Assembly: GCF_024195295.1 (NCBI RefSeq)
Contig: NZ_JAMFTH010000008.1
Span: 1 to 64,000 of the forward strand
Length of the DNA: 64,000 bases
Origin: Gilvimarinus xylanilyticus
Lineage (GTDB): Bacteria > Pseudomonadota > Gammaproteobacteria > Pseudomonadales > Cellvibrionaceae
Direction: 5' to 3'
Shown here: one piece after another, positions 1 through 64,000 of the stretch
Position numbering within the stretch: the stretch's first letter is position 1
How the letters are laid out: every line of letters begins with the position of its first letter
Notes under the pieces: model-generated
What the model was told of the DNA's origin: nothing
Databases searched by the model: none
The model's input: only the letters and a program-made list of their open reading frames with translations
Position numbers and translations under genes: made by a program

Positions 1-77
1 TCAGCGTTCAGCGTTCAGCGTTCAGCGTTCAGCGTTCAGCGTTCAGCGTTCAGCGTTCAGCGTTCAGCGTTCAGCGT
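1..77. repeat. Heptanucleotide tandem array, 11 copies of TCAGCGT
   Basis: Eleven exact head-to-tail copies of the 7-mer TCAGCGT run from the window edge to position 77, followed by CTGACGTCAG and then the stop codon of the minus-strand channel gene. The true array may extend left of the window. The same heptamer recurs at 6232-6257. It is non-coding and sits immediately downstream of a gene; slipped-strand expansion is the likely origin. Confidence 0.95.
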
Positions 78-83
78 CTGACG

Positions 84-956
84 TCAGTCCTCCGACCTTC
101 TTGTTCCCAACTCAATACTACTAGACCGCAAATGCAAATCCCGCTGCGGGAAGGGTATTTCCACCCCGGCTTCGCGCAGGGCGTCGTCTATGGACCACAA
201 GTAGTCTGAGGTAACCTGGCTGGGGCGTTTTACCGCATCCGGGGCGACCCATACGCCCAAGGTGAAATTGAGGCTGCTGTCGCCAAAACCGGTCATCCAT
301 ACCAGGGGTTTGTGTTTGTCATCATCGAGGGTGTAGCTGATTTTCTTGGCTGCCGCGAGTACCGCGTCTTTCACTTTTTGTTTATCGGAGCCATAGGCCA
401 CCCCGAACGGGATGCGAAACCGGCGGACGTTTTCTTCCAGGGTCCAGTTAATCACCCGGCCGCTAATAAACTCGGAACTGGGCACCAGAATATCAATATT
501 GTCGTTAGTGCGAATTAACGTGGAGCGCAGGCGAATGGCTTTTACCTCGCCCATTAAGCCCGAGTCCAGCTCCAGAAAATCGCCCACTTTTATCGACTTT
601 TCCAGCAGAATAATAATGCCCGAGACAAAGTTGTTAACAATGGACTGAAGCCCCAGACCAATACCAATACCCAGAGCGCCGCCCACAATCACCAGTTTGT
701 CGAGCTGGAACCCCAACACCGACAGCGCGCCCACAAAGCCCAGCACAATCAAAAAGTAATAGACAATTTTATTGATCGTGTAAATTTGATGGCTGACGGT
801 GGGGTGGCGGTAAAGCGCCAGCCGGGTAATGGCGCGGCTGACGAGCTTGGCAATGACAAATGTCGCGACAATAATAACCAGCGACGCGCACAAGGCGCCG
901 CTGGTGAGAGTGTACTCGCCAACCTTAAGAAGGGTGATGTTTAGCCACTGAGTCAT
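84..956 (-). CDS. MscS-family small-conductance mechanosensitive channel
   Basis: A 290-residue inner-membrane protein of the MscS family, which opens under membrane tension to release solutes on osmotic downshock. Hydrophobic segments lie near residues 20-45, 60-85 and 88-112. The third carries the glycine/alanine-rich pore-helix pattern of MscS (GGALGIGIGLGLQSIVNNFVSG, residues about 92-113), followed by the soluble beta domain (VGDFLELDSGLMGEVKAIRLRSTLIRT split around residues 125-150). Length is close to E. coli MscS (286). The stop lies 7 bp from the heptamer array. The ATG start overlaps the stop of rhdA by one base, so the two are probably co-transcribed. Which paralogue (MscS, YnaI-like) cannot be told. 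Confidence 0.9.
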   Translation of the reverse strand: MTQWLNITLLKVGEYTLTSGALCASLVIIVATFVIAKLVSRAITRLALYRHPTVSHQIYTINKIVYYFLIVLGFVGALSVLGFQLDKLVIVGGALGIGIGLGLQSIVNNFVSGIIILLEKSIKVGDFLELDSGLMGEVKAIRLRSTLIRTNDNIDILVPSSEFISGRVINWTLEENVRRFRIPFGVAYGSDKQKVKDAVLAAAKKISYTLDDDKHKPLVWMTGFGDSSLNFTLGVWVAPDAVKRPSQVTSDYLWSIDDALREAGVEIPFPQRDLHLRSSSIELGTRRSED

Positions 957-1762
957 TAAACTTCAACCGGAGTATCTGGGTGGTTACCCCACTCGGCCCA
1001 GGAGCCGTGGTACCCCTTAATATCAAACCCTAAAGACTTACCCACCAAATAGGTAAAGCCCGAGCGATGGTGGCTCTGGCAATGAGTGACGATAGGCTTG
1101 TCGCCGGTGATGCCTCTGGCCGCCAAATACTCGCGGGCGTCTTCGCGAATTCGCAAACCGCGCGCGCGGTCCATCAGCTCAGTCCATTCCACGTTAATAG
1201 CGCCGGGAATATGGCCCGCCTTCTGCGCGACCACTTTCTCGCCGCGATACTCCAGGGGGCCACGGGCGTCCCAAATTTGCAGGTTGTCCGCTTCCAGTCC
1301 CGCCAGAATATCGGGTATTTCCACCAGCTGCTCGGGGTCAATTTCTACCTCTACCTCGCCCGTGTTGGGGTCTTCCACCTCTTTGGTGACCGGGTAATCT
1401 TCGCCCAGCCAGGCGTGCAGGCCGCCGTTTAAGTAGCTGTAGTTTTTGTGGCCGATGGCATCCAAGGTCCAGATAAACCGGCCCGCCCAGCCGCCACCCT
1501 CGTCATCGTAAACTACTACATGAGTGTCGGGTGTGAGGCCCAGGTAAGTAAACAAGCGGTTCAGTTGCTCGACCGGGGCGATACGGCCCGGGGCCGGTGG
1601 CCGGTTGCACAGCATCATTTGCGGCGGCACATGGGCGGCGCCCGGAATATGGCCACGGCGGTAATTGTCTTCGCTGGATAAATCCACAATCAACGGCGCC
1701 TGCGGGCTGTTTAATAAAGGTAACAGCTGTGCGGGCTCAAGGATTAGGGGTAATGGGGACAT
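956..1762 (-). CDS. rhdA: Thiosulfate/3-mercaptopyruvate sulfurtransferase (tandem rhodanese) RhdA
   Basis: Two rhodanese domains (residues about 1-120 and 145-268). The second holds the active-site loop CQSHHRSG (Cys about 228), nearly identical to the CQTHHRSG loop that marks Azotobacter/Pseudomonas RhdA rather than the CGSGVTA-type loop of SseA. It transfers sulfane sulfur from thiosulfate to cyanide or other acceptors through a cysteine persulfide. I chose the ATG at 1762 because AAGGA lies 9 nt upstream. The in-frame TTG at 1771 abuts the same Shine-Dalgarno and would add only three residues. In Pseudomonas rhdA also lies near rsgA and orn, which supports the call. Confidence 0.92.
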   Translation of the reverse strand: MSPLPLILEPAQLLPLLNSPQAPLIVDLSSEDNYRRGHIPGAAHVPPQMMLCNRPPAPGRIAPVEQLNRLFTYLGLTPDTHVVVYDDEGGGWAGRFIWTLDAIGHKNYSYLNGGLHAWLGEDYPVTKEVEDPNTGEVEVEIDPEQLVEIPDILAGLEADNLQIWDARGPLEYRGEKVVAQKAGHIPGAINVEWTELMDRARGLRIREDAREYLAARGITGDKPIVTHCQSHHRSGFTYLVGKSLGFDIKGYHGSWAEWGNHPDTPVEV

Positions 1763-1833
1763 ATAAGGCAATCCTTTTAAACTAAATCTCTTACAACGGT
1801 AATTTCGGCGAATCAGCGGGTTTGGATCATTTG

Positions 1834-2850
1834 CTAGAGCCTGCCCGGGTGAAGATCTGCCAGTATGCGGCGGTAGCCTGCAAGCCTTCCGGGGCTAATA
1901 TCGCCATTTTCCAGCGCCTGTAAAATAGCACAGCCGGGCTCAACGGTATGTGAGCAATCGCGGAATTTGCACGCTCCGATAAACGGCCGAAACTCTTTAA
2001 AACCCGCCAGTACGTCCTCGGGCTCGATGTGCCAGAGGCCAAACTCGCGAATGCCGGGCGAGTCGATAAGCTCGCCGCCCGTGGGAATATGATACAGCTG
2101 AGCGCTGGTGGTGGTGTGGGTGCCGGTTTGCTTTTCGCTTAAATCGCCCACGCGGGAATTCACCTCGGGCAGCAGGGCGTTGACCAGCGACGATTTGCCC
2201 ACCCCGGATTGCCCCACAAACACACTGGTATAGTGTGCCAAATACTCACGCAGCGGCGCCAGGCCCTGTTCCTGCTTGGCCGAGGCGCGAATCACCTGGT
2301 AGCCCAGGCCCTCGTACAGGGTGTGGATCGCCTCCACCTTGGCGCGCTGCTCATCGTCAATTAAATCCACCTTGTTGATCACCAAAGCGGGTTCAATATC
2401 AATGGCCTCGGCCGCCACCAAATAGCGGTCAATCAGGTTAAAGTGAGGCTCGGGGTAGGGCGCCAATACAATCACAATCCGGTCGATATTGGCCGCCACG
2501 GTTTTCATGGCACCGTAAGGGTCGGGGCGCATCAGTGCGGTATTACGCTCGCTACGGGCGACTACCACCCCATAGGGCTTGCCGTCGCGCCAAGTGACCT
2601 TATCGCCGGTCACAAGGCCGCCTAAGTTGCTGCGAAAATGACAGCGCTTGGCGGTGCCGGTGGCGGTGTCCTCCACCATCACCTGGGTGCCGTAGTGAGT
2701 CACAATCAAGCCATCCTGCTCAGGCCCCAAATCGCTCTCGCCCAGCGTCTCGTGCGCCTTTTGGTCGCGCTTGGCGACACGCTCTTCGCGCTCCTTCTGA
2801 ATCTTTTCAATGCGCCACGCCTGGCGGCGGGTCAATTTGCGTTTGCTCAA
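1834..2850 (-). CDS. rsgA: Ribosome small subunit-dependent GTPase RsgA
   Basis: A circularly permuted GTPase that checks late maturation of the 30S subunit. The G motifs appear in permuted order: G4 NKVDL at residues 159-163, G1 GQSGVGKSS at 213-221, G3 DSPG at 263-266. An N-terminal OB-fold spans about 45-110. A C-terminal zinc finger has Cys294, Cys299, His301 and Cys307. Length 338, normal for gammaproteobacteria with the basic N-terminal extension. It diverges from orn, the usual arrangement in this group. Confidence 0.97.
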   Translation of the reverse strand: MSKRKLTRRQAWRIEKIQKEREERVAKRDQKAHETLGESDLGPEQDGLIVTHYGTQVMVEDTATGTAKRCHFRSNLGGLVTGDKVTWRDGKPYGVVVARSERNTALMRPDPYGAMKTVAANIDRIVIVLAPYPEPHFNLIDRYLVAAEAIDIEPALVINKVDLIDDEQRAKVEAIHTLYEGLGYQVIRASAKQEQGLAPLREYLAHYTSVFVGQSGVGKSSLVNALLPEVNSRVGDLSEKQTGTHTTTSAQLYHIPTGGELIDSPGIREFGLWHIEPEDVLAGFKEFRPFIGACKFRDCSHTVEPGCAILQALENGDISPGRLAGYRRILADLHPGRL

Positions 2851-2922
2851 AAGCAGGCCCCGGTCTGCGGTGTTAACATAGGTATCAGAATCTGATACCG
2901 CATTGTAAAGGAAAAACGTCTT

Positions 2923-3480
2923 ATGAGCCCTAGCGTTAACGCCGATAATTTAATCTGGATCGACCTGGAAATGACCGGTCTGGACCCGGACAACGACGTC
3001 ATCATTGAAATCGCCACCATTGTCACCGACGCCCACCTTAACGTGCTCGCCGAGGGCCCGGTAATGGCGATTCACCAGCCGGATTCAATTCTGGACGGGA
3101 TGGACGAGTGGAACACCAATCAACACGGCAAATCCGGCCTGACCCAGCGGGTCAAAGACTCCACCGTCACCTTGGCCCAGGCCGAAGCCGACACCATCGC
3201 CTTTCTGGAGCGGTGGGTACCCGCCGGTAAATCCCCCATCTGCGGTAACTCCATCTGCCAGGACCGCCGCTTCCTCGCCCGCGGCATGCCTAATCTTGAG
3301 CGCTACTTCCACTACCGTAACCTGGACGTCAGCACCCTAAAAGAACTCGCCCGCCGCTGGAAGCCCGAGGCGCTGGAAGGGTTTAAAAAGTCCGGCGCGC
3401 ACTTGGCGTTGGATGATATTAAGGACTCGATTGCGGAGTTGGTGCATTATCGCGAGACGTTTATTGATTTGGGTGAGTAG
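2923..3480 (+). CDS. orn: Oligoribonuclease (3'-5' exoribonuclease, DEDDh)
   Basis: Degrades RNA of 2-5 nucleotides to mononucleotides and clears pGpG from cyclic-di-GMP turnover; essential in many gammaproteobacteria. DEDDh residues are visible: DLEMTG at 14-19 with Asp14 and Glu16, Asp114 in the [10 protein letters not shown] motif, His160 and Asp164/165 in [13 protein letters not shown]. Length 185 is close to E. coli Orn (181). An AAGGA-type Shine-Dalgarno sits upstream of the ATG. Divergent from rsgA with a 72-bp shared promoter region. Confidence 0.98.
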
Positions 3481-3706
3481 AGAGGTAGAACGGTGTCCGG
3501 GGAATGGGTAACGGCGCCCCTAAATCGGTTGCAGTGAAAACATACTCAGGGGCGAGGTTTTGACGTGAAGGGAATCTTCATGCCGATTGCACATGAACCG
3601 CTGCGTTACTATGTCCCGAAAAAGTAAATCGCAGCTCTGATAGTACGAGTTTATAACGAGTCCGCCACCGGCGGTCAAAACCTTTTAACCAAAAAGGCGA
3701 GTGATA

Positions 3707-4393
3707 ATGCCTAATCCATTTGAAAACCTAGAATGCTTAACCTTAGAAAACCCCAATGCCGGGGAAAGTGATGCCTGTGTAATATGGCTTCACGGATTAG
3801 GGGCCAGTTGTAACGACTTTGCCAACTTGTTGCCCGAGCTTAACCTGACGCCGGGGGCGCGGATTCGGTTTGTGTTCCCCCAAGCGCCGACCATGCCGGT
3901 CAGTGTGAATAACGGTTATCAAATGCCCGCTTGGTACGATCTGTTAAGTCTGGATGTGGATCGTAAGTTTAACGCTGAGCATTTAAAACAGGCGAGTGCG
4001 GCAATTGATGAGATTATTGATGAGCAGGTTGAGGCGGGTATATCCAGTCAGCGTATTTTAATAGCGGGTTTTTCTCAGGGCGGCGCGGTGGCCTATGATG
4101 TCGCTTTGAATAACATTAAACCACTGGCCGGACTGATGGCCTTGTCCACGTATTTTGCCACCAGCGATAGCTGCCGTTTCGCGGCTGAAAACAAAGACAT
4201 CCCTATTTCGGTGCAGCATGGTACGCAAGATAATGTAGTACTGCCCGAGTTGGCTGACCGCGCGGAGGCGGCGCTTGAAGCGCAAGGTTATCGCTTTGAT
4301 GCCCATCGCTACCCAATGGCCCATGAAGTGTGTCGTGAGCAGATTGTGGATATTAGTGCGTTTATCAACCGCTGTTTGCCATTGGTGGATTAA
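3707..4393 (+). CDS. Carboxylesterase / phospholipase family alpha/beta hydrolase
   Basis: A 228-residue cytoplasmic serine hydrolase of the phospholipase/carboxylesterase family (EstB-like). It shows the oxyanion-hole region VIWLHGLGAS near residue 25, the nucleophile elbow GFSQGG near residue 122, a later Asp in HGTQDNVV and a catalytic His in PMAHEVC. No signal peptide. The ATG at 3707 follows AGGCGAG by 5 nt and is preferred over the GTG at 3701. A monocistronic unit with a 226-bp upstream gap. The substrate cannot be inferred. Confidence 0.88.
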   Translation: MPNPFENLECLTLENPNAGESDACVIWLHGLGASCNDFANLLPELNLTPGARIRFVFPQAPTMPVSVNNGYQMPAWYDLLSLDVDRKFNAEHLKQASAAIDEIIDEQVEAGISSQRILIAGFSQGGAVAYDVALNNIKPLAGLMALSTYFATSDSCRFAAENKDIPISVQHGTQDNVVLPELADRAEAALEAQGYRFDAHRYPMAHEVCREQIVDISAFINRCLPLVD

Positions 4394-4409
4394 CCGAGGT
4401 CCGACCCCC

Positions 4410-4622
4410 TTATTGCTTCTTGGCTTCCTGGCGGGTGCGCACATTTTCTAAGATGGCTTTAAGTTCGCTCTCGGCCCATTGCTTGGCTTCAGCTTCGCTG
4501 GCAAACCCATCTTGGACTTTAGAGGTAACGGTTTTTCGGGCGCTGGCGCGGCGGGTAATCTCAGCGCTCCAGCTGCCATTGGATTCGCTCACGCGATAGT
4601 CAAACTTTTTGCCTGTGGCCAT
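4410..4622 (-). CDS. Small conserved protein, DUF3622-like
   Basis: A 70-residue basic protein starting MATGKKFDYRV and ending in lysine/glutamine-rich sequence. The pattern of an aromatic beta-hairpin (WSAEITRR) followed by an alanine/glutamate-rich helix (EAEAKQWAESEL) resembles DUF3622 proteins of marine gammaproteobacteria. That family assignment is from memory and untested. The open frame extends upstream, but the ATG at 4622 has AGAGG at a good distance and begins the conserved part. Function unknown. Convergent with the esterase (16-bp gap). Confidence 0.7.
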   Translation of the reverse strand: MATGKKFDYRVSESNGSWSAEITRRASARKTVTSKVQDGFASEAEAKQWAESELKAILENVRTRQEAKKQ

Positions 4623-4814
4623 AGTGAAAACCTCTGTGAACGCCCGTGGCGTTAGTGAATGAGGGGCGCGGTTTACGCCGGGTGCGCGCATTATGCACGC
4701 ATGGCGCCTAGATACAATGCTTCGGTTGCTTTCACTCGCCCGCTAGGCCAGGCACTGCATCCAAAAGGCCAATTCAGTCGTAACCAATAGGTGTTGAGAG
4801 ATTGTGAGAGGCTT

Positions 4815-5753
4815 ATGCTAAAAGCTTGGTTGTGGGGTATTGGTAGCGCGGTTTTATTGACCGGTTGCGGTGGTCAATCATCTAGTTCCGCGCCAGTCAC
4901 AAGCTCGAGCTCCAGTCTTGCGACAATATCCTCGTCGTCGGTGTCGTCGGTGCCGGTCACCCCGCCAGAGGAGTCCGAGCTGACGGTTAAGCAAATCTCG
5001 TGGGGTGATCGCAGCTCCCAGTTTGGCAATCTGTATTTACCGCAAAAGACCGAGCGCACATCTTTGCCGGTCGTGGTGATGATTCACGGCGGTTGCTGGC
5101 GCGAGCCCTATGGACTGGAGTTACAAGATGCATTATCCCGCGCCCTGGCGGCGCGTGATTTGGCGGTGTGGAATATCGAGTATCGCCGTCTGGGTGGGGG
5201 TGGTGAATGGCCCGCATTGTTTCAGGATGTCGCCAGTGCCACTGATTATTTACCGCAGCTTGCCGTCGATTATCCGTTAGACACCTCCAGGGTGGTGAGT
5301 ATGGGGCACAGCGCCGGTGGGCACTTGGCCCTGTGGCTGGCCAGCCGCGAAAATATCGATGCCATCAGTCCACTTTACCGTTCAAATCCTCAGCTCGTCG
5401 CAGGTGCGATCAGCCTCGCGGGTGTGGCCGATCTGGAAGCCCCGGCCTGTGGCGACAGCGCTCGACGATTAATCGATGCGCAAGCGCTTAGCCCCGGTGC
5501 CTTACAGTACCGGCTGAGCAATACATCGCCCATAAATATGCTGCCGACAGGTGTTCCCACGGTTTTATTTAGCGGGACACGGGATGGCATTGTGGTCTCG
5601 TCTATTTCCGAGGCTTATGTCGATGCCGCCATAAAAGCTGGCGATACCAGTGAGCATTTACCGATAACGGGCGCGGATCACTTTGATCTGATCGATCCGC
5701 TGTTTATGGATGTAACTCTCTTGGCGGATACGGTTGAATCCATGGTCGAGTAG
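4815..5753 (+). CDS. Lipoprotein alpha/beta hydrolase (BD-FAE / esterase-lipase type)
   Basis: A 312-residue predicted lipoprotein: hydrophobic leader followed by the lipobox LTGC, then a serine-rich low-complexity linker (about residues 21-48) of the type seen in exported enzymes of Cellvibrio and Saccharophagus. The catalytic domain has HGGCWREPYG (oxyanion hole), the nucleophile motif GHSAGG, and a late Asp/His pair (TRDGIVV, GADHFDLI). This suggests an acyl or feruloyl-type esterase at the cell surface or in the periplasm. Start: ATG at 4815 behind GAGAGG; the GTG at 4791 in the same frame would put charged residues before the leader. Substrate unknown. Confidence 0.85.
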   Translation: MLKAWLWGIGSAVLLTGCGGQSSSSAPVTSSSSSLATISSSSVSSVPVTPPEESELTVKQISWGDRSSQFGNLYLPQKTERTSLPVVVMIHGGCWREPYGLELQDALSRALAARDLAVWNIEYRRLGGGGEWPALFQDVASATDYLPQLAVDYPLDTSRVVSMGHSAGGHLALWLASRENIDAISPLYRSNPQLVAGAISLAGVADLEAPACGDSARRLIDAQALSPGALQYRLSNTSPINMLPTGVPTVLFSGTRDGIVVSSISEAYVDAAIKAGDTSEHLPITGADHFDLIDPLFMDVTLLADTVESMVE

Positions 5754-5831
5754 TCCCTCATCTGCAGGGCGCGTTTGCTAATCTCACGCCTGCCGTCGAT
5801 AATAGCGGCCCATTTACGCCGAGATAACGCT

Positions 5832-6167
5832 ATGTCTTTCCCGCCCTGTTCTCAATGCAACTCCGAATTTGTCTACCAAGATCAAGCCTTACTGGTTTGC
5901 CCCGAGTGCGGTCACGAATGGTCCGCCAATACCGAAAGTGAGGCTGAAGAAGAAACGTTTGTGCGCGACGCCAACGGCAACAAATTAGTGGAAGGCGATA
6001 GTGCTACCTTGGCAAAAGATCTAAAGGTAAAAGGCACCTCGGAGGTGTTAAAGGTCGGAACCAAAATCACCATTAAGCGTATTGTCGACGGCGATCACAA
6101 TATCGACTGCAAGCTCGCCAAAGGCGGCGATATGATGCTGAAAAGTGAGTTTGTGAAAAAAGCTTAA
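5832..6167 (+). CDS. yjdM: Zinc-ribbon protein YjdM (PhnA family)
   Basis: A 111-residue protein, the same length as E. coli YjdM. An N-terminal zinc ribbon has CSQC and CPEC knuckles (residues about 6-9 and 26-29). The C-terminal beta domain has the characteristic VRDANGNKLVEGDSATLAKD and KVKGTSEVLKVGT blocks. Despite the old name PhnA, it is not a phosphonoacetate hydrolase, and its role is unresolved. The open frame starts 57 bp upstream, but the zinc-ribbon family starts at MSFPPC. A strong terminator follows. Confidence 0.92.
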   Translation: MSFPPCSQCNSEFVYQDQALLVCPECGHEWSANTESEAEEETFVRDANGNKLVEGDSATLAKDLKVKGTSEVLKVGTKITIKRIVDGDHNIDCKLAKGGDMMLKSEFVKKA

Positions 6168-6186
6168 TTTGTTTTTTGGTTGAAAC

Positions 6187-6219
6187 AAAAAACGGGGAGC
6201 AGACTGCTCCCCGTTTTTT
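6187..6219. terminator. Rho-independent terminator after yjdM (bidirectional)
   Basis: Near-perfect hairpin with arms CGGGGAGCAG / CTGCTCCCCG (6193-6213) flanked by an A-run on the left and a T-run on the right. It can act for yjdM on the plus strand and for gnd on the minus strand. Confidence 0.88.
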
Positions 6220-6231
6220 ATGCTCGCTGTG

Positions 6232-6257
6232 CAGCGTTCAGCGTTCAGCGTTCAGCG
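6232..6257. repeat. Second heptamer tandem repeat (CAGCGTT, 3.7 copies)
   Basis: Same 7-bp unit and same orientation as the array at 1-77, here three full copies plus CAGCG. Located between the yjdM terminator and the 3' end of gnd. Non-coding. Confidence 0.93.
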
Positions 6258-6293
6258 AACGTTTCCCGTTCCCCAAACACCGTTTTCCGCAAC

Positions 6294-7748
6294 TTACACG
6301 TCGTAAGTAGTCGACGCCGTATCCCCACCGCGACCGGTCCAGTTGGTGTGGAAGAACTCACCGCGTGGTTTATCTAAGCGCTCGTAGGTGTGGGCGCCGA
6401 AGTAGTCGCGCTGCGCCTGCAGTAAGTTGGCGGGCAAGCGTTCGGTGCGGTAGCCGTCAAAGTAGTTCAGTGCGGCGGTTAGGCAGGGCACCGGAACGCC
6501 GTTGGTGATGGCAGTGGCCGCAACATTGCGCCAGCCTTGCTGCGAATTAACCACAACTTCTTTAAAGTAGTCGTCCAGCAGCAGGTTGTTAAGTTCTGGG
6601 TTTTTATCAAAGGCTTTTTTGATGTCGCCCAAAAATGCCGAGCGGATAATACAGCCGCCGCGCCACATCAGGGCGATGCCGCCGTAGTTCAGGTTCCAGC
6701 CAAACTCTTTTGCCGCTTCGCGCATCAGGGTGTAGCCCTGGGCGTAGGAAACGATTTTGGCGGCCAGTACCGCCTGACGCAGATCTTCAATAAAGGCTTC
6801 TTTGTCGCCGGTGAAGTTTTTGGCCGGGCCGCTCAGCACTTTAGAGGCTTCCACGCGCTCGTCTTTCAGCGCAGAGATGCAGCGTGCGAATACCGATTCG
6901 GCGATCAGCGTGAGGGGCACACCAAAGTCCAGCGCGACTACGCCGGTCCATTTGCCGGTGCCTTTTTGTCCGGCCGTATCCAGGATTTTCTCAACCAGCG
7001 GCTCGCCGTCTTCGTCTTTAAACGCCATGATGTCGCGGCTGATTTCTACCAGGTAGGAATCCAGCTCGGTGTTGTTCCAGGCGGCGAAGACTTCGTGAAT
7101 CTCGTCGGCGCTCATACCCAGCAGTTCTTTCATAATCTGGTAGGCTTCACACAAAAGCTGCATGTCGCCGTACTCGATGCCGTTGTGCACCATTTTTACG
7201 AAGTGGCCAGCGCCGTTTTCGCCTACCCAGTCACAGCAAGGTGAGCCGTCCTCAACTTTTGCCGCAATGCCTTGGAAGATAGGCTTAACGTATTCCCAGG
7301 CTTCGGGGGCTCCGCCGGGCATAATGGATGGGCCGATCAGGGCGCCTTCTTCACCACCGGATACGCCGGCACCGATAAAGTGAAGGCCTTTCTCGCGCAG
7401 ATACTCTACGCGACGGTTAGTGTCGGGGAAGTGGGTGTTGCCACCGTCGATGATGATGTCGCCCTTGTCCAGGTGCGGGATCAGTTGCTCAATAAAAGCA
7501 TCCACCGGGGCACCGGCTTTAACCATCAGCATAATTTTGCGAGGTTTTTCCAGCGAGTTCACCAGCTCTTCAATCGACTCGGCGCCGCGAATGTTTTTAC
7601 CCTTCGCGCGGCCCTCAATAAAGTTAGTGACCTTCTCCACAGAGCGGTTATACGCCGTAACTGTGAAGCCTTTGCTTTCCATGTTGAGGATAAGGTTCTC
7701 ACCCATAACGGCGAGACCGACCAAACCGATATCAGACAGTGTTTTCAT
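6294..7748 (-). CDS. gnd: 6-phosphogluconate dehydrogenase, decarboxylating
   Basis: Oxidises 6-phosphogluconate to ribulose 5-phosphate plus CO2 with NADP, in the oxidative pentose phosphate pathway. The N-terminal dinucleotide-binding fold has GLAVMGENLILN (residues about 9-20). Substrate/catalytic motifs include GVSGGEEGAL, the GAGHFVKMVHNGIEY block with catalytic Lys and Asn, and a C-terminal tail ending in a glycine-rich TGRGGDTAST. Length 484, normal for the dimeric long form. A palindrome resembling a LacI-family operator lies about 53 bp upstream of the start and is shared with the TonB receptor promoter at 35.9 kb, suggesting carbohydrate-responsive control. Confidence 0.97.
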   Translation of the reverse strand: MKTLSDIGLVGLAVMGENLILNMESKGFTVTAYNRSVEKVTNFIEGRAKGKNIRGAESIEELVNSLEKPRKIMLMVKAGAPVDAFIEQLIPHLDKGDIIIDGGNTHFPDTNRRVEYLREKGLHFIGAGVSGGEEGALIGPSIMPGGAPEAWEYVKPIFQGIAAKVEDGSPCCDWVGENGAGHFVKMVHNGIEYGDMQLLCEAYQIMKELLGMSADEIHEVFAAWNNTELDSYLVEISRDIMAFKDEDGEPLVEKILDTAGQKGTGKWTGVVALDFGVPLTLIAESVFARCISALKDERVEASKVLSGPAKNFTGDKEAFIEDLRQAVLAAKIVSYAQGYTLMREAAKEFGWNLNYGGIALMWRGGCIIRSAFLGDIKKAFDKNPELNNLLLDDYFKEVVVNSQQGWRNVAATAITNGVPVPCLTAALNYFDGYRTERLPANLLQAQRDYFGAHTYERLDKPRGEFFHTNWTGRGGDTASTTYDV

Positions 7749-7800
7749 AGCAAACCGTACTTTTTGTCAGTGATTTGAGAGGAAGCTGTTTTGGAGCTTG

Positions 7801-7815
7801 TGTAACCGGTTATCA
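7801..7815. promoter_or_regulatory. LacI-type operator candidate upstream of gnd
   Basis: TGTAACCGGTTATCA has a perfect central palindrome AACCGGTT with the CG centre typical of LacI-family operators. It lies 53-67 bp before the gnd start, a position fit for promoter overlap. The same core is found at 35846-35859 and, with one change, at 35984-35997. Confidence 0.55.
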
Positions 7816-7935
7816 CCGCGTCATTCTTTCTGGGCATTGGCGGTGCCGGTTTCAGCGGGCGGCAATTGTACCTGAAATTGCGCTAATTTGCGCGCTGCGA
7901 GGTGATTTTAATTCTCAATTGGGTCAATAGTGCCG

Positions 7936-9063
7936 CTAACGGGCGTTAGCGTGGGGGTTCTTGATTTTGCGCTTGCGGCGCCTGTTGGGGCGCGCCTGCT
8001 GCGCCAGGGCCCACTGGATATGTTCATTGACGAGTTCGCCGTGTTGCCCCAGACGGGCCTGCAGGGCGTCGATAATGTCTGGACGAGTGGGAGCATTGCC
8101 CAGGCCCACCGCTAAGTTGCGCAGCCAGCGCTGGTAGCCAATACGGCGGATCGCCGAGCCCTCAGTGTTTTTGAGAAATTCCGCCTCACTCCATTTGAAC
8201 AGGGTTAACAGGTCGCTGTTGTCCAGTCCGTGGCGGGGTAAAAAGTCGGTCTCGCAGGTGGGTTTGGCGTATTTGTTCCAGGGGCAGATGGCCTGGCAGT
8301 CATCGCAGCCGAACACCCGGTTGCCCATGGGTTCGCGAAACTCCTCGGGGATGGCGCCTTTGAGCTCAATCGTCAGGTACGAAATACAGCGCCGTGCGTC
8401 CAGAGTGTAGGGCTCTGGGAAGGCGTCGGTGGGGCACACCTTTAAGCAGGCGGTGCATTCACCGCAGCGGTTGGGTTGCTCGCTTTTATCGATGGGCAGG
8501 GGTAAGTAGGTAAACAGCTCCCCCAGAAAAAACCAGCTGCCGGCGCTGTCGTTAAGAATCAGCGTATGCTTGCCGGTCCAGCCCAGGCCTGCTTTATCGG
8601 CCAGCGGGCGCTCCAGTACCGGGGCGCTGTCCACAAAGGGGCGCATTTGTCGCTCGCCGTTGGGTTTGAGTTCATCGGGCAGTGCGTTTTCGATTTTTTT
8701 AGCGAGCGTTGCCAAGCGTTTGCGAATTAATTTGTGGTAGTCGCGCCCCAGGGCGTAGCGCGAGACATAGGCTTTGTCGGCATCTTTTAATACTTTGATT
8801 TGTGCGGTATCGCCGGGCAAATAGTCCAGGCGCGCCGAAATCACCCGCGCGGTGCCGGGCACCAATTCGGCGGGGCGTGAGCGTTTATTGCCGTGTTCGC
8901 CCATCCACTGCATCTCACCCTGGTAGCCCTTGGCTAGCCACTCTTGCAGGCCGGGCTCGTGGGCGGACAGGTCGGCATCGGTTATGCCAATCTGCTGGAA
9001 GCCCAGTTCGCGCCCCCAGCGCTTAATGTCGCGGGCCAGTTGGTGGTAGTCAAAGTCGCTCAA
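7936..9063 (-). CDS. queG: Epoxyqueuosine reductase QueG
   Basis: Last step of queuosine synthesis: cobalamin-dependent reduction of epoxyqueuosine in tRNA. Two 4Fe-4S cluster motifs are clear, CGECTACLKVCPTDAF and CDDCQAICPWNK, with a catalytic/cobalamin region in the N-terminal half. I chose the TTG start at 9063 because GGAGA sits 7 nt upstream and it gives 375 residues, close to E. coli QueG (379). The longer frame from a GTG at 9132 lacks a Shine-Dalgarno and would add residues in the nnr promoter region. The C-terminus is basic and arginine-rich. Divergent from nnr. Confidence 0.93.
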   Translation of the reverse strand: MSDFDYHQLARDIKRWGRELGFQQIGITDADLSAHEPGLQEWLAKGYQGEMQWMGEHGNKRSRPAELVPGTARVISARLDYLPGDTAQIKVLKDADKAYVSRYALGRDYHKLIRKRLATLAKKIENALPDELKPNGERQMRPFVDSAPVLERPLADKAGLGWTGKHTLILNDSAGSWFFLGELFTYLPLPIDKSEQPNRCGECTACLKVCPTDAFPEPYTLDARRCISYLTIELKGAIPEEFREPMGNRVFGCDDCQAICPWNKYAKPTCETDFLPRHGLDNSDLLTLFKWSEAEFLKNTEGSAIRRIGYQRWLRNLAVGLGNAPTRPDIIDALQARLGQHGELVNEHIQWALAQQARPNRRRKRKIKNPHANAR

Positions 9064-9143
9064 GCGATCTCCGGTTGGGTGTCGTGGATCAAAGTCCTTA
9101 TAATACCTGTCATATACACTCAGATCACACACCGGACGTTTTT

Positions 9144-10625
9144 ATGACCGCCAAGCAGTTGTACACCGCCGCCCAGGTTCGCGCCCTAGACAGCGCCTTT
9201 ATTGCCTCGGGCACCCCGGCGACCCAATTAATGAAGCGCGCCGGGCGCGCCGCCTTTGAAGCCCTACTGGAACGCTGGAGTCACCCCGAAGAGATTACCG
9301 TGTACTGCGGTAGCGGCAATAACGCCGGCGATGGCTTTGTCGTAGCCGCACTGGCCGCTGCCCAGCGCATTCCGGTGAACGTGGTGCTCTTGGGCGATGA
9401 GGAAAAGTTTAGTGAGGCCGCTCAGGCCGCCTACCAGTACGCCCGCCAAGAGGGGGTGATTGTGATGCCGCCGGGCCCCGCGCCCACCAGCGGGGTCATC
9501 GTTGACGCGCTTTTAGGTACCGGAATCAGTGGGGAAGTCCGCCCCGAGTACCGTCAGGTTATCGAGCAAATCAACGCCAGTGGCCTGCCGGTGGTGGCGC
9601 TGGATATCCCCTCGGGCCTCAATGCCGATACCGGCGCCGAGTGCGGCCTGGCGGTAAAAGCGGGGCTGACGGTCAGCTTTATTGGTTTAAAGCGCGGTCT
9701 GCTGACAGGGCGCGGTCCGGCCCTGTGCGGCGAGCTGGTGTTTGATGATTTGGGTGCCCCAGAATTTATTTACGAGCAGGTGCAAAGCGATATCACCTGG
9801 CCCGAGTACGCCGAGTTACGTGCGCGTTTGCCCGCGCGCGAGGCGGATGCCCACAAAGGGCATTTTGGTCATGTCATGGTTATTGGCGGCGACACCGGTC
9901 GCGGCGGAGCAGCGCTTATGGCCGCCGAGGCCGCGGCCCGCACCGGCGCCGGCTTGGTTAGCCTGGCTACCCGGCCCGAGCATGTGGGCGCCGCTTTAGC
10001 GCGCCGCCCCGAGGTGATGACTTGCGGGGTGATTTCGGGGCAAGAGTTGGAGCCCTGGCTCGAGCGCCCCTCGGTACTGGTGGTGGGGCCGGGTTTGGGC
10101 GACTCGCCCTGGTCCGAGCAAATGCTGCAACAGGCACTGGCCAGTGGCTTGCCCCTGGTGTTGGATGCCGACGCGCTCAATTTGATCGCTGCCGGTCGTT
10201 TATGGCGCGAGGGCGATACCCGCGATAACTGGATTTTAACTCCTCATCCCGGCGAGGCAGGGCGGTTGTTAAAAACTGACACCGCCTCGGTCCAGCAAGA
10301 TCGCTTTGCTGCCGTGCAGCAACTGCAACAAAATTATGGCGGCGCGGTCATTTTAAAAGGCGCGGGCTCGCTGGTGGCTGCGGCTGATACGCCTGTGCAG
10401 ATAATCACCGCCGGTAACCCGGGCATGGCCTCGGGCGGTATGGGCGATGTGCTCAGTGGGATTTTAGGTGCATTGCTGGCGCAAAAAATGAGTCCCGCCG
10501 ATGCCGCCGCCCTGGGCGCCAGCCTGCACGCTCACGCCGCCGACTTGGCCGTCGAAGAGCACGGCCAGGTGAGTTTGCTGGCCACCGATTTACTGGATTA
10601 TCTGGGAGCATTGCTGGGTGACTGA
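9144..10625 (+). CDS. nnr: Bifunctional NAD(P)H-hydrate epimerase / ADP-dependent dehydratase
   Basis: Metabolite-repair enzyme of about 493 residues that restores NADH and NADPH from their hydrated forms. The N-terminal YjeF_N epimerase half has CGSGNNAGDGFVVA and DALLGTGISGEVR. The C-terminal carbohydrate-kinase-like dehydratase half has GHVMVIGGD, GPGLGDSPW, DADALNLIA, LTPHPGEAGRLL and GNPGMASGGMGDVLSG. The ATG at 9144 begins the conserved TAKQLYTAAQVRALD; the frame upstream overlaps queG and is not needed. It overlaps tsaE by 8 bp, so translation is likely coupled. Confidence 0.96.
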   Translation: MTAKQLYTAAQVRALDSAFIASGTPATQLMKRAGRAAFEALLERWSHPEEITVYCGSGNNAGDGFVVAALAAAQRIPVNVVLLGDEEKFSEAAQAAYQYARQEGVIVMPPGPAPTSGVIVDALLGTGISGEVRPEYRQVIEQINASGLPVVALDIPSGLNADTGAECGLAVKAGLTVSFIGLKRGLLTGRGPALCGELVFDDLGAPEFIYEQVQSDITWPEYAELRARLPAREADAHKGHFGHVMVIGGDTGRGGAALMAAEAAARTGAGLVSLATRPEHVGAALARRPEVMTCGVISGQELEPWLERPSVLVVGPGLGDSPWSEQMLQQALASGLPLVLDADALNLIAAGRLWREGDTRDNWILTPHPGEAGRLLKTDTASVQQDRFAAVQQLQQNYGGAVILKGAGSLVAAADTPVQIITAGNPGMASGGMGDVLSGILGALLAQKMSPADAAALGASLHAHAADLAVEEHGQVSLLATDLLDYLGALLGD

Positions 10626-11094
10626 GTGGTCCACTTTTTTACCGGATGAATCTGCCACCGTGGCTGCCGGTGCACGCCTGGGGCGCGCCATGGGGGCGGG
10701 GGGTGATTTGCTCACGGTTCATTTGTGCGGCGATTTGGGCGCGGGTAAAACCACTTTTACGCGCGGGGTGTTGTCGTACTTTGGCCATTCAGGTGCGGTT
10801 AAAAGTCCCACTTATACCCTGGTAGAAGTTTACGAGCTGCCCGCTCGCACGGTGTATCACTTTGACCTCTACCGCCTGGGCGACCCCGAAGAGCTGGAAT
10901 ATATGGGTATCCGCGATTATTTTGTTCCCGGCAGCGTCAGTTTGATCGAATGGCCCAGTCGGGGCGAGGGCGTGCTGCCGCCGCCGGATCTGGTGGCGAC
11001 GCTCAAGGTGCAAGATGGCGGCCGAATTGTTAAGCTAGAGGCCAGCTCTGATGCGGGCGCTGCGCTGATTGAGCGAATAAAAACAGATGAATGA
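10618..11094 (+). CDS. tsaE: tRNA threonylcarbamoyladenosine ATPase TsaE
   Basis: Small P-loop ATPase that works with TsaB, TsaC and TsaD in forming t6A37 in ANN-decoding tRNAs. Walker A is GDLGAGKTTFTRG near residue 40, followed by SPTYTLVEVYE and the HFDLYRL block, all typical of the family. Length 158 against about 153 in E. coli. The GTG start overlaps the end of nnr by 8 bp. Confidence 0.96.
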   Translation: MTEWSTFLPDESATVAAGARLGRAMGAGGDLLTVHLCGDLGAGKTTFTRGVLSYFGHSGAVKSPTYTLVEVYELPARTVYHFDLYRLGDPEELEYMGIRDYFVPGSVSLIEWPSRGEGVLPPPDLVATLKVQDGGRIVKLEASSDAGAALIERIKTDE

Positions 11095-11106
11095 GCTGAA
11101 ACATCT

Positions 11107-12453
11107 ATGGCCCCAGCCAGTATGAAAAAAGGCGTTTGCGTTCTGCTGCTCGGCCTTGTGCTTCTGAGCGGTCTCGCCGGGGCTGCTACTCAGGTCGAGG
11201 GTGTGCGTCTGTGGCGCGCGCCGGATCACACCCGCTTGGTGTTCGATTTATCCGATGCCGCCGAACACACTCTGTTTACTCTGGAGGGGCCAGAGCGGGT
11301 CGTGATTGATGTCAGTAATACCCGCTTTAAGGCCGATTTTGCCTCGCTTAATTTAAGCGAAACCCCGATTAAAAATATTCGCCATTCACCGCGCAACGGC
11401 ACCGACCTGCGGGTGGTGCTGGATTTAGCCGTCAAGGTTAACCCCGACAGTTTCTTTTTGCATCGCCAGGCGGGCTCGTCGGATCGCTTGGTGGTGGATT
11501 TAAAAGATTTGCAGCCCAAGCCCGAACAGGGGCCGCCGCCGGTTACGGTGCCCGAGGTGGAGGGCAGCAAGCGGGATATTATTATCGCTATTGATGCCGG
11601 TCACGGCGGCGAAGACCCGGGTGCCCTGGGGCCAAACGGTCTGCGCGAAAAAGACGTAGTCATGGCGATATCCAAATCGCTGGTGGATAAGTTGAACGCC
11701 CAGCCGGGTTACACCGCTAAACTGGTGCGCACCGGCGATTACTATGTAGCCCTGCGCGAGCGCCGCAATATCGCCCGGCGGATGCAGGCGGACCTGTTTA
11801 TGTCGATTCACGCCGATGCCTTTACCAAACCCTCGGCTCGAGGCGCGTCGGTATTCGCTCTGTCTAACAGCGGCGCCACCAGTGAAATGGCCCGCTTTCT
11901 CGCCCAGCGCGAGAACGAATCGGATTTGATTGGCGGGGTAGGTAGTGTCAGCTTAGAGGACAAGGACGAAGTGCTGGCCGGTGTGCTGGTGGATTTGTCC
12001 ATGACTGCCACCCTGGGGGCCAGTTTGCAGGTCGGTGACTATGTGCTCAAATCCATGGGGCAGATGGCGCATCTGCATAAACACCAAGTTGAGCAGGCGG
12101 GTTTTGCGGTGCTTAAATCCCCCGATGTGCCGTCCATTTTGGTGGAGACGGGATTTATCTCTAACCCCACCGAGGCGAAAAACCTGGGCAGTCGCAACTA
12201 TCGCAATAAACTTGCCGATCAGTTGGTCTCGGGGGTAAAGCAGTATTTTTATCAGCATCCCCCAGCGGGTACTTTGCTGGCCTGGAAAAAACAAAACGGC
12301 GGTGTCGAGACCGAGTACACCATTGGCCGGGGCGACACCTTGAGCGAGATTGCCAAGCGCTTTAACATCAGTGTCAGTCGCCTGCGCCAGCACAACGGCC
12401 TGGATAATCATGTAATTCAGGTGGGACAGGTGCTGCGCATCCCAACCTCTTAA
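11107..12453 (+). CDS. amiB: N-acetylmuramoyl-L-alanine amidase (AMIN - Amidase_3 - LysM)
   Basis: Periplasmic zinc amidase that splits septal peptidoglycan during daughter-cell separation. Domains in order: signal peptide (residues 1-27), AMIN targeting domain (about 30-125), Amidase_3 domain (about 155-385) with zinc ligands in [12 protein letters not shown], a later His in SIHADA and catalytic Glu in [11 protein letters not shown], then one LysM repeat (about 402-446; [24 protein letters not shown]). Named after the same-position gene in Pseudomonas; AmiC would be equally valid by domains. An alternative ATG at 11122 would shorten only the start of the signal peptide. Lies between tsaE and mutL, as in relatives. 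Confidence 0.93.
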
Positions 12454-12467
12454 AATCAGAAGTATTC

Positions 12468-14330
12468 ATGTCAAAAATTAAGCTGTTAAGCCCGCGCCTC
12501 GCCAACCAAATTGCCGCTGGTGAGGTGGTCGAGCGTCCCTCGTCGGTCATTAAAGAGCTGTTGGAAAACAGTCTGGACGCCGGCGCCACCCGCTTGGAGG
12601 TGGATGTTGAGGACGGCGGGGTAAAGCTGATGCGGGTGCGCGACAATGGTTCGGGCATTGATAAAGAAGACCTGGCCATGGCCCTGTCGCGTCACGCCAC
12701 CAGCAAAATTACCGATCTGGATGATCTAGAGGCTGTGGCGACCCTGGGGTTTCGCGGCGAGGCGCTGGCCAGTATCAGCTCGGTGGCGCGTCTGGCGCTC
12801 ACCAGTGCGACCGACGAGTCGGGGGCGGGCTGGCAGGTAACTGCCGCCGGGCGCGATATGGAAACCGAGATGGCGCCCGCGCCTCACCCACAGGGCGCGA
12901 CGGTAGAGGTACGCGACCTGTTTTTTAACACCCCCGCCCGACGCAAATTTTTGCGCACCGAAAAAACCGAATTTAACCATTTGGAAGATGTGGTTAAGCG
13001 CCTCGCCCTGTCGCGCTACGATGTGACTTTTAGCCTGCGCCACAACGGTCGAGCGATTCACAATTGGCGCGGCGCCGCCAGTCAGCCCGAGCGCGAGCGC
13101 CGGGTGGCCCAGGTGTGCGGCCCGGCGTTTATGGATAATGCCGTGCATCTGGATATCGAGCGCAGTGGCTTGAGGCTGTGGGGCTGGGTCGCACTGCCGA
13201 CCTTTTCCCGCTCGCAAGCCGATTTGCAGCACTTTTACGTTAATGGTCGCTCTATTCGCGACAAGCTGGTGAGCCACGCGGTGCGCCAGGCGTATCAGGA
13301 TGTGCTCTACCACGGCCGCCACCCGGCGTTTGTGTTGTATCTTGAGGTGGATCCGGCCACGGTGGATGTGAATGTGCACCCCACCAAGCACGAAGTGCGG
13401 TTTCGCGACGGCCGCACGGTGCACAATTTTATTTTCAGCTCGCTGCACCACGCGCTGGCCGAAGTCTCTCCCGGCGAGCGGCTGGATCATCAGGCGCAGC
13501 AGCAGTATCAGCGCCCGCGCGACGATGCGCCGGGGCAAATGTCACAGCAGGCGCCCATGGCTTTGGCGGGCGCCTCGGCAGGCGCCGAGCGGCCTAGCGG
13601 CGACTGGCGGCAAAATTATTTTCCCGCCGCTATGCAGGCTTCTCAGGAAGCTGCGGTGGCCGAGGCGCCGCCCCCTCAGGCGTATCCGCCCCAAAGCGCC
13701 GGATCGCGTCCGGTCATGGCGGATTTATCGGCGGGCGAGGGTGAAATTCCACCGCTGGGGTTTGCCATTGCTCAGCTGAAAGGCATTTATATCCTGGCGG
13801 AAAATGCCCAGGGGCTGATTATTGTGGATATGCACGCGGCCCACGAGCGCATCACCTACGAGCGAATGAAGACGGCATTTTCCGGGGGCAGCATTCAGGC
13901 GCAGCCGCTCCTGGTGCCGGTGACGCTCGCCGTCAGTGAAAAAGAAGCCGCCTGCGCCGAAGAGCACCCGGAGACCTTCGCCACCCTGGGTTTCGAGGTG
14001 CAGCGCGCCGGGCCCGAATCGCTGCTGATTCGCCAAATTCCCTCTATTTTGCACGGCGCCAAGGTGGACCAGCTGGTGCGCGACGTGCTGGCCGATTTGA
14101 TTGAGCACGGCACCAGCGAGCGTTTGGCGCACCATGTGAATGAAATTCTCTCGACCATGGCCTGTCACGGCTCGGTGCGGGCCAACCGCAAGTTGACCAT
14201 TGCCGAAATGAACGCCCTGCTGCGGGATATGGAAGCCACCGAGCGCAGTGGCCAGTGCAATCACGGTCGTCCCACCTGGACCCTGCAGTCGCTGGACGAG
14301 CTGGACAAGCTCTTTATGCGCGGGCAATAG
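12468..14330 (+). CDS. mutL: DNA mismatch repair protein MutL
   Basis: GHKL ATPase that links MutS mismatch recognition to strand removal. N-terminal motifs: [27 protein letters not shown] and GFRGEAL. A proline/alanine/glutamine-rich linker (about 340-425) precedes the C-terminal dimerisation domain. That domain carries [12 protein letters not shown], matching the HA(x2)E(x4)E metal-binding endonuclease motif, plus [13 protein letters not shown] and CNHGRPTW. This is the nicking MutL type of Pseudomonas, in contrast to the E. coli type that relies on MutH. Length 620. miaA begins one base after its stop. Confidence 0.97.
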
Positions 14331-14331
14331 G

Positions 14332-15309
14332 ATGAGCGCCTGGACCGCAGACGAAAAACCGCCCGTGTATCTGCTGATGGGGCCCACCGCCTCGGGTAAA
14401 ACCAACCTCGCCTGTGAGCTGCACGAACGCTTGCCGGTGGATCTGGTTAGCGTTGACTCCACCTTGGTGTACCGGGGCATGGATATTGGCACCGCTAAGC
14501 CCAGTGCAGAAGAACAAGCCCGGGCGCCGCACCGGTTGCTGGATATTCGCGATCCGGCCGACCCTTATTCCGCCGCTGACTTTGTTGCCGATGCCGAGCG
14601 CGAAATCGCCGACATTCACGCCGCCGGACGTATCCCCCTACTGGTGGGCGGCACCATGCTCTACTTTAAAGCCCTATTGGATGGTCTAGCCCCCATGCCG
14701 GCAGCCGACCCAGTGGTGCGCGAGCGCATTGAGCGCGATGCCCGTGAACACGGCTGGCCCTATATTCACCAGCAACTGGCCCAGGTAGATCCCGAGTGCG
14801 CCGCCGAAATACACCCCAATCATTCCCAGCGCTTATCCCGCGCGCTGGAAGTGTATTTAAGCTCGGGCGAGACTATGACCGAGTTGCGGGCGCGGCAAAG
14901 GCGCGAGCAGGGCCCGACGTTTAACGATCGCTTTAGTGTGACTCAATTAGCTATTGCACCCCGTGATCGAAAAATCCTGCACCGGCGTATTGAACAGCGA
15001 TTTACTACCATGGTCGAAGCGGGGCTGGTGGATGAAGTGGCGGCACTTTATAACCGCGGCGACTTGAGTGAAGATCTTCCCGCGATTCGGGCGGTGGGCT
15101 ATCGCCAGGTGTGGGACTACCTTGCAGGGCGCTGCAGTTTGGATGAGGCCATCGAGCGCGGCATTATTGCCACCCGCCAGTTAGCCAAGCGGCAATTTAC
15201 ATGGCTTAACGGTTGGCCCGGGGTAAATTGGGTTTTTACCGAAAATGAGACGGGTAAAACGTTAAAGATCGAAGAAATTGTGCGATTTAGCTTGAAATAT
15301 CTGCCATAG
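14332..15309 (+). CDS. miaA: tRNA dimethylallyltransferase MiaA
   Basis: Adds the dimethylallyl group to A37 of UNN-decoding tRNAs. P-loop [11 protein letters not shown] near residue 18, [16 protein letters not shown] substrate motif, [14 protein letters not shown] and late [11 protein letters not shown]. Length 325, typical. Start ATG at 14332, one base after the mutL stop; the longer open frame lies inside mutL. Its position upstream of hfq is the classic miaA-hfq-hflX order, in which hfq promoters often lie within miaA. Confidence 0.97.
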
Positions 15310-15429
15310 GGGGCCATATAATACAACTGTGAGAATCCTAGTCAGTTTTTCATGCTTTCCTCGCCCCCTTTCGGGCCGTATTGGTTAGAAAGATTTAGGC
15401 GTATTTTTATTATCAAAAGGAGAACAAAG

Positions 15430-15696
15430 ATGTCAAAAGGGCATAGCTTACAAGACCCTTACTTGAACGTGCTGCGTAAAGAGCGTGTTCCGGTATCCAT
15501 TTACCTGGTAAATGGCATTAAGCTGCAGGGCCAGGTCGAGTCATTCGACCAGTTTGTGGTGCTGCTGAAAAACACCGTCAGTCAAATGGTTTATAAGCAC
15601 GCTATTTCGACTGTGGTGCCTTCGCGCGCTGTTCGCGTACCGCTCTTAAACCCCGCTGCTGAGGGTGAAGACGGTGGCGAAGCTCAGGGCGAGTAA
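15430..15696 (+). CDS. hfq: RNA-binding protein Hfq
   Basis: Hexameric Sm-like chaperone for small-RNA/mRNA pairing. Sm1 and Sm2 motifs are intact: [27 protein letters not shown], then [21 protein letters not shown]. Length 88, with a short acidic C-terminal tail. The ATG at 15430 follows AGGAGA at an ideal distance; the upstream in-frame extension is not conserved in the family. A 120-bp gap from miaA may hold its own promoter. Confidence 0.98.
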
Positions 15697-15713
15697 TTCC
15701 ACGAGGTAAGTCA

Positions 15714-17036
15714 TTGTTTTTTGATCGACCCGATTCAGGTGAGCTGGCAGTGCTGGTTCATCTGGAGCTCTCCAGCGGGCAAGAGCCCGAAGATCCACGC
15801 GAATTTGAAGAACTTGTTCTGTCTGCCGGGGGCGACCCTGTGGCTATGGTAGGCGGTCAGCGCGACACTCCCCACGCCAAGTACTTTGTCGGTACCGGCA
15901 AGCTGCAAGAACTGCAGGGGCTGGTTGAAGAGCACCGCGCAGAACTGGTTATTTTTAATCACACCCTAAGTCCCTCGCAAGAGCGCAACCTGGAAACCGC
16001 CCTTAAGTGTCGGGTGTTGGACCGTACCGGTCTGATTCTGGATATTTTTGCCCAGCGCGCCCGTACCTTTGAAGGTAAATTGCAGGTCGAGCTGGCACAG
16101 CTTCGGCATATGTCGACGCGTTTGGTGCGCGGCTGGACTCACCTTGAGCGGCAAAAAGGGGGTATTGGCCTGCGCGGCCCAGGTGAGACCCAGCTGGAAA
16201 CCGACCGCCGCTTGTTGCGCGGACGTATCTCCAGCATCGAGAAGCGCCTGTCAAAGGTGCGTACCCAGCGTGAACAGGGGCGTCGCTCGCGCCAGCGGGC
16301 ATCCATCCCTACCGTGTCGCTGGTGGGCTACACCAACGCCGGTAAATCCACCCTGTTCAATAATATCACCGGCGAAGACGTCTACGCCGAAGATCAATTG
16401 TTCGCCACCCTGGACCCCACCATGCGGCGGGTTGAGCTGGACGATATCGGTGCGGTGATTCTGGCCGATACGGTGGGCTTTATCAGCCACTTGCCTCACA
16501 AGTTGGTTGAGGCATTTCGCGCCACGCTCGAGGAGGCCAGCAACGCCAGCTTACTGTTGCATGTGATTGATGCCGCTGCCGATGAGCGGATGCACTACAT
16601 CGAGCAGGTGGATGAGGTGCTGGGCGAGATTGGTGCTGGCGAGCTCCCGCAGCTGCGGGTGTTTAACAAAATCGATCTGCTTAATATGGAGCCGCGTATT
16701 GACCGCGACGACGAGGGCGCGCCGATTGCGGTGTGGTTGTCGGCGCAAACCGGTGCCGGGGTTGAGTTGCTCTATCAGGCCATTACCGAGTTGGTGGGCG
16801 AAGAGATGATCGAGGGCGAGCTGATTCTGGCGCCCACCGATGGTCGCTTGCGCGCCCGATTGTTTGAGCAGCATGCGGTGGGCGAGGAAAGCTACCGCGA
16901 AGATGGCTGCAGTATTGTCTCGTTGCGCATTCCCTACAGTGATTTTATGCGCATCTTGAGTGGGCTGAATCTCAGTTTTGCCGAACTTGAATGGCACGGC
17001 GAAGCCCCCGAGGATTATCAGGCGGCTGGGTTCTAG
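15714..17036 (+). CDS. hflX: Ribosome-associated GTPase HflX
   Basis: GTPase that splits stalled or heat-damaged 70S ribosomes. N-terminal HflX domain, a coiled-coil connector (about residues 160-190), then the G domain with G1 GYTNAGKSTLFN near residue 205, G3 DTVGFISHLP and G4 NKIDL. The start is a TTG with GAGG seven bases upstream; starts of the form xFFDR/xFFER are usual for Pseudomonas-type HflX. 17 bp downstream of hfq, so probably co-transcribed with it. Confidence 0.96.
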   Translation: MFFDRPDSGELAVLVHLELSSGQEPEDPREFEELVLSAGGDPVAMVGGQRDTPHAKYFVGTGKLQELQGLVEEHRAELVIFNHTLSPSQERNLETALKCRVLDRTGLILDIFAQRARTFEGKLQVELAQLRHMSTRLVRGWTHLERQKGGIGLRGPGETQLETDRRLLRGRISSIEKRLSKVRTQREQGRRSRQRASIPTVSLVGYTNAGKSTLFNNITGEDVYAEDQLFATLDPTMRRVELDDIGAVILADTVGFISHLPHKLVEAFRATLEEASNASLLLHVIDAAADERMHYIEQVDEVLGEIGAGELPQLRVFNKIDLLNMEPRIDRDDEGAPIAVWLSAQTGAGVELLYQAITELVGEEMIEGELILAPTDGRLRARLFEQHAVGEESYREDGCSIVSLRIPYSDFMRILSGLNLSFAELEWHGEAPEDYQAAGF

Positions 17037-17182
17037 CAATCCATTCACTCGTTCTTTAGGTGCAAAATACGATAGCCGGCGCAAGTGTTTGGACAGGACA
17101 CGAGCCGGTGCTAGAATTGCGCCAGCACAATAAACGGCGGGCTGATCGGTCCGCCGCATTCTTACGATAACGGAGTTTACCT

Positions 17183-18328
17183 ATGGCCTGGAATGAACCG
17201 GGAGGCGGGGATAAAGATCCCTGGGGCAATCGCAATAATGACGGTCCGCCAGATTTGGATGAAGCGCTGAAAAAGCTGCAGCAAAAGCTGGGCGGTATTT
17301 TCGGCGGTAAATCCGGCGGCAATGGCAATGGAGGCACCGGCGGCAAAGGTTTTGCGTCTCTGTTTGTCGCCGTTGGCGTGATCGCCGCGCTTTTGTATGG
17401 ATTTACCGGGTTTTATCAGGTCGATGAAAAAGAGCGCGCCGTGGTCTTGCAACTGGGTGCGTTTAAAGAAATTAAACAGCCCGGTTTGCGCTGGAACGCA
17501 CCTCTGGTTACCGAGGTGTTCGTCGAGAACGTCACCGAGGAGCGTCAGTACCCCAGCCGCGGCCTAATGCTGACTGAGGATGAAAGTATTGTCGAGCTGC
17601 CGATTACGGTGCAGTACAACGTCAATGACGTAAAGGCCTATGTGCTGAATGTGCGTCAACCCGAAGTCAGCCTGCGTCACGCGGCCGACTCTGCGTTGCG
17701 CCATGTGGTGGGTTCTACCGAGCTGGAACAAGTGCTTTCGGAAGGGCGTGGCAAAATTGCCGATGAAGTCGAGCAGCGTCTGCAGCAGTACCTGGACAGC
17801 TACGGTACTGGCATTCTGGTGCGCGATGTAAATATCCAAGAAGGCCGTCCGCCGGAAGAAGTTCGCGCCGCGTTCGATGACGTAATTAAAGCCAAAGAAG
17901 ACGAAGAGCGCCTGAAAAACGAAGCCCAGGCCTACGCCAATGCCGTGGTGCCTGCCGCCCGTGGTCGCGCCCAGCGGATGCTGGAAGAGGCCGAGGCCTA
18001 TCGCGCCGAAGTGACCAGCCGCGCCGAGGGTGAAACCGCGCGCTTTTTGGACCTCTTGGCCGAGTATGAAAAATTCCCCGAGGTTACCCGCGAGCGTCTG
18101 TACATAGAAACCGTGGAAGAGGTGATGGGCAATGCCTCTAAGGTGTTGGTAGACGTAGAAGGTGGTAACAATATGATGTATCTGCCGCTGGATAAGCTCA
18201 TGCAATCGAGCCAAAGCCAGCAGGGGCAAGCCCGCATTACGGCGGACCAGCTGCGCCAAATTAGCGATGCAGTGGCGCGTCAGTTAGGCCGTACCAACAA
18301 CGCCAATAATTACCGGGAGGGCCGCTAA
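17183..18328 (+). CDS. hflK: FtsH modulator HflK (SPFH/prohibitin family)
   Basis: Membrane-anchored SPFH protein that forms a large cage with HflC around the FtsH protease and tunes degradation of membrane proteins. The cytoplasmic N-terminus is rich in glycine and asparagine (residues 1-55). One transmembrane helix at about 58-80 is followed by the SPFH domain (about 80-260) starting VDEKERAVVLQLGAFKE, a helical region with many Ala/Glu, and a C-terminal Q-rich tail. Length 381. Overlaps hflC by one base. A 146-bp gap separates it from hflX. Confidence 0.97.
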   Translation: MAWNEPGGGDKDPWGNRNNDGPPDLDEALKKLQQKLGGIFGGKSGGNGNGGTGGKGFASLFVAVGVIAALLYGFTGFYQVDEKERAVVLQLGAFKEIKQPGLRWNAPLVTEVFVENVTEERQYPSRGLMLTEDESIVELPITVQYNVNDVKAYVLNVRQPEVSLRHAADSALRHVVGSTELEQVLSEGRGKIADEVEQRLQQYLDSYGTGILVRDVNIQEGRPPEEVRAAFDDVIKAKEDEERLKNEAQAYANAVVPAARGRAQRMLEEAEAYRAEVTSRAEGETARFLDLLAEYEKFPEVTRERLYIETVEEVMGNASKVLVDVEGGNNMMYLPLDKLMQSSQSQQGQARITADQLRQISDAVARQLGRTNNANNYREGR

Positions 18329-19203
18329 TGTCTAACAAATCTTTTTTTGGCTTGGCCGCCTTAGCCGTGGTGCTATTGGTCGTTGCCAACAGTGTTTACA
18401 TTGTGTCGGAATACGAGCGCGCCGTGGTGCTGCGTTTTGGGCGCTTAATTAACCCCGATGTACAGCCCGGGCTGCATGTAAAAGTGCCGTTTGCCGATAA
18501 GCTGCGCAAATTCGACGGTCGTATTCTGACCACCGATGCGCGCCCCGAAAGCTTCTACACCATCGAAAATAAGCGTCTTATTGTTGACTCTTACGCCAAG
18601 TGGCGAATCGAGAATGTGGATGAGTACTACAAAGTGACCGGCGGCGATGAAACCGTGGCGGCCAGCCGCTTGGCTAACCGGGTGGCCGATGAGCTGCGCA
18701 ACCAAATTGGTAGCCGCACCTTGCATGAAGTGGTATCAGGGCAGCGTGATGAATTGATGCACGAGCTAACGGTAAGCCTTAACGAATCGGCCAACGAGCT
18801 TTTGGGCATTGATGTACTGGATATACGGGTGAAGCGTATTGATCTGCCCGACGATGTCAGCCAGTCGGTGTTTGACCGTATGTCGGCCGACCGCGAAAAA
18901 GAAGCTCGCGAGTACCGCTCGCAAGGTGCCGAGCAGGCCGAAGTGATCCGCGCCGACGCCGATCGCCAGGTTGCGGTGTTGGAGGCCAACGCCTATCGCG
19001 ACGCCGAGAAGATTCGCGGTGAGGGTGATGCTACGGCAGCGGCGACCTTTGCCCAGGCCTACAGCCAGGATCGCGACTTCTATGCGTTTGTGCGTTCGCT
19101 GAATGCATACAAGAAGTCCTTTGCCGGTAAAGAAGACCTGATGGTGGTTGACCCCAAAAGCGATTTTTACCGCTATCTCAACAGTATGGACGGACAAAAA
19201 TAG
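18328..19203 (+). CDS. hflC: FtsH modulator HflC (SPFH/prohibitin family)
   Basis: Partner of HflK in the inner-membrane complex regulating FtsH. N-terminal transmembrane helix (residues about 5-27), then the SPFH domain starting VSEYERAVVLRFGRLINPDVQPG, then an Ala/Glu-rich helix (EYRSQGAEQAEVIRADAD). Length 291. Translationally coupled to hflK by a TAATG overlap. Followed by a strong terminator at 19251-19277. Confidence 0.97.
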   Translation: MSNKSFFGLAALAVVLLVVANSVYIVSEYERAVVLRFGRLINPDVQPGLHVKVPFADKLRKFDGRILTTDARPESFYTIENKRLIVDSYAKWRIENVDEYYKVTGGDETVAASRLANRVADELRNQIGSRTLHEVVSGQRDELMHELTVSLNESANELLGIDVLDIRVKRIDLPDDVSQSVFDRMSADREKEAREYRSQGAEQAEVIRADADRQVAVLEANAYRDAEKIRGEGDATAAATFAQAYSQDRDFYAFVRSLNAYKKSFAGKEDLMVVDPKSDFYRYLNSMDGQK

Positions 19204-19250
19204 GCGATTTTTCGCTCAACATTTGTCGTCTAAAGGTGGTAGAATCCCCC

Positions 19251-19277
19251 AGCCGAGCCGTTAGGCTCGGCTTTTTT
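19251..19277 (+). terminator. Rho-independent terminator after hflC
   Basis: Perfect 9-bp stem AGCCGAGCC / GGCTCGGCT with a 4-nt loop, followed by six T. It ends the hfq-hflX-hflKC group before hisZ. Confidence 0.92.
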
Positions 19278-19349
19278 GTGTCGCACCGATAGATATTCCT
19301 TGGCGTTGCTGCACAGTTTCAACCAAGATCCAAACCGATAGAGTCTGCT

Positions 19350-20525
19350 ATGACCTACGCCGACCGCTGGCTATTGCCCGATGGGATTGAAGAAATTCTC
19401 CCCGACGAGGCCCGCCCCATCGAATTATTGCGCCGCAAGCTGCTGGAGCTTTACCGCAGCTGGGGCTATGAAATGGTGATTCCGCCTCTGCTGGAATACA
19501 CCGACTCCCTGCTAATTGGTCTGGGGCGCGACGTCGATTTACTGACGTTTAAAATGACCGACCAACTCAGTGGTCGCACCCTGGGTATTCGCGCCGATAT
19601 TACCCCGCAGACCGCTCGTATGGATGCCCACAGCTATAAGCGTGAAGGCGCCAATCGCCTGTGTTACGCGGGCCATGTAGTCCATACCCGCCCCAAAAAT
19701 CCGCTGGCTACCCGCACCCCGATTCAGGCGGGGCTGGAACTTTACGGCGATGCCAGCACCAATGCCGACGGCGAAGTGGTGTCTCTGTTGCTGGAGTCGC
19801 TGCGTGCGGCGGGCTTACCCAAGCTGCATATCGACCTGGGGCACGTGGGTATTTACCGCTCGCTGATGGCCAAGGTAGATGTAGACGAGGCGCAAAAAGA
19901 TATCTTTTTCGCCATGCTGCAGCGCAAGGCTGTGGCCGAAATGAACACCTGGGTGGCGGAAAACATTACCGATAAAACCATCGCCAAGGTGCTGTTGGCA
20001 CTGCCAGCGCTGGCCGGTGGTCGCGAGATTTTAAGTGAAGCCCGCACGCTGTTTGCCGCTGTGGCCAGCGACGCGGTTAATGCGGTAGACGAATTGGCGG
20101 CGGTGGCCGATATTGTCGCGGCGCGCTACCCCGAGGCCGAGCTTTATTTCGATTTGGGCGAGCTGCGCGGGTATCACTATTTAACGGGTATCGTATTCGC
20201 CGCGTTTGCGCCGGGTTACGGCAACCCCATTGCCAGCGGTGGTCGCTACGACCATATTGGCGAGGTTTTTGGCCGTCGCCGTCCCGCCACCGGTTTTGCG
20301 GTGGATATTACCGCACTGTCCAAGTTGGGGCTTTTAAGTGCTGCGCCCAGCTCCCTAATCGGTTACTCCGATGAGGGTAGCGACGCCCAGTGGCAGGCGG
20401 TAGCCGAACTGCGCGCTCGCGGCGAGCGAGTTGTGGCCGCAGGCAGCCGCACCGAAATGCAGGCGCTGGGCTGCGACCAAGTACTGGTTAAAGAAGGCGA
20501 TGCCTACACTGTGGCATCGCTGTAA
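19350..20525 (+). CDS. hisZ: ATP phosphoribosyltransferase regulatory subunit HisZ
   Basis: A histidyl-tRNA-synthetase paralogue that lacks the anticodon domain and activates the short form of HisG in histidine synthesis. Class II core: motif 2-like FKMTDQLSGRTLGIRADITPQTARMDA and GLELYGD; the C-terminal GGRYDHIGEVFGRRRPATGFAVDI is the histidine-A-like block. Length 391, far shorter than a true HisRS fused to its anticodon domain. In Pseudomonas the same gene sits between hflC and purA. Confidence 0.94.
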   Translation: MTYADRWLLPDGIEEILPDEARPIELLRRKLLELYRSWGYEMVIPPLLEYTDSLLIGLGRDVDLLTFKMTDQLSGRTLGIRADITPQTARMDAHSYKREGANRLCYAGHVVHTRPKNPLATRTPIQAGLELYGDASTNADGEVVSLLLESLRAAGLPKLHIDLGHVGIYRSLMAKVDVDEAQKDIFFAMLQRKAVAEMNTWVAENITDKTIAKVLLALPALAGGREILSEARTLFAAVASDAVNAVDELAAVADIVAARYPEAELYFDLGELRGYHYLTGIVFAAFAPGYGNPIASGGRYDHIGEVFGRRRPATGFAVDITALSKLGLLSAAPSSLIGYSDEGSDAQWQAVAELRARGERVVAAGSRTEMQALGCDQVLVKEGDAYTVASL

Positions 20526-21857
<1,332 letters not shown>

Positions 21858-21879
21858 GTGGCCGTTTGCATCCTGTTTA

Positions 21880-21905
21880 AAACACCGCCGCTGGCGGTGT
21901 TTTAG
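21880..21905 (+). terminator. Rho-independent terminator after purA
   Basis: Ten-bp stem AAACACCGCC / GGCGGTGTTT with the 3-nt loop GCT; the final stem Ts continue into TTTAG. Located 22 bp after the purA stop. Confidence 0.82.
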
Positions 21906-22036
21906 TATGGGAGCGATAACACCCAGCGAGGGTGAACTCTATCTCGGTATGGTCCCCGAAACTTTGCTATAACCACCCACCACAGCGCCGCAATGGAATT
22001 GGGGCGAACAATAACAAACCGTGACACGCACACACT

Positions 22037-24622
22037 ATGGACCGACAAGCACTTATTCCCGTCCGGGCTCTGGCAATGGTTTTGGCGCTGTGGGCGCTGC
22101 TGCAAAGTGTCCTGATCGCCAGAGTACTTTGGCTGAGCGCGGCGCCTATCTCGCAAACCATTGCCGGAGCGCTTTTAGCGGCTGTATCGGTAACGTTTTT
22201 CTGGGGGCTGTGGTACGGCTTGCTAGCCATGCTGCCGCGCCGTTGGGGGCGCTGGGTTACGCTCGTTGCCGTGAGTGTTTATCTGTTGTTATGGGCTTAT
22301 CACTGGTTGCGTCTGGAGCCGTTAACCTTTTTATTATTGGTTAAAAACAGTGGTAATGCCTTAACGTTTGAAGCTGTGGGATTTTTGTTTAGCAGTGTCT
22401 CGGCCGCAGACTATTTGTGGCTGGGGCTGTTGGTGGCGGGCTTTTTTTACGCTCAGCGTCGCCACCGTTTGTTTACCGCGCCCCTGAGTCTCGCAGTGCC
22501 CAAACGATCGGTGGGTATTTTACTGGTGGGTTATTTGCTGGTTAACTTACCTTTTTCCAGCTCGCGTAACGAATATGCCGAATTTGCCGGCTCGGTGTTG
22601 TTGTATTTGCAACCGCATGCGGCCTTTGCCAGTGGTGAAACCCCGTATCCTTACCTGACCCCCGCGGGCAATAGCAATCGCGGTTCGGATGGCGCGCGCC
22701 CTCATGTTTTTATTGTCATGCTGGAATCGTTCAGTGCCGAGTATATTGACGCCCAGGAGAATGGTCGCGAAGTAACGCCCTTTATCAATCAGCTAAAAAA
22801 ACAGTCACTGTATGTGGATGAGTTTTACAGTGCCTCGGTCGAAACCAGCAAGGGACAATTCGCCACCTTGTGCTCTGTGTTTCCCAGCTACAAAACCAAT
22901 ATTTTTACCAGTTATCCAAATAATAATTTTCGCTGCTTGTCGCAAATTTTGGCCGAGCAGGGCTATACCAATGTGTTTATGAAGGCATTTCATACCCTAG
23001 ACTTTGAAAACACCGGGGAATTTGTCAGCAATAACGACTTTGCCTATGCCCACGGTATGGACGATAACTTTGTGACCCCCCGCGAGCGACAGAAGTACAA
23101 GTTTGGTTGGGGCATTCAGGACGATATTTTTTACCAGAAAACGTTTGCCTATCTGGATCAACTGCAGCGCGAGCGAAGCGAAAGCGGGCCGTTTTTTGTG
23201 ATGACTATGAGTGTCACAAACCACATGATGTTTGACGATATTCCCGAGGAGCAACGCTATATCTATCCTCTGGCAAACAGTCACAAGCAAAACTACGCCA
23301 ACTCCATGTATCTGACGGATCAGTATTTAAAAGCGTTTTTTACGGAGTTAGACAAACGGGACTATCTGCAGGATTCCATGGTGGTGGTTTTGGGGGATAA
23401 CGGCTTTCCCATGGGCCAGCACGGCAATTACCACAACACCAAAACCCACTATAACGAGCTATTCAAAACCCCCTTGTTGGTGTGGTGGCCGCAGCACCTG
23501 CAACCGCAGGCAATCACCGATCAGGCGCGCTCGCAGCTTGATGTCGCCCCGACCATTGTGGATTTGCTGTCGATTGATACGGAACATCATTTTTTAGGGC
23601 GCACACTGCGCCAGCCGGTAGATGACGAGTATTTTGTGCCTCTGGTGCAGCCGTTCGATGGTTCGCATTTGGCCTCAATCCGCTACCCTTATAAGTATGT
23701 GCGCCAGATTAAAACCGGCCAGACGTATTTATATAACCTGGCAGACGACCCGCGCGAGAGTATTAACCTATGGGGCGCCCAACCGCCTATTGCGAGCGCT
23801 CAGGTTGAGCGTTTTGAGCAGGATATCGCCGCCTTGCAGCGCAATGAACAGCTTCTCAAAGAAGACCGGATTTACCCGGCGAGCGATGCCGATCGCCTCC
23901 GTGTCGAGATCGGCGCAAAGCGCTTGCGCGAACACCAGCCCCTACCGTTTCGGGTGTTGGGGGAGTTGGATGAGCGCTACCGAATCGCGCTTAAAGTCCA
24001 GCCCTACGCGTATACTAGTGCCGGTATTCGCGAGCTTGATAATGTGATTAGCGATTTTTCGGCCAGTGAAGTGCCAGCCGATTATTTGATGCCGGGGGTT
24101 AACCGGGTAAGTTTTTCGGTGTATCGCGATGGCAAGTTGCGCTCTCACGTCGCGCGCGATGTTTACGTCGAATCGGAACAGGCTCAACTGTTAACCGAGC
24201 TGCCTATTGCCGGTTCGCAGGAGTGGGGCGAGCTTAACATTAACCGCAGTGTGCGCGGTGGCCCCCTGCGCATCGGCGGCAAGGTATATGGCTTTGGCTT
24301 GGGAACCCACGCCGCTTCCAATCACACCGTGCCCTTGCGTCAGGAGTATATAACCTTGACGGTGGGGTTTGGGTTGGACGACGAGTCCACCTGTGGCAGT
24401 GGCGCCGTTTTCACGATCTACGCCAATGAGCGTGCGCTGTATCGCAGCAAGCGCCTGCGCAACGGTGAATATGGCAGTGCTGAGGTGGATGTGTCCAACT
24501 TGTTCAGCGTGCGCCTGTCCACTGATAGCGCCGGTGATCGTGCCTGTGATCACGCTAACTGGATTAACCCCGTGCTGTTGCGGGCGCAGCCGGCGCTTGG
24601 CAGTGCGGCCCGTTTGCCTTAG
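22037..24622 (+). CDS. LTA-synthase-like sulfatase-fold membrane protein with C-terminal NPCBM domain
   Basis: An 861-residue membrane enzyme. Five hydrophobic helices fall in residues 10-172. An extracytoplasmic alkaline-phosphatase/sulfatase domain follows (about 220-620), with HVFIVMLES (metal ligand Glu), candidate nucleophile Thr in SVETSKGQFATLCS, and DNGFPMGQHGNYH (Asp/His metal ligands). This is the plan of LtaS and opg/Ept-type phosphoglycerol or phosphoethanolamine transferases. The last ~130 residues (about 730-855) contain IGGKVYGFGLGTHA, and a YANERALYRSKRLRNGE to VDVSNLFSVRLSTDSAGD stretch like an NPCBM/NEW2 carbohydrate-binding module. It probably modifies or binds periplasmic or surface glycans; the substrate is unknown. 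It follows the purA terminator and has no clear Shine-Dalgarno. Confidence 0.82.
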   Translation: MDRQALIPVRALAMVLALWALLQSVLIARVLWLSAAPISQTIAGALLAAVSVTFFWGLWYGLLAMLPRRWGRWVTLVAVSVYLLLWAYHWLRLEPLTFLLLVKNSGNALTFEAVGFLFSSVSAADYLWLGLLVAGFFYAQRRHRLFTAPLSLAVPKRSVGILLVGYLLVNLPFSSSRNEYAEFAGSVLLYLQPHAAFASGETPYPYLTPAGNSNRGSDGARPHVFIVMLESFSAEYIDAQENGREVTPFINQLKKQSLYVDEFYSASVETSKGQFATLCSVFPSYKTNIFTSYPNNNFRCLSQILAEQGYTNVFMKAFHTLDFENTGEFVSNNDFAYAHGMDDNFVTPRERQKYKFGWGIQDDIFYQKTFAYLDQLQRERSESGPFFVMTMSVTNHMMFDDIPEEQRYIYPLANSHKQNYANSMYLTDQYLKAFFTELDKRDYLQDSMVVVLGDNGFPMGQHGNYHNTKTHYNELFKTPLLVWWPQHLQPQAITDQARSQLDVAPTIVDLLSIDTEHHFLGRTLRQPVDDEYFVPLVQPFDGSHLASIRYPYKYVRQIKTGQTYLYNLADDPRESINLWGAQPPIASAQVERFEQDIAALQRNEQLLKEDRIYPASDADRLRVEIGAKRLREHQPLPFRVLGELDERYRIALKVQPYAYTSAGIRELDNVISDFSASEVPADYLMPGVNRVSFSVYRDGKLRSHVARDVYVESEQAQLLTELPIAGSQEWGELNINRSVRGGPLRIGGKVYGFGLGTHAASNHTVPLRQEYITLTVGFGLDDESTCGSGAVFTIYANERALYRSKRLRNGEYGSAEVDVSNLFSVRLSTDSAGDRACDHANWINPVLLRAQPALGSAARLP

Positions 24623-24825
24623 TCTGAGCAAAGCGCTTTTTTAGCCGTGCTTGTTACTCCGGCAGGTATGAATGTCGGGGCAGAGTGCGCCGATGCCGCC
24701 GAAGGAGTGTGCGAGTCCTGTAAAATGAAGGGGTTTGGCAAATTCCGCCGGTTTTACGGGGCGACAATTAAGCTACTCAGGACGAGCATCTTAATTGCTA
24801 GGTTAATAGCTAAGGACCGAACATT

Positions 24826-26391
24826 ATGGAGAGGTTTCGACTGTTTCAATCCATCCGTCGATGGGGGCAACCACTGGTTGCTGTCATTCTAATGCTCGGG
24901 CTCGTCAGTTGCGCCTCGGCCCCCGATCGCCAGGGGATCAGCCGACAGCAAGCCACACCCGCCTCGGTGCAATCGCCTATCTATGATATGGAGCAGGCCC
25001 TGCGCCAGCGCGACGGGGTTGCCGAAGACATCTCCGGTGCGCACTTACTGAGCGAAGGAACCCGCGCCTATGCCGCGCGTCTGGCTATTATTGCCAATGC
25101 CAGCGAAACCCTAGATGTGCAGTATTACCTGTTTCATCAGGACCCCACGGGGACTATTTTGGCCTGGTCGTTGTGGGAGGCCGCCGAGCGTGGGGTTAGG
25201 GTGCGCCTGCTCTTGGATGATATGGAAAAGCGGCCCAACGATTTCCCCATTAACATTCTCGACAGTCATCCCAATATCCATGTGCGTATGTACAACCCGT
25301 TTTATTGGCGCGGTGGGCGCGGCTGGCAGCTGGCGACGGATTTTGGGCGCCTGAACCACAGAATGCACAATAAATCTCTCACTGCCGACAACCGTGCATC
25401 GATCATTGGCGGGCGCAATGTGGGCGACGAGTATTTTGCCGCTAATCAAGAGGTCAATTTTGGCGATATGGATGCGCTCTTGTTCGGACCTGCGGTGCGC
25501 CAGGTGTCGGAACAGTTTGATCGTTACTGGAACAGCGAATTGGTCTTCCCTCTGCATTTGCTCAACGATGAGGTGGTACCCGAGGGGGATACCAGCCGCG
25601 CCAGCGAGCAGATTGACCAAGCGGTCGAGGCGCTGGAGGGTACGGAGTACGCCCAGGCGCTGGTGGATGGAAGAATTCTGCAGATGCTGCAAAACGCCAG
25701 CTTGCCCGTTACCTGGGCGCCCATTGAGCTCTGGTACGATAAGCCGGATTTAGCGGCTATGGAAGCTCGCGATTCAAGCAACGCCCTGGTCATTAACCGC
25801 TTGTTGTCGCTTTTTTCCGAGGCAAATTCCGAGCTCTTTTTAATCTCGCCCTATTTTGTACCTCGTGATAGTGGCAGTGAGCTGCTGTCGCGCAAGGCCG
25901 CCGAGGGCCTCAAGGTGAGTGTGGTCACCAATGCGTTGGCGGCTACCGATGTGGTGGCGGTACACGCCGGTTACGCCAAAAAGCGTACACAGCTGCTCAA
26001 GGCTGGGGTGGAATTGTATGAAATTAAAGCGCGTCCCAATGTCGATCCCAAGGCCTGGAGTTTGTCGTCCTCATCCAGCTTACACGCCAAAACCTTCGTG
26101 ATTGATAGCCGTTGGGTGTTTGTGGGGTCGTTTAATCTGGACCCGCGCTCGGCTTGGCTGAACACCGAAATGGGAGTACTTATCGATTCGCCCGAATTGG
26201 CTGAACAAATGCTGTCCGGGGTGCACGAACTGTTGGGAAATATCGCCTATCGGGTATCACTGAATGAGGGCGAACTGCGCTGGGAGGACCTGTACAGTGG
26301 GGAAACTTACCACAGCGAGCCCCACGCTGATTGGACTCGCCGCACAGGCGCCAGCCTATTGCGCTGGCTGCCTATAGAGTCGCAGCTATAA
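24826..26391 (+). CDS. Phospholipase D-family lipoprotein (ClsC/YmdC-like)
   Basis: A 521-residue lipoprotein. Hydrophobic leader and lipobox LVSC (Cys29), then two phospholipase D domains with complete HKD motifs: HNKSLTAD with GGRNVGDEY, and HAKTFVID with GSFNLDPRS. This is the plan of ClsC/YmdC, which makes cardiolipin from phosphatidylglycerol and phosphatidylethanolamine, but lipidation suggests periplasmic or outer-membrane action. AAGGA precedes the ATG by 8-9 nt. A ClsA-type paralogue is encoded about 1.1 kb downstream beyond a MITE-like element. Confidence 0.87.
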   Translation: MERFRLFQSIRRWGQPLVAVILMLGLVSCASAPDRQGISRQQATPASVQSPIYDMEQALRQRDGVAEDISGAHLLSEGTRAYAARLAIIANASETLDVQYYLFHQDPTGTILAWSLWEAAERGVRVRLLLDDMEKRPNDFPINILDSHPNIHVRMYNPFYWRGGRGWQLATDFGRLNHRMHNKSLTADNRASIIGGRNVGDEYFAANQEVNFGDMDALLFGPAVRQVSEQFDRYWNSELVFPLHLLNDEVVPEGDTSRASEQIDQAVEALEGTEYAQALVDGRILQMLQNASLPVTWAPIELWYDKPDLAAMEARDSSNALVINRLLSLFSEANSELFLISPYFVPRDSGSELLSRKAAEGLKVSVVTNALAATDVVAVHAGYAKKRTQLLKAGVELYEIKARPNVDPKAWSLSSSSSLHAKTFVIDSRWVFVGSFNLDPRSAWLNTEMGVLIDSPELAEQMLSGVHELLGNIAYRVSLNEGELRWEDLYSGETYHSEPHADWTRRTGASLLRWLPIESQL

Positions 26392-26405
26392 ACTGTCGAT
26401 TGACG

Positions 26406-26758
26406 CTAGGGCCTGTTCACGCTAATTAAATGCAGCCTGTTGTGACTAAAAATTCGTCAATCAAGGCGCGAGGGCCGAAGGCGCCGCGAAGACCTGGAGT
26501 GGCTGGGCGAGTGGTTTGGTTATTCCAAATGAACGACGAGCAACGAAGAGTGGCGGATTTTTAGCCGCAACCCGAATACTTACATGGACGTAAGGTATTA
26601 GAGCAATGCAGGAGCAATTGCCGAGGGCTGGAGCCAGTTTTGTCCCCAGCGTTGTTGCCGATCGCTTATTTGGAACAACCAAACTTCGCTCACTGCGCCT
26701 AGCTGGAAACAAAACTGGCTTCCAGCAGGCGCACTTAATTAGCGTGAACAGGCCCTAG
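26406..26758. mobile_element. MITE-like element, 353 bp with 24-bp perfect terminal inverted repeats
   Basis: Left end 26406-26429 and right end 26735-26758 are exact reverse complements (outer part CTAGGGCCTGTTCACGC). Inner sequence also folds: GTTTGGT and TTCCAAAT at about 26513-26529 mirror ATTTGGAACAACCAAAC at 26668-26684, so the whole element is a long imperfect palindrome. No open frame of significance lies inside it. The outermost CTAG is itself palindromic and may be the target duplication rather than part of the repeat. The right end supplies or preserves the stop codon of the neighbouring minus-strand gene. Probably moved in trans by a transposase elsewhere. Confidence 0.82.
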
Positions 26759-27378
26759 GGAGCCTGACGTTGCCAAGTATAATCTTCTTTGCAGAAGTTA
26801 TACACGCCCTCGGCTTTAGACTCCGGCCCCGATGCCAGCTCAATTTTCATCAGGCGACAGGTTTTTGTCTCGCTCTGGCTGGTGCTTAGGGGGGTGAGGG
26901 TGGCGCTGTGCTCCTGGCGTTGCCACTGGGCGGGCTCGCCGTCCTGGTTATTCTCAATGGCGTCCACAAAGACCGATTTCAGCATGTTCCACTCCTGCGG
27001 CGTGAAATCAGCGGCGGCGGTTTCGCTCACCTGCCAGCGTCCCTCGCTGGTGCGACAGGCGTCAAAGTGGAAAAAATCGCGCCGATTCTGGTCGTTGCGC
27101 AAATCCAAAATGGCTTTGCGACATTCCCGCCCGTTATTTTCATAACTGTATTTAATTTTTACCCGGCCGCGGCGGCTGGAGTTGTCCGATTGCCAGGCAA
27201 TGGTACGCAAATCCGGGGCCTCGTTCAGAGCTTCGGCAATACTGGTTTTGAAATCGGCTACTTCCTCGGCGCTCATTTCACTGGCCACGCTGCGGCCCAT
27301 AAATTGTAAATTGGCGCTGTGGCTGGGGCCGCTCGCCAACAGGGCGGCGGTCAAAAGGGCATAGGCTGGATAGCGCAT
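26755..27378 (-). CDS. Predicted exported protein of unknown function
   Basis: 207 residues with a clear signal peptide (residues 1-21, ending SHSA before NLQF). The mature part has several Cys (EC in NNGREC, DACRT, TCRL, NFC) that could form disulfides in the periplasm, and many polar residues. I do not recognise a family. Its TAG stop lies inside the terminal repeat of the 353-bp element; if CTAG was the target site, the original stop was kept. Divergent from the ClsA gene. Confidence 0.72.
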   Translation of the reverse strand: MRYPAYALLTAALLASGPSHSANLQFMGRSVASEMSAEEVADFKTSIAEALNEAPDLRTIAWQSDNSSRRGRVKIKYSYENNGRECRKAILDLRNDQNRRDFFHFDACRTSEGRWQVSETAAADFTPQEWNMLKSVFVDAIENNQDGEPAQWQRQEHSATLTPLSTSQSETKTCRLMKIELASGPESKAEGVYNFCKEDYTWQRQAP

Positions 27379-27500
27379 GCGATCTCCTAATGCTGATTGT
27401 GCGGATGGGTATGAATCGCTTAATCTGCCTATAATAGCGCGAAACGGGTTTTTCTGTCCGTGTTTGCCGCAAACATTACCGATAAACCAAGGAGTCTGGT

Positions 27501-28943
27501 TTGGCTGTGCTACTAAGCGTTTTGCAGCAGTTGCTTATCTGGGGGCATTTGCTGTTGGTGATTACCTTTGCCGTCAGAGTGATTATGCAGCGCTTGCCCG
27601 TGGGGGTGTCGCTCGCCTGGTTGCTGGTGTTAGTGCTTTTACCTTATGTGGGGGTAGGGCTTTACCTATTGTTTGGCGAGCGGTTTCTGGGGGTTAAGCG
27701 CTCCCAGCGCAGTGTGCGGCTGCGTCAGGCGTATCTGCAGACCCGTCAGCAAAACGAGTCGGCGATTCAGTGGCAAGAGTATCACCCCGCCGGGCAGGCG
27801 TTGTCGCACCTGGAGTATCGCACCTCGGGAATTCCGCCGGTGGGGGGAAACCGGCTGACTTTTTTGCGCGATACTGAATCCATAATCGATTCGCTGGTGG
27901 CCGACATTCATCAGGCCCAACAGTTTTGCCATTTGGAGTTTTATATTTGCCAGGCTGGTGGCCAGGTGAATCGGGTGGTGGATGCATTGCTTGAGGTTGC
28001 CGGTCGCGGCGTGGATTGCCGTTTAATGCTCGATGCCGTGGGCAGTTCGGCGTTTTTTAGCACCTCTGAGTATCGCCGCCTGCAAGAGGCCGGAGTGGCG
28101 CTCGTAAAGGCCTGCCCGATTAACATGACCCCTTGGCAACTGGCTCGCTACGATTTGCGCAACCATCGCAAAACCGTGGTGGTGGATAATCAGGTGGCTT
28201 ACATGGGCAGCTTTAATCTGGTGGACCCCGCGTACTTTAAAGTCGATGCCGGCGTGGGCCAGTGGGTGGATATGATGGCCCGTATTGAAGGCCCTGCGGT
28301 GACGGTGTTCGATTCGGTATTTCGCTGGTACTGGAATATCGAAACCGGCGAAGACTTACCCTTATTACAAGAAAAGCTCGCTGCCGACCCCACCCCCGCC
28401 CTGGTGCAGTTGGCGCCTTCGGGGCCGGATGCGGCCAAAGAGAGTATTTTAAACGCTTTGTTGCAAGCGATTTATACCGCTAAACAGTCGGTGGATATCG
28501 TGACCCCGTATTTTGTACCTGGCGAGGCCCTGGAGCAGGCCCTTAAAATTGCCGCCCGGCGGGGCGTGGCGGTGCGTTTGGTGGTGCCCGAAAGAGTCGA
28601 TTCATTTTTAGTGCGCCACGCCAGCCACTCGTACTTTGCGGGGCTATTGGCGGCGGGGGTTGAGATATACACCTACCGCGCCGGCTTGTTGCACACTAAG
28701 GCCGTGGTTATTGATCAGAGCTTGGCATTTTTTGGCACGGTTAATTTAGACCTTCGCTCGCTCTGGCTCAATTTTGAAATGACCATGATTATCTACGATC
28801 AAAAGGCGGCCCGTGAGCTATCACGGTTGTTGGATGAGTACCGCGCCGATGCCGATAAGGTCAGTGCCGAGTCCTGGCGCGAGCGCAGCGTGGTGTCACG
28901 CTTTTTTGAAAATATTACCCATTTGTTTAGTCCGTTGATTTAG
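27501..28943 (+). CDS. cls: Cardiolipin synthase (ClsA type)
   Basis: Condenses two phosphatidylglycerols to cardiolipin at the inner membrane. Two N-terminal transmembrane helices (residues about 8-30 and 38-58) precede two PLD domains with HRKTVVVD plus GSFNLVDP, and HTKAVVID plus GTVNLD. Length 480, near E. coli ClsA (486). The start is a TTG with AAGGAG six bases upstream. It is the second PLD synthase in this 4-kb stretch. Confidence 0.92.
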   Translation: MAVLLSVLQQLLIWGHLLLVITFAVRVIMQRLPVGVSLAWLLVLVLLPYVGVGLYLLFGERFLGVKRSQRSVRLRQAYLQTRQQNESAIQWQEYHPAGQALSHLEYRTSGIPPVGGNRLTFLRDTESIIDSLVADIHQAQQFCHLEFYICQAGGQVNRVVDALLEVAGRGVDCRLMLDAVGSSAFFSTSEYRRLQEAGVALVKACPINMTPWQLARYDLRNHRKTVVVDNQVAYMGSFNLVDPAYFKVDAGVGQWVDMMARIEGPAVTVFDSVFRWYWNIETGEDLPLLQEKLAADPTPALVQLAPSGPDAAKESILNALLQAIYTAKQSVDIVTPYFVPGEALEQALKIAARRGVAVRLVVPERVDSFLVRHASHSYFAGLLAAGVEIYTYRAGLLHTKAVVIDQSLAFFGTVNLDLRSLWLNFEMTMIIYDQKAARELSRLLDEYRADADKVSAESWRERSVVSRFFENITHLFSPLI

Positions 28944-29055
28944 GTTTTAACGTCCGACGCCGAATGTCTGAAGTCTGATGCTGTGGGCCGCTTCACACAG
29001 CGGAGCATGGAGAACGGAATACGGGCAACTGGGTGGTGCCCGTATCTGGGTTGGA

Positions 29056-29682
29056 TTAAATAAGAGATTCAGTTAAGGGCTGGTCGCCGTTTACTAGCGG
29101 GTAGATTTTATTCAGGGTGCCCGATGTTTGCAGGCAATAAATGCAGGCGTCGGCGACGTCTTCGCGGGTGATGATTTGCGCATCTTTTGTGTCGGGCATG
29201 GTGGTGCTAAAGCCGCCGGTGGCAGGTTCGTTCAATAGGCGGCCCGGGCGCAAAATGGTGTAATTTACACCGCTCGCCAACAAGTAATCGTCGGCTATCT
29301 TTTTGCAAACCGAGTAGTGTTTAATCGCGGCGGGGCCATTGTCCGGATCTTCGGCGCCGCGCGAGCTGACCATAACAAATTGTTTTACTCCCGCTTGTTT
29401 TGCGGCATCCACCAATTTTATGGCACCCCACATATCCACCAGAATAGTTTTGTCGGCGCCGGTTTTGGCGCCTGACCCGGCGGTAAAGATTATCTGATCA
29501 CAACCTGCTAACGCGTGGCTAAAATCTTGCTCTAAATCCGCAAAACGAATCTCGACGCCCAGTGCTTCCAGCTCGGCATCGGGTTTTCTCAGCATGGCGA
29601 TAACCGGTTCTCCGCGCTCGTGCAACTTGCTCACAATCATGCGGCCGATTTGCCCGGCGGCACCAATGACTAATGTGGTCAT
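29056..29682 (-). CDS. NAD(P)-binding atypical SDR (NAD(P)H-binding family)
   Basis: 208 residues with a Rossmann start VIGAAGQIGRMIVSKL at residues about 5-20. Other features of SDR_a5-like proteins are AMLRKPDAE, the GSGAKTG region, and FVMVSSRGAEDP with a later YTILRPGRLL. No Tyr-x-x-x-Lys in the classical place, as in flavin-reductase/NmrA-like relatives. Substrate unknown. Divergently oriented to the next SDR gene, with a 73-bp shared promoter region. Confidence 0.82.
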   Translation of the reverse strand: MTTLVIGAAGQIGRMIVSKLHERGEPVIAMLRKPDAELEALGVEIRFADLEQDFSHALAGCDQIIFTAGSGAKTGADKTILVDMWGAIKLVDAAKQAGVKQFVMVSSRGAEDPDNGPAAIKHYSVCKKIADDYLLASGVNYTILRPGRLLNEPATGGFSTTMPDTKDAQIITREDVADACIYCLQTSGTLNKIYPLVNGDQPLTESLI

Positions 29683-29755
29683 AAAGGCTCCTTTGGGGGT
29701 GTGTTAAAGTAACAGCAATTTTGTTAAGCCACTGTAACCTATTTAAGAGGTGAAT

Positions 29756-30421
29756 ATGTCTAAAACCGTTGTGATTACCGGCGCCAATCGCGGTATTGGT
29801 CTGTCATTTACGCAATTGTATTTACAGCGCGGTTATACGGTCTACGCGGCTTGTCGCAGCGCATCGCCCGAACTGGAAGGCTCGGGTGCACGCATTATCG
29901 ATGGGGTGGATGTCGGTACTGACGAGGGGCTAAAGCATTTGGTAAATGCCCTTGAGGGTGTCTCTATTGATCTGTTGATCAACAATGCGGGTATCCTGCG
30001 CGACGAACGTTTGGGGCAGCTGGATATTAAAACCATCCGCGATCAGTTTGAGGTGAATGCGTTGGCGCCCCTGCGCGTGACCGAGGCCTTGGTAGCGCAG
30101 CTAAGCGACGACGCGAAAGTTGCCCTGATCACCAGCCGCATGGGTTCGATTGCCGATAACACCAGCGGTGGGCGTTACGGTTATCGTATGTCCAAAGCGG
30201 CCTTGAATGCCGCCGGTGTGTCACTGGCGTGCGATTTAAAAGACCGCGGTATCGCGGTGGCGATTTTGCACCCGGGGTTGGTGGGCACCGAAATGATCGG
30301 CGGCCACGGTGATATCACTCCCGATGAGGCAGCCGAGCGTTTAGTGGCACGCATCGATGAATTAAACCTGCAAAATACCGGCACCTTCTGGCACTCCAAC
30401 GGCCAGCAACTGCCTTGGTAG
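29756..30421 (+). CDS. Short-chain dehydrogenase/reductase
   Basis: Classical SDR of 221 residues: cofactor motif TGANRGIG (residues 8-15), NNAG in the central strand, catalytic Ser in ALITSRMGS and YxxxK in YGYRMSK. The ATG at 29756 has AGAGGTG upstream and is preferred to the GTG six bases earlier. It most resembles C-factor-like SDRs acting on unknown substrates. Its end touches the following hypothetical gene. Confidence 0.9.
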   Translation: MSKTVVITGANRGIGLSFTQLYLQRGYTVYAACRSASPELEGSGARIIDGVDVGTDEGLKHLVNALEGVSIDLLINNAGILRDERLGQLDIKTIRDQFEVNALAPLRVTEALVAQLSDDAKVALITSRMGSIADNTSGGRYGYRMSKAALNAAGVSLACDLKDRGIAVAILHPGLVGTEMIGGHGDITPDEAAERLVARIDELNLQNTGTFWHSNGQQLPW

Positions 30422-30426
30422 CGCCA

Positions 30427-30918
30427 GTGGGGTTGGGCGATCCGGATTACCGTATCGCCTTCTGCATTGCCAATCGCCCGGCGCTGGATCACTACCCCAC
30501 ATTGGATGGGATGGTTCCCCTGGCGCCGGGTGAGCTAAACTATATTGTCGCAAATACCAGCAATCACTGGCGCAAGCTGTTTAGCGTGTACGCCAAATTT
30601 ATGTATCAGCTGGGGCCGCAACTTGACTGGCCCGAGCGCTGGCAGGATTATCGCGATCAGTTTTTGCTGCAGCCCGGCTCGCGAACGGCGCTGCTCTTCA
30701 GCCCTCCCCAAGGTGACTCCCATAAGCTGCACATCGTGGCGGGGAAAACCTACGCCCAGAGTTTAAATTTGTCTTCTTTAGAGTGGTTGGATGCGAACTT
30801 TGCGGTGAATTCAGAGTCTCATATCGTCGTATCGCCTTACTTAGACTACCGGCAATTGAGTAACGAAAGGCTTGATCGGTTGGTTCAGTTAATTGAGCGT
30901 TATAAAATGTTGCGGTAA
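30427..30918 (+). CDS. Conserved hypothetical protein (possibly DUF6942)
   Basis: About 163 residues, soluble, no signal peptide or membrane helix. Has a tryptophan/tyrosine-rich central part (NHWRKLFSVYAKFMYQLG, DWPERWQDYRDQFLL) and the ending LIERYKMLR. It reminds me of a small gammaproteobacterial family (DUF6942), a match I could not test. The start is uncertain: GTG at 30427 or a TTG at 30415 overlapping the SDR stop; neither has a good Shine-Dalgarno, so translation may be coupled to the SDR. Function unknown. Confidence 0.65.
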   Translation: MGLGDPDYRIAFCIANRPALDHYPTLDGMVPLAPGELNYIVANTSNHWRKLFSVYAKFMYQLGPQLDWPERWQDYRDQFLLQPGSRTALLFSPPQGDSHKLHIVAGKTYAQSLNLSSLEWLDANFAVNSESHIVVSPYLDYRQLSNERLDRLVQLIERYKMLR

Positions 30919-30941
30919 ATGTTATTGATAGGAGCAGTTTG

Positions 30942-31841
30942 GTGAAGGATGCCGATCTCAATATTTTGTTACTGACTTTCGGGGATAATATTCAAAATCA
31001 CTACCAAGCGTGCTTTTGTATTTTATCGCTTTTGAAAGAAAACCCAGTCCCCCGTATTACCCTCTACACCGATGTGCCCGAATTTTATCGTATGTTCAGC
31101 GCACATATTTCTATTGTTGAAATATCGTCCCAGACGTTAAAGCGATGGCAGGGCTCGGCAGAGTTCTTCTGGCGGATTAAATGTATGGCGGTACTGGATA
31201 TGACTCAGCGCTACCCGGGTGAACATATAGTCTATGTAGATTCGGATACTTTTTGCGCGGGCGGTTTGGATGAGCTCCAGCAAGGACTACAAGAGGGTAG
31301 AACTTTTATGCACCTGTGCGAGGGCAACCTGTCCAACCTGAATACGAAAACTACCCGCAGCATGTGGCAGGCGCTTAAGTACACAGAGCATCAGGGGGTT
31401 AGTATTCGTGCTCGTACACAAATGTGGAACGCGGGGTTGATTGCGTTACCCGCGACTATAGCCTCATCTGTGGCTGACCATTCGGTCGCCGTTTGCGATA
31501 GCCTTTGCACCACGCGCGCTCCGCGCAAGTTATTGGAGCAGTTTGCGTTCTCGTTGGCTTTGAACCACGCCGTGCCCTTGCAGCCAGCGGACCAGTGGGT
31601 GGGGCATTATTGGGGTAATAAACCGGAATGGAATAATGTGATTACGCAGTTCTTTTTACGCTCGAAGATGCACTCACATTCGGTTGAGGACGATATTGAA
31701 GCGCTGCGAAACTTCTCTTTTGCCCAGGTGCCTCTGTACCGCAAAGTACCTGCCGCAAATGCCCGTCTGAAACGCTGGGCCGATTATTTGTTCAGCGCGC
31801 GCGACGGGCAGCGCTTTACCTTGGTGTCGCGAACAGATTAG
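30942..31841 (+). CDS. Glycosyltransferase-like protein (GT-A fold candidate)
   Basis: 299 residues. The N-terminal strand LNILLLTFGDN, the segment FFWRIKCMAVLDM and the motif HIVYVDSDTFCAGG carry a DxD signature (VDSD), as in nucleotide-sugar transferases of the GT8/GT-A kind. No transmembrane helix. The GTG start follows AGGAGC by 6 nt. Sugar donor and acceptor are unknown; no polysaccharide gene cluster surrounds it. The DxD motif supports the call, the rest is inference. Confidence 0.65.
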   Translation: MKDADLNILLLTFGDNIQNHYQACFCILSLLKENPVPRITLYTDVPEFYRMFSAHISIVEISSQTLKRWQGSAEFFWRIKCMAVLDMTQRYPGEHIVYVDSDTFCAGGLDELQQGLQEGRTFMHLCEGNLSNLNTKTTRSMWQALKYTEHQGVSIRARTQMWNAGLIALPATIASSVADHSVAVCDSLCTTRAPRKLLEQFAFSLALNHAVPLQPADQWVGHYWGNKPEWNNVITQFFLRSKMHSHSVEDDIEALRNFSFAQVPLYRKVPAANARLKRWADYLFSARDGQRFTLVSRTD

Positions 31842-31850
31842 ATTGCGAGA

Positions 31851-32576
31851 TTATTCTGCGCTGCTCTCTAAAGGCTCTCGCTGTCTAATCTCGCGCAGAA
31901 GCGCCTGCAATGTCGAGCTGTGAAATTCCCGCCGGTAGAGTACAGCTACGACAATACCCACCGTCGCGATAAAAAGCCAAGTATTAAAAAACCACGGCAG
32001 CACCGCCAGCGAAAAATAGTAAGCGCGCAGACCGTAGTTGTAGCTGTGCCCAGCCTGATCGATAATTTTGGCGGTACTGGTAGCGTAGCGGCGGCGGTCT
32101 TGCTCTGCTATGGCCGCATCGTGGGCGGGTGCCGCGCCAAACAAGATTGCACAAAAACCATACTGGCGCATGGCCCAGGTGAGAGTAAAGAAAGCGTACA
32201 CGTAAATCAGCAACAGCAATATTACTTTTAGTTGTAATTGCCGGGCCGTCATGGATTCGTTGGCAAAGGGCAGGGCGCTGATGGTGATATACACCTTATC
32301 GATGGACGCCATGATGGTGACCAAACCGGCGATAATCAAGATTGCGGTAGAGGCTAAAAAGGAGACGTTGCGCTCCAGGCTGGCAATAAGGGCGGTATCG
32401 GCAATGCGGTTTTGCCTGCTGAGCATTTCCACCATCCAGCTTTTGCGATAGATATGCAGCACTGAGGCCAGGCAGTGATCGGTGCGCGCCCGGTGCCGGG
32501 CGAAGCGGGCGTATCCTATCCAGGCCGCAAAAAACCAAATGGCCGCGCCGATGTTTATCCAGTCGTAGGTGGTCAC
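31851..32576 (-). CDS. DUF599 family membrane protein
   Basis: 241 residues with four hydrophobic helices (about 8-24, 70-92, 115-135, 185-215). The block WMVEMLSRQNRIADTALIASLERNVSFLASTAILI is characteristic of DUF599 inner-membrane proteins, whose role is unknown. Only 9 bp separates its end from the convergent glycosyltransferase-like gene. Confidence 0.83.
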   Translation of the reverse strand: MTTYDWINIGAAIWFFAAWIGYARFARHRARTDHCLASVLHIYRKSWMVEMLSRQNRIADTALIASLERNVSFLASTAILIIAGLVTIMASIDKVYITISALPFANESMTARQLQLKVILLLLIYVYAFFTLTWAMRQYGFCAILFGAAPAHDAAIAEQDRRRYATSTAKIIDQAGHSYNYGLRAYYFSLAVLPWFFNTWLFIATVGIVVAVLYRREFHSSTLQALLREIRQREPLESSAE

Positions 32577-32662
32577 TTATTTCTCCCTTAAGGCTTTATT
32601 TCCCATCTTAACCCAGTGGCGGAGCGATAAATATCCCGTGCATTAATAAATCTTACATCCAT

Positions 32663-32690
32663 AAAAAAGGCGCTCGGTTGCCCGAGCGCC
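32663..32690 (-). terminator. Rho-independent terminator of the TonB receptor gene
   Basis: On the minus strand, a 9-bp stem GGCGCTCGG / CCGAGCGCC with a 4-nt loop followed by six T, about 72 bp after the receptor stop codon. Confidence 0.88.
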
Positions 32691-32761
32691 CAACAGGAGA
32701 GTAGGGGTAATCCCTACAGCTACACGACAGTGAGGCGGGGCCAAAGGCCCCTAAATCGTGT

Positions 32762-35700
32762 TTAAAAGGTCGCGCGTACACCCATGGTGTAGCGGGCCTC
32801 GTATTCGTTCTGCCAGGCGAACTGGTCTTCGTACTCGAGGTAGTAAGTTTCCTTTTCCTCGGTGATGTTAGAAGCGTTCAGGAAGACACTGACATAATCG
32901 TTAATGTCGTAGCTCACCGATGCATCCACATAGGCGGTAGGCTCTTGCCACAAGGTGCCTTCACCCCAGGTTTGGTTGAAGCCCGCTACCCGCTCGCTGC
33001 GGTAGTTGTAGGCCAGGCGCGCTTGCAGAGGGCCATTTTCATACCAACCCACCAGGTTAATTACGTCTTCGGAGTTGTCCTGGAAGGGCAGCTCCTGACC
33101 GTCCATCCCCTGGTTGCCAGACTCGCTGGGGGAGTAGGTGTAGTTGGCATCGACACCAAAGCCGCTCAACATGGGAACGTCCAAGAAGTCGTCAAACGCC
33201 AGCTTGGCTGCCAGTTCTACGCCTTTCAGTACGCCGCCATCACCTTGAATGCTGGTTGAGATGGGCACACTGCGACGCACGACGCCGTCCTGATCGGGCA
33301 GCTCCATTTGTACGGTGCCGCTTTCGATAAAGCTCTCTACATCAATGTAGAACCAGCCCACCGACAGGCTGCTGGCGCCGCCCATGTAGTACTCCAGCGA
33401 CAAGTCGTAGTTGGTTGCTTCCCACGGATCCAGCTCGGGGTTGCCGTTGGCGTTACCGCCGCTGACGATAAACTGGTTATAGGTGTCGCTGTCGGGGTTG
33501 CTGTCCAGCACGTAGTTGGGTGATAGGCCACCGCCCCATTGAGCCAGATCCAGTGGCGCCATGGTGCGAGCGTATGAGGCGCGCAGAATCAGGTCTTCGC
33601 TCAAGTCAAAACGCAGGTTAAGCGAGGGCAGCAGATAATCCAGCGAGCGCTCGGTAGTGATGTCGCCGGCGTCTACAGCGGCAGCGCCATAGGCTTGTGC
33701 CGCACCCACTTCATTTTGCACCACGGTCAGGTCTGAATCGATCGCGCGCAGACCAAAGTTACCGCTCATAATGCCGGTTTCGAAGTTGGCTTTGGCGTAG
33801 TAGCTCAGCTCTTCCAGCTCGACCTCGTAGGAGCGGCCGGGGAAGATTGAACGGTGAGTGCCGGGGTAGAGGGCTTCGTGATAGGCCTCAACATCAGCCA
33901 TGGCGCGCGGGTCTACCGCCCAGATGCTGGGAACCCCCGACACACTGCCAAAGTCGCTTACCTGAATGGGGTCAAGGTCGGCCAAAGGTGTGGGTACGCC
34001 AGCGGCGTAGTAGTTTTCGCCATCGCCGGCGACACAGGCGCCGTCGACACCGCCGCCGTCCATAATCACGTCGGTGGCTTTCCATTTAACATCGCAGCCG
34101 TTTACCGGAGACAGCAGGTCGAACTCAAAGTTGTCGACGCTGCGCTCGCTATAGCGCACACCAAACTCCACCGAGGTGAAAAAGTTTGTGTCAAAACGGT
34201 ATTCGCCGTCAAAGCGTGCGACATCCAGCTCGCCTTCGCGCGAGAAGTTGTTCTCGCTGGCAAAGGCGCCCAGCGCGTAGCTGTTCACATCGCCCATGTA
34301 GTCGGCAATGCTGCGCGCCTCGCCCACCGAGTCGCCGTTAATGCTCAGGTTGGCGTTGTTGTCAAAGCCGCTCCAGCGCGGATCGTCGCCGCTGTAGTCA
34401 ATGCTAAGCTGGGGGTAGCCCAGGTAGCCGCCGGGGTTGGTTTGCAGTTGGCCGTCGGCGCAGTCGCCCTGCTCACCCGCGGTGCCGTCGGGGTAGTACT
34501 GACACTCCACGCCCCACTGGCTGCCGTTGGCCAGGTCCACGTCGGTGTAGCTGTTCAGGCGCTCTTGCTCGGCTTCGCCGCGAATGTAACGGAACGAGCC
34601 TGTGAACTCGCCGCCGTTGTCGTAGTTAAGCTCGATGTTGTAGTTCTGCGACTCGGCGGTTTGCGCCTGCACAGAGGAGTAAGACTTAATCCGGCGACCC
34701 GAGGTGGTGTACTCCTGCACGGTGTTTACGCTGCCGTGATCGGTGGATTGAGTGGCGTCGTACCAGCTCCAGCTCTGCCATTTGTCAGAGTTGGCAATGC
34801 CCACCTGATAGTCGTTGTCTTCAAGGTCAGTAACCAGCGCTTCGGCCACAAACTCAAAGCCGGCTCCCAAATCGACTTGCACGGCCAGATTGGCACCGGT
34901 GCGCTCGCGTTCGGTTTCGCGGTTGTAGGCGGTGTGCCCCACATAGGCCCAGTAGCGATCGTCCAGGTCGCCGTCGTTGTTTATATCCACCGCGCCGTCG
35001 GTGTAGCGATCGGCGAATTGATCGTTGTCGGGGCTGACCCAGCCGTAGTCGGTTTCGTTGGTAAAGCCGGTCCAGCCGCCATCGCCCATAACGCCCGAGT
35101 AGTAGTTGGCCAGAGTCGCTTCCTGACGACTTACCGCCGCCATAACGCCAATGCGCTCACTGTTCCAGTTAAGCAGCAGGTTGGCCGACGGATCGGTCTC
35201 TTCGGTATCCATGCCATAGGTGCCGTTGACGGCGCCGGAAACGGTAAAGCCTTCGTCAAAATCAAACGGACGGTAGGTCTGCAAGTCGACAATACCGGTA
35301 ATGCCGCCGGCGTTCATGCTGGCTGTTTGTGATTTGGCCACTTCGGCGCCGGAGAACAGCTGCGAGGGAATGTCGCTGTAGTTGGGCTGTACCGTAGTAA
35401 TTGAGTTGGCGCCCAGGTAAGACTCGCCGTTTAAGGTGGTCAGTACTTGTGGCAAGCCGCGAATATTCAGTGCGGTCCCTTCACCGGCGTTGCGGCGGAT
35501 TTGCACACCGCTGATGCGCTGCAAAGAGTCGGTGATGGTGACATCGGGCAGTTTACCGATATCTTCGGCGGAAATCGCATCCACGACCGAATCGGCATCG
35601 CGTTTGATGTTGACAGAGTTTTGTTGCGCGGCGCGTACACCGGTGACCACAACTTCTTCCAGTTGCGGGGTGTCCAGTTGTGCCAGCGCGGGAAGGGCTG

Positions 35701-35770
35701 TGCCCCCTACGGCAATCGCGGATACGCAGGCTGCAAGACGTTTTTTGCTCAGTACATGGCTAACTTTCAT
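32762..35770 (-). CDS. TonB-dependent receptor (Caulobacter/Xanthomonas carbohydrate type)
   Basis: A 1002-residue outer-membrane receptor: signal peptide (1-30, ending ALA-Q), TonB-box/plug start LEEVVVTGVR, plug signature DVTITDSLQRISGVQIRRNAGEGTALNIRGL (split, residues about 75-110), and a 22-strand barrel ending in the terminal aromatic of RYTMGVRATF. The long-loop, Asp/Tyr-rich barrel and the plug fit the TIGR01782-type receptors that import oligosaccharides. Two LacI-type palindromes in its upstream region, one shared with gnd, support sugar-responsive control. The ligand is unknown and no glycoside hydrolase lies nearby in the window. A strong terminator follows. Confidence 0.93.
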   Translation of the reverse strand: MKVSHVLSKKRLAACVSAIAVGGTALPALAQLDTPQLEEVVVTGVRAAQQNSVNIKRDADSVVDAISAEDIGKLPDVTITDSLQRISGVQIRRNAGEGTALNIRGLPQVLTTLNGESYLGANSITTVQPNYSDIPSQLFSGAEVAKSQTASMNAGGITGIVDLQTYRPFDFDEGFTVSGAVNGTYGMDTEETDPSANLLLNWNSERIGVMAAVSRQEATLANYYSGVMGDGGWTGFTNETDYGWVSPDNDQFADRYTDGAVDINNDGDLDDRYWAYVGHTAYNRETERERTGANLAVQVDLGAGFEFVAEALVTDLEDNDYQVGIANSDKWQSWSWYDATQSTDHGSVNTVQEYTTSGRRIKSYSSVQAQTAESQNYNIELNYDNGGEFTGSFRYIRGEAEQERLNSYTDVDLANGSQWGVECQYYPDGTAGEQGDCADGQLQTNPGGYLGYPQLSIDYSGDDPRWSGFDNNANLSINGDSVGEARSIADYMGDVNSYALGAFASENNFSREGELDVARFDGEYRFDTNFFTSVEFGVRYSERSVDNFEFDLLSPVNGCDVKWKATDVIMDGGGVDGACVAGDGENYYAAGVPTPLADLDPIQVSDFGSVSGVPSIWAVDPRAMADVEAYHEALYPGTHRSIFPGRSYEVELEELSYYAKANFETGIMSGNFGLRAIDSDLTVVQNEVGAAQAYGAAAVDAGDITTERSLDYLLPSLNLRFDLSEDLILRASYARTMAPLDLAQWGGGLSPNYVLDSNPDSDTYNQFIVSGGNANGNPELDPWEATNYDLSLEYYMGGASSLSVGWFYIDVESFIESGTVQMELPDQDGVVRRSVPISTSIQGDGGVLKGVELAAKLAFDDFLDVPMLSGFGVDANYTYSPSESGNQGMDGQELPFQDNSEDVINLVGWYENGPLQARLAYNYRSERVAGFNQTWGEGTLWQEPTAYVDASVSYDINDYVSVFLNASNITEEKETYYLEYEDQFAWQNEYEARYTMGVRATF

Positions 35771-35845
35771 CGATCAGGGTCTCCATTTTTATAGGCATGG
35801 CCGTTACTGCTGTTTGGAGTTTTGTGGCGCAATAAAGGCCAGTTT

Positions 35846-35859
35846 AGTAACCGGTTACA
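35846..35859. promoter_or_regulatory. LacI-type operator candidate, proximal site of the TonB receptor
   Basis: AGTAACCGGTTACA contains the perfect palindrome GTAACCGGTTAC, 76-89 bp upstream of the receptor start. Same core as the site before gnd. Confidence 0.6.
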
Positions 35860-35983
35860 AAGCTCACACATAAAAATGCACCGCAGGCTTTTGCTTAAAA
35901 GCTGCTCAGTTGGTGTATTTTTGGAATTATTGTGTTTGACGTGTAAAAAAACGAATGGGAAAGCCGTTTTCTACATCACATTT

Positions 35984-35997
35984 TGTAAACGGTTACA
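35984..35997. promoter_or_regulatory. LacI-type operator candidate, distal site
   Basis: TGTAAACGGTTACA is a near-perfect palindrome of the same consensus (one mismatch), 138 bp beyond the first site. Confidence 0.55.
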
Positions 35998-36261
35998 GGA
36001 GGGTAGGGCAGAATGAACAGGCGTTCAAGTAAAAAAGTGCAAGCTTGCCCTAATGGCGGGCAAAGATTGTGAAAAGCGTCTTCGTTTGGTGCGCCGGTGA
36101 TAAACGTTATTCGCAAGACGCGGAGTGACATCGCGATACTCTCTGGGCATTATAGGGATTAGGAATTGGGCGAATAGCCGTCGGGTATACACCGTAATGG
36201 ACGGGGTGATCGACCGGATTTTATTTATGACGCGCGTCAATATCGGGCGCAAGGAGACGCT

Positions 36262-36768
36262 ATGACCATTTATTTTGCGCAGGCTCAGTGCTCACTGGGG
36301 CATGTGTTGGTAGCGCAATCCGCAAAAGGCGTGTGCGCCATCTTGCTGGGCGATGAGCCGGACGCGCTATGGCAGAATTTGCAGCGCCGCTTTGCCCGCG
36401 CGACCTTGGTAAGTGCAGATGCCGAACTTGAGCAAGCCGTCGCCCAGGTGATTGGTTTGATTGAGCGGCCCGCAGGTGGCCACCCATTAACCCTGGATAT
36501 TCGCGGTACAGCGTTTCAACGCCGGGTATGGCAAGCCTTGGGGCGTATCCCTCCGGGGCAGACGCTCAGTTATCGCGAGCTGGCCGAGGCGATTAACCAA
36601 CCCGGGGCGGCGCGTGCCGTGGCCGGTGCCTGTGCGGCCAATCCCTTGGCGGTGGCGGTACCCTGCCACCGGGTGGTGCGCCGCGATGGTGGGTTATCCG
36701 GCTACCGCTGGGGGGTAGAGCGCAAGCGCGAGCTTCTCAGGCGAGAGAGCCAGGCCCTAATTGATTGA
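36262..36768 (+). CDS. ogt: Methylated-DNA--protein-cysteine methyltransferase
   Basis: Suicide repair enzyme that takes methyl groups from O6-methylguanine onto its own Cys. Active-site motif PCHRVV near residue 134, preceded by AVAGACAANPLA, with the winged-helix FQRRVWQALGRIPPGQTLSYRELA. Length 168. The N-terminal domain resembles that attached to Ada, but no Ada regulatory domain is present. AAGGAG precedes the ATG. Its 3' end overlaps the convergent GATase gene by 32 bp. Confidence 0.94.
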   Translation: MTIYFAQAQCSLGHVLVAQSAKGVCAILLGDEPDALWQNLQRRFARATLVSADAELEQAVAQVIGLIERPAGGHPLTLDIRGTAFQRRVWQALGRIPPGQTLSYRELAEAINQPGAARAVAGACAANPLAVAVPCHRVVRRDGGLSGYRWGVERKRELLRRESQALID

Positions 36769-37444
36769 GCCACGCGCTAAGCACCTCCCGCGCTTTGGCG
36801 GCCAGCCCTGTGGCTTGCCCGGCTTGACGGCGGATGTCTCTCGGGTCGATGCCGGCGCCGCTGATTTCGCAATTGTGTCCCACCAGCCAGCGTTCAATGT
36901 GCTGCGGATCGGCCTCAAGGTGAAACTGTAGTGCGAGTACATTGTCGCCCAAGCTAAAGGCCTGGGTGGCGCAAATGTCGGTGCTGGCTAAATGCACTGC
37001 CTGGTCGGGAATGGCAAAGGCATCGCCGTGCCAGTGAAGCACCGGGGTGTCTTTAAGCGCGGCTAGCGGGGAGGCTTCGCCTTCGGGGGTAAGCTTGATC
37101 GGAACAAAGCCGATTTCCTTTACGCCGCTTGGTTTTACGGCCGCCCCGGCGGCGCGGGCGATAAACTGTGCCCCCAGGCAAATGCCCAGCAGGGGTTTGC
37201 CGCTTTCCAGACGTCGCTTAACCAGCTCCAGCTCGGTTTTCATAAAGGGGTATAGGTCGCCGTCATCCACACCCATGGGGCCGCCCAAGATAATCAGCAG
37301 TTCGGGTTCGCTGGCATCTATGCGGGTTAAGTCGGCGGTGCAGGCATTTATGTATTCGAGCTGATAGCCTCGTTCGGCCAGCACGGGCTCCAGCGTGCCC
37401 AGTTTTTCAAAATCAATATGATAAAGGGCGAGGGCGGTTTTCAT
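36737..37444 (-). CDS. Class I glutamine amidotransferase-like protein
   Basis: 235 residues with the class I GATase triad: nucleophile Cys89 in GICLGAQ, and His175 with Glu177 in FHLEADP; the oxyanion strand ILGGPMGV is near residue 53. Similar to stand-alone GMP-synthase-like amidotransferases whose partners are unknown. The ATG at 37444 overlaps the stop of the DUF1887 gene (ATGA), indicating coupled translation; the longer frame upstream lies inside that gene. Co-transcription with a CARF nuclease is unusual. Confidence 0.88.
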   Translation of the reverse strand: MKTALALYHIDFEKLGTLEPVLAERGYQLEYINACTADLTRIDASEPELLIILGGPMGVDDGDLYPFMKTELELVKRRLESGKPLLGICLGAQFIARAAGAAVKPSGVKEIGFVPIKLTPEGEASPLAALKDTPVLHWHGDAFAIPDQAVHLASTDICATQAFSLGDNVLALQFHLEADPQHIERWLVGHNCEISGAGIDPRDIRRQAGQATGLAAKAREVLSAWLNQLGPGSLA

Positions 37445-38595
37445 AACATCTGCCTTATCTGTGTGCGTAAAAAGTGGGTTAAGTTGGGGAGCGTGCGGCG
37501 CTCGCAAACGCTAACATCAAACAGTTCGGCGCGCTCGCAGTGAATCTCCTTAATCGGGTGAAAGCTCACAATTAGCCCCCGGGCGCTAGGGCCGCCCAGG
37601 TGTTTAATCATGGCGCCTAGCTTGTAGACGACTTTTTTGCCGCTGCCCTGCTCGAAGCGGCTGGTTTTACACTCAATGGCCAGCAAGCGGTTGTCGATCA
37701 GCGCCAGGACATCAAGCTCGTTGCGCACCGGGCGCTGGCGACGGCTTTCTAGCCAGTTAATTTGCACGCTGCGGGCTACGTCTTGCAGTTGCGGAAACTC
37801 GCTGCGCAAGTGCAAAAGCTCGCTAAACACCAGCTCTTCCATCCAGCCGCCGTTGGCAAAAAAGCGTGCTTCCTCGCTGGCAAAATGCAGTTGATTACCG
37901 TGCAGCTGAGCCAGCTTTTGCTCCAGCAGGTCGTCCAGCATTTGCGTGAAAGGTGTCTGGTCTCGCAAGTGGTTGTCGCTCACCGTGGCGGATAGGTCGG
38001 ATTCGGCGCGCGAGGCATAGTAGTTTAGAGCGCCCATTGCCTTGCTGTAGCTGTCGGCGCGGGCCAGCCAGCGTTCGGCCACAGTGCGCTGAGCGCTGGC
38101 GATCGGGTGACGGTTAAGGCCGGTGGCATCAAGGCCGTGGCTTTGCAAAAAGGCGGGCAATTTAATCTTGTCTTGCAGGTTAAACGCGGCTTTTTGCTCG
38201 GGGTTGCTCAGCCAGCGAACCCAGTCGTCGTGCACATAAAAAGCCGGAAGGTTGCGGTAAAAGAATACCTCGTGCGCGATAATGCCCACTGGGTTATTCC
38301 CGCCACTGTTGTTAAGGGTGAGGTTTCGTCCGCGCGCCAGGCGTTCGTCCACCAATTGTTCAAGGCTCTGGCGCAGGGCGTCGATATCCCAGGGCTCGGT
38401 CAGGTCCACCGCCGTACAGTGAATTCCCATGGGGCGGCAGGTGTTAATGAGCCACTGCTGGTAGTCATTGAGGTGCGCGTCGGGTGGGGTGAGCAGGATG
38501 ATCTCATCGGGCTTAAGGCGCGAGTCGATCAGTGGCAGTAAGTTGGGGTTGGGGCGCTCGGATACAATCAAAAACTGAGTGGTATAGCTGTCCAT
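37441..38595 (-). CDS. Card1/Can2-like CARF-domain nuclease (DUF1887)
   Basis: 384 residues. The N-terminal Rossmann-like CARF domain (about 1-150) has NLTLNNSGGNNPVG in the place of the ligand-binding NxTGG loop. The C-terminal PD-(D/E)xK nuclease has GGWMEELVF (248-257), NELDV with Asp295 and IECKTS with Glu308 and Lys310; all catalytic residues are intact. The family includes Card1, a cyclic-tetra-adenylate-activated nuclease of type III CRISPR, and VC1899 from a genome without it. No cas gene or CRISPR array is visible in the window, so its activator is unknown. Confidence 0.85.
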   Translation of the reverse strand: MDSYTTQFLIVSERPNPNLLPLIDSRLKPDEIILLTPPDAHLNDYQQWLINTCRPMGIHCTAVDLTEPWDIDALRQSLEQLVDERLARGRNLTLNNSGGNNPVGIIAHEVFFYRNLPAFYVHDDWVRWLSNPEQKAAFNLQDKIKLPAFLQSHGLDATGLNRHPIASAQRTVAERWLARADSYSKAMGALNYYASRAESDLSATVSDNHLRDQTPFTQMLDDLLEQKLAQLHGNQLHFASEEARFFANGGWMEELVFSELLHLRSEFPQLQDVARSVQINWLESRRQRPVRNELDVLALIDNRLLAIECKTSRFEQGSGKKVVYKLGAMIKHLGGPSARGLIVSFHPIKEIHCERAELFDVSVCERRTLPNLTHFLRTQIRQML

Positions 38596-38707
38596 AAAAG
38601 CATCCTTAATCCTGAGTGCTCAGTCTACCGCGTTTGCTAGAGCGAGCAAGTAGGCCCACAGGACAATATTTCGTTTCTTTACGTGGCAGGCTGCTTTACC
38701 TTGTTTC

Positions 38708-38725
38708 TGATAATAAGTATCATTT
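38708..38725. promoter_or_regulatory. Fur-box-like site upstream of the iron operon
   Basis: TGATAATAAGTATCATTT matches the inverted hexamer pattern of Fur boxes (GATAAT ... ATCATT) and lies 32-49 bp before the first gene of an iron-transport operon. Confidence 0.65.
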
Positions 38726-38756
38726 AGAAGGTCAAGTCTCACTAATGGAATTTTTT

Positions 38757-39560
38757 ATGAAGGTTTTATTGCAAAGCTGTCACAAGGCACTGTTTGTCTG
38801 CTCTTTACTCTTAGCGGCCGCTCAGGTCTCTGCCAACGGCGATATCGGCGAGCATGTTAATCACCTGCAGGACAATCTGGATAAGTACACCAAAGAGGTG
38901 AACTGGATTAACGAGCGTATCGACGCCATGGTAGACACTTATGAGGCCAAAGGCGCCGAGGCGGCGGAATCTGACAAGGTCGTGGATATCTGGGAGTCGG
39001 TGCTGTTTCACTCGGCGATTGAAGTCAACTACGTACCCATTTATGCCAGTATTTGGCAGGGGTTGTACGGTGTAAAAGAGGCCATTGACGCGGAAAAACC
39101 GGTCAATGAGGTGCGCGCCGAGCAAGCGGCGCTGGAGCAGTCGTTGTGGCAGGCGCTGGGTGCGGTTAAACTGGCGGCCCTGTATCAGCAGCGCGGTTTG
39201 CTAGAACAGGTAAAAACCACATCAGGTCCCACCACACCGGTAGCCACACTGGATGAGGTGAAGCAGCGTTTGGATCGTGTGGTGGCCAAGTATGCCGAAA
39301 AGCTGCCCGATGAGGCCACCGGGATTGTGCACGACACCTACCTGAACCTGTTTGAAGGGGTAGAGGGTGCGCTGATTGAGCAAGACGCGGCGTTGGTAGA
39401 AAGCCTGGAAAAAGATTTTAACGTCACTCTGCCCAAGGCCATCGCGGGCAATGGCAGTGTCGAAGAAGTGCGCGGAGTGGTTAGCGATATGCAAACCAAG
39501 CTGAACAGCGCCCAAGAATTGTTAGAACAAGCCGAATCCGAGCGTAAGGACGTTTTTTAA
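38757..39560 (+). CDS. Periplasmic helical protein of an iron-uptake operon
   Basis: 267 residues, signal peptide 1-25 (hydrophobic core then AQVSA-NGD). The mature protein is mostly helical and acidic, with repeated Glu/Asp/His positions (DIGEHVNHLQDNLDKY, LFHSAIEVNYVP) that might bind metal. The C-terminal helix is coiled-coil-like. I do not recognise the family. It is the first gene of an operon with a Fe3+ ABC transporter and lies just after a Fur-like site, so a role in iron capture is inferred. ATG at 38757 chosen; an in-frame ATG at 38745 is possible. Confidence 0.75.
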   Translation: MKVLLQSCHKALFVCSLLLAAAQVSANGDIGEHVNHLQDNLDKYTKEVNWINERIDAMVDTYEAKGAEAAESDKVVDIWESVLFHSAIEVNYVPIYASIWQGLYGVKEAIDAEKPVNEVRAEQAALEQSLWQALGAVKLAALYQQRGLLEQVKTTSGPTTPVATLDEVKQRLDRVVAKYAEKLPDEATGIVHDTYLNLFEGVEGALIEQDAALVESLEKDFNVTLPKAIAGNGSVEEVRGVVSDMQTKLNSAQELLEQAESERKDVF

Positions 39561-40598
39561 GTGCAACGCAGACATTTTCTACAGGCCCTGGCGGGTGCTG
39601 GCTTACTCGGCAGCCTGCCATTAACGGCCGCGCGCGCTCTGGCGCAAACACCCGGAGCCCTGTCCGTGGACGACTTGCCCGCCCTGGTAGGCGAGCTAAC
39701 TCTGTATTTGGGGCGAGGCGAGGGTGGCTTGTATGAAAATGTCCTAGAGGCGATTCAAAAGCGCAATCCGGACTTTAAGCTGAATATTCGCCGCGGTGTG
39801 ACCGCAGCCCTGGCCAATACCATTGTGGCCGAGGCCCAGGCCGGCGTGCGCCGCGCCGATGTGTTTTGGGCGGTGGATTCCGGCGCGATTGGCCTGGTGG
39901 ATGAGGCAGGCCTTGCCCGCAAGTTGCCAGCCGACTTAACCGGCCAGTTAAAAGAAGGCTTTCGCTATGATAACTGGTCGCCGGTGACCGGGCGCATTCG
40001 CACCCTGCCTTACAACACCGATAAGCTCACTGCGGATAAAATCCCCGCCAGTGTGATGGCGCTGCCCGACAGCGGCCTGTCTATTGGTTGGGCGCCGGCC
40101 TACGCTTCTTTCCAGTCTTTTATTACCGCCATGCGTTTGCTTGAAGGTGAAAAAGCCACCGGTGAATGGCTTAAGGCGATGAATAAGCGCGGCAAGAACT
40201 ACGCCGGCGAGCTGGGCGTAGTGATGGCGGTAGAGCGGGGCGAAGTGGATGTGGGTTTTGCCAATCACTACTACACCCTGCGCTTAAAAGCCGGTAAGCC
40301 GGATGCGAGGGTAGGTTTAGCCTTTACCCAAAATGACGCCGGCTGCCTGGTGAATGCCTCGGGTATTTTGGCGTTAAGCGAGGGAGACTTGCCGGTTAAT
40401 TTTATCCGCTATCTGCTCACCCGCGAGGTTCAGTCCTATCTGGCCAGCGAGGCCTACGAAATTCCCCTGGTAGACGGTGTGGTTCCGCCACAGGGTTTAC
40501 CCGCGCTGGATACCATTTCCCCACCTAAAATGGATTTAACTCAGCTGGCGGACTTGCGCCCCACACTGGATTTAATGCGCCGCGTCGGAGTGCTATGA
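39561..40598 (+). CDS. Iron(III) ABC transporter substrate-binding protein (Tat-exported)
   Basis: 345 residues with a twin-arginine signal (QRRHFLQALAGAGLLG) and a type 2 periplasmic-binding fold: LTLYLGRGEGG near residue 50, NTIVAEAQAGVRRADVFWAVDSG, and EVDVGFANHYYTLRLKA with the paired tyrosines that ligate iron in FbpA-like proteins. Starts with GTG immediately after the preceding stop. Followed by permease and ATPase in overlapping frames, so one operon. Export through Tat is common in this subfamily but should be noted. Confidence 0.9.
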   Translation: MQRRHFLQALAGAGLLGSLPLTAARALAQTPGALSVDDLPALVGELTLYLGRGEGGLYENVLEAIQKRNPDFKLNIRRGVTAALANTIVAEAQAGVRRADVFWAVDSGAIGLVDEAGLARKLPADLTGQLKEGFRYDNWSPVTGRIRTLPYNTDKLTADKIPASVMALPDSGLSIGWAPAYASFQSFITAMRLLEGEKATGEWLKAMNKRGKNYAGELGVVMAVERGEVDVGFANHYYTLRLKAGKPDARVGLAFTQNDAGCLVNASGILALSEGDLPVNFIRYLLTREVQSYLASEAYEIPLVDGVVPPQGLPALDTISPPKMDLTQLADLRPTLDLMRRVGVL

Positions 40599-42115
40599 CC
40601 CGACTGCCCGGCTCTTACCCCCTGGCGCTATTGATAGCGCTGTTTGCGCTGGTGCCGGTGGGGGTGCTGGTGTCTTTGGCCAGCGACACCGCCCAGTTGT
40701 TCGATACCCATAACCTGAAAGTGCTGGGCAATACCCTGGCGCTAATGGGCCTGACCGTGCTGGGCTCAATCCTTATCGGTGTGCCCCTGGCGCTACTGAC
40801 CGCCTATGTTTACCTTCCCTGGCGCAGGTTGTGGCTGATTGTGTTTGCCGCCCCCTTGGCGATGCCCAGTTATATCGGCGCCTTTACCCTGTACGCCGCC
40901 TTTGGCCCTGGCGGTGAAATTAACCACCTGACCGGTATCCCCACTCCCGGGTTTTACGGCTTGCCCGGCGCCGCCCTGGTAATGACCTTGTATACCTACC
41001 CGTTTGTGCTGTTGACCACGCGTGCCTCTCTGCTCGGCTTGGATGCCAGCCTAGTGAACGCCGCCCGCACGCTGGGAATGTCGTTAGGCATGAGCTTGTG
41101 GAAGGTGGTCTTGCCGCGGGTGTTTAATGGCATTGCCGCTGGCGCACTGTTAGCCGCGCTTTATACCCTGTCAGATTTTGGTACGCCTGCCATTATGCGT
41201 TTGGATACTTTTACCCGGGTTATCTATGTCGAGTACAACGCTTTTGGTCTTAGCCAGGCGGCCATGTTGTCGTTGCAGCTTTTGGTGATCGTGGGCTTGG
41301 TGCTGTTTTTAGAGTCGCGGGTTAAGGCGACCCGCGAGCGCCCCGGACGCCGCTTAACTCTGTGGCCCTCGCGCTGGCAGGTAAACGCCTTGTTGACAGC
41401 GGCTTTGCCCGTGCCGTTATTATCCATTGTCTTGCCCTTGGCCATTTTCGGACTTTGGTTGGTGCGCGAAGGTACGGGCGGATTCGAGTTTAGCTACGCC
41501 TGGAACTCAGCCTATGCCTCGTTCTTGGCCGCTGTGGTTGCAGTCGTGCTGGCAGTGCCTGTAGCCCACGCCGCGGTTAGCGGTAAGGCGGGCCGCTTGA
41601 TGGAGCGGGTCACCTATTTTGGCTTTGGCGTGCCCGGCATTGTCATGGGCACCGCACTGGTGTACGTGGGGCTCAAGCTGCCGTTTTTGTATCAAACCCT
41701 GGGTTTGTTGGTGCTTGCTTACGTATTGCGCTTTTTGCCCTTGGCGGTAGGCTCAGTGAGGTCCTCTGCAGAAAGCCTGGACCCCAGTTTGGTGAAAGCG
41801 GCGCGTTTGTTAGGCGCCAGCCCCAAAGAGGCCTTTACCCGAATTACTCTGCCGCTTACCCTGCGCGGTATGATCGCAGGCGCTGCGTTGGTTTTTTTAG
41901 AGGCGATGCGCGAGCTGCCCGCTACCTTGCTGCTAGGGCCCACGGGGTTTGAAACTCTGGCCACCTACTTGTGGCGGGTGTACGAGGCGGGGTATTTTGG
42001 CCGCGCCGCCGTGCCCGGATTATTACTGGTACTGATGTCGGGCTTGGGCTTGGCGTTAATGCTGACCGGCGAGCGCCGGGGTGAATTTGACGTAACAGAG
42101 GACTCCAAACGCTAA
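40595..42115 (+). CDS. Iron(III) ABC transporter permease (FbpB type)
   Basis: 506 residues with two fused permease halves, about 12 transmembrane helices, and two EAA loops (about NAARTLGMSLGMSLWKVVLPR and KAARLLGASPKEAFTRITLP). Overlaps the binding-protein gene by ATGA and the ATPase gene by one base (TAATG), so translation is coupled. Fused FbpB/SfuB-type permeases move ferric iron across the inner membrane. Confidence 0.93.
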   Translation: MTRLPGSYPLALLIALFALVPVGVLVSLASDTAQLFDTHNLKVLGNTLALMGLTVLGSILIGVPLALLTAYVYLPWRRLWLIVFAAPLAMPSYIGAFTLYAAFGPGGEINHLTGIPTPGFYGLPGAALVMTLYTYPFVLLTTRASLLGLDASLVNAARTLGMSLGMSLWKVVLPRVFNGIAAGALLAALYTLSDFGTPAIMRLDTFTRVIYVEYNAFGLSQAAMLSLQLLVIVGLVLFLESRVKATRERPGRRLTLWPSRWQVNALLTAALPVPLLSIVLPLAIFGLWLVREGTGGFEFSYAWNSAYASFLAAVVAVVLAVPVAHAAVSGKAGRLMERVTYFGFGVPGIVMGTALVYVGLKLPFLYQTLGLLVLAYVLRFLPLAVGSVRSSAESLDPSLVKAARLLGASPKEAFTRITLPLTLRGMIAGAALVFLEAMRELPATLLLGPTGFETLATYLWRVYEAGYFGRAAVPGLLLVLMSGLGLALMLTGERRGEFDVTEDSKR

Positions 42116-43128
42116 TGCTAAGCGTGCATAACCTATCGGTCGATTACGGCTCCACCCGGGTGGTGGACAAGCTTAACTTGGCGTTAGCGGACGATGAAAT
42201 CCTGATGCTGGTGGGGCCCACCGGGTGCGGTAAAACCACGATTCTGCAGGCCCTGGCAGGGCTAATCCCTATCTCCGAGGGAGAGATTACCCTGGGCGCC
42301 TGGCGCGCCAGCGCTAAGAAACCCGTGCCCCCAGAGAAGCGTAATGTGGGCATGGTCTTCCAGGATTTTGCCCTATTTCCCCATTTGACCGTGCAGCAGA
42401 ATGTTTGCTTTCGCTTGAAAGACACGGCTCTGGCCGATCACTGGATTGATTTGCTGGGCCTTAGCGCTTTGCGCCATGCCAAACCGGCCACATTGTCCGG
42501 TGGGCAAAAGCAGCGGGTGGCTTTGGCGCGCACCCTGGCTCACGAGCCGGTTTTTATTTTGTTGGACGAGCCCTTGTCCAATCTGGATGCCGCCCTTAAA
42601 GACAACCTGAGGTGGGAAATCCGCCACGCGCTCAAAACCGCCGGCGTGCCCGCACTCTGGGTCACTCACGATCAGGAAGAAGCTTTATCGGTGGGTGATC
42701 GCGTCGGTATTTTAAATGGCGGTAAACTGGAACAATTGGATACTCCGGAAACCTGCTTTTGCGAACCGGCCAGCCGTTTCGTGGCCCGTTTTTTGGGTGA
42801 GGCGAGCTTTATTCCCGGTAAACTTGAGCAGGGCCGTGTGGTCACAGCTATAGGCGATGCCCCAGGTACGCCTGTGGATGGCGCCACGGGCGAGGTAGAT
42901 TTACTGCTGCGCCCGGATGATGTTGCCTTAACCCCTGCCGGCGCCGCAGGCAATGGTGCAGTCACCTGGGCACGCTACGAGGGCGGTACCCGACTTTTTG
43001 CCGTAAACTTAGACGACGGCACTCAGGTAAAAGTGCGTGTAAGCCACGAAGTGCGCGCCGAGCCCGGCAGCCGGGTACAACTTAAAGTGATCACAACTCA
43101 TCCGCTGGCCGTATTTAATCGGGAATAA
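42115..43128 (+). CDS. Iron(III) ABC transporter ATP-binding protein (FbpC type)
   Basis: 337 residues. Walker [10 protein letters not shown], signature LSGGQKQR, Walker [14 protein letters not shown] and switch His in WVTHDQEEA. The C-terminal regulatory TOBE-like domain (about 240-337) is of the FbpC/PotA kind. Energises the permease encoded just upstream. Followed by the azurin gene after 29 bp. Confidence 0.94.
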
Positions 43129-43157
43129 TCTGTTTCCGAATCGTTAAGGAGATGTTT

Positions 43158-43610
43158 ATGAAAGCTGTAAAACAACTGTTCTCAATCGGTTTTCTCGCGC
43201 TATTGGGCTCTGCCGCTCAGGCGCAAGAGTGCGAGGTGACCATCGATAGCACCGATCAGATGCGCTTTGACACCAATGCTATGACCATTCCGTCATCGTG
43301 CGATGAATTCACCGTTAATCTGACCCACTCCGGCAACATGGCTAAAAATGTCATGGGTCACAACTGGGTGCTGACCAAAGCCTCAGACCTGCAGGGTGTG
43401 GCAATGGACGGCATGAGCGCCGGCCTGGACAACAACTACATCAAGCCCGGTGATGAGCGTGTTATCGCCCATACCGACGTTATCGGCGGCGGCGAAAGCA
43501 CCTCGGTCACCTTCGATCCATCCGCGCTGGAAGTAGGCGGCGACTACAGCTTCTTCTGCTCTTTCGCCGGCCACTATGCCCTGATGAAAGGCACGGTGAC
43601 GGTTGAGTAA
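43158..43610 (+). CDS. azu: Azurin (blue copper protein)
   Basis: 150 residues with signal peptide (about 1-22, [10 protein letters not shown]). Type 1 copper ligands: His in MGHNWVL, then Cys, His and Met in [12 protein letters not shown]; a disulfide pair near the N-terminus (ECEV, SSCDE) is present. A periplasmic electron carrier, here placed 29 bp behind an iron transporter. ATG at 43158 has AAGGAG six bases upstream; the ATG at 43152 abuts it. A terminator follows. Confidence 0.95.
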
Positions 43611-43632
43611 TAGCCTAAGCGGCTGTTCAATT

Positions 43633-43667
43633 AAAGCCTCGATCAGCAGTGGTCGGGGCTTTTTTGT
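43633..43667 (+). terminator. Rho-independent terminator after azurin
   Basis: AAAGCCTCGATC / GGTCGGGGCTTT stem with two G-T pairs, 6-nt loop and a T-run, 23 bp after the stop. Confidence 0.85.
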
Positions 43668-43691
43668 AAGTTAATACTATGTGATACAAGG

Positions 43692-43993
43692 CAATGTGCG
43701 TGGATGCGCAAGCGTTGCGGGAGGCAGGGTACCGGGAGCGACGCAGGACGTAGTCCTCGACAACGTGTAAGGGATAGCGCTGGACCAACAAATAAGGCCG
43801 AACCCAGAGGGTTCAGCCTTTCTTTTAATATGGTGCCCAGGACGATGCGCAGGGATGCGCAAGTGTCGCGGGAGGCAGGATGCCGGGAGCGACGCAGGAC
43901 GTAGTCCTCGACGACGTTAAGGGATAGCGCCGGACCAACAAAAAAAGGCTGAACCCAGAGGATTCAGCCTTTCTTTTAATATGGTGCCCAGGA
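43692..43993. repeat. Two tandem 151-bp repeats ending in the tRNA-Leu terminus
   Basis: Units 43692-43842 and 43843-43993 align at a constant offset of 151 bp with roughly 10% difference. Each contains GGATGCGCAAG, the self-complementary AGGACGTAGTCCT, a terminator hairpin (AAGGC(T/C)GAA / TTCAGCCTT), and ends in TGGTGCCCAGGA, the last 12 nt of a tRNA on the minus strand. A tandem duplication spanning the tRNA 3' end and its terminator explains it most simply. Confidence 0.88.
43938..43972 (-). terminator. Former tRNA-Leu terminator (minus strand)
   Basis: Minus-strand stem AAAGGCTGAA / TTCAGCCTTT followed by a T-run, 10 bp beyond the CCA end of the tRNA fragment. A diverged copy sits at 43794-43820. 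Confidence 0.75.
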
Positions 43994-44037
43994 GAGGACT
44001 TGAACCTCCACGGCCGTGAGGCCTAGCACCTGAAGCT
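43982..44037 (-). other. attL: 3' fragment of a tRNA-Leu(CAG) gene at the island boundary
   Basis: The minus strand reads from the anticodon stem through TTCAGGT (anticodon CAG), the long variable arm, the T-arm GGTTCAAGTCC, and ends CTGGGCACCA with encoded CCA. The 5' half of the tRNA is absent: homology stops in the 5' strand of the anticodon stem and AT-rich island sequence begins. This is the footprint left by a tyrosine recombinase using the anticodon-loop crossover. The intact tRNA should be at the far end of the island, outside the window. It is not a functional tRNA. Confidence 0.88.
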
Positions 44038-44101
44038 AATAATATACATGCTCAAAAGCTGTATATTAAGTTGCATAAATGGTTAAAAAGATCTCTAAGT
44101 G

Positions 44102-44130
44102 TTGTAAGTTATTGATATATTGGCTATATA
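44102..44130 (+). promoter_or_regulatory. Candidate sigma-70 promoter of the recombinase operon
   Basis: TTGTAA and TATATA separated by 17 bp, 38 bp before the start codon; AAGGAGG at 44154-44160 is a strong Shine-Dalgarno. Upstream, AATATAC / GTATATT (44041-44067) is an inverted repeat that could be a recombinase arm site. Confidence 0.45.
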
Positions 44131-44167
44131 TTTAGATAACTTAAAGGACATCTAAGGAGGCGCATTT

Positions 44168-45730
44168 TTGCCGAAATCGACATCTGCCGGAAATAATGTC
44201 CCAGAGATGGGCGCAAATTATAACTCGGATTTGAGGATTATTGAGACACCGGACGAGCTCTTGCGGTTGGCCGGAATAAGCTCGCGTTCGGAGTTTGCAG
44301 GTGTCTACATGGATGAGGTGCTGCGACTCAGTCTAGGCGGTAGTCCTTATTTGGAATATCCCGACTCTGCCCATTGGGTGGCGATACAAAAACATGCCCA
44401 GAGATACCTACTTGAGTTTCCAGTCACTGTTCGGCCAGCCCCCCAAGGGTCGCAGGCTAATCCGGTAAGTGGCCAATTTAAAGAGCGCGAGCTACTGGGG
44501 TGTATATTGCAGCCGTCCTCAGCTGCTGACCGAGATAAATTCGATGGGCTCAAGGTGCTGATTATTCGCTATGCGCTCTCGACGCAAGCCCCCAATTCCA
44601 GTTTGTTTGAATCCTGTGCAGAGGTACGTAAGGGGCTAAAACTTAACCCGCCTCACAGGCGAGAAGTTTTTGAAAGGCTTCCTTCGTTCATGGAGCAGGA
44701 TTATATAGGTCGGTTGTCTGAAGTTCTGCGCAACGAAGCATCGCGCCCTAGTCTGAATGAGACAAAAAAACGGTATATCCGAGCTTTAGGGCGACTTGTG
44801 GGGCTGAGCCTCTGCGAAGTTAGGCCCCGAAAAACAACCGTTATAAAAAATAGAATAACAAGTCCCTCGCCAACACGACCTCTGGTGCGTCCCGTGAGAT
44901 CTACCATGGCAGACCCTGAACTAGCGGTGGAGGGGCTTTATGAAGTTCTCGAGCCGCTTCATGAGGGTTTTGATGCCAGTGGCGAGCCAGAGGTGAGTAC
45001 GGTCTTCGAGCAAGTGGTTGATCAGACAGAGTTTGGTTTTGATGTCGAGCTGCAACAAAAAAGGCGAAAATCAGCGTATTGGTTGGAGCAATCAACGTTG
45101 GTGTCTGCAGTCAACCGGGGAGTGTTGGTTCCCCCTGAGTGCCGGAGACTCACAGAGGTACTTAAAAGCTGTTTAGCGTCTCAAGATCAACTCCTAGAGT
45201 TTTGTGGTGGCCTGCTCTCATTAAGCTATTTAACGTCGAGTTCTTTGGCTCAGCTGTTACGAGACTGGGCGGGGAATGAGGTTACCGTGGCAGGAGAGTT
45301 TGTTCGGGTTTTTCCTGAAACGGACATTGCTGGCATAGTTGTTCACGGATTGGCGGCGGGGCCTAAGGAGGTTTGCCGGTCAATACACCTGTCTTTGCCG
45401 TCAGAGCTGGAACGCTGGTTGAGCCGCCATGTTAGTCCAGAAGGCCAGTTATCAATGCCCGCGGGGTTTGAGTCTGAGAGCCTAATTCTCGAAAAATGTC
45501 GGAGCATTTTGTCAAGCGCTAGAGATAGCGGTCGATTTAACCTTACGGAATCGCGCGTACGGCATTCGCTGAGAAAGCAGCTGTCGCTCTCGCCCCTAGG
45601 GGCTCTGGCTGTTTATCTCCTCACGGGAGGCGTAGAGGAGAGACCGCCTGTTCTGATTCATTATGTGTCTGTGGACTCCATGCAGCTACTTGAGTGCTAC
45701 CGCGAGGCGCGTGAGGAGCTCTGGCCGTGA
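44168..45730 (+). CDS. Unknown protein of the island recombinase module
   Basis: 520 residues, TTG start behind AAGGAGG. No signal peptide, no membrane helix. Basic segments (about 195-245) and a late leucine-rich part are visible, but no complete tyrosine-recombinase R-HxxR-Y set and no HTH I can be sure of. It overlaps the large recombinase gene by four bases (GTGA), so the two proteins are made together; a role as recombination partner or target-site factor is inferred. Sequence is richer in A/T-ending codons than the chromosome to the left. Confidence 0.7.
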   Translation: MPKSTSAGNNVPEMGANYNSDLRIIETPDELLRLAGISSRSEFAGVYMDEVLRLSLGGSPYLEYPDSAHWVAIQKHAQRYLLEFPVTVRPAPQGSQANPVSGQFKERELLGCILQPSSAADRDKFDGLKVLIIRYALSTQAPNSSLFESCAEVRKGLKLNPPHRREVFERLPSFMEQDYIGRLSEVLRNEASRPSLNETKKRYIRALGRLVGLSLCEVRPRKTTVIKNRITSPSPTRPLVRPVRSTMADPELAVEGLYEVLEPLHEGFDASGEPEVSTVFEQVVDQTEFGFDVELQQKRRKSAYWLEQSTLVSAVNRGVLVPPECRRLTEVLKSCLASQDQLLEFCGGLLSLSYLTSSSLAQLLRDWAGNEVTVAGEFVRVFPETDIAGIVVHGLAAGPKEVCRSIHLSLPSELERWLSRHVSPEGQLSMPAGFESESLILEKCRSILSSARDSGRFNLTESRVRHSLRKQLSLSPLGALAVYLLTGGVEERPPVLIHYVSVDSMQLLECYREAREELWP

Positions 45731-48700
45731 GCGAGGATAAAAGCTGGGTATCCCCTAAAGAGGCAGCGTCACAGTTGGCGGCGGGCTTAAAGTCAGAACT
45801 CGCATCAGTAAACCGGAGAGACTTAGTTAAATACCACAATGCCTACACAGAGTATGTGGTGTCTCTATTGATGTTTGCTTCTGGTCATCGCCCGGTCGAT
45901 GATGTGTTTTGCTACAGGGCTCAGTTGGACGAAAAGGCTGGTCTAGTCATTATAGATGACAAGGCCACGAATGAAGCAAGGCGCTACAGGGTAGCGTACC
46001 TGCCCGATGTTGCGTGCGAGCAGCTTCGATATTACCTGGATCACCTCGCGCAGGTGGTTAATTACCTACGGCCCAGGCGTAATAAAGAATTGAGGACTGC
46101 TCTCGAGAGCAGCTTGTCAGGCAGTTTCGCATCAGCACTACCATTTTTCTTCTATCTGACTAAGGATGGCGTAGCGGGGGTGGGCTATGAGGCGCTAAGC
46201 CGAATTTCCAGTCGTTATTCCCACGCTCCTCCCAATATTAATCGTAAATGGCTGGCTACCGAGCTCGTCAGTAGGAATGCCCCTGCTTGGTTGGTCGCCT
46301 CTTGTATGGGGCATATGGAAACTGCAGTCCTACCGAACGGCCGTTTCTGCCGGGAGTCACAGCTAGAGATACGTGCGGCCGTGTCTGAGCGACTTAATCC
46401 AGCATTGCTGTCCGCGGGGTGGACGGCAGTGACCAGCAAGTTTCGTCCCCAATATGGTTGGGATGACGGTCTTCCAGACTTTATCGATGTAGGGCGTGAG
46501 CTGGGCCCAGAGCTGCGGTTCAAATGGCGAGATAGCAAGCGCAGAGAGGCCAAATCGATTATCAGAGAGACTGTCAGCTCACTAGAGCGTGAGGGGCAGA
46601 GCTTTTATTCCTCTGAGGCTAAAATGCAGAACCTCAGGGACCAGTTAATTGAAACACTAAAGGCCAAAAGCGTACCCCTAAAATACGCCTTTGAGCTATT
46701 TGCGAGGTATTTAGCGAAGAGGTCCAGAGATAACCCCCAAATTACTAACTTGATCTGGAGTCGCTCAGAGCGTTTGGAGCCCTCAGTTTGGGGGCGGCGA
46801 GACTTGCAGAGATACCAGGTGGCAGCATCTCATCGTCAAAAATTGTTTGAGTTACTGGAGGAGCGAGCAAAACAGCGTAAAGATTTAAGTTATGAAGAAT
46901 CTCTTGCTTTTCGCATTTTTACTCTAGCTTTCATGTCGGGGTTGTCAACCGTTAATGTTTTTGAGGCGGCTCAGGCTAATCAATGTACTCTAATACAAGT
47001 AAAGAATAATTTTTTATTAAAAATATCCACAGAACGCAGTGAGGATTTGAATGCAATCCCGATTGATGCCTACTCGGCAGCACTCTCCAGGATGCTATTG
47101 TCAAGCGCCCACAGTAACGGTACGTCTGGACGTCTTGAGCTGTTGCGAGTTGCCAGGCATTTAGGGCTTGCCCATCAGAACTTAAAACAATTGTTCGCAA
47201 GCTTGTCTCGCGATGTATTAGCCATTTCACGGCTGGAATCCTCTGGACCTATACATGCTGTGGCGGTGGGCTTGCTAAAACAAACAGCAATCGACTTAAA
47301 GGTTTTGACTCGATTGCTTTATCGAAAGCCACTGGATAGCTCTTTTGAACTTGAGGCTAATGTGGTTTCAGGGCCAGAAATCCAACTTAGCTCACGTGAA
47401 TGCACTGATCCCATAAAATCAATATCCAGTTTTATTGTTACGCTTCGAGAGGCCATGAGTCGTGATTCAATTGATGGATATATTCGCGACAATAAAAATT
47501 CGGAACGAATTGTGGGCTCATCGCTCTCTTTAAAAGAGGAGCGAGCGTACCTGTCCCGTCACATAAAAAAATATTTGAAACAGTATTCACTTCCTGCGCT
47601 AGGGCAGTTGATCGGGTATTGGGGTGCTTGGCTGTGCGAAAATAAAACACGCTATAAGAACGCTATTCAGGCAAAAACAATAGTGGAATACGTCAGCCTT
47701 ATTGCCAAAAGTCTCCGAAGCTCGGCAGGTGATCTTGTGCTGCAGTATGACCAAGATGAGTGGGCGCAGGCTTATCTTGGTGCCATAGAGGGTTCTACTA
47801 TAGGCGGGATGAGCTCTCTGGCTTCCAGGTTGTACGACTTCCATGTTTATCTTATGGAGAATTGGAATGCTCCGGAAATCGTTTGGGACGATATTTTTGC
47901 GACGGCTGGAAGTAAAAATATAGCTTCACGGGTCGATGTCAATATAGTTACCTTTGATGAATATCAGTCGGCGGTCGAGTTCTTAGTCAAGCATCACGCG
48001 AATAACTACGAATTTAGATTTTCCGCTTGGTTGCTTTTTTTAGGTTTTAGATTTGGTTTGAGGTGGTCAGAGGCATATTACCTTACCGAACGAGACCTAA
48101 TTGTGGACACGTCCGCAGGCTTGTATGTTCGGGTGTGTGAAAATAGCCGTCGTCGATTAAAAACACCTAGCGCTACTAGAATAATACCCCTCATCGGTAG
48201 TTTGTCTGGGGTTGAAAAGTCTCTTGTGGATTCAATGCTTTCGACGGTCGAGTCGACAGGGGAGAGCGGTGAGGCGGGCTCTAGGCTGTTATGTATGGAT
48301 CCCGCGCGAAATGTTCTTATAGATGAATTCCGTATAGGTAAAATCGTCAACTCTGTATTAAAGCAAGCGTCGGGTGACAGTCGATTGCGGTTTCACCATC
48401 TGCGTCATGGCTATGCGAGTCGATTGATGGTGTTGACTGAGAGTGGTGAATCGACAGCTGACAGTATTGCTCGTGCTCTATTGGAGCCTCTCGACCCTGC
48501 TGATCTGGCTGGCATCTCAAAAAATCAATCTCTGCAGGGGGTGCTTAGTCTTCGCGCTATCAGTGATCTTTTGGGGCATGCGGATATGGCCACTACCTTG
48601 CATAGTTATGTACATGTTTTTGATTTGGGAAAGGATCGAACTTCCTTTCCATTGGAACCAGCTCCTAGTGATCGCCTTATGGCACTTGTGTTAGGAAGGA

Positions 48701-49500
48701 GTGAATCTGCTGTGCGTAAGAAGAGGCAGCGTTCACAGGTGGAGCGAGAGGCCAGTGCCGTACAAAGGTGGATGATGCTGGAGCTTGGAGAGGATGGCAC
48801 TCCTGTGTATCCAGTACAGGGCGCTAGATCTTTTCAGATTGTCGTTCCTGACACTCGCGTTCAGCAGAGTATTTTATTTGGGGTCAGGCATCGAATTCTC
48901 GTGAGATACTCAATGTATCGGGAGGAGTTCAGTCTCTTGGCAAGGCGCACCGGAGTGGATACTGATGTTGTGCGTGCCGTCATAAAGGCGGGCGTTAAAA
49001 TGGAGCGGGTTTCGGGGTATGAACGCTTCTCGCTAAATTCAGGTCTGGCGCTAGCCTCCGATGGTGAATTCCGTAATATGACGGAGTGGCAAAATATAGA
49101 TAAAGCTCTGAATAAAATCAATTCTATTGATGGTGGGGTAGTTGAGCGCGCAGTTTTGTCGTGGGCTGGTTCATATCATACATCAAGTACAAGCTACTTC
49201 TTTTATGATTTTGAAGATCTAATATGCTTTTTAAGATGTTTGATGGCTCTTGATATGGTGATTGAACGGGCCAGTTTCCGGGTTATAGGTCGAGTGGATC
49301 GCGATAGTCAAACAATTGAGCATTTGAAGGGATTGGGTGTGATAGAGGAATCGGTTCGGCCTCGTTATCATCGTTTAGGAAAAGGCACAAAAACGAGAAA
49401 GCGGTCTATCTGTCTGAATCTCAAGCGCGTAGGCGGATCCCTCTCCACAAAAAAACAAATTAACAGACTGTTTTTTGTAATTTCTTCATCCATGAATTAA
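45727..49500 (+). CDS. Large tyrosine recombinase (island integrase) with a degenerate N-terminal recombinase-like domain
   Basis: 1257 residues. The active site is in the second half: Arg779 in GLRWSEAYY, HHLRHG with His890 and Arg893, GH at 950-951 and nucleophile Tyr961 in HADMATTLHSYVHV. About 300 residues follow the Tyr, unusual for integrases. Residues 33-210 look like a second, decayed catalytic fold: SGHRPVDDV (Arg55), INRKW (Arg173) and CMGHMETA (His196) but no Tyr nucleophile. Next to attL, it is the obvious integrase of the island. Start GTG overlaps the preceding gene. Confidence 0.85.
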   Translation: MSEDKSWVSPKEAASQLAAGLKSELASVNRRDLVKYHNAYTEYVVSLLMFASGHRPVDDVFCYRAQLDEKAGLVIIDDKATNEARRYRVAYLPDVACEQLRYYLDHLAQVVNYLRPRRNKELRTALESSLSGSFASALPFFFYLTKDGVAGVGYEALSRISSRYSHAPPNINRKWLATELVSRNAPAWLVASCMGHMETAVLPNGRFCRESQLEIRAAVSERLNPALLSAGWTAVTSKFRPQYGWDDGLPDFIDVGRELGPELRFKWRDSKRREAKSIIRETVSSLEREGQSFYSSEAKMQNLRDQLIETLKAKSVPLKYAFELFARYLAKRSRDNPQITNLIWSRSERLEPSVWGRRDLQRYQVAASHRQKLFELLEERAKQRKDLSYEESLAFRIFTLAFMSGLSTVNVFEAAQANQCTLIQVKNNFLLKISTERSEDLNAIPIDAYSAALSRMLLSSAHSNGTSGRLELLRVARHLGLAHQNLKQLFASLSRDVLAISRLESSGPIHAVAVGLLKQTAIDLKVLTRLLYRKPLDSSFELEANVVSGPEIQLSSRECTDPIKSISSFIVTLREAMSRDSIDGYIRDNKNSERIVGSSLSLKEERAYLSRHIKKYLKQYSLPALGQLIGYWGAWLCENKTRYKNAIQAKTIVEYVSLIAKSLRSSAGDLVLQYDQDEWAQAYLGAIEGSTIGGMSSLASRLYDFHVYLMENWNAPEIVWDDIFATAGSKNIASRVDVNIVTFDEYQSAVEFLVKHHANNYEFRFSAWLLFLGFRFGLRWSEAYYLTERDLIVDTSAGLYVRVCENSRRRLKTPSATRIIPLIGSLSGVEKSLVDSMLSTVESTGESGEAGSRLLCMDPARNVLIDEFRIGKIVNSVLKQASGDSRLRFHHLRHGYASRLMVLTESGESTADSIARALLEPLDPADLAGISKNQSLQGVLSLRAISDLLGHADMATTLHSYVHVFDLGKDRTSFPLEPAPSDRLMALVLGRSESAVRKKRQRSQVEREASAVQRWMMLELGEDGTPVYPVQGARSFQIVVPDTRVQQSILFGVRHRILVRYSMYREEFSLLARRTGVDTDVVRAVIKAGVKMERVSGYERFSLNSGLALASDGEFRNMTEWQNIDKALNKINSIDGGVVERAVLSWAGSYHTSSTSYFFYDFEDLICFLRCLMALDMVIERASFRVIGRVDRDSQTIEHLKGLGVIEESVRPRYHRLGKGTKTRKRSICLNLKRVGGSLSTKKQINRLFFVISSSMN

Positions 49501-49715
49501 AAGATCATGGTTGTATCATCATAGATGACCCTTGTTTTCCTCGTAAATTTCACTCTCGAATACCATGTTAACGGCATAATCAATAATTTTCTTAACTGAT
49601 ATGTCTATATCGCCATGATGGTCATGCCTCTATAGTCATAGAGCCAAAAAATGCACGATAATTAGAAGGTTGAATAATGCCTCCCCCTTTGGTATTAACT
49701 GTTTGAACGGTTGTT

Positions 49716-50534
49716 ATGCTGCATCTTGTTATCGGTGAGGGTAGGGTGGTGAATCAAATAATTGTTAAAATTTATGGCGGCAATGAAGAAGATGATGAGC
49801 TCGGTCTGTTGAGTGGGAAGCATCGGTTGTTACAAGAGATGGCAAAGAAAATTTTACAGGATCTAGGTTTGTCTGATTACCCAACTGCATCCGCATTTTC
49901 TATATGTAGCGAAGGTGGAGTCAGTCTCGAGCTGAAGAGGAGCGATCTTTCAAAACTGCTTTATGGCGCAGGGCTATTTGATAGCGACGGGGATCGTGCT
50001 CAGTTTATGAATGCTGTGATTGAGTCTGTTTTGGATAAGTTGCGTCGACCAGTGTCCGAGTCGAAAATTGGTAGAGATATTAGAAAGATAATTTCTAGTC
50101 ACGAGCGGGATATTGAAGTTGAAGCTGAATTTCTGGGTGATCCGCATGTTATTCATATTCCTATGATCTCTCCAGTGCTAGAGTCTCATGCTCGGGAAAC
50201 GGGAATCTATAGAGTCGATTCTGTTTCGAGTACAAAGTCTCGGTGCGTTCTTATCAACTGCAATGGATGGGGTGAAATATCAGCTACGTTTGATCCGACT
50301 GGATCTTTAAGGCAATCATTGGATAGGGCTCGCGCTGAGTTGAGATATGCAGAGCTCGTAGGAACTAGTGTGTATGTAGGAAATAAACGAAAGAGCTCGA
50401 GCTTTGTTGTGAAGGAGATTGTTCGATTATTTGATGAGAAAGAGTTTTTGGAGTTAATATCCGCTGGTGATTTTGATGAATATTTTTCGATTGAAGAATT
50501 ATATAGCAAGCCACTTCCGCTAAGGTTTAAATGA
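49716..50534 (+). CDS. Unknown island protein
   Basis: 272 residues, soluble, charged, AT-rich codon use (many AAT, GAT, ATT). No known motif seen; the C-terminal part has alternating charged strands and FVVKEIVRLFDEKEFLELI. 215 bp after the recombinase, possibly with its own promoter. ATG at 49716 has no clear Shine-Dalgarno; GTG at 49746 or 49749, after GAGGGTAGG, may be the true start. It could be a third element of the integration module or an unrelated cargo gene. Confidence 0.6.
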   Translation: MLHLVIGEGRVVNQIIVKIYGGNEEDDELGLLSGKHRLLQEMAKKILQDLGLSDYPTASAFSICSEGGVSLELKRSDLSKLLYGAGLFDSDGDRAQFMNAVIESVLDKLRRPVSESKIGRDIRKIISSHERDIEVEAEFLGDPHVIHIPMISPVLESHARETGIYRVDSVSSTKSRCVLINCNGWGEISATFDPTGSLRQSLDRARAELRYAELVGTSVYVGNKRKSSSFVVKEIVRLFDEKEFLELISAGDFDEYFSIEELYSKPLPLRFK

Positions 50535-50732
50535 AAGCATCCGTTTCATTTTGGGAGAATGTTGAAAGCAGTCTGCATGAATCTCAGCTAATACACCTTT
50601 CGTAAGCTTCTCCCGGCGGTGAAAAGCCTTTTTCTCAGCCCTTGCCGTACGGCCTTACTGGTTAGCGGTGTATTTGCTGCTTTTCTCAATAATCCAGTGC
50701 TATCCTCATCCCCCGGCTGCGCCGAAGGCCAC

Positions 50733-51402
50733 CCTTTGCGCTTGCTTACCGGTCACGGCGTGGACACCAAGTTTTTTGAGCGTAACGGCAGGCTTTTAGT
50801 GCGATTGCTGGATGAGCGCATTTGACAATGCCGCCAGTGAGCAGGGCCTGACAACTTTTCTGGACGCTTTAGACCAGAGCGATCACTGGGTGTTGATAGC
50901 GCCACTGTCCGAGGCTCTTTTGCCCTTCAAGCGCCTGAGGCTGACCACCTCAGAGCTGGCCCAAACGGCCTTGCCCGGTGCACAGGTGTTGATTGTCGAA
51001 AACGAACGTTGCCTGCACCTGTTGCCCGACCTGCCCGACACGGTCGCCATCCTGGGCGCCGGGCTGGACTTGCAGTGGTTGAGTGCTCCTCAGTGGAGGG
51101 AAAAGAAACTGGGTTACTGGGGCGATATGGATACCTGGGGGCTTCTGATGCTCGCCCGGGCCCGGAGCTACTGCCCGGGGTTAACGCCACTGCTGATGAG
51201 TCGGTCGCTGTTTGACCAGTATGCCGCTGGCAGCGCAGTGCCTGAGCCCGTTACCGCTCAGTCGACAGCACCGGATGGCTTGACCGACAAAGAGGCGAGT
51301 TTTTACTGCTACCTATTGAGTCAGGAGCGAGGGCGATTAGAGCAAGAATACTTACCCCAGAATGCGGTAGAGCGTGCGCTGCGCGCTTGGTTAAAGGCGT
51401 AA
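50733..51402 (+). pseudogene. jetD: Remnant of Wadjet jetD (DUF3322/DUF2220), truncated and frameshifted
   Basis: The surviving part covers the end of the DUF3322 region (LRLLTGHGVDTKFFERN) and the Toprim-like DUF2220 domain: VLIVENE, YWGDMDTWGLLMLARAR, and LLMSRSLF, then LSQERGRLEQEYLPQNAVERAL. The first ~200 residues of a normal JetD are missing. Within GATGAGCGCATTTGACAAT the frame shifts: one frame ends after DERI, the other continues FDNAASEQ, so two bases seem gained or one lost. No jetA, jetB or jetC is present. A dead relic of an anti-plasmid system. Confidence 0.82.
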
Positions 51403-51611
51403 GCGTCGTAAATACCAGTGCCTTGCCGCTTCACTTGCCGGGCCATGCTAGTGACAGAAGCACTAGTGAAGCTACTGGGGCCTTCATAGCCCTGACGATA
51501 CCCCGTATCTATGATATAACAGACGCCATCAGCAAAAAGGACGTGGCCCGGTGTAAAGCGCAACGGGGCTGTCTGGCTGTATAAAACGCAACCAGATAAA
51601 AAGGTGACCGG

Positions 51612-52091
51612 ATGGTCAATCAAAACCCCGAACAGCGAGCGCGGGACCGCATCGACCGGCAGCTTGAGCAGGCCGGCTGGGTCGTCCAAGGCAAAAACGC
51701 CATCGACTTCAGCGCCGGGCGCGGCATAGCGGTGCGCGAGTACCAGACCGACGTCGGCCCTGCCGATTACGTGCTGTTTGTCGACAAAGTGGCCGTGGGC
51801 GTCATTGAAGCCAAACCCGAGGATTGGGGCCACAAAATCACCACTGTGGAGCTGCAATCCCAGGCCTACGCCGCTGCCAACCTGAAGTGGGTCAACAAAG
51901 GCGGCCCTCTGCCCTATGTGTACGAGAGCACGGGCGTAATCACCCGCTTCACCAATGGCCAGGACCCCAGTCCGCGCTCCCGTGAAGTGTTCAACTTTCA
52001 CCGCCCGGACAGCTTGTATCGAACAATTCGAAAGACAGTGCACGTAGTACAATACAAGCCCATGATCCAAAAAGTGAACGCTTACAGGTAG
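51612..52091 (+). pseudogene. hsdR: Truncated type I restriction subunit HsdR (N-terminal nuclease domain only)
   Basis: 159 residues. Keeps the HsdR N-terminal domain with the PD-(D/E)xK core (ADYVLF, GVIEAKPE) and the conserved PYVYESTGVITRFTN and VFNFHRPDSL, where the helicase should follow. Instead it ends after an unrelated tail (VHVVQYKPMIQKVNAYR). Full-length proteins have 750-1000 residues. AAGGTGA precedes the ATG. With hsdM 8.6 kb downstream on the same strand, this may be the other half of one system split by cargo. Confidence 0.83.
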
Positions 52092-52279
52092 CCAGTAGAA
52101 TCGAGATCTAGCTGTGCGCACAGCAAAGATGAAGGGGTAGTTGGAGGCCATTTGTTTTCGCTCTCCCGCTAGAGCGATCAGTTGATAACCCTGTGTGACC
52201 CGTTAGAGCGAAGATTGGAAACGAGTTAGAGGGGGCGGGAAGTTCTTGTTGTAACCATTATTAATGTGTGAGAGGGAAT

Positions 52280-52864
52280 ATGAATAATACCCGACGAAAA
52301 ATTGACCTTTATCTGCTTTCTCTAGGCTTGCTTTTCGTCTTCTTTCTAGTGATTTCAGCTAAGCTTCCAGAATCATCTTTTTCCTACAGGGAATTAGCTT
52401 CGTGGAAGCTTCTAGCAGCAAATAACCCTTTGCCAATTGTTTCAATGTTGGCGCTACTGTATTGCTTTTGGGCTTACCTTCGCTTTGACTTTGAGTTGAG
52501 CGGAGCGACGGACATACCATTTGAGATTACCAAAATCGAAGACATAAATTATGAGCACCTGACATTCCTAGCAACTTATGTTGTACCGCTAATCAGCTTC
52601 GACTTTGGTAGCGGTAGACAAATGATTGTACTAGCTCTTCTTTTGGTGGTTATGGGGTTTATCTACATAAAAACGGATCTCTTTTACGCCAATCCATCGT
52701 TAGCACTTCTCGGTTTTCACATCTACAGAGCCAGCGGAAGTTTCAAGAATGGTGAGCGTGACGGGATTGTTTTGATTTGTCGAAGCAGGTTAGTAGAAAA
52801 TCAAAAAGTTTCTTACATAAAGTTGGATGAACGAATTTACTATGTAAAGGGTGCAAAAGTATGA
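52280..52864 (+). CDS. kwaA: Kiwa anti-phage protein KwaA (membrane sensor)
   Basis: 194 residues, four hydrophobic helices (about 10-31, 48-66, 100-116, 117-135) and a short cytoplasmic tail. The segment DIPFEITKIEDINYEHLTFLATYVVPLI is the part I recognise from KwaA. KwaA is the inner-membrane partner that senses phage infection and works with KwaB. The gene overlaps kwaB by four bases (ATGA). ATG at 52280 follows GAGAGG. Confidence 0.82.
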   Translation: MNNTRRKIDLYLLSLGLLFVFFLVISAKLPESSFSYRELASWKLLAANNPLPIVSMLALLYCFWAYLRFDFELSGATDIPFEITKIEDINYEHLTFLATYVVPLISFDFGSGRQMIVLALLLVVMGFIYIKTDLFYANPSLALLGFHIYRASGSFKNGERDGIVLICRSRLVENQKVSYIKLDERIYYVKGAKV

Positions 52865-53841
52865 ATGTAGCTGATCTCAAGGCGTCCTTACAGGCGTTTT
52901 ATGATGAATACGACGATATCGGCGTTTCTGTGTATGCCATTCTCAAGGATCAGGATAATACTGCCCCGGTCAAACTGGATATTGAAGCCGATGCCCTGGG
53001 TGGCCTAAAAGCACTCTTTATTCAAAGCCTGCGCGACAATATATCTGACCGGGATGAGTTGCCTTTGCTCAACCTTTCATCCTCGGATGAGCGTCTCGAT
53101 GCAGTCTATGTGTATGACCTTGAAATTCCCGAGGAGTTGGCTGCACTGGAAACCGTCATTGCTCAGGACAATCTGCCTTTGCTTGATTTGAACGATCAGA
53201 GTCTTTCCTCCATCAAGGCGCTGTTGATCGAGATCGGTAACAATGTGGGCCAGATGGTGCTGTACAAAACCATGGCCCCCGTCAATATCTTTGGCAGAAT
53301 GAGCTTTTTTCTGAAAAAAGCGGCCACCCGGCTTGAGAAAATCAATGACGAATTTCTCCGGGTGAGCGCCGGGTTTCAGATGCTCAGAATCAACGGCTCT
53401 CTGTTGGTGATTGATCTTGAGACACTGGAAAGAAGTTTTGGCTTTCACGATGTCATTAAAAAAGAAGCGGCGCTGGGAGTCACCGCTATTGAGTCCATCA
53501 GCCTTATCGAGAATCCGGAAGTGCTTCATGAGCTGCTGGATGATGTCAAATATGCGAGAAGGCTGACGAAGATCGCGAGGTCATCTCCTGTGCTGAAAGC
53601 AGGCGTTTCCAATGAGAACATCCTCAGGTTTTGCCAGACCTTTCCAAATCTATCCGGGAGAATTCGATTTAATGAAGGGCAGGACAAAATAGTCCTAGAC
53701 ACCAAGGTTTCTCAGGATCTGCTCATCAAGCTATTGATGGATGACTTTCTTACCTCGGAACTCACGAACTTGCACTATGCCAGTGTGGCAAAAGACAGTG
53801 TGGATGAGGAAGAGCCGCAAGGCGATCTGCAAGGGAACTGA
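52861..53841 (+). CDS. kwaB: Kiwa anti-phage protein KwaB (DUF4868)
   Basis: 326 residues, no signal or membrane helix. Central VGQMVLYKTMAPVNIFGR and the following LRINGSLLVIDLETLERSFGFHDVIKKEA match the DUF4868 family pattern; length fits (about 315). KwaB is the DNA-binding effector of Kiwa that blocks phage replication or transcription. Translationally coupled to kwaA. Some of the sequence is GC-richer than kwaA, so the pair may have mixed ancestry or strong recombination. Confidence 0.85.
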   Translation: MNVADLKASLQAFYDEYDDIGVSVYAILKDQDNTAPVKLDIEADALGGLKALFIQSLRDNISDRDELPLLNLSSSDERLDAVYVYDLEIPEELAALETVIAQDNLPLLDLNDQSLSSIKALLIEIGNNVGQMVLYKTMAPVNIFGRMSFFLKKAATRLEKINDEFLRVSAGFQMLRINGSLLVIDLETLERSFGFHDVIKKEAALGVTAIESISLIENPEVLHELLDDVKYARRLTKIARSSPVLKAGVSNENILRFCQTFPNLSGRIRFNEGQDKIVLDTKVSQDLLIKLLMDDFLTSELTNLHYASVAKDSVDEEEPQGDLQGN

Positions 53842-53889
53842 CGGCATCGGAACCGTCTATTCATAACCTGAGGAGCGTGGCAAAAAAGC

Positions 53890-56800
53890 ATGAGCCATTT
53901 CAACGAAACTGCCCTCGAGCTATCGCAGGTTACGGACGCAGGATTATTTGAGCATCTTGCCGCAGCAGTGCTTCGCGAAGCTCGCTCCGATCTATATAAC
54001 AACCTGACCCAGCCAGGAACGAACGCGGAAGGTAAACCTGTTAAATCGCCAGTTGATGCCATTTCGTTTGTCCCAAATGCTGATCCACGGCACATGGTGG
54101 CAGTCCATCATACAACCTGCAAACAAGCCGATCTCAGGAAGAAGTGGCTCCTCGATCCAACGACGGTTAAGACACCGAAGGGCGGCAAATCCACGGCGCA
54201 ACCCGGTGACTTGGTCAAAACTGTTTCTATCGTTGTAGAGGAGCGAAATAAGTCACCCGACCTACACGTGACGCTGGCTCTGACCACAAATGAGGAGCCG
54301 CCGGAAGATGTGACCCGCGAAGCCGAGCACATGGCAGCCTCCCACCAAATTACGCTCGATATCTGGTCCCGTTCTCGTATTGCCGAATTCCTTGATAACA
54401 ACCCGAACGGGCAATGGCTCCGAAGGAAATATCTTGGCATTATTCAGGAAAAGCTATCCTACGACCTGCTGAGGGAACTGGGGCGGAAAAGTCTTACAGC
54501 TCATCAATCGCCAGACAGAGAGCAGGAGCAGATAGCGCGGGCCAGCGCCGATACAGTAATTCAGAATCTGCCCGTTCCCATTGGGTTTCTTGCCGGAGAG
54601 TCCGGATTCGGAAAAAGCGTTGCATGCTACCGACATCTGGCACGCCACCTTGCCCTGGGCGGCTGCTGTTTGGTCCTCCCTCATGAAGTTCTGGCAACTT
54701 CAATAACGTTGGACCAAGCCATTGATGCCACGCTACGTCAGCTTCACCCCACTCTTGCTGAAGGGGCGGGCTCACAAGCACGCACTTTGTGCTCCGCAGA
54801 CTTACCTCTTCTAATAACAGTAGAGGACATCTCTAGGTCTGGGCAAAGCTCGGTACTAATCGAGCGGCTAGCAAAATGGTCTGCGAGTATAAAAACCAGC
54901 GATCAGCGTCCAAATTGGCGCATCATGTGCCCAATATGGCCTGAGCTGCTCAGCGGCCTTGGAGACGATACTCGCAAGCGGATTGAGCCACTAACTCGCC
55001 GATTAAACACCTTTACCCCTCAAGAAGCTCGCACAGCCATCTTAAAACGCGCAGCCCGTGCAAACATTGAACTGTCAGAACTTGATGCCGATTCAATCGC
55101 TGAAGCTCTTGGCTGCGATCCCCTGTTGATCGGCCTGCACGATCTAAATTCCACAACAGCGCCAACCAACGTGATTTCAACTTTTGTCTCCCAAAGCACC
55201 GAGCGCGTTTCTCAAACAGGGGCGTATATGGCAAATGAGTACCGAGCCTCCCTTCTCGCCTTTGCGAGGGCGATGTTGAAGCAAAAACAAATGGCTCCCA
55301 AATGGGACGATGTACTCTCTTGGTTTAGCAATTCGACTGACCTGCTAGCATCATTGCGAGAGCAGACGAAATACGGTGAAGTGATCCGCCTTACAAATTC
55401 CAACCAAGACTCACAAATCGTATTCCGGCATGATCGCGTCCGAAAGTGGCTTCTGGTGGACGCCGCAGCTTCTGCCATAAAAAACAACGACCTTGAAGAG
55501 GATATATTCTCAGACCCCTATTTTGCGGATATAATCGGAGCCGCGTTGGCAGATGCGGCCACGCCAGTGTCTGTCGTAGAGCTGGCTCGCGAACTGAATC
55601 CTCTTGCACTCTTCTACGCCTTACAGTCTTTTCGAGCACCGTCATTTCCTTCACATGATGCGACAATCAAAGCCATAGACCGGTGGCTGACGGAAAAAGA
55701 ATCTCATTCGTGTACCTACCAATCCCTGAGGCATGCTGCACTTGGAGTGCTATCTGAAACGAAATCATCCTATGTTCTCAAAATCCTGCCTAATTTTAAG
55801 GATCGTTCGTGGTCTGCAAATATCGCTGGTTTACGAAATGGGGATTTGAAATCCGGCGTAAAATTATGCGCTTCGATAGAGCCAGGCTCTGGAGCGCTGT
55901 GGCGAGATCGGGCGATAGAGCATGCAAAACTTAATTTTGGCCCAAATCTCACAAAAAAGCTGGAAGCGCTTCTCGAAAATCCTCAAACTAAAGATACGGG
56001 TATCGTGGGAGGACTTCGATTGGCGGGTCATCTAGCCGATACCTCCTTGGCTCCGGCTATTGAAGCCTGCTGGAACTCCGACGTCCAGAGGGCGAAACAT
56101 TTAGATGACTACCTCTGGGCCGCTGCGCAGTGCGGAGGAGATCAAACAGAAAAGTTGCTCTCACCAATTTGCGATGCATGGGCAGAGCTGCCAGACGACC
56201 CAGAAAGTAACGGCATGCCCTCGCCCCGGAACTCACTCGCTGCCCACCATGTTGCCTGGGCATTTTGGCGGTCTCTGCCCAAACCGGCTTTGAGATTCTT
56301 TATAAAACGCGCCTCTGACGATGATTTGCGCTGGCCCGTCATATATATGCTCCACGGCATGGATCACCCGGAAGCTGTTACTTTCCTTGTGGGCTACATG
56401 GCCGAAAGATCGAGAGAATTGGAAGGAACTAATGGTTTCGATATCTTTCAGAGCACAGTGAAGGATCACTGGAGACGTTGGCAAAGAGAGCGAAATAGTA
56501 CGATGTCCAAGCAATCCCGTGTGCGACTTCAGGAAATTTGGACAAGTGAAGTTCACGACAAACATTTGCGAAAGCACGCATTCGGGCTATGGGCCTCGAC
56601 AATTGCTCCTGAAGATACCCAGCTCCTTAGGTCTCAGAAGGACTCTGGCGAGCTAGCAGACAGCATACTCCGAGCACGACTGGAGCGATCAGATCAAACC
56701 GCGATACCAGCATTTATCGAGAAGCTCCTAACTGACGATGACCAACATGGTAGCTGGTGGCAATCAGCACGGCATATCTGGTCTGATTCCCTAACTGCCA

Positions 56801-57576
56801 CACTCCATGAATATCTGGATCGGCTGGAAAAGTCTACAAGTCCGACCTGGGGAGACTCCCAGCAATCCGCATGGATTATTTCTGAGTTGATCATGGAGCA
56901 AGAAACTTCAGTGCTTGAAGACATTCTGCTCAAGCACTGGGAATTTATGAGATTCTCGCCAAATTATGTACAAGCCGCCTTTTATGCAGCTACACCGCGC
57001 TTGTTGACCCTAGTAGATGAGACGATCCGAGAGTGCCCCGCTCCAGAAGATATGTTTAAGCATATCGACATGCATTATGGGATCAAAACTACGGGACGCG
57101 CAGGAGTAACACGTATTGACCAGATTCAAGCGCTCATTCCTTATCTTGATTACCTTTCGGAGTCTTCAATCCATCAATTCTGGGAAGTATGTAATGAGAG
57201 AGGATGGATAAGACTGCGCCGTGAATATCTCGACTCACGCTTGGGAGAATGGAAAGAGCGGGTTGGCCTGAATGATTTGCATTTACTTGCCGAACTCGAC
57301 AAGGAACTCACATATGACAGGCCACATTGGCTTGATCACTGGGTTGATCGTCATCTCGACCATGGGCGTAGCAGAGAGAATATTCTCGCGATCCTCAAGC
57401 AGTGGCTTCGCTCGAACAAGTCTAGGAAAGCACTCCAAATTGCTGCTTCTATAATTATTCACGCGGGTACACGTAGGGATATTGAGATATTGAACGCAGG
57501 TGGCGACCAGTCCGGTGGAGCAGCAGCACTGATTGCTGATACTCGTTTTGAAATCATGCGGCGTACGTTGGCGTAA
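53890..57576 (+). CDS. Large P-loop NTPase with N-terminal nuclease-like domain (candidate STAND-type defence protein)
   Basis: 1228 residues. N-terminal region (1-170) looks like a Mrr-type nuclease fold start (FEHLAAAVLREA, then SPVDAISF and HMVAVHHTTC), but lacks a standard (D/E)xK. Walker A GESGFGKS at 236-243 and Walker B LLITVEDI at 307-314 define a NACHT/STAND-like NTPase; a winged-helix-like segment follows to about 560. The C-terminal ~650 residues look like helical (HEAT/TPR-like) repeats, the usual sensor of Avs proteins. It starts 48 bp after kwaB with GAGGAG upstream. No named system matched from memory. Confidence 0.72.
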   Translation: MSHFNETALELSQVTDAGLFEHLAAAVLREARSDLYNNLTQPGTNAEGKPVKSPVDAISFVPNADPRHMVAVHHTTCKQADLRKKWLLDPTTVKTPKGGKSTAQPGDLVKTVSIVVEERNKSPDLHVTLALTTNEEPPEDVTREAEHMAASHQITLDIWSRSRIAEFLDNNPNGQWLRRKYLGIIQEKLSYDLLRELGRKSLTAHQSPDREQEQIARASADTVIQNLPVPIGFLAGESGFGKSVACYRHLARHLALGGCCLVLPHEVLATSITLDQAIDATLRQLHPTLAEGAGSQARTLCSADLPLLITVEDISRSGQSSVLIERLAKWSASIKTSDQRPNWRIMCPIWPELLSGLGDDTRKRIEPLTRRLNTFTPQEARTAILKRAARANIELSELDADSIAEALGCDPLLIGLHDLNSTTAPTNVISTFVSQSTERVSQTGAYMANEYRASLLAFARAMLKQKQMAPKWDDVLSWFSNSTDLLASLREQTKYGEVIRLTNSNQDSQIVFRHDRVRKWLLVDAAASAIKNNDLEEDIFSDPYFADIIGAALADAATPVSVVELARELNPLALFYALQSFRAPSFPSHDATIKAIDRWLTEKESHSCTYQSLRHAALGVLSETKSSYVLKILPNFKDRSWSANIAGLRNGDLKSGVKLCASIEPGSGALWRDRAIEHAKLNFGPNLTKKLEALLENPQTKDTGIVGGLRLAGHLADTSLAPAIEACWNSDVQRAKHLDDYLWAAAQCGGDQTEKLLSPICDAWAELPDDPESNGMPSPRNSLAAHHVAWAFWRSLPKPALRFFIKRASDDDLRWPVIYMLHGMDHPEAVTFLVGYMAERSRELEGTNGFDIFQSTVKDHWRRWQRERNSTMSKQSRVRLQEIWTSEVHDKHLRKHAFGLWASTIAPEDTQLLRSQKDSGELADSILRARLERSDQTAIPAFIEKLLTDDDQHGSWWQSARHIWSDSLTATLHEYLDRLEKSTSPTWGDSQQSAWIISELIMEQETSVLEDILLKHWEFMRFSPNYVQAAFYAATPRLLTLVDETIRECPAPEDMFKHIDMHYGIKTTGRAGVTRIDQIQALIPYLDYLSESSIHQFWEVCNERGWIRLRREYLDSRLGEWKERVGLNDLHLLAELDKELTYDRPHWLDHWVDRHLDHGRSRENILAILKQWLRSNKSRKALQIAASIIIHAGTRRDIEILNAGGDQSGGAAALIADTRFEIMRRTLA

Positions 57577-57832
57577 AAGACCTGCTAGGCCAGCATCTTG
57601 ATTCTGCCAGATAGAAAGCCTAACTCGACCGCCTAGAATTTAACCCCATAGGAAGCTTTCCACCATGCGCGTTACTGCAACCCATCTCGGACAAGTCGAG
57701 GAAACCCACAAGCTGTGCCACGACACGACCAAGAATTGATGGAAAGCGGCAATATGAATCCCAATATGACCATGATTTCGACAAGTACCCGTTAAGGTTT
57801 GCGGGCTTACCCCACCTATAGAGGATTATCTA
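57577..57832. other. Intergenic stretch without a convincing gene
   Basis: 256 bp between the NTPase and the phosphatase. A 24-codon frame at 57664-57738 has a good start context but no recognisable product; it could be a decayed gene start. AGAGG at 57820 serves the next gene. Confidence 0.5.
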
Positions 57833-58327
57833 ATGATCGAAGTAACAAAAAATCTTTTTGTCGGTGATCAGTTGGCTTATGAAAGTAAAGTACGATTTTC
57901 CGAAGGTTGGTGTGTAGTCCATGCCTGTAAGGAACCCTATCATAGACAGGCGCTCGGCTATACGGGGCGCGGTGCGCCCAAAAGCCATCCTGAATATTTG
58001 GTAGCCACTAGGGATAATCGTTTGATTTTGAACATGGTTGATGTTGATAATCCAGCATATATCCCGAAGGAAATCATAGATGCTGCGCTGTTGTTTATCG
58101 ACCAAAGCTTGAGCGCTGGAAAACAGGTACTTGTGCATTGCAATCAAGGGATGAGTCGTTCTGCTGGTATTACTTTGCTATTTCTCGCTAAGCAAGGACT
58201 TATAGCACAAAGCAGCTTTGTGGAGGCTGAACAACAATTCAAGGCTTTATATCCCCCATGCGATATGGCAATGGGCATTCGGGGCTTTTTGGTGAAGAAC
58301 TGGGATAGCTATATCCAGGCTAAATGA
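57833..58327 (+). CDS. Dual-specificity/tyrosine phosphatase-like protein
   Basis: 164 residues. The phosphatase loop is HCNQGMSRS with Cys103 and Arg109, and Asp70 or Asp72 in NMVDVDNP as general acid, so the catalytic set C(x5)R plus Asp is complete. It would hydrolyse phosphoester bonds on proteins, nucleotides or RNA caps. AGAGG precedes the ATG by 9 nt. Within a defence cluster it could act as a control or effector phosphatase, but no kinase is seen nearby. Confidence 0.85.
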   Translation: MIEVTKNLFVGDQLAYESKVRFSEGWCVVHACKEPYHRQALGYTGRGAPKSHPEYLVATRDNRLILNMVDVDNPAYIPKEIIDAALLFIDQSLSAGKQVLVHCNQGMSRSAGITLLFLAKQGLIAQSSFVEAEQQFKALYPPCDMAMGIRGFLVKNWDSYIQAK

Positions 58328-58456
58328 GCGAATAAGCAAGTGTGAGACTCAAACAAAAGTATGACGATAATTCTGAAAGACACTTGGGGGCACCAAAATA
58401 TCAACGCCCTAATCGCCGCAGGAAGGTGTGTCGGATGATTAGATGCGCGGGTGCAT

Positions 58457-58864
58457 ATGTCTGCAACTCTTAGTTGGCTGGACCTCACTTCCTCGGACCG
58501 CGAAAAATTTCGTGGCATTCTGGACCTGTTCAGCGAACAAGGTACGGTTGATGAGCTCGGGTTAGGCAGTCTGCGTGATGCCTTTTCCGATGCCTTGTTC
58601 CCCGGCACGTCGGTGCTGCATACGCGTTTGCGGTACGTCTTGTTCGTGCCCTGGCTGTATCAAGCTTTGGAACACCGAGGCGCCGGTGGTGATGTGGTTG
58701 ATGCCGCTCGCAAAAAAGAAGTGGAATTGATAGACCATTTGGCGGCTACCGGGGAGGACGGGGTCATCGGTGTTCAGGCGCGAGCCTCCTTGGTGCGGTT
58801 GCCCAGTAGCGTGTATTGGTTTGCGTTGTCGCGCTGGGGGACTTGCGTGCACCAGCAAGAATAG
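58457..58864 (+). pseudogene. Truncated DUF6361-like protein
   Basis: 135 residues with the start of the DUF6361 family: LSWLDLTSSDREK, the TVDELGLGSLRDAFSDALFPGTS block and LRYVLFVPWLYQALE, ending SSVYWFALSRWGTC then stop. Full-length proteins have about 390 residues. The rest is missing: the next 160 bp hold an AT-rich promoter-like stretch instead. Such genes occur in defence islands; function unknown. Confidence 0.75.
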
Positions 58865-59025
58865 CTGTTGGCGCAGCCAAAGACTTAAGTTTGAAAAGTT
58901 GTTAATGTACGGCGATACAAGCCGCAAATCGATATTTTAATAAACCAATATTATGCTATAGTTCTACCAAGCTCAAGTTTGCGGCGAAAAACGCCGTATA
59001 TATAGCATTAAGTAAACCTCTTGCC

Positions 59026-59796
59026 ATGACCAAGCCACATCCCAATCTAAGCGAATGGTTACCGTTAGGCCAATTGGCTACTCGCCAATGGCTGCTAGAA
59101 CGAGGCGTCTCCCGCCATTCACTGGATAATGCCCTCAAATCCGGCAAGCTGGTTGCCGTAGCTCGGGGTGTTGTGGCGCGGCCAGAGATCCCCCTGGGCT
59201 GGCAGGGAGTAGTAGCTTCGCTGGACAGGATATTGCCTTCGGCTGTCTATGTCGGTGGCTTGTCGGCCTTGAATCAGCATGGTCTGGGCCATTACGTCAA
59301 CTTTGATTCACAGATGCACCTATACTCCGCCGCTGCGCAGCCGAGCTGGCTGCCCAAGTTGAAGTTAAACGTAGAGCTCTTCTGGCACAGTACGGTGCGT
59401 TTATGGGATGAACGTGGGCTACAGATGGCCAAAAGCTTGCGGGAGCAAACGGCTGAGGCGGGTTGGTCTTGGCGGCTGGCTTCGCCAGAGCAGGCATTTT
59501 TTGAGATGCTGGCCGGAGTGCCGAGTGAGGTGAGTTTTGAGCATGCGGACAACCTGATGCAGGGGCTCAGCTCGCTCTCCCCCCGGCGATTGGATGCCCT
59601 GTTACGCGCCTGTCGCCACGTGCAGGTCAAACGCTTGTTTTTCTTCTTTGCCGATCGTCATCAATACCCCTGGCGCAAGCACCTTTCCGCGGAGAGCTAT
59701 GACCTTGGCGTTGGCAAGCGCAGCATAGTGCCCGGTGGCAAGTTGGATCAAACCTACCTTATTACGGTGCCGGAGTCATTTCATGGATCGGAATAA
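59026..59796 (+). CDS. abiEi: Type IV toxin-antitoxin antitoxin (AbiEi family)
   Basis: 256 residues. N-terminal winged helix (LPLGQLATRQWLLERGVSRHSLDNALKSGKLVAVARGV) and C-terminal antitoxin domain with YVGGLSALNQHGLGHYV. It binds its own promoter and opposes the AbiEii toxin without direct contact. Upstream, inverted and AT-rich sequence at 58935-58975 may be its operator. Its end overlaps the toxin gene by 14 bp, as usual. Confidence 0.88.
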   Translation: MTKPHPNLSEWLPLGQLATRQWLLERGVSRHSLDNALKSGKLVAVARGVVARPEIPLGWQGVVASLDRILPSAVYVGGLSALNQHGLGHYVNFDSQMHLYSAAAQPSWLPKLKLNVELFWHSTVRLWDERGLQMAKSLREQTAEAGWSWRLASPEQAFFEMLAGVPSEVSFEHADNLMQGLSSLSPRRLDALLRACRHVQVKRLFFFFADRHQYPWRKHLSAESYDLGVGKRSIVPGGKLDQTYLITVPESFHGSE

Positions 59797-60703
59797 TCCT
59801 TATTACCGGCAGGTGCAACTGCTTGTTCGAGTGCTGCCTTTTGTATTTGAGCAGGAGTGTTTTGCGCTCAAGGGCGGTACCGCCATTAACTTATTTGTTC
59901 GGGATCTCCCGCGACTCTCGGTAGACATTGATTTGGTCTACCTGGGCGGTGGCGATCGACAGTCAGCGCTGCCTGCAATTCATCAAGCCCTGAATCGCGT
60001 TGCTGCGGCCATTGAGCAGGCGCTCCGAGGGACTTCAGTCAAAAAGAGTTATGAACAAAAGCCAGACGCCTTGCGCCTGGTTGTTGGCCACAAAGGCGTG
60101 TCGATTAAGGTGGAGCTGTCACCCGTACTGCGTGGCGTGCTCCATACACCACAAGTCCGACCCGTAGTGGAGTCGGTTGAGGAGCAGTTTGGGTTTGCAG
60201 AAGCGCCAGTGGTGGATTTTGCGGATTTGTATGCGGGGAAGATCTGCGCAGCACTGGACCGGCAGCACCCAAGGGACTTTTTCGATGTGCTGTTGCTTCT
60301 CGAAAATGAGGGCATTGGTGATAGTCTCCGCAAGGCTTTTTTAGTCTATTTGGTGAGTCATGCCAGACCGATGGAAGAATTGCTTGAACCGCGCTGGGGG
60401 CCTTTGCAAACAACGTTTGAAAATGAATTTAAAGGCATGGCGTTCAGACAAGTGAACGTTAAGGATCTTGAGGCGGCGGGAAGCCAGGCCCTGCATACAG
60501 TACTCTCCACTCTGACAGACCAGGAAAAGCAGTTTTTAATGAGTCTATACCAGCGCTCTGCGAATTGGGCGGCGTTGGGATTGGAAGGCGCGAGCAACCT
60601 TCCTGCGGTGCAGTGGAAGTTGAACAATATTGCCAGGATGCCGGACAGCAAGCGAGAGGCCTCACTGGCCGAGTTGCGTCGGGTATTGGGTATAAACGAG
60701 TAA
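59783..60703 (+). CDS. abiEii: Type IV toxin nucleotidyltransferase (AbiEii/DUF1814)
   Basis: 306 residues. Nucleotidyltransferase core FALKGGTAINLF, the catalytic SVDIDLVY (DxD), and DLYAGKICAALDRQHPRDFFDV. AbiEii toxins transfer nucleotides to tRNA ends or similar targets and cause phage-triggered abortive infection. ATG at 59783 inside the antitoxin's last codons; the longer frame upstream overlaps abiEi. Confidence 0.9.
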   Translation: MDRNNPYYRQVQLLVRVLPFVFEQECFALKGGTAINLFVRDLPRLSVDIDLVYLGGGDRQSALPAIHQALNRVAAAIEQALRGTSVKKSYEQKPDALRLVVGHKGVSIKVELSPVLRGVLHTPQVRPVVESVEEQFGFAEAPVVDFADLYAGKICAALDRQHPRDFFDVLLLLENEGIGDSLRKAFLVYLVSHARPMEELLEPRWGPLQTTFENEFKGMAFRQVNVKDLEAAGSQALHTVLSTLTDQEKQFLMSLYQRSANWAALGLEGASNLPAVQWKLNNIARMPDSKREASLAELRRVLGINE

Positions 60704-60719
60704 ACCGAAAGGAGCGGCT

Positions 60720-62207
60720 ATGAGCCCTACGGCCCCAATTATCTCCAAAGTCTGGAGCTTCTGTACCACGCTGCGCGATGATGGCGTGGGTTACGGTGAC
60801 TACCTGGAGCAACTGACGTATCTGATCTTTCTGAAAATGGCGGACGAGTACGCTGCACCGCCCCATAACCGTGACGTGGGCATACCCAAAAAGTATTCCT
60901 GGTCCACGTTAAAACGAAAAACCGGGTCGGAGTTGGAAGTCAGCTATTACGAGTTATTGCAGGCCCTGGGTAAAAAGAAGGGTATGTTGGGGCAAATATT
61001 TACCAAAGCCCAGAACAAGATCCAGGACCCCGCCAAACTCGCTCGCCTGATCGCGATGGTGGATAGCACCCAGTGGACCGTGATGGACGCCGATGTTAAA
61101 GGGGATATCTACGAAGGTTTGCTGGAAAAGAATGCTGAAGATACTAAGTCGGGCGCGGGCCAGTATTTTACGCCTCGTGCTTTGATTCGCGCTATGGTGG
61201 ACTGCGTGCGGCCTGAGCCGAAGAAAACGATTGCCGATCCGGCTTGCGGTACCGGCGGTTTCTTTTTGGCGGCCTATGATTTTCTTACCAACCCGGAAAA
61301 CTACAAGCTGGACAAGGCTCAAAAGACCTTTCTTAAGCACAACACCTTTTACGGCAATGAAATCGTCGCCAACACCCGCCGTATGTGTTTGATGAACATG
61401 TTCCTGCACAATATTGGTGAGATCGACGGTGAGAGCCTGGTATTCCCCAATGACGCCCTGGTAGCGCAGAGTCCTCAGACCTTTGACTATGTATTAGCCA
61501 ACCCGCCCTTCGGGAAAAAGAGCTCCATGAGCTTTACCAATGAGGAAGGTGAGCAGGAAACAGACGAGCTGACCTACAACCGCCAGGATTTTTGGGCCAC
61601 GACGTCAAACAAGCAGCTTAATTTTGTGCAACATATTCGCACCATGCTGAAAACCACAGGTAAGGCGGCTGTGGTAGTGCCGGATAACGTACTGTTCGAA
61701 GGCGGTGCGGGTGAAACTATTCGCAAGAGGTTGTTGCAAGAAACTGATCTACATACCATTTTGCGCTTGCCTACCGGGATCTTCTATGCCCACGGCGTAA
61801 AGGCAAATGTGCTGTTTTTTGATAACCGCGAAGCCAGCCCCAAGGCCTGGACCAAGAGCGTCTGGTATTACGACTACCGCACCAATGTTCACCACACCCT
61901 GAAGAAAAAGCCATTACGCTATGAGGATCTAGCGGAGTTCATCAAGTGCTATAAGCCCGAGAATCGTCACAAGCGTCGTTCTACTTGGCACCCTGAGAAA
62001 AAACCGGACGGACGCTGGCGCAAGTACTCCTATGAGGAGCTCACTGCCCGCGATAAAACCAGCCTGGATGTGTTCTGGCTAAAAGACAAAAGCCTGACGG
62101 ATCTGGATAATCTGCCCGAGCCCGACGAGCTGGCAGAGGAAATTATCGAGAACCTGGAGGCAGGGTTAGATAGCTTCCGAAAGGTGCTAGCCGAACTTGG
62201 AACTTAA
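60720..62207 (+). CDS. hsdM: Type I restriction-modification N6-adenine methyltransferase HsdM (orphan)
   Basis: 495 residues. Helical N-terminal HsdM_N domain (about 10-140), SAM-binding motif DPACGTGGFF and catalytic NPPFG. Complete C-terminus, with an AAGGAG start signal. Normally followed by hsdS, which supplies the target specificity; here the next 1.3 kb is a repeat array and no S subunit is visible, so methylation needs a subunit in trans. Possibly originally one operon with the truncated hsdR at 51.6 kb; the AbiE pair may have been inserted. Confidence 0.9.
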   Translation: MSPTAPIISKVWSFCTTLRDDGVGYGDYLEQLTYLIFLKMADEYAAPPHNRDVGIPKKYSWSTLKRKTGSELEVSYYELLQALGKKKGMLGQIFTKAQNKIQDPAKLARLIAMVDSTQWTVMDADVKGDIYEGLLEKNAEDTKSGAGQYFTPRALIRAMVDCVRPEPKKTIADPACGTGGFFLAAYDFLTNPENYKLDKAQKTFLKHNTFYGNEIVANTRRMCLMNMFLHNIGEIDGESLVFPNDALVAQSPQTFDYVLANPPFGKKSSMSFTNEEGEQETDELTYNRQDFWATTSNKQLNFVQHIRTMLKTTGKAAVVVPDNVLFEGGAGETIRKRLLQETDLHTILRLPTGIFYAHGVKANVLFFDNREASPKAWTKSVWYYDYRTNVHHTLKKKPLRYEDLAEFIKCYKPENRHKRRSTWHPEKKPDGRWRKYSYEELTARDKTSLDVFWLKDKSLTDLDNLPEPDELAEEIIENLEAGLDSFRKVLAELGT

Positions 62208-62240
62208 ATCTGGTGAGATTTTCACGCTAACAGCCGAAAA

Positions 62241-63420
62241 TGACTGTTACAAACTCGAAATGCCCTTTGCTTATAAACGGCTTGTGCTTCTGAACTTGTC
62301 AGAGGACTGAATTATTTAATGTTTTTAGGCTCATGAGCGCCGATTTATTAAATTTGCGATTTTGATGTTAATTTTAGGGGAATAAATAAAGCCCTCGGCC
62401 TTCAGATGTTACTTAGGGTACGCCCCTGATTTAATATTTATACGGCGATAGGCGGTAAACTATTAAATTTTCATGTCTAGTCATCAAAATACTTGAGTTT
62501 GTAACGCCTTCAGCCTTCTTAAGTCACCTAGGATACTAAAAAATGACTGTTACAAACTCGAAACGCCCTTTACTTATAAACGGCTCGTGCTTCTGAACAT
62601 GTCAGGGGCCTGAAGTATTTAATGTTTTTAGGCTAATGAGCGCCGAATTATTAAATTCGCGGTTTTGAAGTTAATTTTAGCGACATAAGTAAAGGCTTCA
62701 GCCTTCCGACATCACCTGGAGCGCGGAAAATGCCCTTTACTTATGTTGGTTGTCGGTTGTGATAGTTTCTTGGGCTGGAATTATTTAATGTTTTAAGGCT
62801 AATGAGCGCCGATTTATTAAATTCGCGGTTTTGAAGTTAATTTTAGCGACATAAGTAAAGGCTTCAGCCTTTCGACATCGCCTGGAGCGCGGAAAATGCC
62901 CTTTACTTATGTTGGTTGTCGGTTGTGAGAGTTTCTTGGGCTGGAATTATTTAATGTTTTAAGGCTAATGAGCGCCGATTTATTAAATTCGCGGTTTTGA
63001 AGTTAATTTTAGCGACATAAGTAAAGGCTTCAGCCTTTCGACACCACCTGAGGTTCGAAAAATGCCCTTTACTTATAGTGCTATGCGGCTATCAGAGGCG
63101 GTTTTGGCTCCCCCCCAGAGCCATAAATGCCCTTTACTTATGTCGGTTGTGAGTGTGTCTGGACCGGAATTCTTTAATGTTTTTGGCTCATGGGCGGCGA
63201 TTTATTAAATTCGTACTTTTGACGTTAATGTTAGGGGAGTAAATAAACCCTCGGCCTTCAGATGTTACTTAGGGTACGCTCCTAAGTTAATATTTTTACG
63301 GACATTAGCGGTAACTTAATAAGTTTGAATATCTAGCCATCAAAATACTTGGGTGTACAGCGCCTTCAGCCTTTTGAAGTCCTAAGATACAGAAAGTGAC
63401 AGTTATAAACTCGAACTGAG
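62241..63420. repeat. Array of ~166-bp repeats with inverted ends in non-coding sequence
   Basis: Covers most of the 62208-63557 gap, which has no gene. The mark GCCCTTTACTTAT (first copy with G for A) appears at about 62262, 62565, 62732, 62898, 63064 and 63129. Spacings are 303, 167, 166, 166 and 65 bp. Full units hold an inverted pair GCCCTTTACTTATGT / ACATAAGTAAAGGC about 115 bp apart, then a hairpin AAAGGC-TTCA-GCCTTT. The first and last units carry an extra ~135 bp segment (TTCAGATGTTACTTAGGGTACG). Flanks at 62241 and 63398 read TGACTGTTACAAACTCGAA and TGACAGTTATAAACTCGAA. Confidence 0.85.
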
Positions 63421-63557
63421 AGTTGTTGTCAAATAAATATAGGCGCAGCTACTTTGTCTTAGCGAGCCGTAATCGTTCGACCCGCGGTTGTGAATTGATT
63501 TCTATATTGGTCTGGAATACATTAAGGTAATACTTCGAAAAGATCGCTGGTAATGGC

Positions 63558-64000
63558 ATGAATACTCTTAAAGCAAGGCTGCCTACTCCAGAGGAGGCAG
63601 CTATAGCCAAAAAATCTAGTCGAGAACTTGAGGCCCTGCTTTCGACTAGCTCTGAGATTCAGGCTATGAGTATCACCGATACGAATGGTGTGCTCCACAG
63701 TATTACACTGCCAGTATCGTCTTTACGATTACTGGTCAGCGCTCTCGAGGAGATAGGAGAAGGTAATGCTGTTAATTTATTGCCGGTCCGAGCCGAACTA
63801 TCCACCCAAGAAGCGGCTGACCTGCTTAATATTCCTCGTAAGGCCATGATAAAACTGATGGATGAAGAGCAGATCCCGCATGTCCTCAATGGCAATACGC
63901 TAAAAGTAAGATATCTTGACCTGGTGGCTTACCAAAGTAAGCTTCAATCGGATCGTCTTGCAGACTTGCGAGAATTGAGTAAAGCAGACCAAAAGCTCGG
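63558..64000 (+). CDS. HTH (excisionase/antitoxin-type) DNA-binding protein, partial
   Basis: Open from ATG at 63558 to the window edge (147 codons) without a stop. Middle region LSTQEAADLLNIPRKAMIKLMDEEQIPHVLNGNTLKVRYLDLVAYQ (split, residues about 80-125) is the MerR-like excisionase helix-turn-helix, common in antitoxins paired with PIN-domain toxins. The first 75 residues may bind a partner. Probably the antitoxin of a pair whose toxin lies past the edge. No strong Shine-Dalgarno. Confidence 0.8.
   Translation, partial: MNTLKARLPTPEEAAIAKKSSRELEALLSTSSEIQAMSITDTNGVLHSITLPVSSLRLLVSALEEIGEGNAVNLLPVRAELSTQEAADLLNIPRKAMIKLMDEEQIPHVLNGNTLKVRYLDLVAYQSKLQSDRLADLRELSKADQKL

Follow-up and report, generated by a model that had tools for sequence, protein, structure and literature searches.

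STAND/NLR-like proteins of the Avs and bNACHT types carry an N-terminal effector-like domain, a STAND-type ATPase and a helical-repeat C terminus, and Avs proteins have TPR repeats at their C terminus. In the Kiwa system, according to the consulted part of a review, infection is detected by KwaA at the membrane, and the injected DNA is bound but not cut by KwaB. Unrelated defense genes can also be lodged between hsd genes: in the portions of two studies available to us, TgvAB and DarTG2 are placed in type I restriction-modification (R-M) loci (PMC11411939, PMC12255303), and the hsdS-hsdR gap is called a potential recombination hotspot (PMC12255303).

We analyzed a window of 64,000 nucleotides from Gilvimarinus xylanilyticus (the whole stretch of DNA, to which all coordinates refer unless another contig or locus is named), in which a kwaA-kwaB pair is followed by a large NTPase gene. 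We consider it quite likely that these are two complete, independent anti-phage modules that adjoin each other within a single cargo block, namely, Kiwa and a single-gene STAND/NLR-like NTPase; two separate modules are the most likely reading since their relatives were not found together elsewhere.

A kwaA-kwaB pair is followed by a large NTPase gene

The kwaA gene (52280..52864, plus strand) encodes a KwaA-family protein (NCBIfam NF041622, E = 1e-68, above the cut-off; PADLOC KwaA, E = 2.5e-78). Directly after it, kwaB (52861..53841, plus strand) encodes a protein of the KwaB (DUF4868) family (NCBIfam NF041623, E = 1.7e-110, above the cut-off; PADLOC KwaB, E = 3.6e-125; Pfam PF16162, E = 3e-45). 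The identities that a preliminary description had given to the two genes are thus borne out by NCBIfam and PADLOC for both and by Pfam for KwaB. The same description had stated that kwaA and kwaB overlap by ATGA and that a large P-loop gene starts 48 bp later in the same direction; the ORF coordinates agree, with the end of kwaA and the start of kwaB sharing ATGA at 52861-52864 and a 1,228-aa ORF beginning at 53890 on the plus strand. The start of kwaA is an ATG, and a GTG further upstream at 52268 is also open in the ORF list. With both genes present, in the same order, overlapping and strongly matching both curated families, the pair is like described Kiwa, and the kwaA/kwaB overlap is annotated likewise in Emticicia. 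Indeed, nothing in kwaAB itself is different; the only difference is the extra gene 48 bp downstream, which was not found beside other Kiwa loci.

The 188-bp leader upstream of kwaA contains two near-identical 13-nt direct repeats (CCCGYTAGAGCGA) located 34 bp apart (52165..52211, plus strand), which may possibly serve as an operator. In the 48-bp gap between kwaB and the NTPase gene (53842..53889, plus strand), neither a sigma-70-like promoter nor a terminator was seen, in a scan that overall yielded no more sites than shuffled sequence. Because no promoter-like site was seen in this chance-level scan, the NTPase may depend on the kwaA promoter. A same-strand gap of 48 bp in which no promoter is visible could also be that of an operon, and this speaks against independent modules. 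The G+C content is 0.40 for kwaA, 0.48 for kwaB and 0.51 for the NTPase gene; this difference is no proof of separate origin, and codon usage gave no clear separation of the Kiwa module from the NTPase module.

The NTPase belongs to a rare and scattered family

The 1,228-aa ORF (53890..57576, plus strand) is a real gene, since it aligns end to end with relatives from other phyla. Besides the window copy, we found 11 relatives, 10 of them end to end and one partial. They comprise sequences from Marinomonas (L003, 40%) and Leptolyngbya (L002, 42%, with an in-frame stop), seven plasmid-borne copies (Sphingomonas, two from Aliarcobacter, Pseudanabaena, Acinetobacter, Halalkalicoccus and Haloquadratum) and one copy in each of two genomes of the same phylum. 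The first of these (G555) is full length, and the second (G535) runs into the contig end after about 555 N-terminal residues (44% over 555 residues). Full-length relatives accompanied by no Kiwa occur in Pseudomonadota, Campylobacterota, cyanobacteria and haloarchaea.

The gene is rare. In the class sample it was present in 1 of 369 genomes, which is the source genome itself (single-sequence query), in the phylum sample in 3 of 398, in the sample of its own family in 1 of 144, and in the family of G535 in 1 of 74. These counts leave out three matches in the phylum sample (G578, G438 and G149) and two in the family sample (G869 and G765), which were set aside as generic ATPases because they span only about 50 to 110 columns. 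Neither the NTPase nor KwaB had a match in 50,697 phage records, and three viral-contig scans contained no relative of the NTPase; on these searches, a phage origin was set aside.

The window NTPase matched no PADLOC 2023 model (Avs included) and no NCBIfam 20.0 family at E <= 0.1, gave only a sub-threshold AAA_16 match in Pfam, and retrieved nothing credible in a PDB sequence search. Its relatives had weak family matches, such as DS8_antiphage for L009 (E = 0.024, far below the cut-off), and elsewhere matches restricted to single members; none of these was used. In the literature search, no entry consulted named this NTPase family or a Kiwa-NTPase pair.

A STAND/NLR-like domain plan is predicted

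The protein contains a P-loop (GESGFGKS, 54595..54618, plus strand) whose lysine K242 is invariant in 9/9 sequences, and D313, at the Walker-B position by our reading of the alignment, is equally invariant (9/9). Structure models were built on three sequences. That of the first 580 residues was poor (pLDDT 58), and its Foldseek matches included Cdc6/Orc, NLRC4, NOD2, NAIP5 and Apaf-1, with Avs4 at rank 26; the best E values were 1.8e-4 (Cdc6) and 3.7e-4 (NLRC4), at TM-scores of just 0.16 to 0.26. Together with the P-loop and the Walker-B residue, these matches give moderate support to a STAND/NLR-type ATPase. The C-terminal 698 residues (55480..57573, plus strand) were modeled as an all-helical superhelix (pLDDT 72) whose nearest Foldseek neighbors were HEAT/ARM proteins, with low TM-scores. 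The predicted plan of an N-terminal effector-like domain, a STAND-type ATPase and a helical-repeat C terminus is that of Avs and bNACHT proteins. However, the window NTPase differs from Avs in matching none of the PADLOC Avs models (E <= 0.1) and in having a C terminus that resembles HEAT/ARM.

The N-terminal domain (53890..54444, plus strand; about 185 residues) may be a degenerate PD-(D/E)XK-like fold. Its predicted order of helices and strands is compatible with PD-(D/E)XK, and E21, D56 and K85 are invariant in 12/12 members. Position 73, where (D/E/Q)xK would be expected, is occupied by H (7), E (4) or A (1), followed by T75 in 11/12 members and by no lysine. None of the 12 members gave a convincing Pfam match for this domain. 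In a profile comparison with 18 Mrr domains (from 18 of 20 fetched Mrr loci), the alignment was co-linear and left the second motif unaligned, with a probability of 0.9% and an E value of 0.062; the score was 18.0, versus 9.6 to 16.4 for nine reversed or scrambled controls. This is not significant, and an assignment of the domain to the Mrr family was set aside. Because of this probability and of the unaligned second motif, a nuclease is something we only infer. The preliminary description had called the protein a nuclease-like/STAND-type NTPase: its P-loop and STAND-type part held up, on the P-loop and on Foldseek matches with low TM-scores, and its nuclease-like part is plausible and unproven.

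Kiwa and the NTPase were not found together elsewhere

The preliminary description had offered two readings, a combined three-gene Kiwa system or a second defense module nested at the same promoter, and had proposed to count how often NTPase homologs follow kwaAB. We ran a KwaB profile against the six-frame translations of the 12 NTPase loci. The window matched at E = 7e-88, and no convincing match was present in the 11 other loci, the best E values (0.085, 0.17 and 0.71) being at chance level. The flanks covered were 8 kb on each side for L002 and L003, about 12 kb on each side for L004 to L010, about 9.5 and 5.8 kb for L062, and the upstream side for L063.

Similarly, the NTPase profile matched none of the 16 other KwaB loci from genomes (best E values of 0.24 and 0.66, at chance level), and no such gene was annotated in the 2 KwaB loci on Emticicia plasmids. 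These 18 loci were drawn from 398 phylum genomes (12 loci), 144 family genomes (4 loci) and the Emticicia plasmids (2 loci); they include two below the Pfam cut-off (G544 and G856) and two with short KwaB frames (G365 and G378). The sequence covered behind kwaB was at least 4 kb long in 16 of the 18 and shorter in L059 and L080. With a sample this small, a true rate of as much as about 17% is still compatible with finding the NTPase in 0/16 of the loci that have sufficient sequence downstream. In these samples (11 + 18 loci), the NTPase was thus never near kwaAB elsewhere. As a regular Kiwa component it is not supported, the three-gene system was dropped on these neighborhood counts (0/11 NTPase loci with KwaB, 0/18 KwaB loci with the NTPase), and the reading as two modules side by side fits.

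The gap upstream of the NTPase gene measures 123 to 718 bp in 9 of the 11 other loci, so the 48 bp seen here are not typical, which counts against the two-module reading. The Acinetobacter relative lies 84 bp behind a urea carboxylase gene, and in G535 only 21 bp separate the relative from a PDC-S02/DUF1016 gene in front of it, a candidate defense gene other than Kiwa that itself follows a SoFic gene, so tight spacing is not specific to Kiwa. Proximity to an unrelated upstream gene is thus seen in some loci, though not in most. We regard as unlikely a three-part Kiwa variant in which KwaAB would keep injected phage DNA at the membrane for destruction by a recruited NTPase. Such a variant would agree with the short same-strand gap and its lack of a promoter-like site, and an added nuclease would make sense because KwaB, in the consulted part of the review, binds DNA without cutting it. 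However, the nuclease activity of the NTPase is putative only, its relatives adjoin unrelated genes, and co-occurrence was absent across all 11 NTPase loci and 18 KwaB loci.

Of the 12 NTPase loci, at least 5 have a defense-labeled gene nearby, namely, the window, L063, L004 (AbiEii), L005 (Shedu and Lit) and L006 (Shedu). Behind the G555 relative, at a distance of 9 bp, there is an 865-aa ORF (L062, 13220-15817) with no Pfam or PADLOC match. That the NTPase serves the maintenance or competition of plasmids and islands rather than phage defense, as its 7 plasmid records among 12 loci and the integrase or recombinase genes near L005, L006, L010 and L062 might suggest, is likewise unlikely, since the plasmid share is biased (plasmids being one of the few collections searched), the contigs that carry L002 and L003 measure 313 and 547 kb, and the STAND-plus-HEAT plan and the defense-gene neighbors suit immunity better.

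Both modules lie within a type I R-M locus

Kiwa and the NTPase are both contained in a 7-kb block situated between an N-terminal stump of hsdR (51612..52091, plus strand) and abiE-hsdM. Behind the NTPase, the block holds a dual-specificity-phosphatase-like gene (57833..58327, plus strand; Pfam DSPc, 2.7e-9) and a DUF6361 fragment (58451..58864, plus strand; Pfam, 4.9e-27, profile positions 3-129 of 388). These are followed by abiEi and abiEii (59026..60703, plus strand) and by hsdM (60720..62207, plus strand), whose product has 77 to 86% identity over 488 to 494 residues to HsdM of five same-family genomes. AbiEi, AbiEii and HsdM are apparently near full length. Upstream of the stump lies the C-terminal half of a Wadjet jetD gene (50812..51402; PADLOC profile 189-380 of 383). 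The JetD piece, the hsdR stump and the DUF6361 fragment confirm the preliminary description's statement that decayed defense genes flank the NTPase gene. Between the hsdR stump and hsdM, no hsdS was found in the ORF list or by family scans. The arrangement resembles the published TgvAB and DarTG2 loci in that defense genes are embedded between hsd genes. However, in the portions of those studies available to us the R-M genes are present, whereas here hsdR is a stump and hsdS was not found before hsdM.

DNA homology to the five same-family genomes (L064 to L068) breaks off at one and the same position of hsdR, 52009; it starts again at abiE in L067 and at hsdM in the other four. These four (L064, L065, L066 and L068) have hsdR-hsdS-hsdM with varying inserts after hsdS, L068 being the one with none. 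These inserts, not all of which are known defense genes, consist of an SMC-like ATPase gene and a Schlafen-type gene in L064, a Schlafen-type gene in two pieces in L065, and a nucleoid-protein (NA37) gene, two unknown genes and a Schlafen-type gene in L066. The order in L067 is a shortened hsdR (753 versus 937 to 946 aa), the defense gene Dsr1 (1,265 aa; region 8627-15847), a gene fragment, abiEi, abiEii and hsdM, abiE adjoining hsdM as in the window. The window parallels this order, with kwaAB, the NTPase, the phosphatase-like gene and the DUF6361 fragment in place of Dsr1.

At least 5 of the 16 KwaB loci from genomes also had R-M genes in the vicinity of kwaB, of type III in L050, of type I in L053, L056 and L057, and as a type IIG-like methylase in L081. 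In two of these loci, kwaAB is flanked by hsdS on one side and hsdR on the other (L056, 1504-13068; L057, 1056-9950).

The R-M locus is part of an island of about 72 kb, whose left end is marked by a copy of the tRNA-Leu 3' part (43982..44038) and whose other end is marked by the tRNA-Leu(CAG) gene itself (contig C12, 116060-116146). The copy matches C12 116060-116118 over 59 columns with no mismatch and one 2-base gap. Near the left island end (44168-50534), there are three same-strand ORFs of 520, 1,257 and 272 aa; the second has a phage-integrase domain (Pfam, 4.2e-9), and the other two have no Pfam match.

Proposed organization and function

In the organization that we propose, the cargo block would have replaced most of hsdR, together with hsdS, in the type I R-M locus of an island integrated at tRNA-Leu. 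Its first module is an ordinary Kiwa, whose KwaA and KwaB would need no partner and would operate at the membrane and on injected DNA, as this system has been described to do. The second, the single-gene NTPase, would be a self-contained sensor, switch and effector: the HEAT-like C terminus may sense a phage component, the STAND ATPase would switch and oligomerize, as expected from its class, and the N-terminal nuclease-like domain may then act on nucleic acid. The NTPase would possibly be transcribed from the kwaA promoter.

More tentatively, the NTPase may stand for an undescribed family of single-gene STAND/NLR immune proteins that proteobacteria, Campylobacterota, cyanobacteria and haloarchaea have in common. 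Its sensor would be HEAT-like and its effector a divergent PD-(D/E)XK-like domain missing the customary lysine motif, and in this island the gene would have been brought under the promoter of the Kiwa operon, at a site within a type I R-M locus where cargo is exchanged. We regard this fuller proposal as a real possibility rather than as the expected outcome.

Overall, these data remove a tempting but poorly supported inference of a three-gene Kiwa and illustrate that neighboring genes in a cargo site can look like one operon. They also point to a rare, widely scattered STAND-type candidate defense family that has no name in PADLOC 2023 and NCBIfam 20.0, and to a type I R-M locus in which the content of the stretch between hsdR and hsdM varies from one related genome to another.
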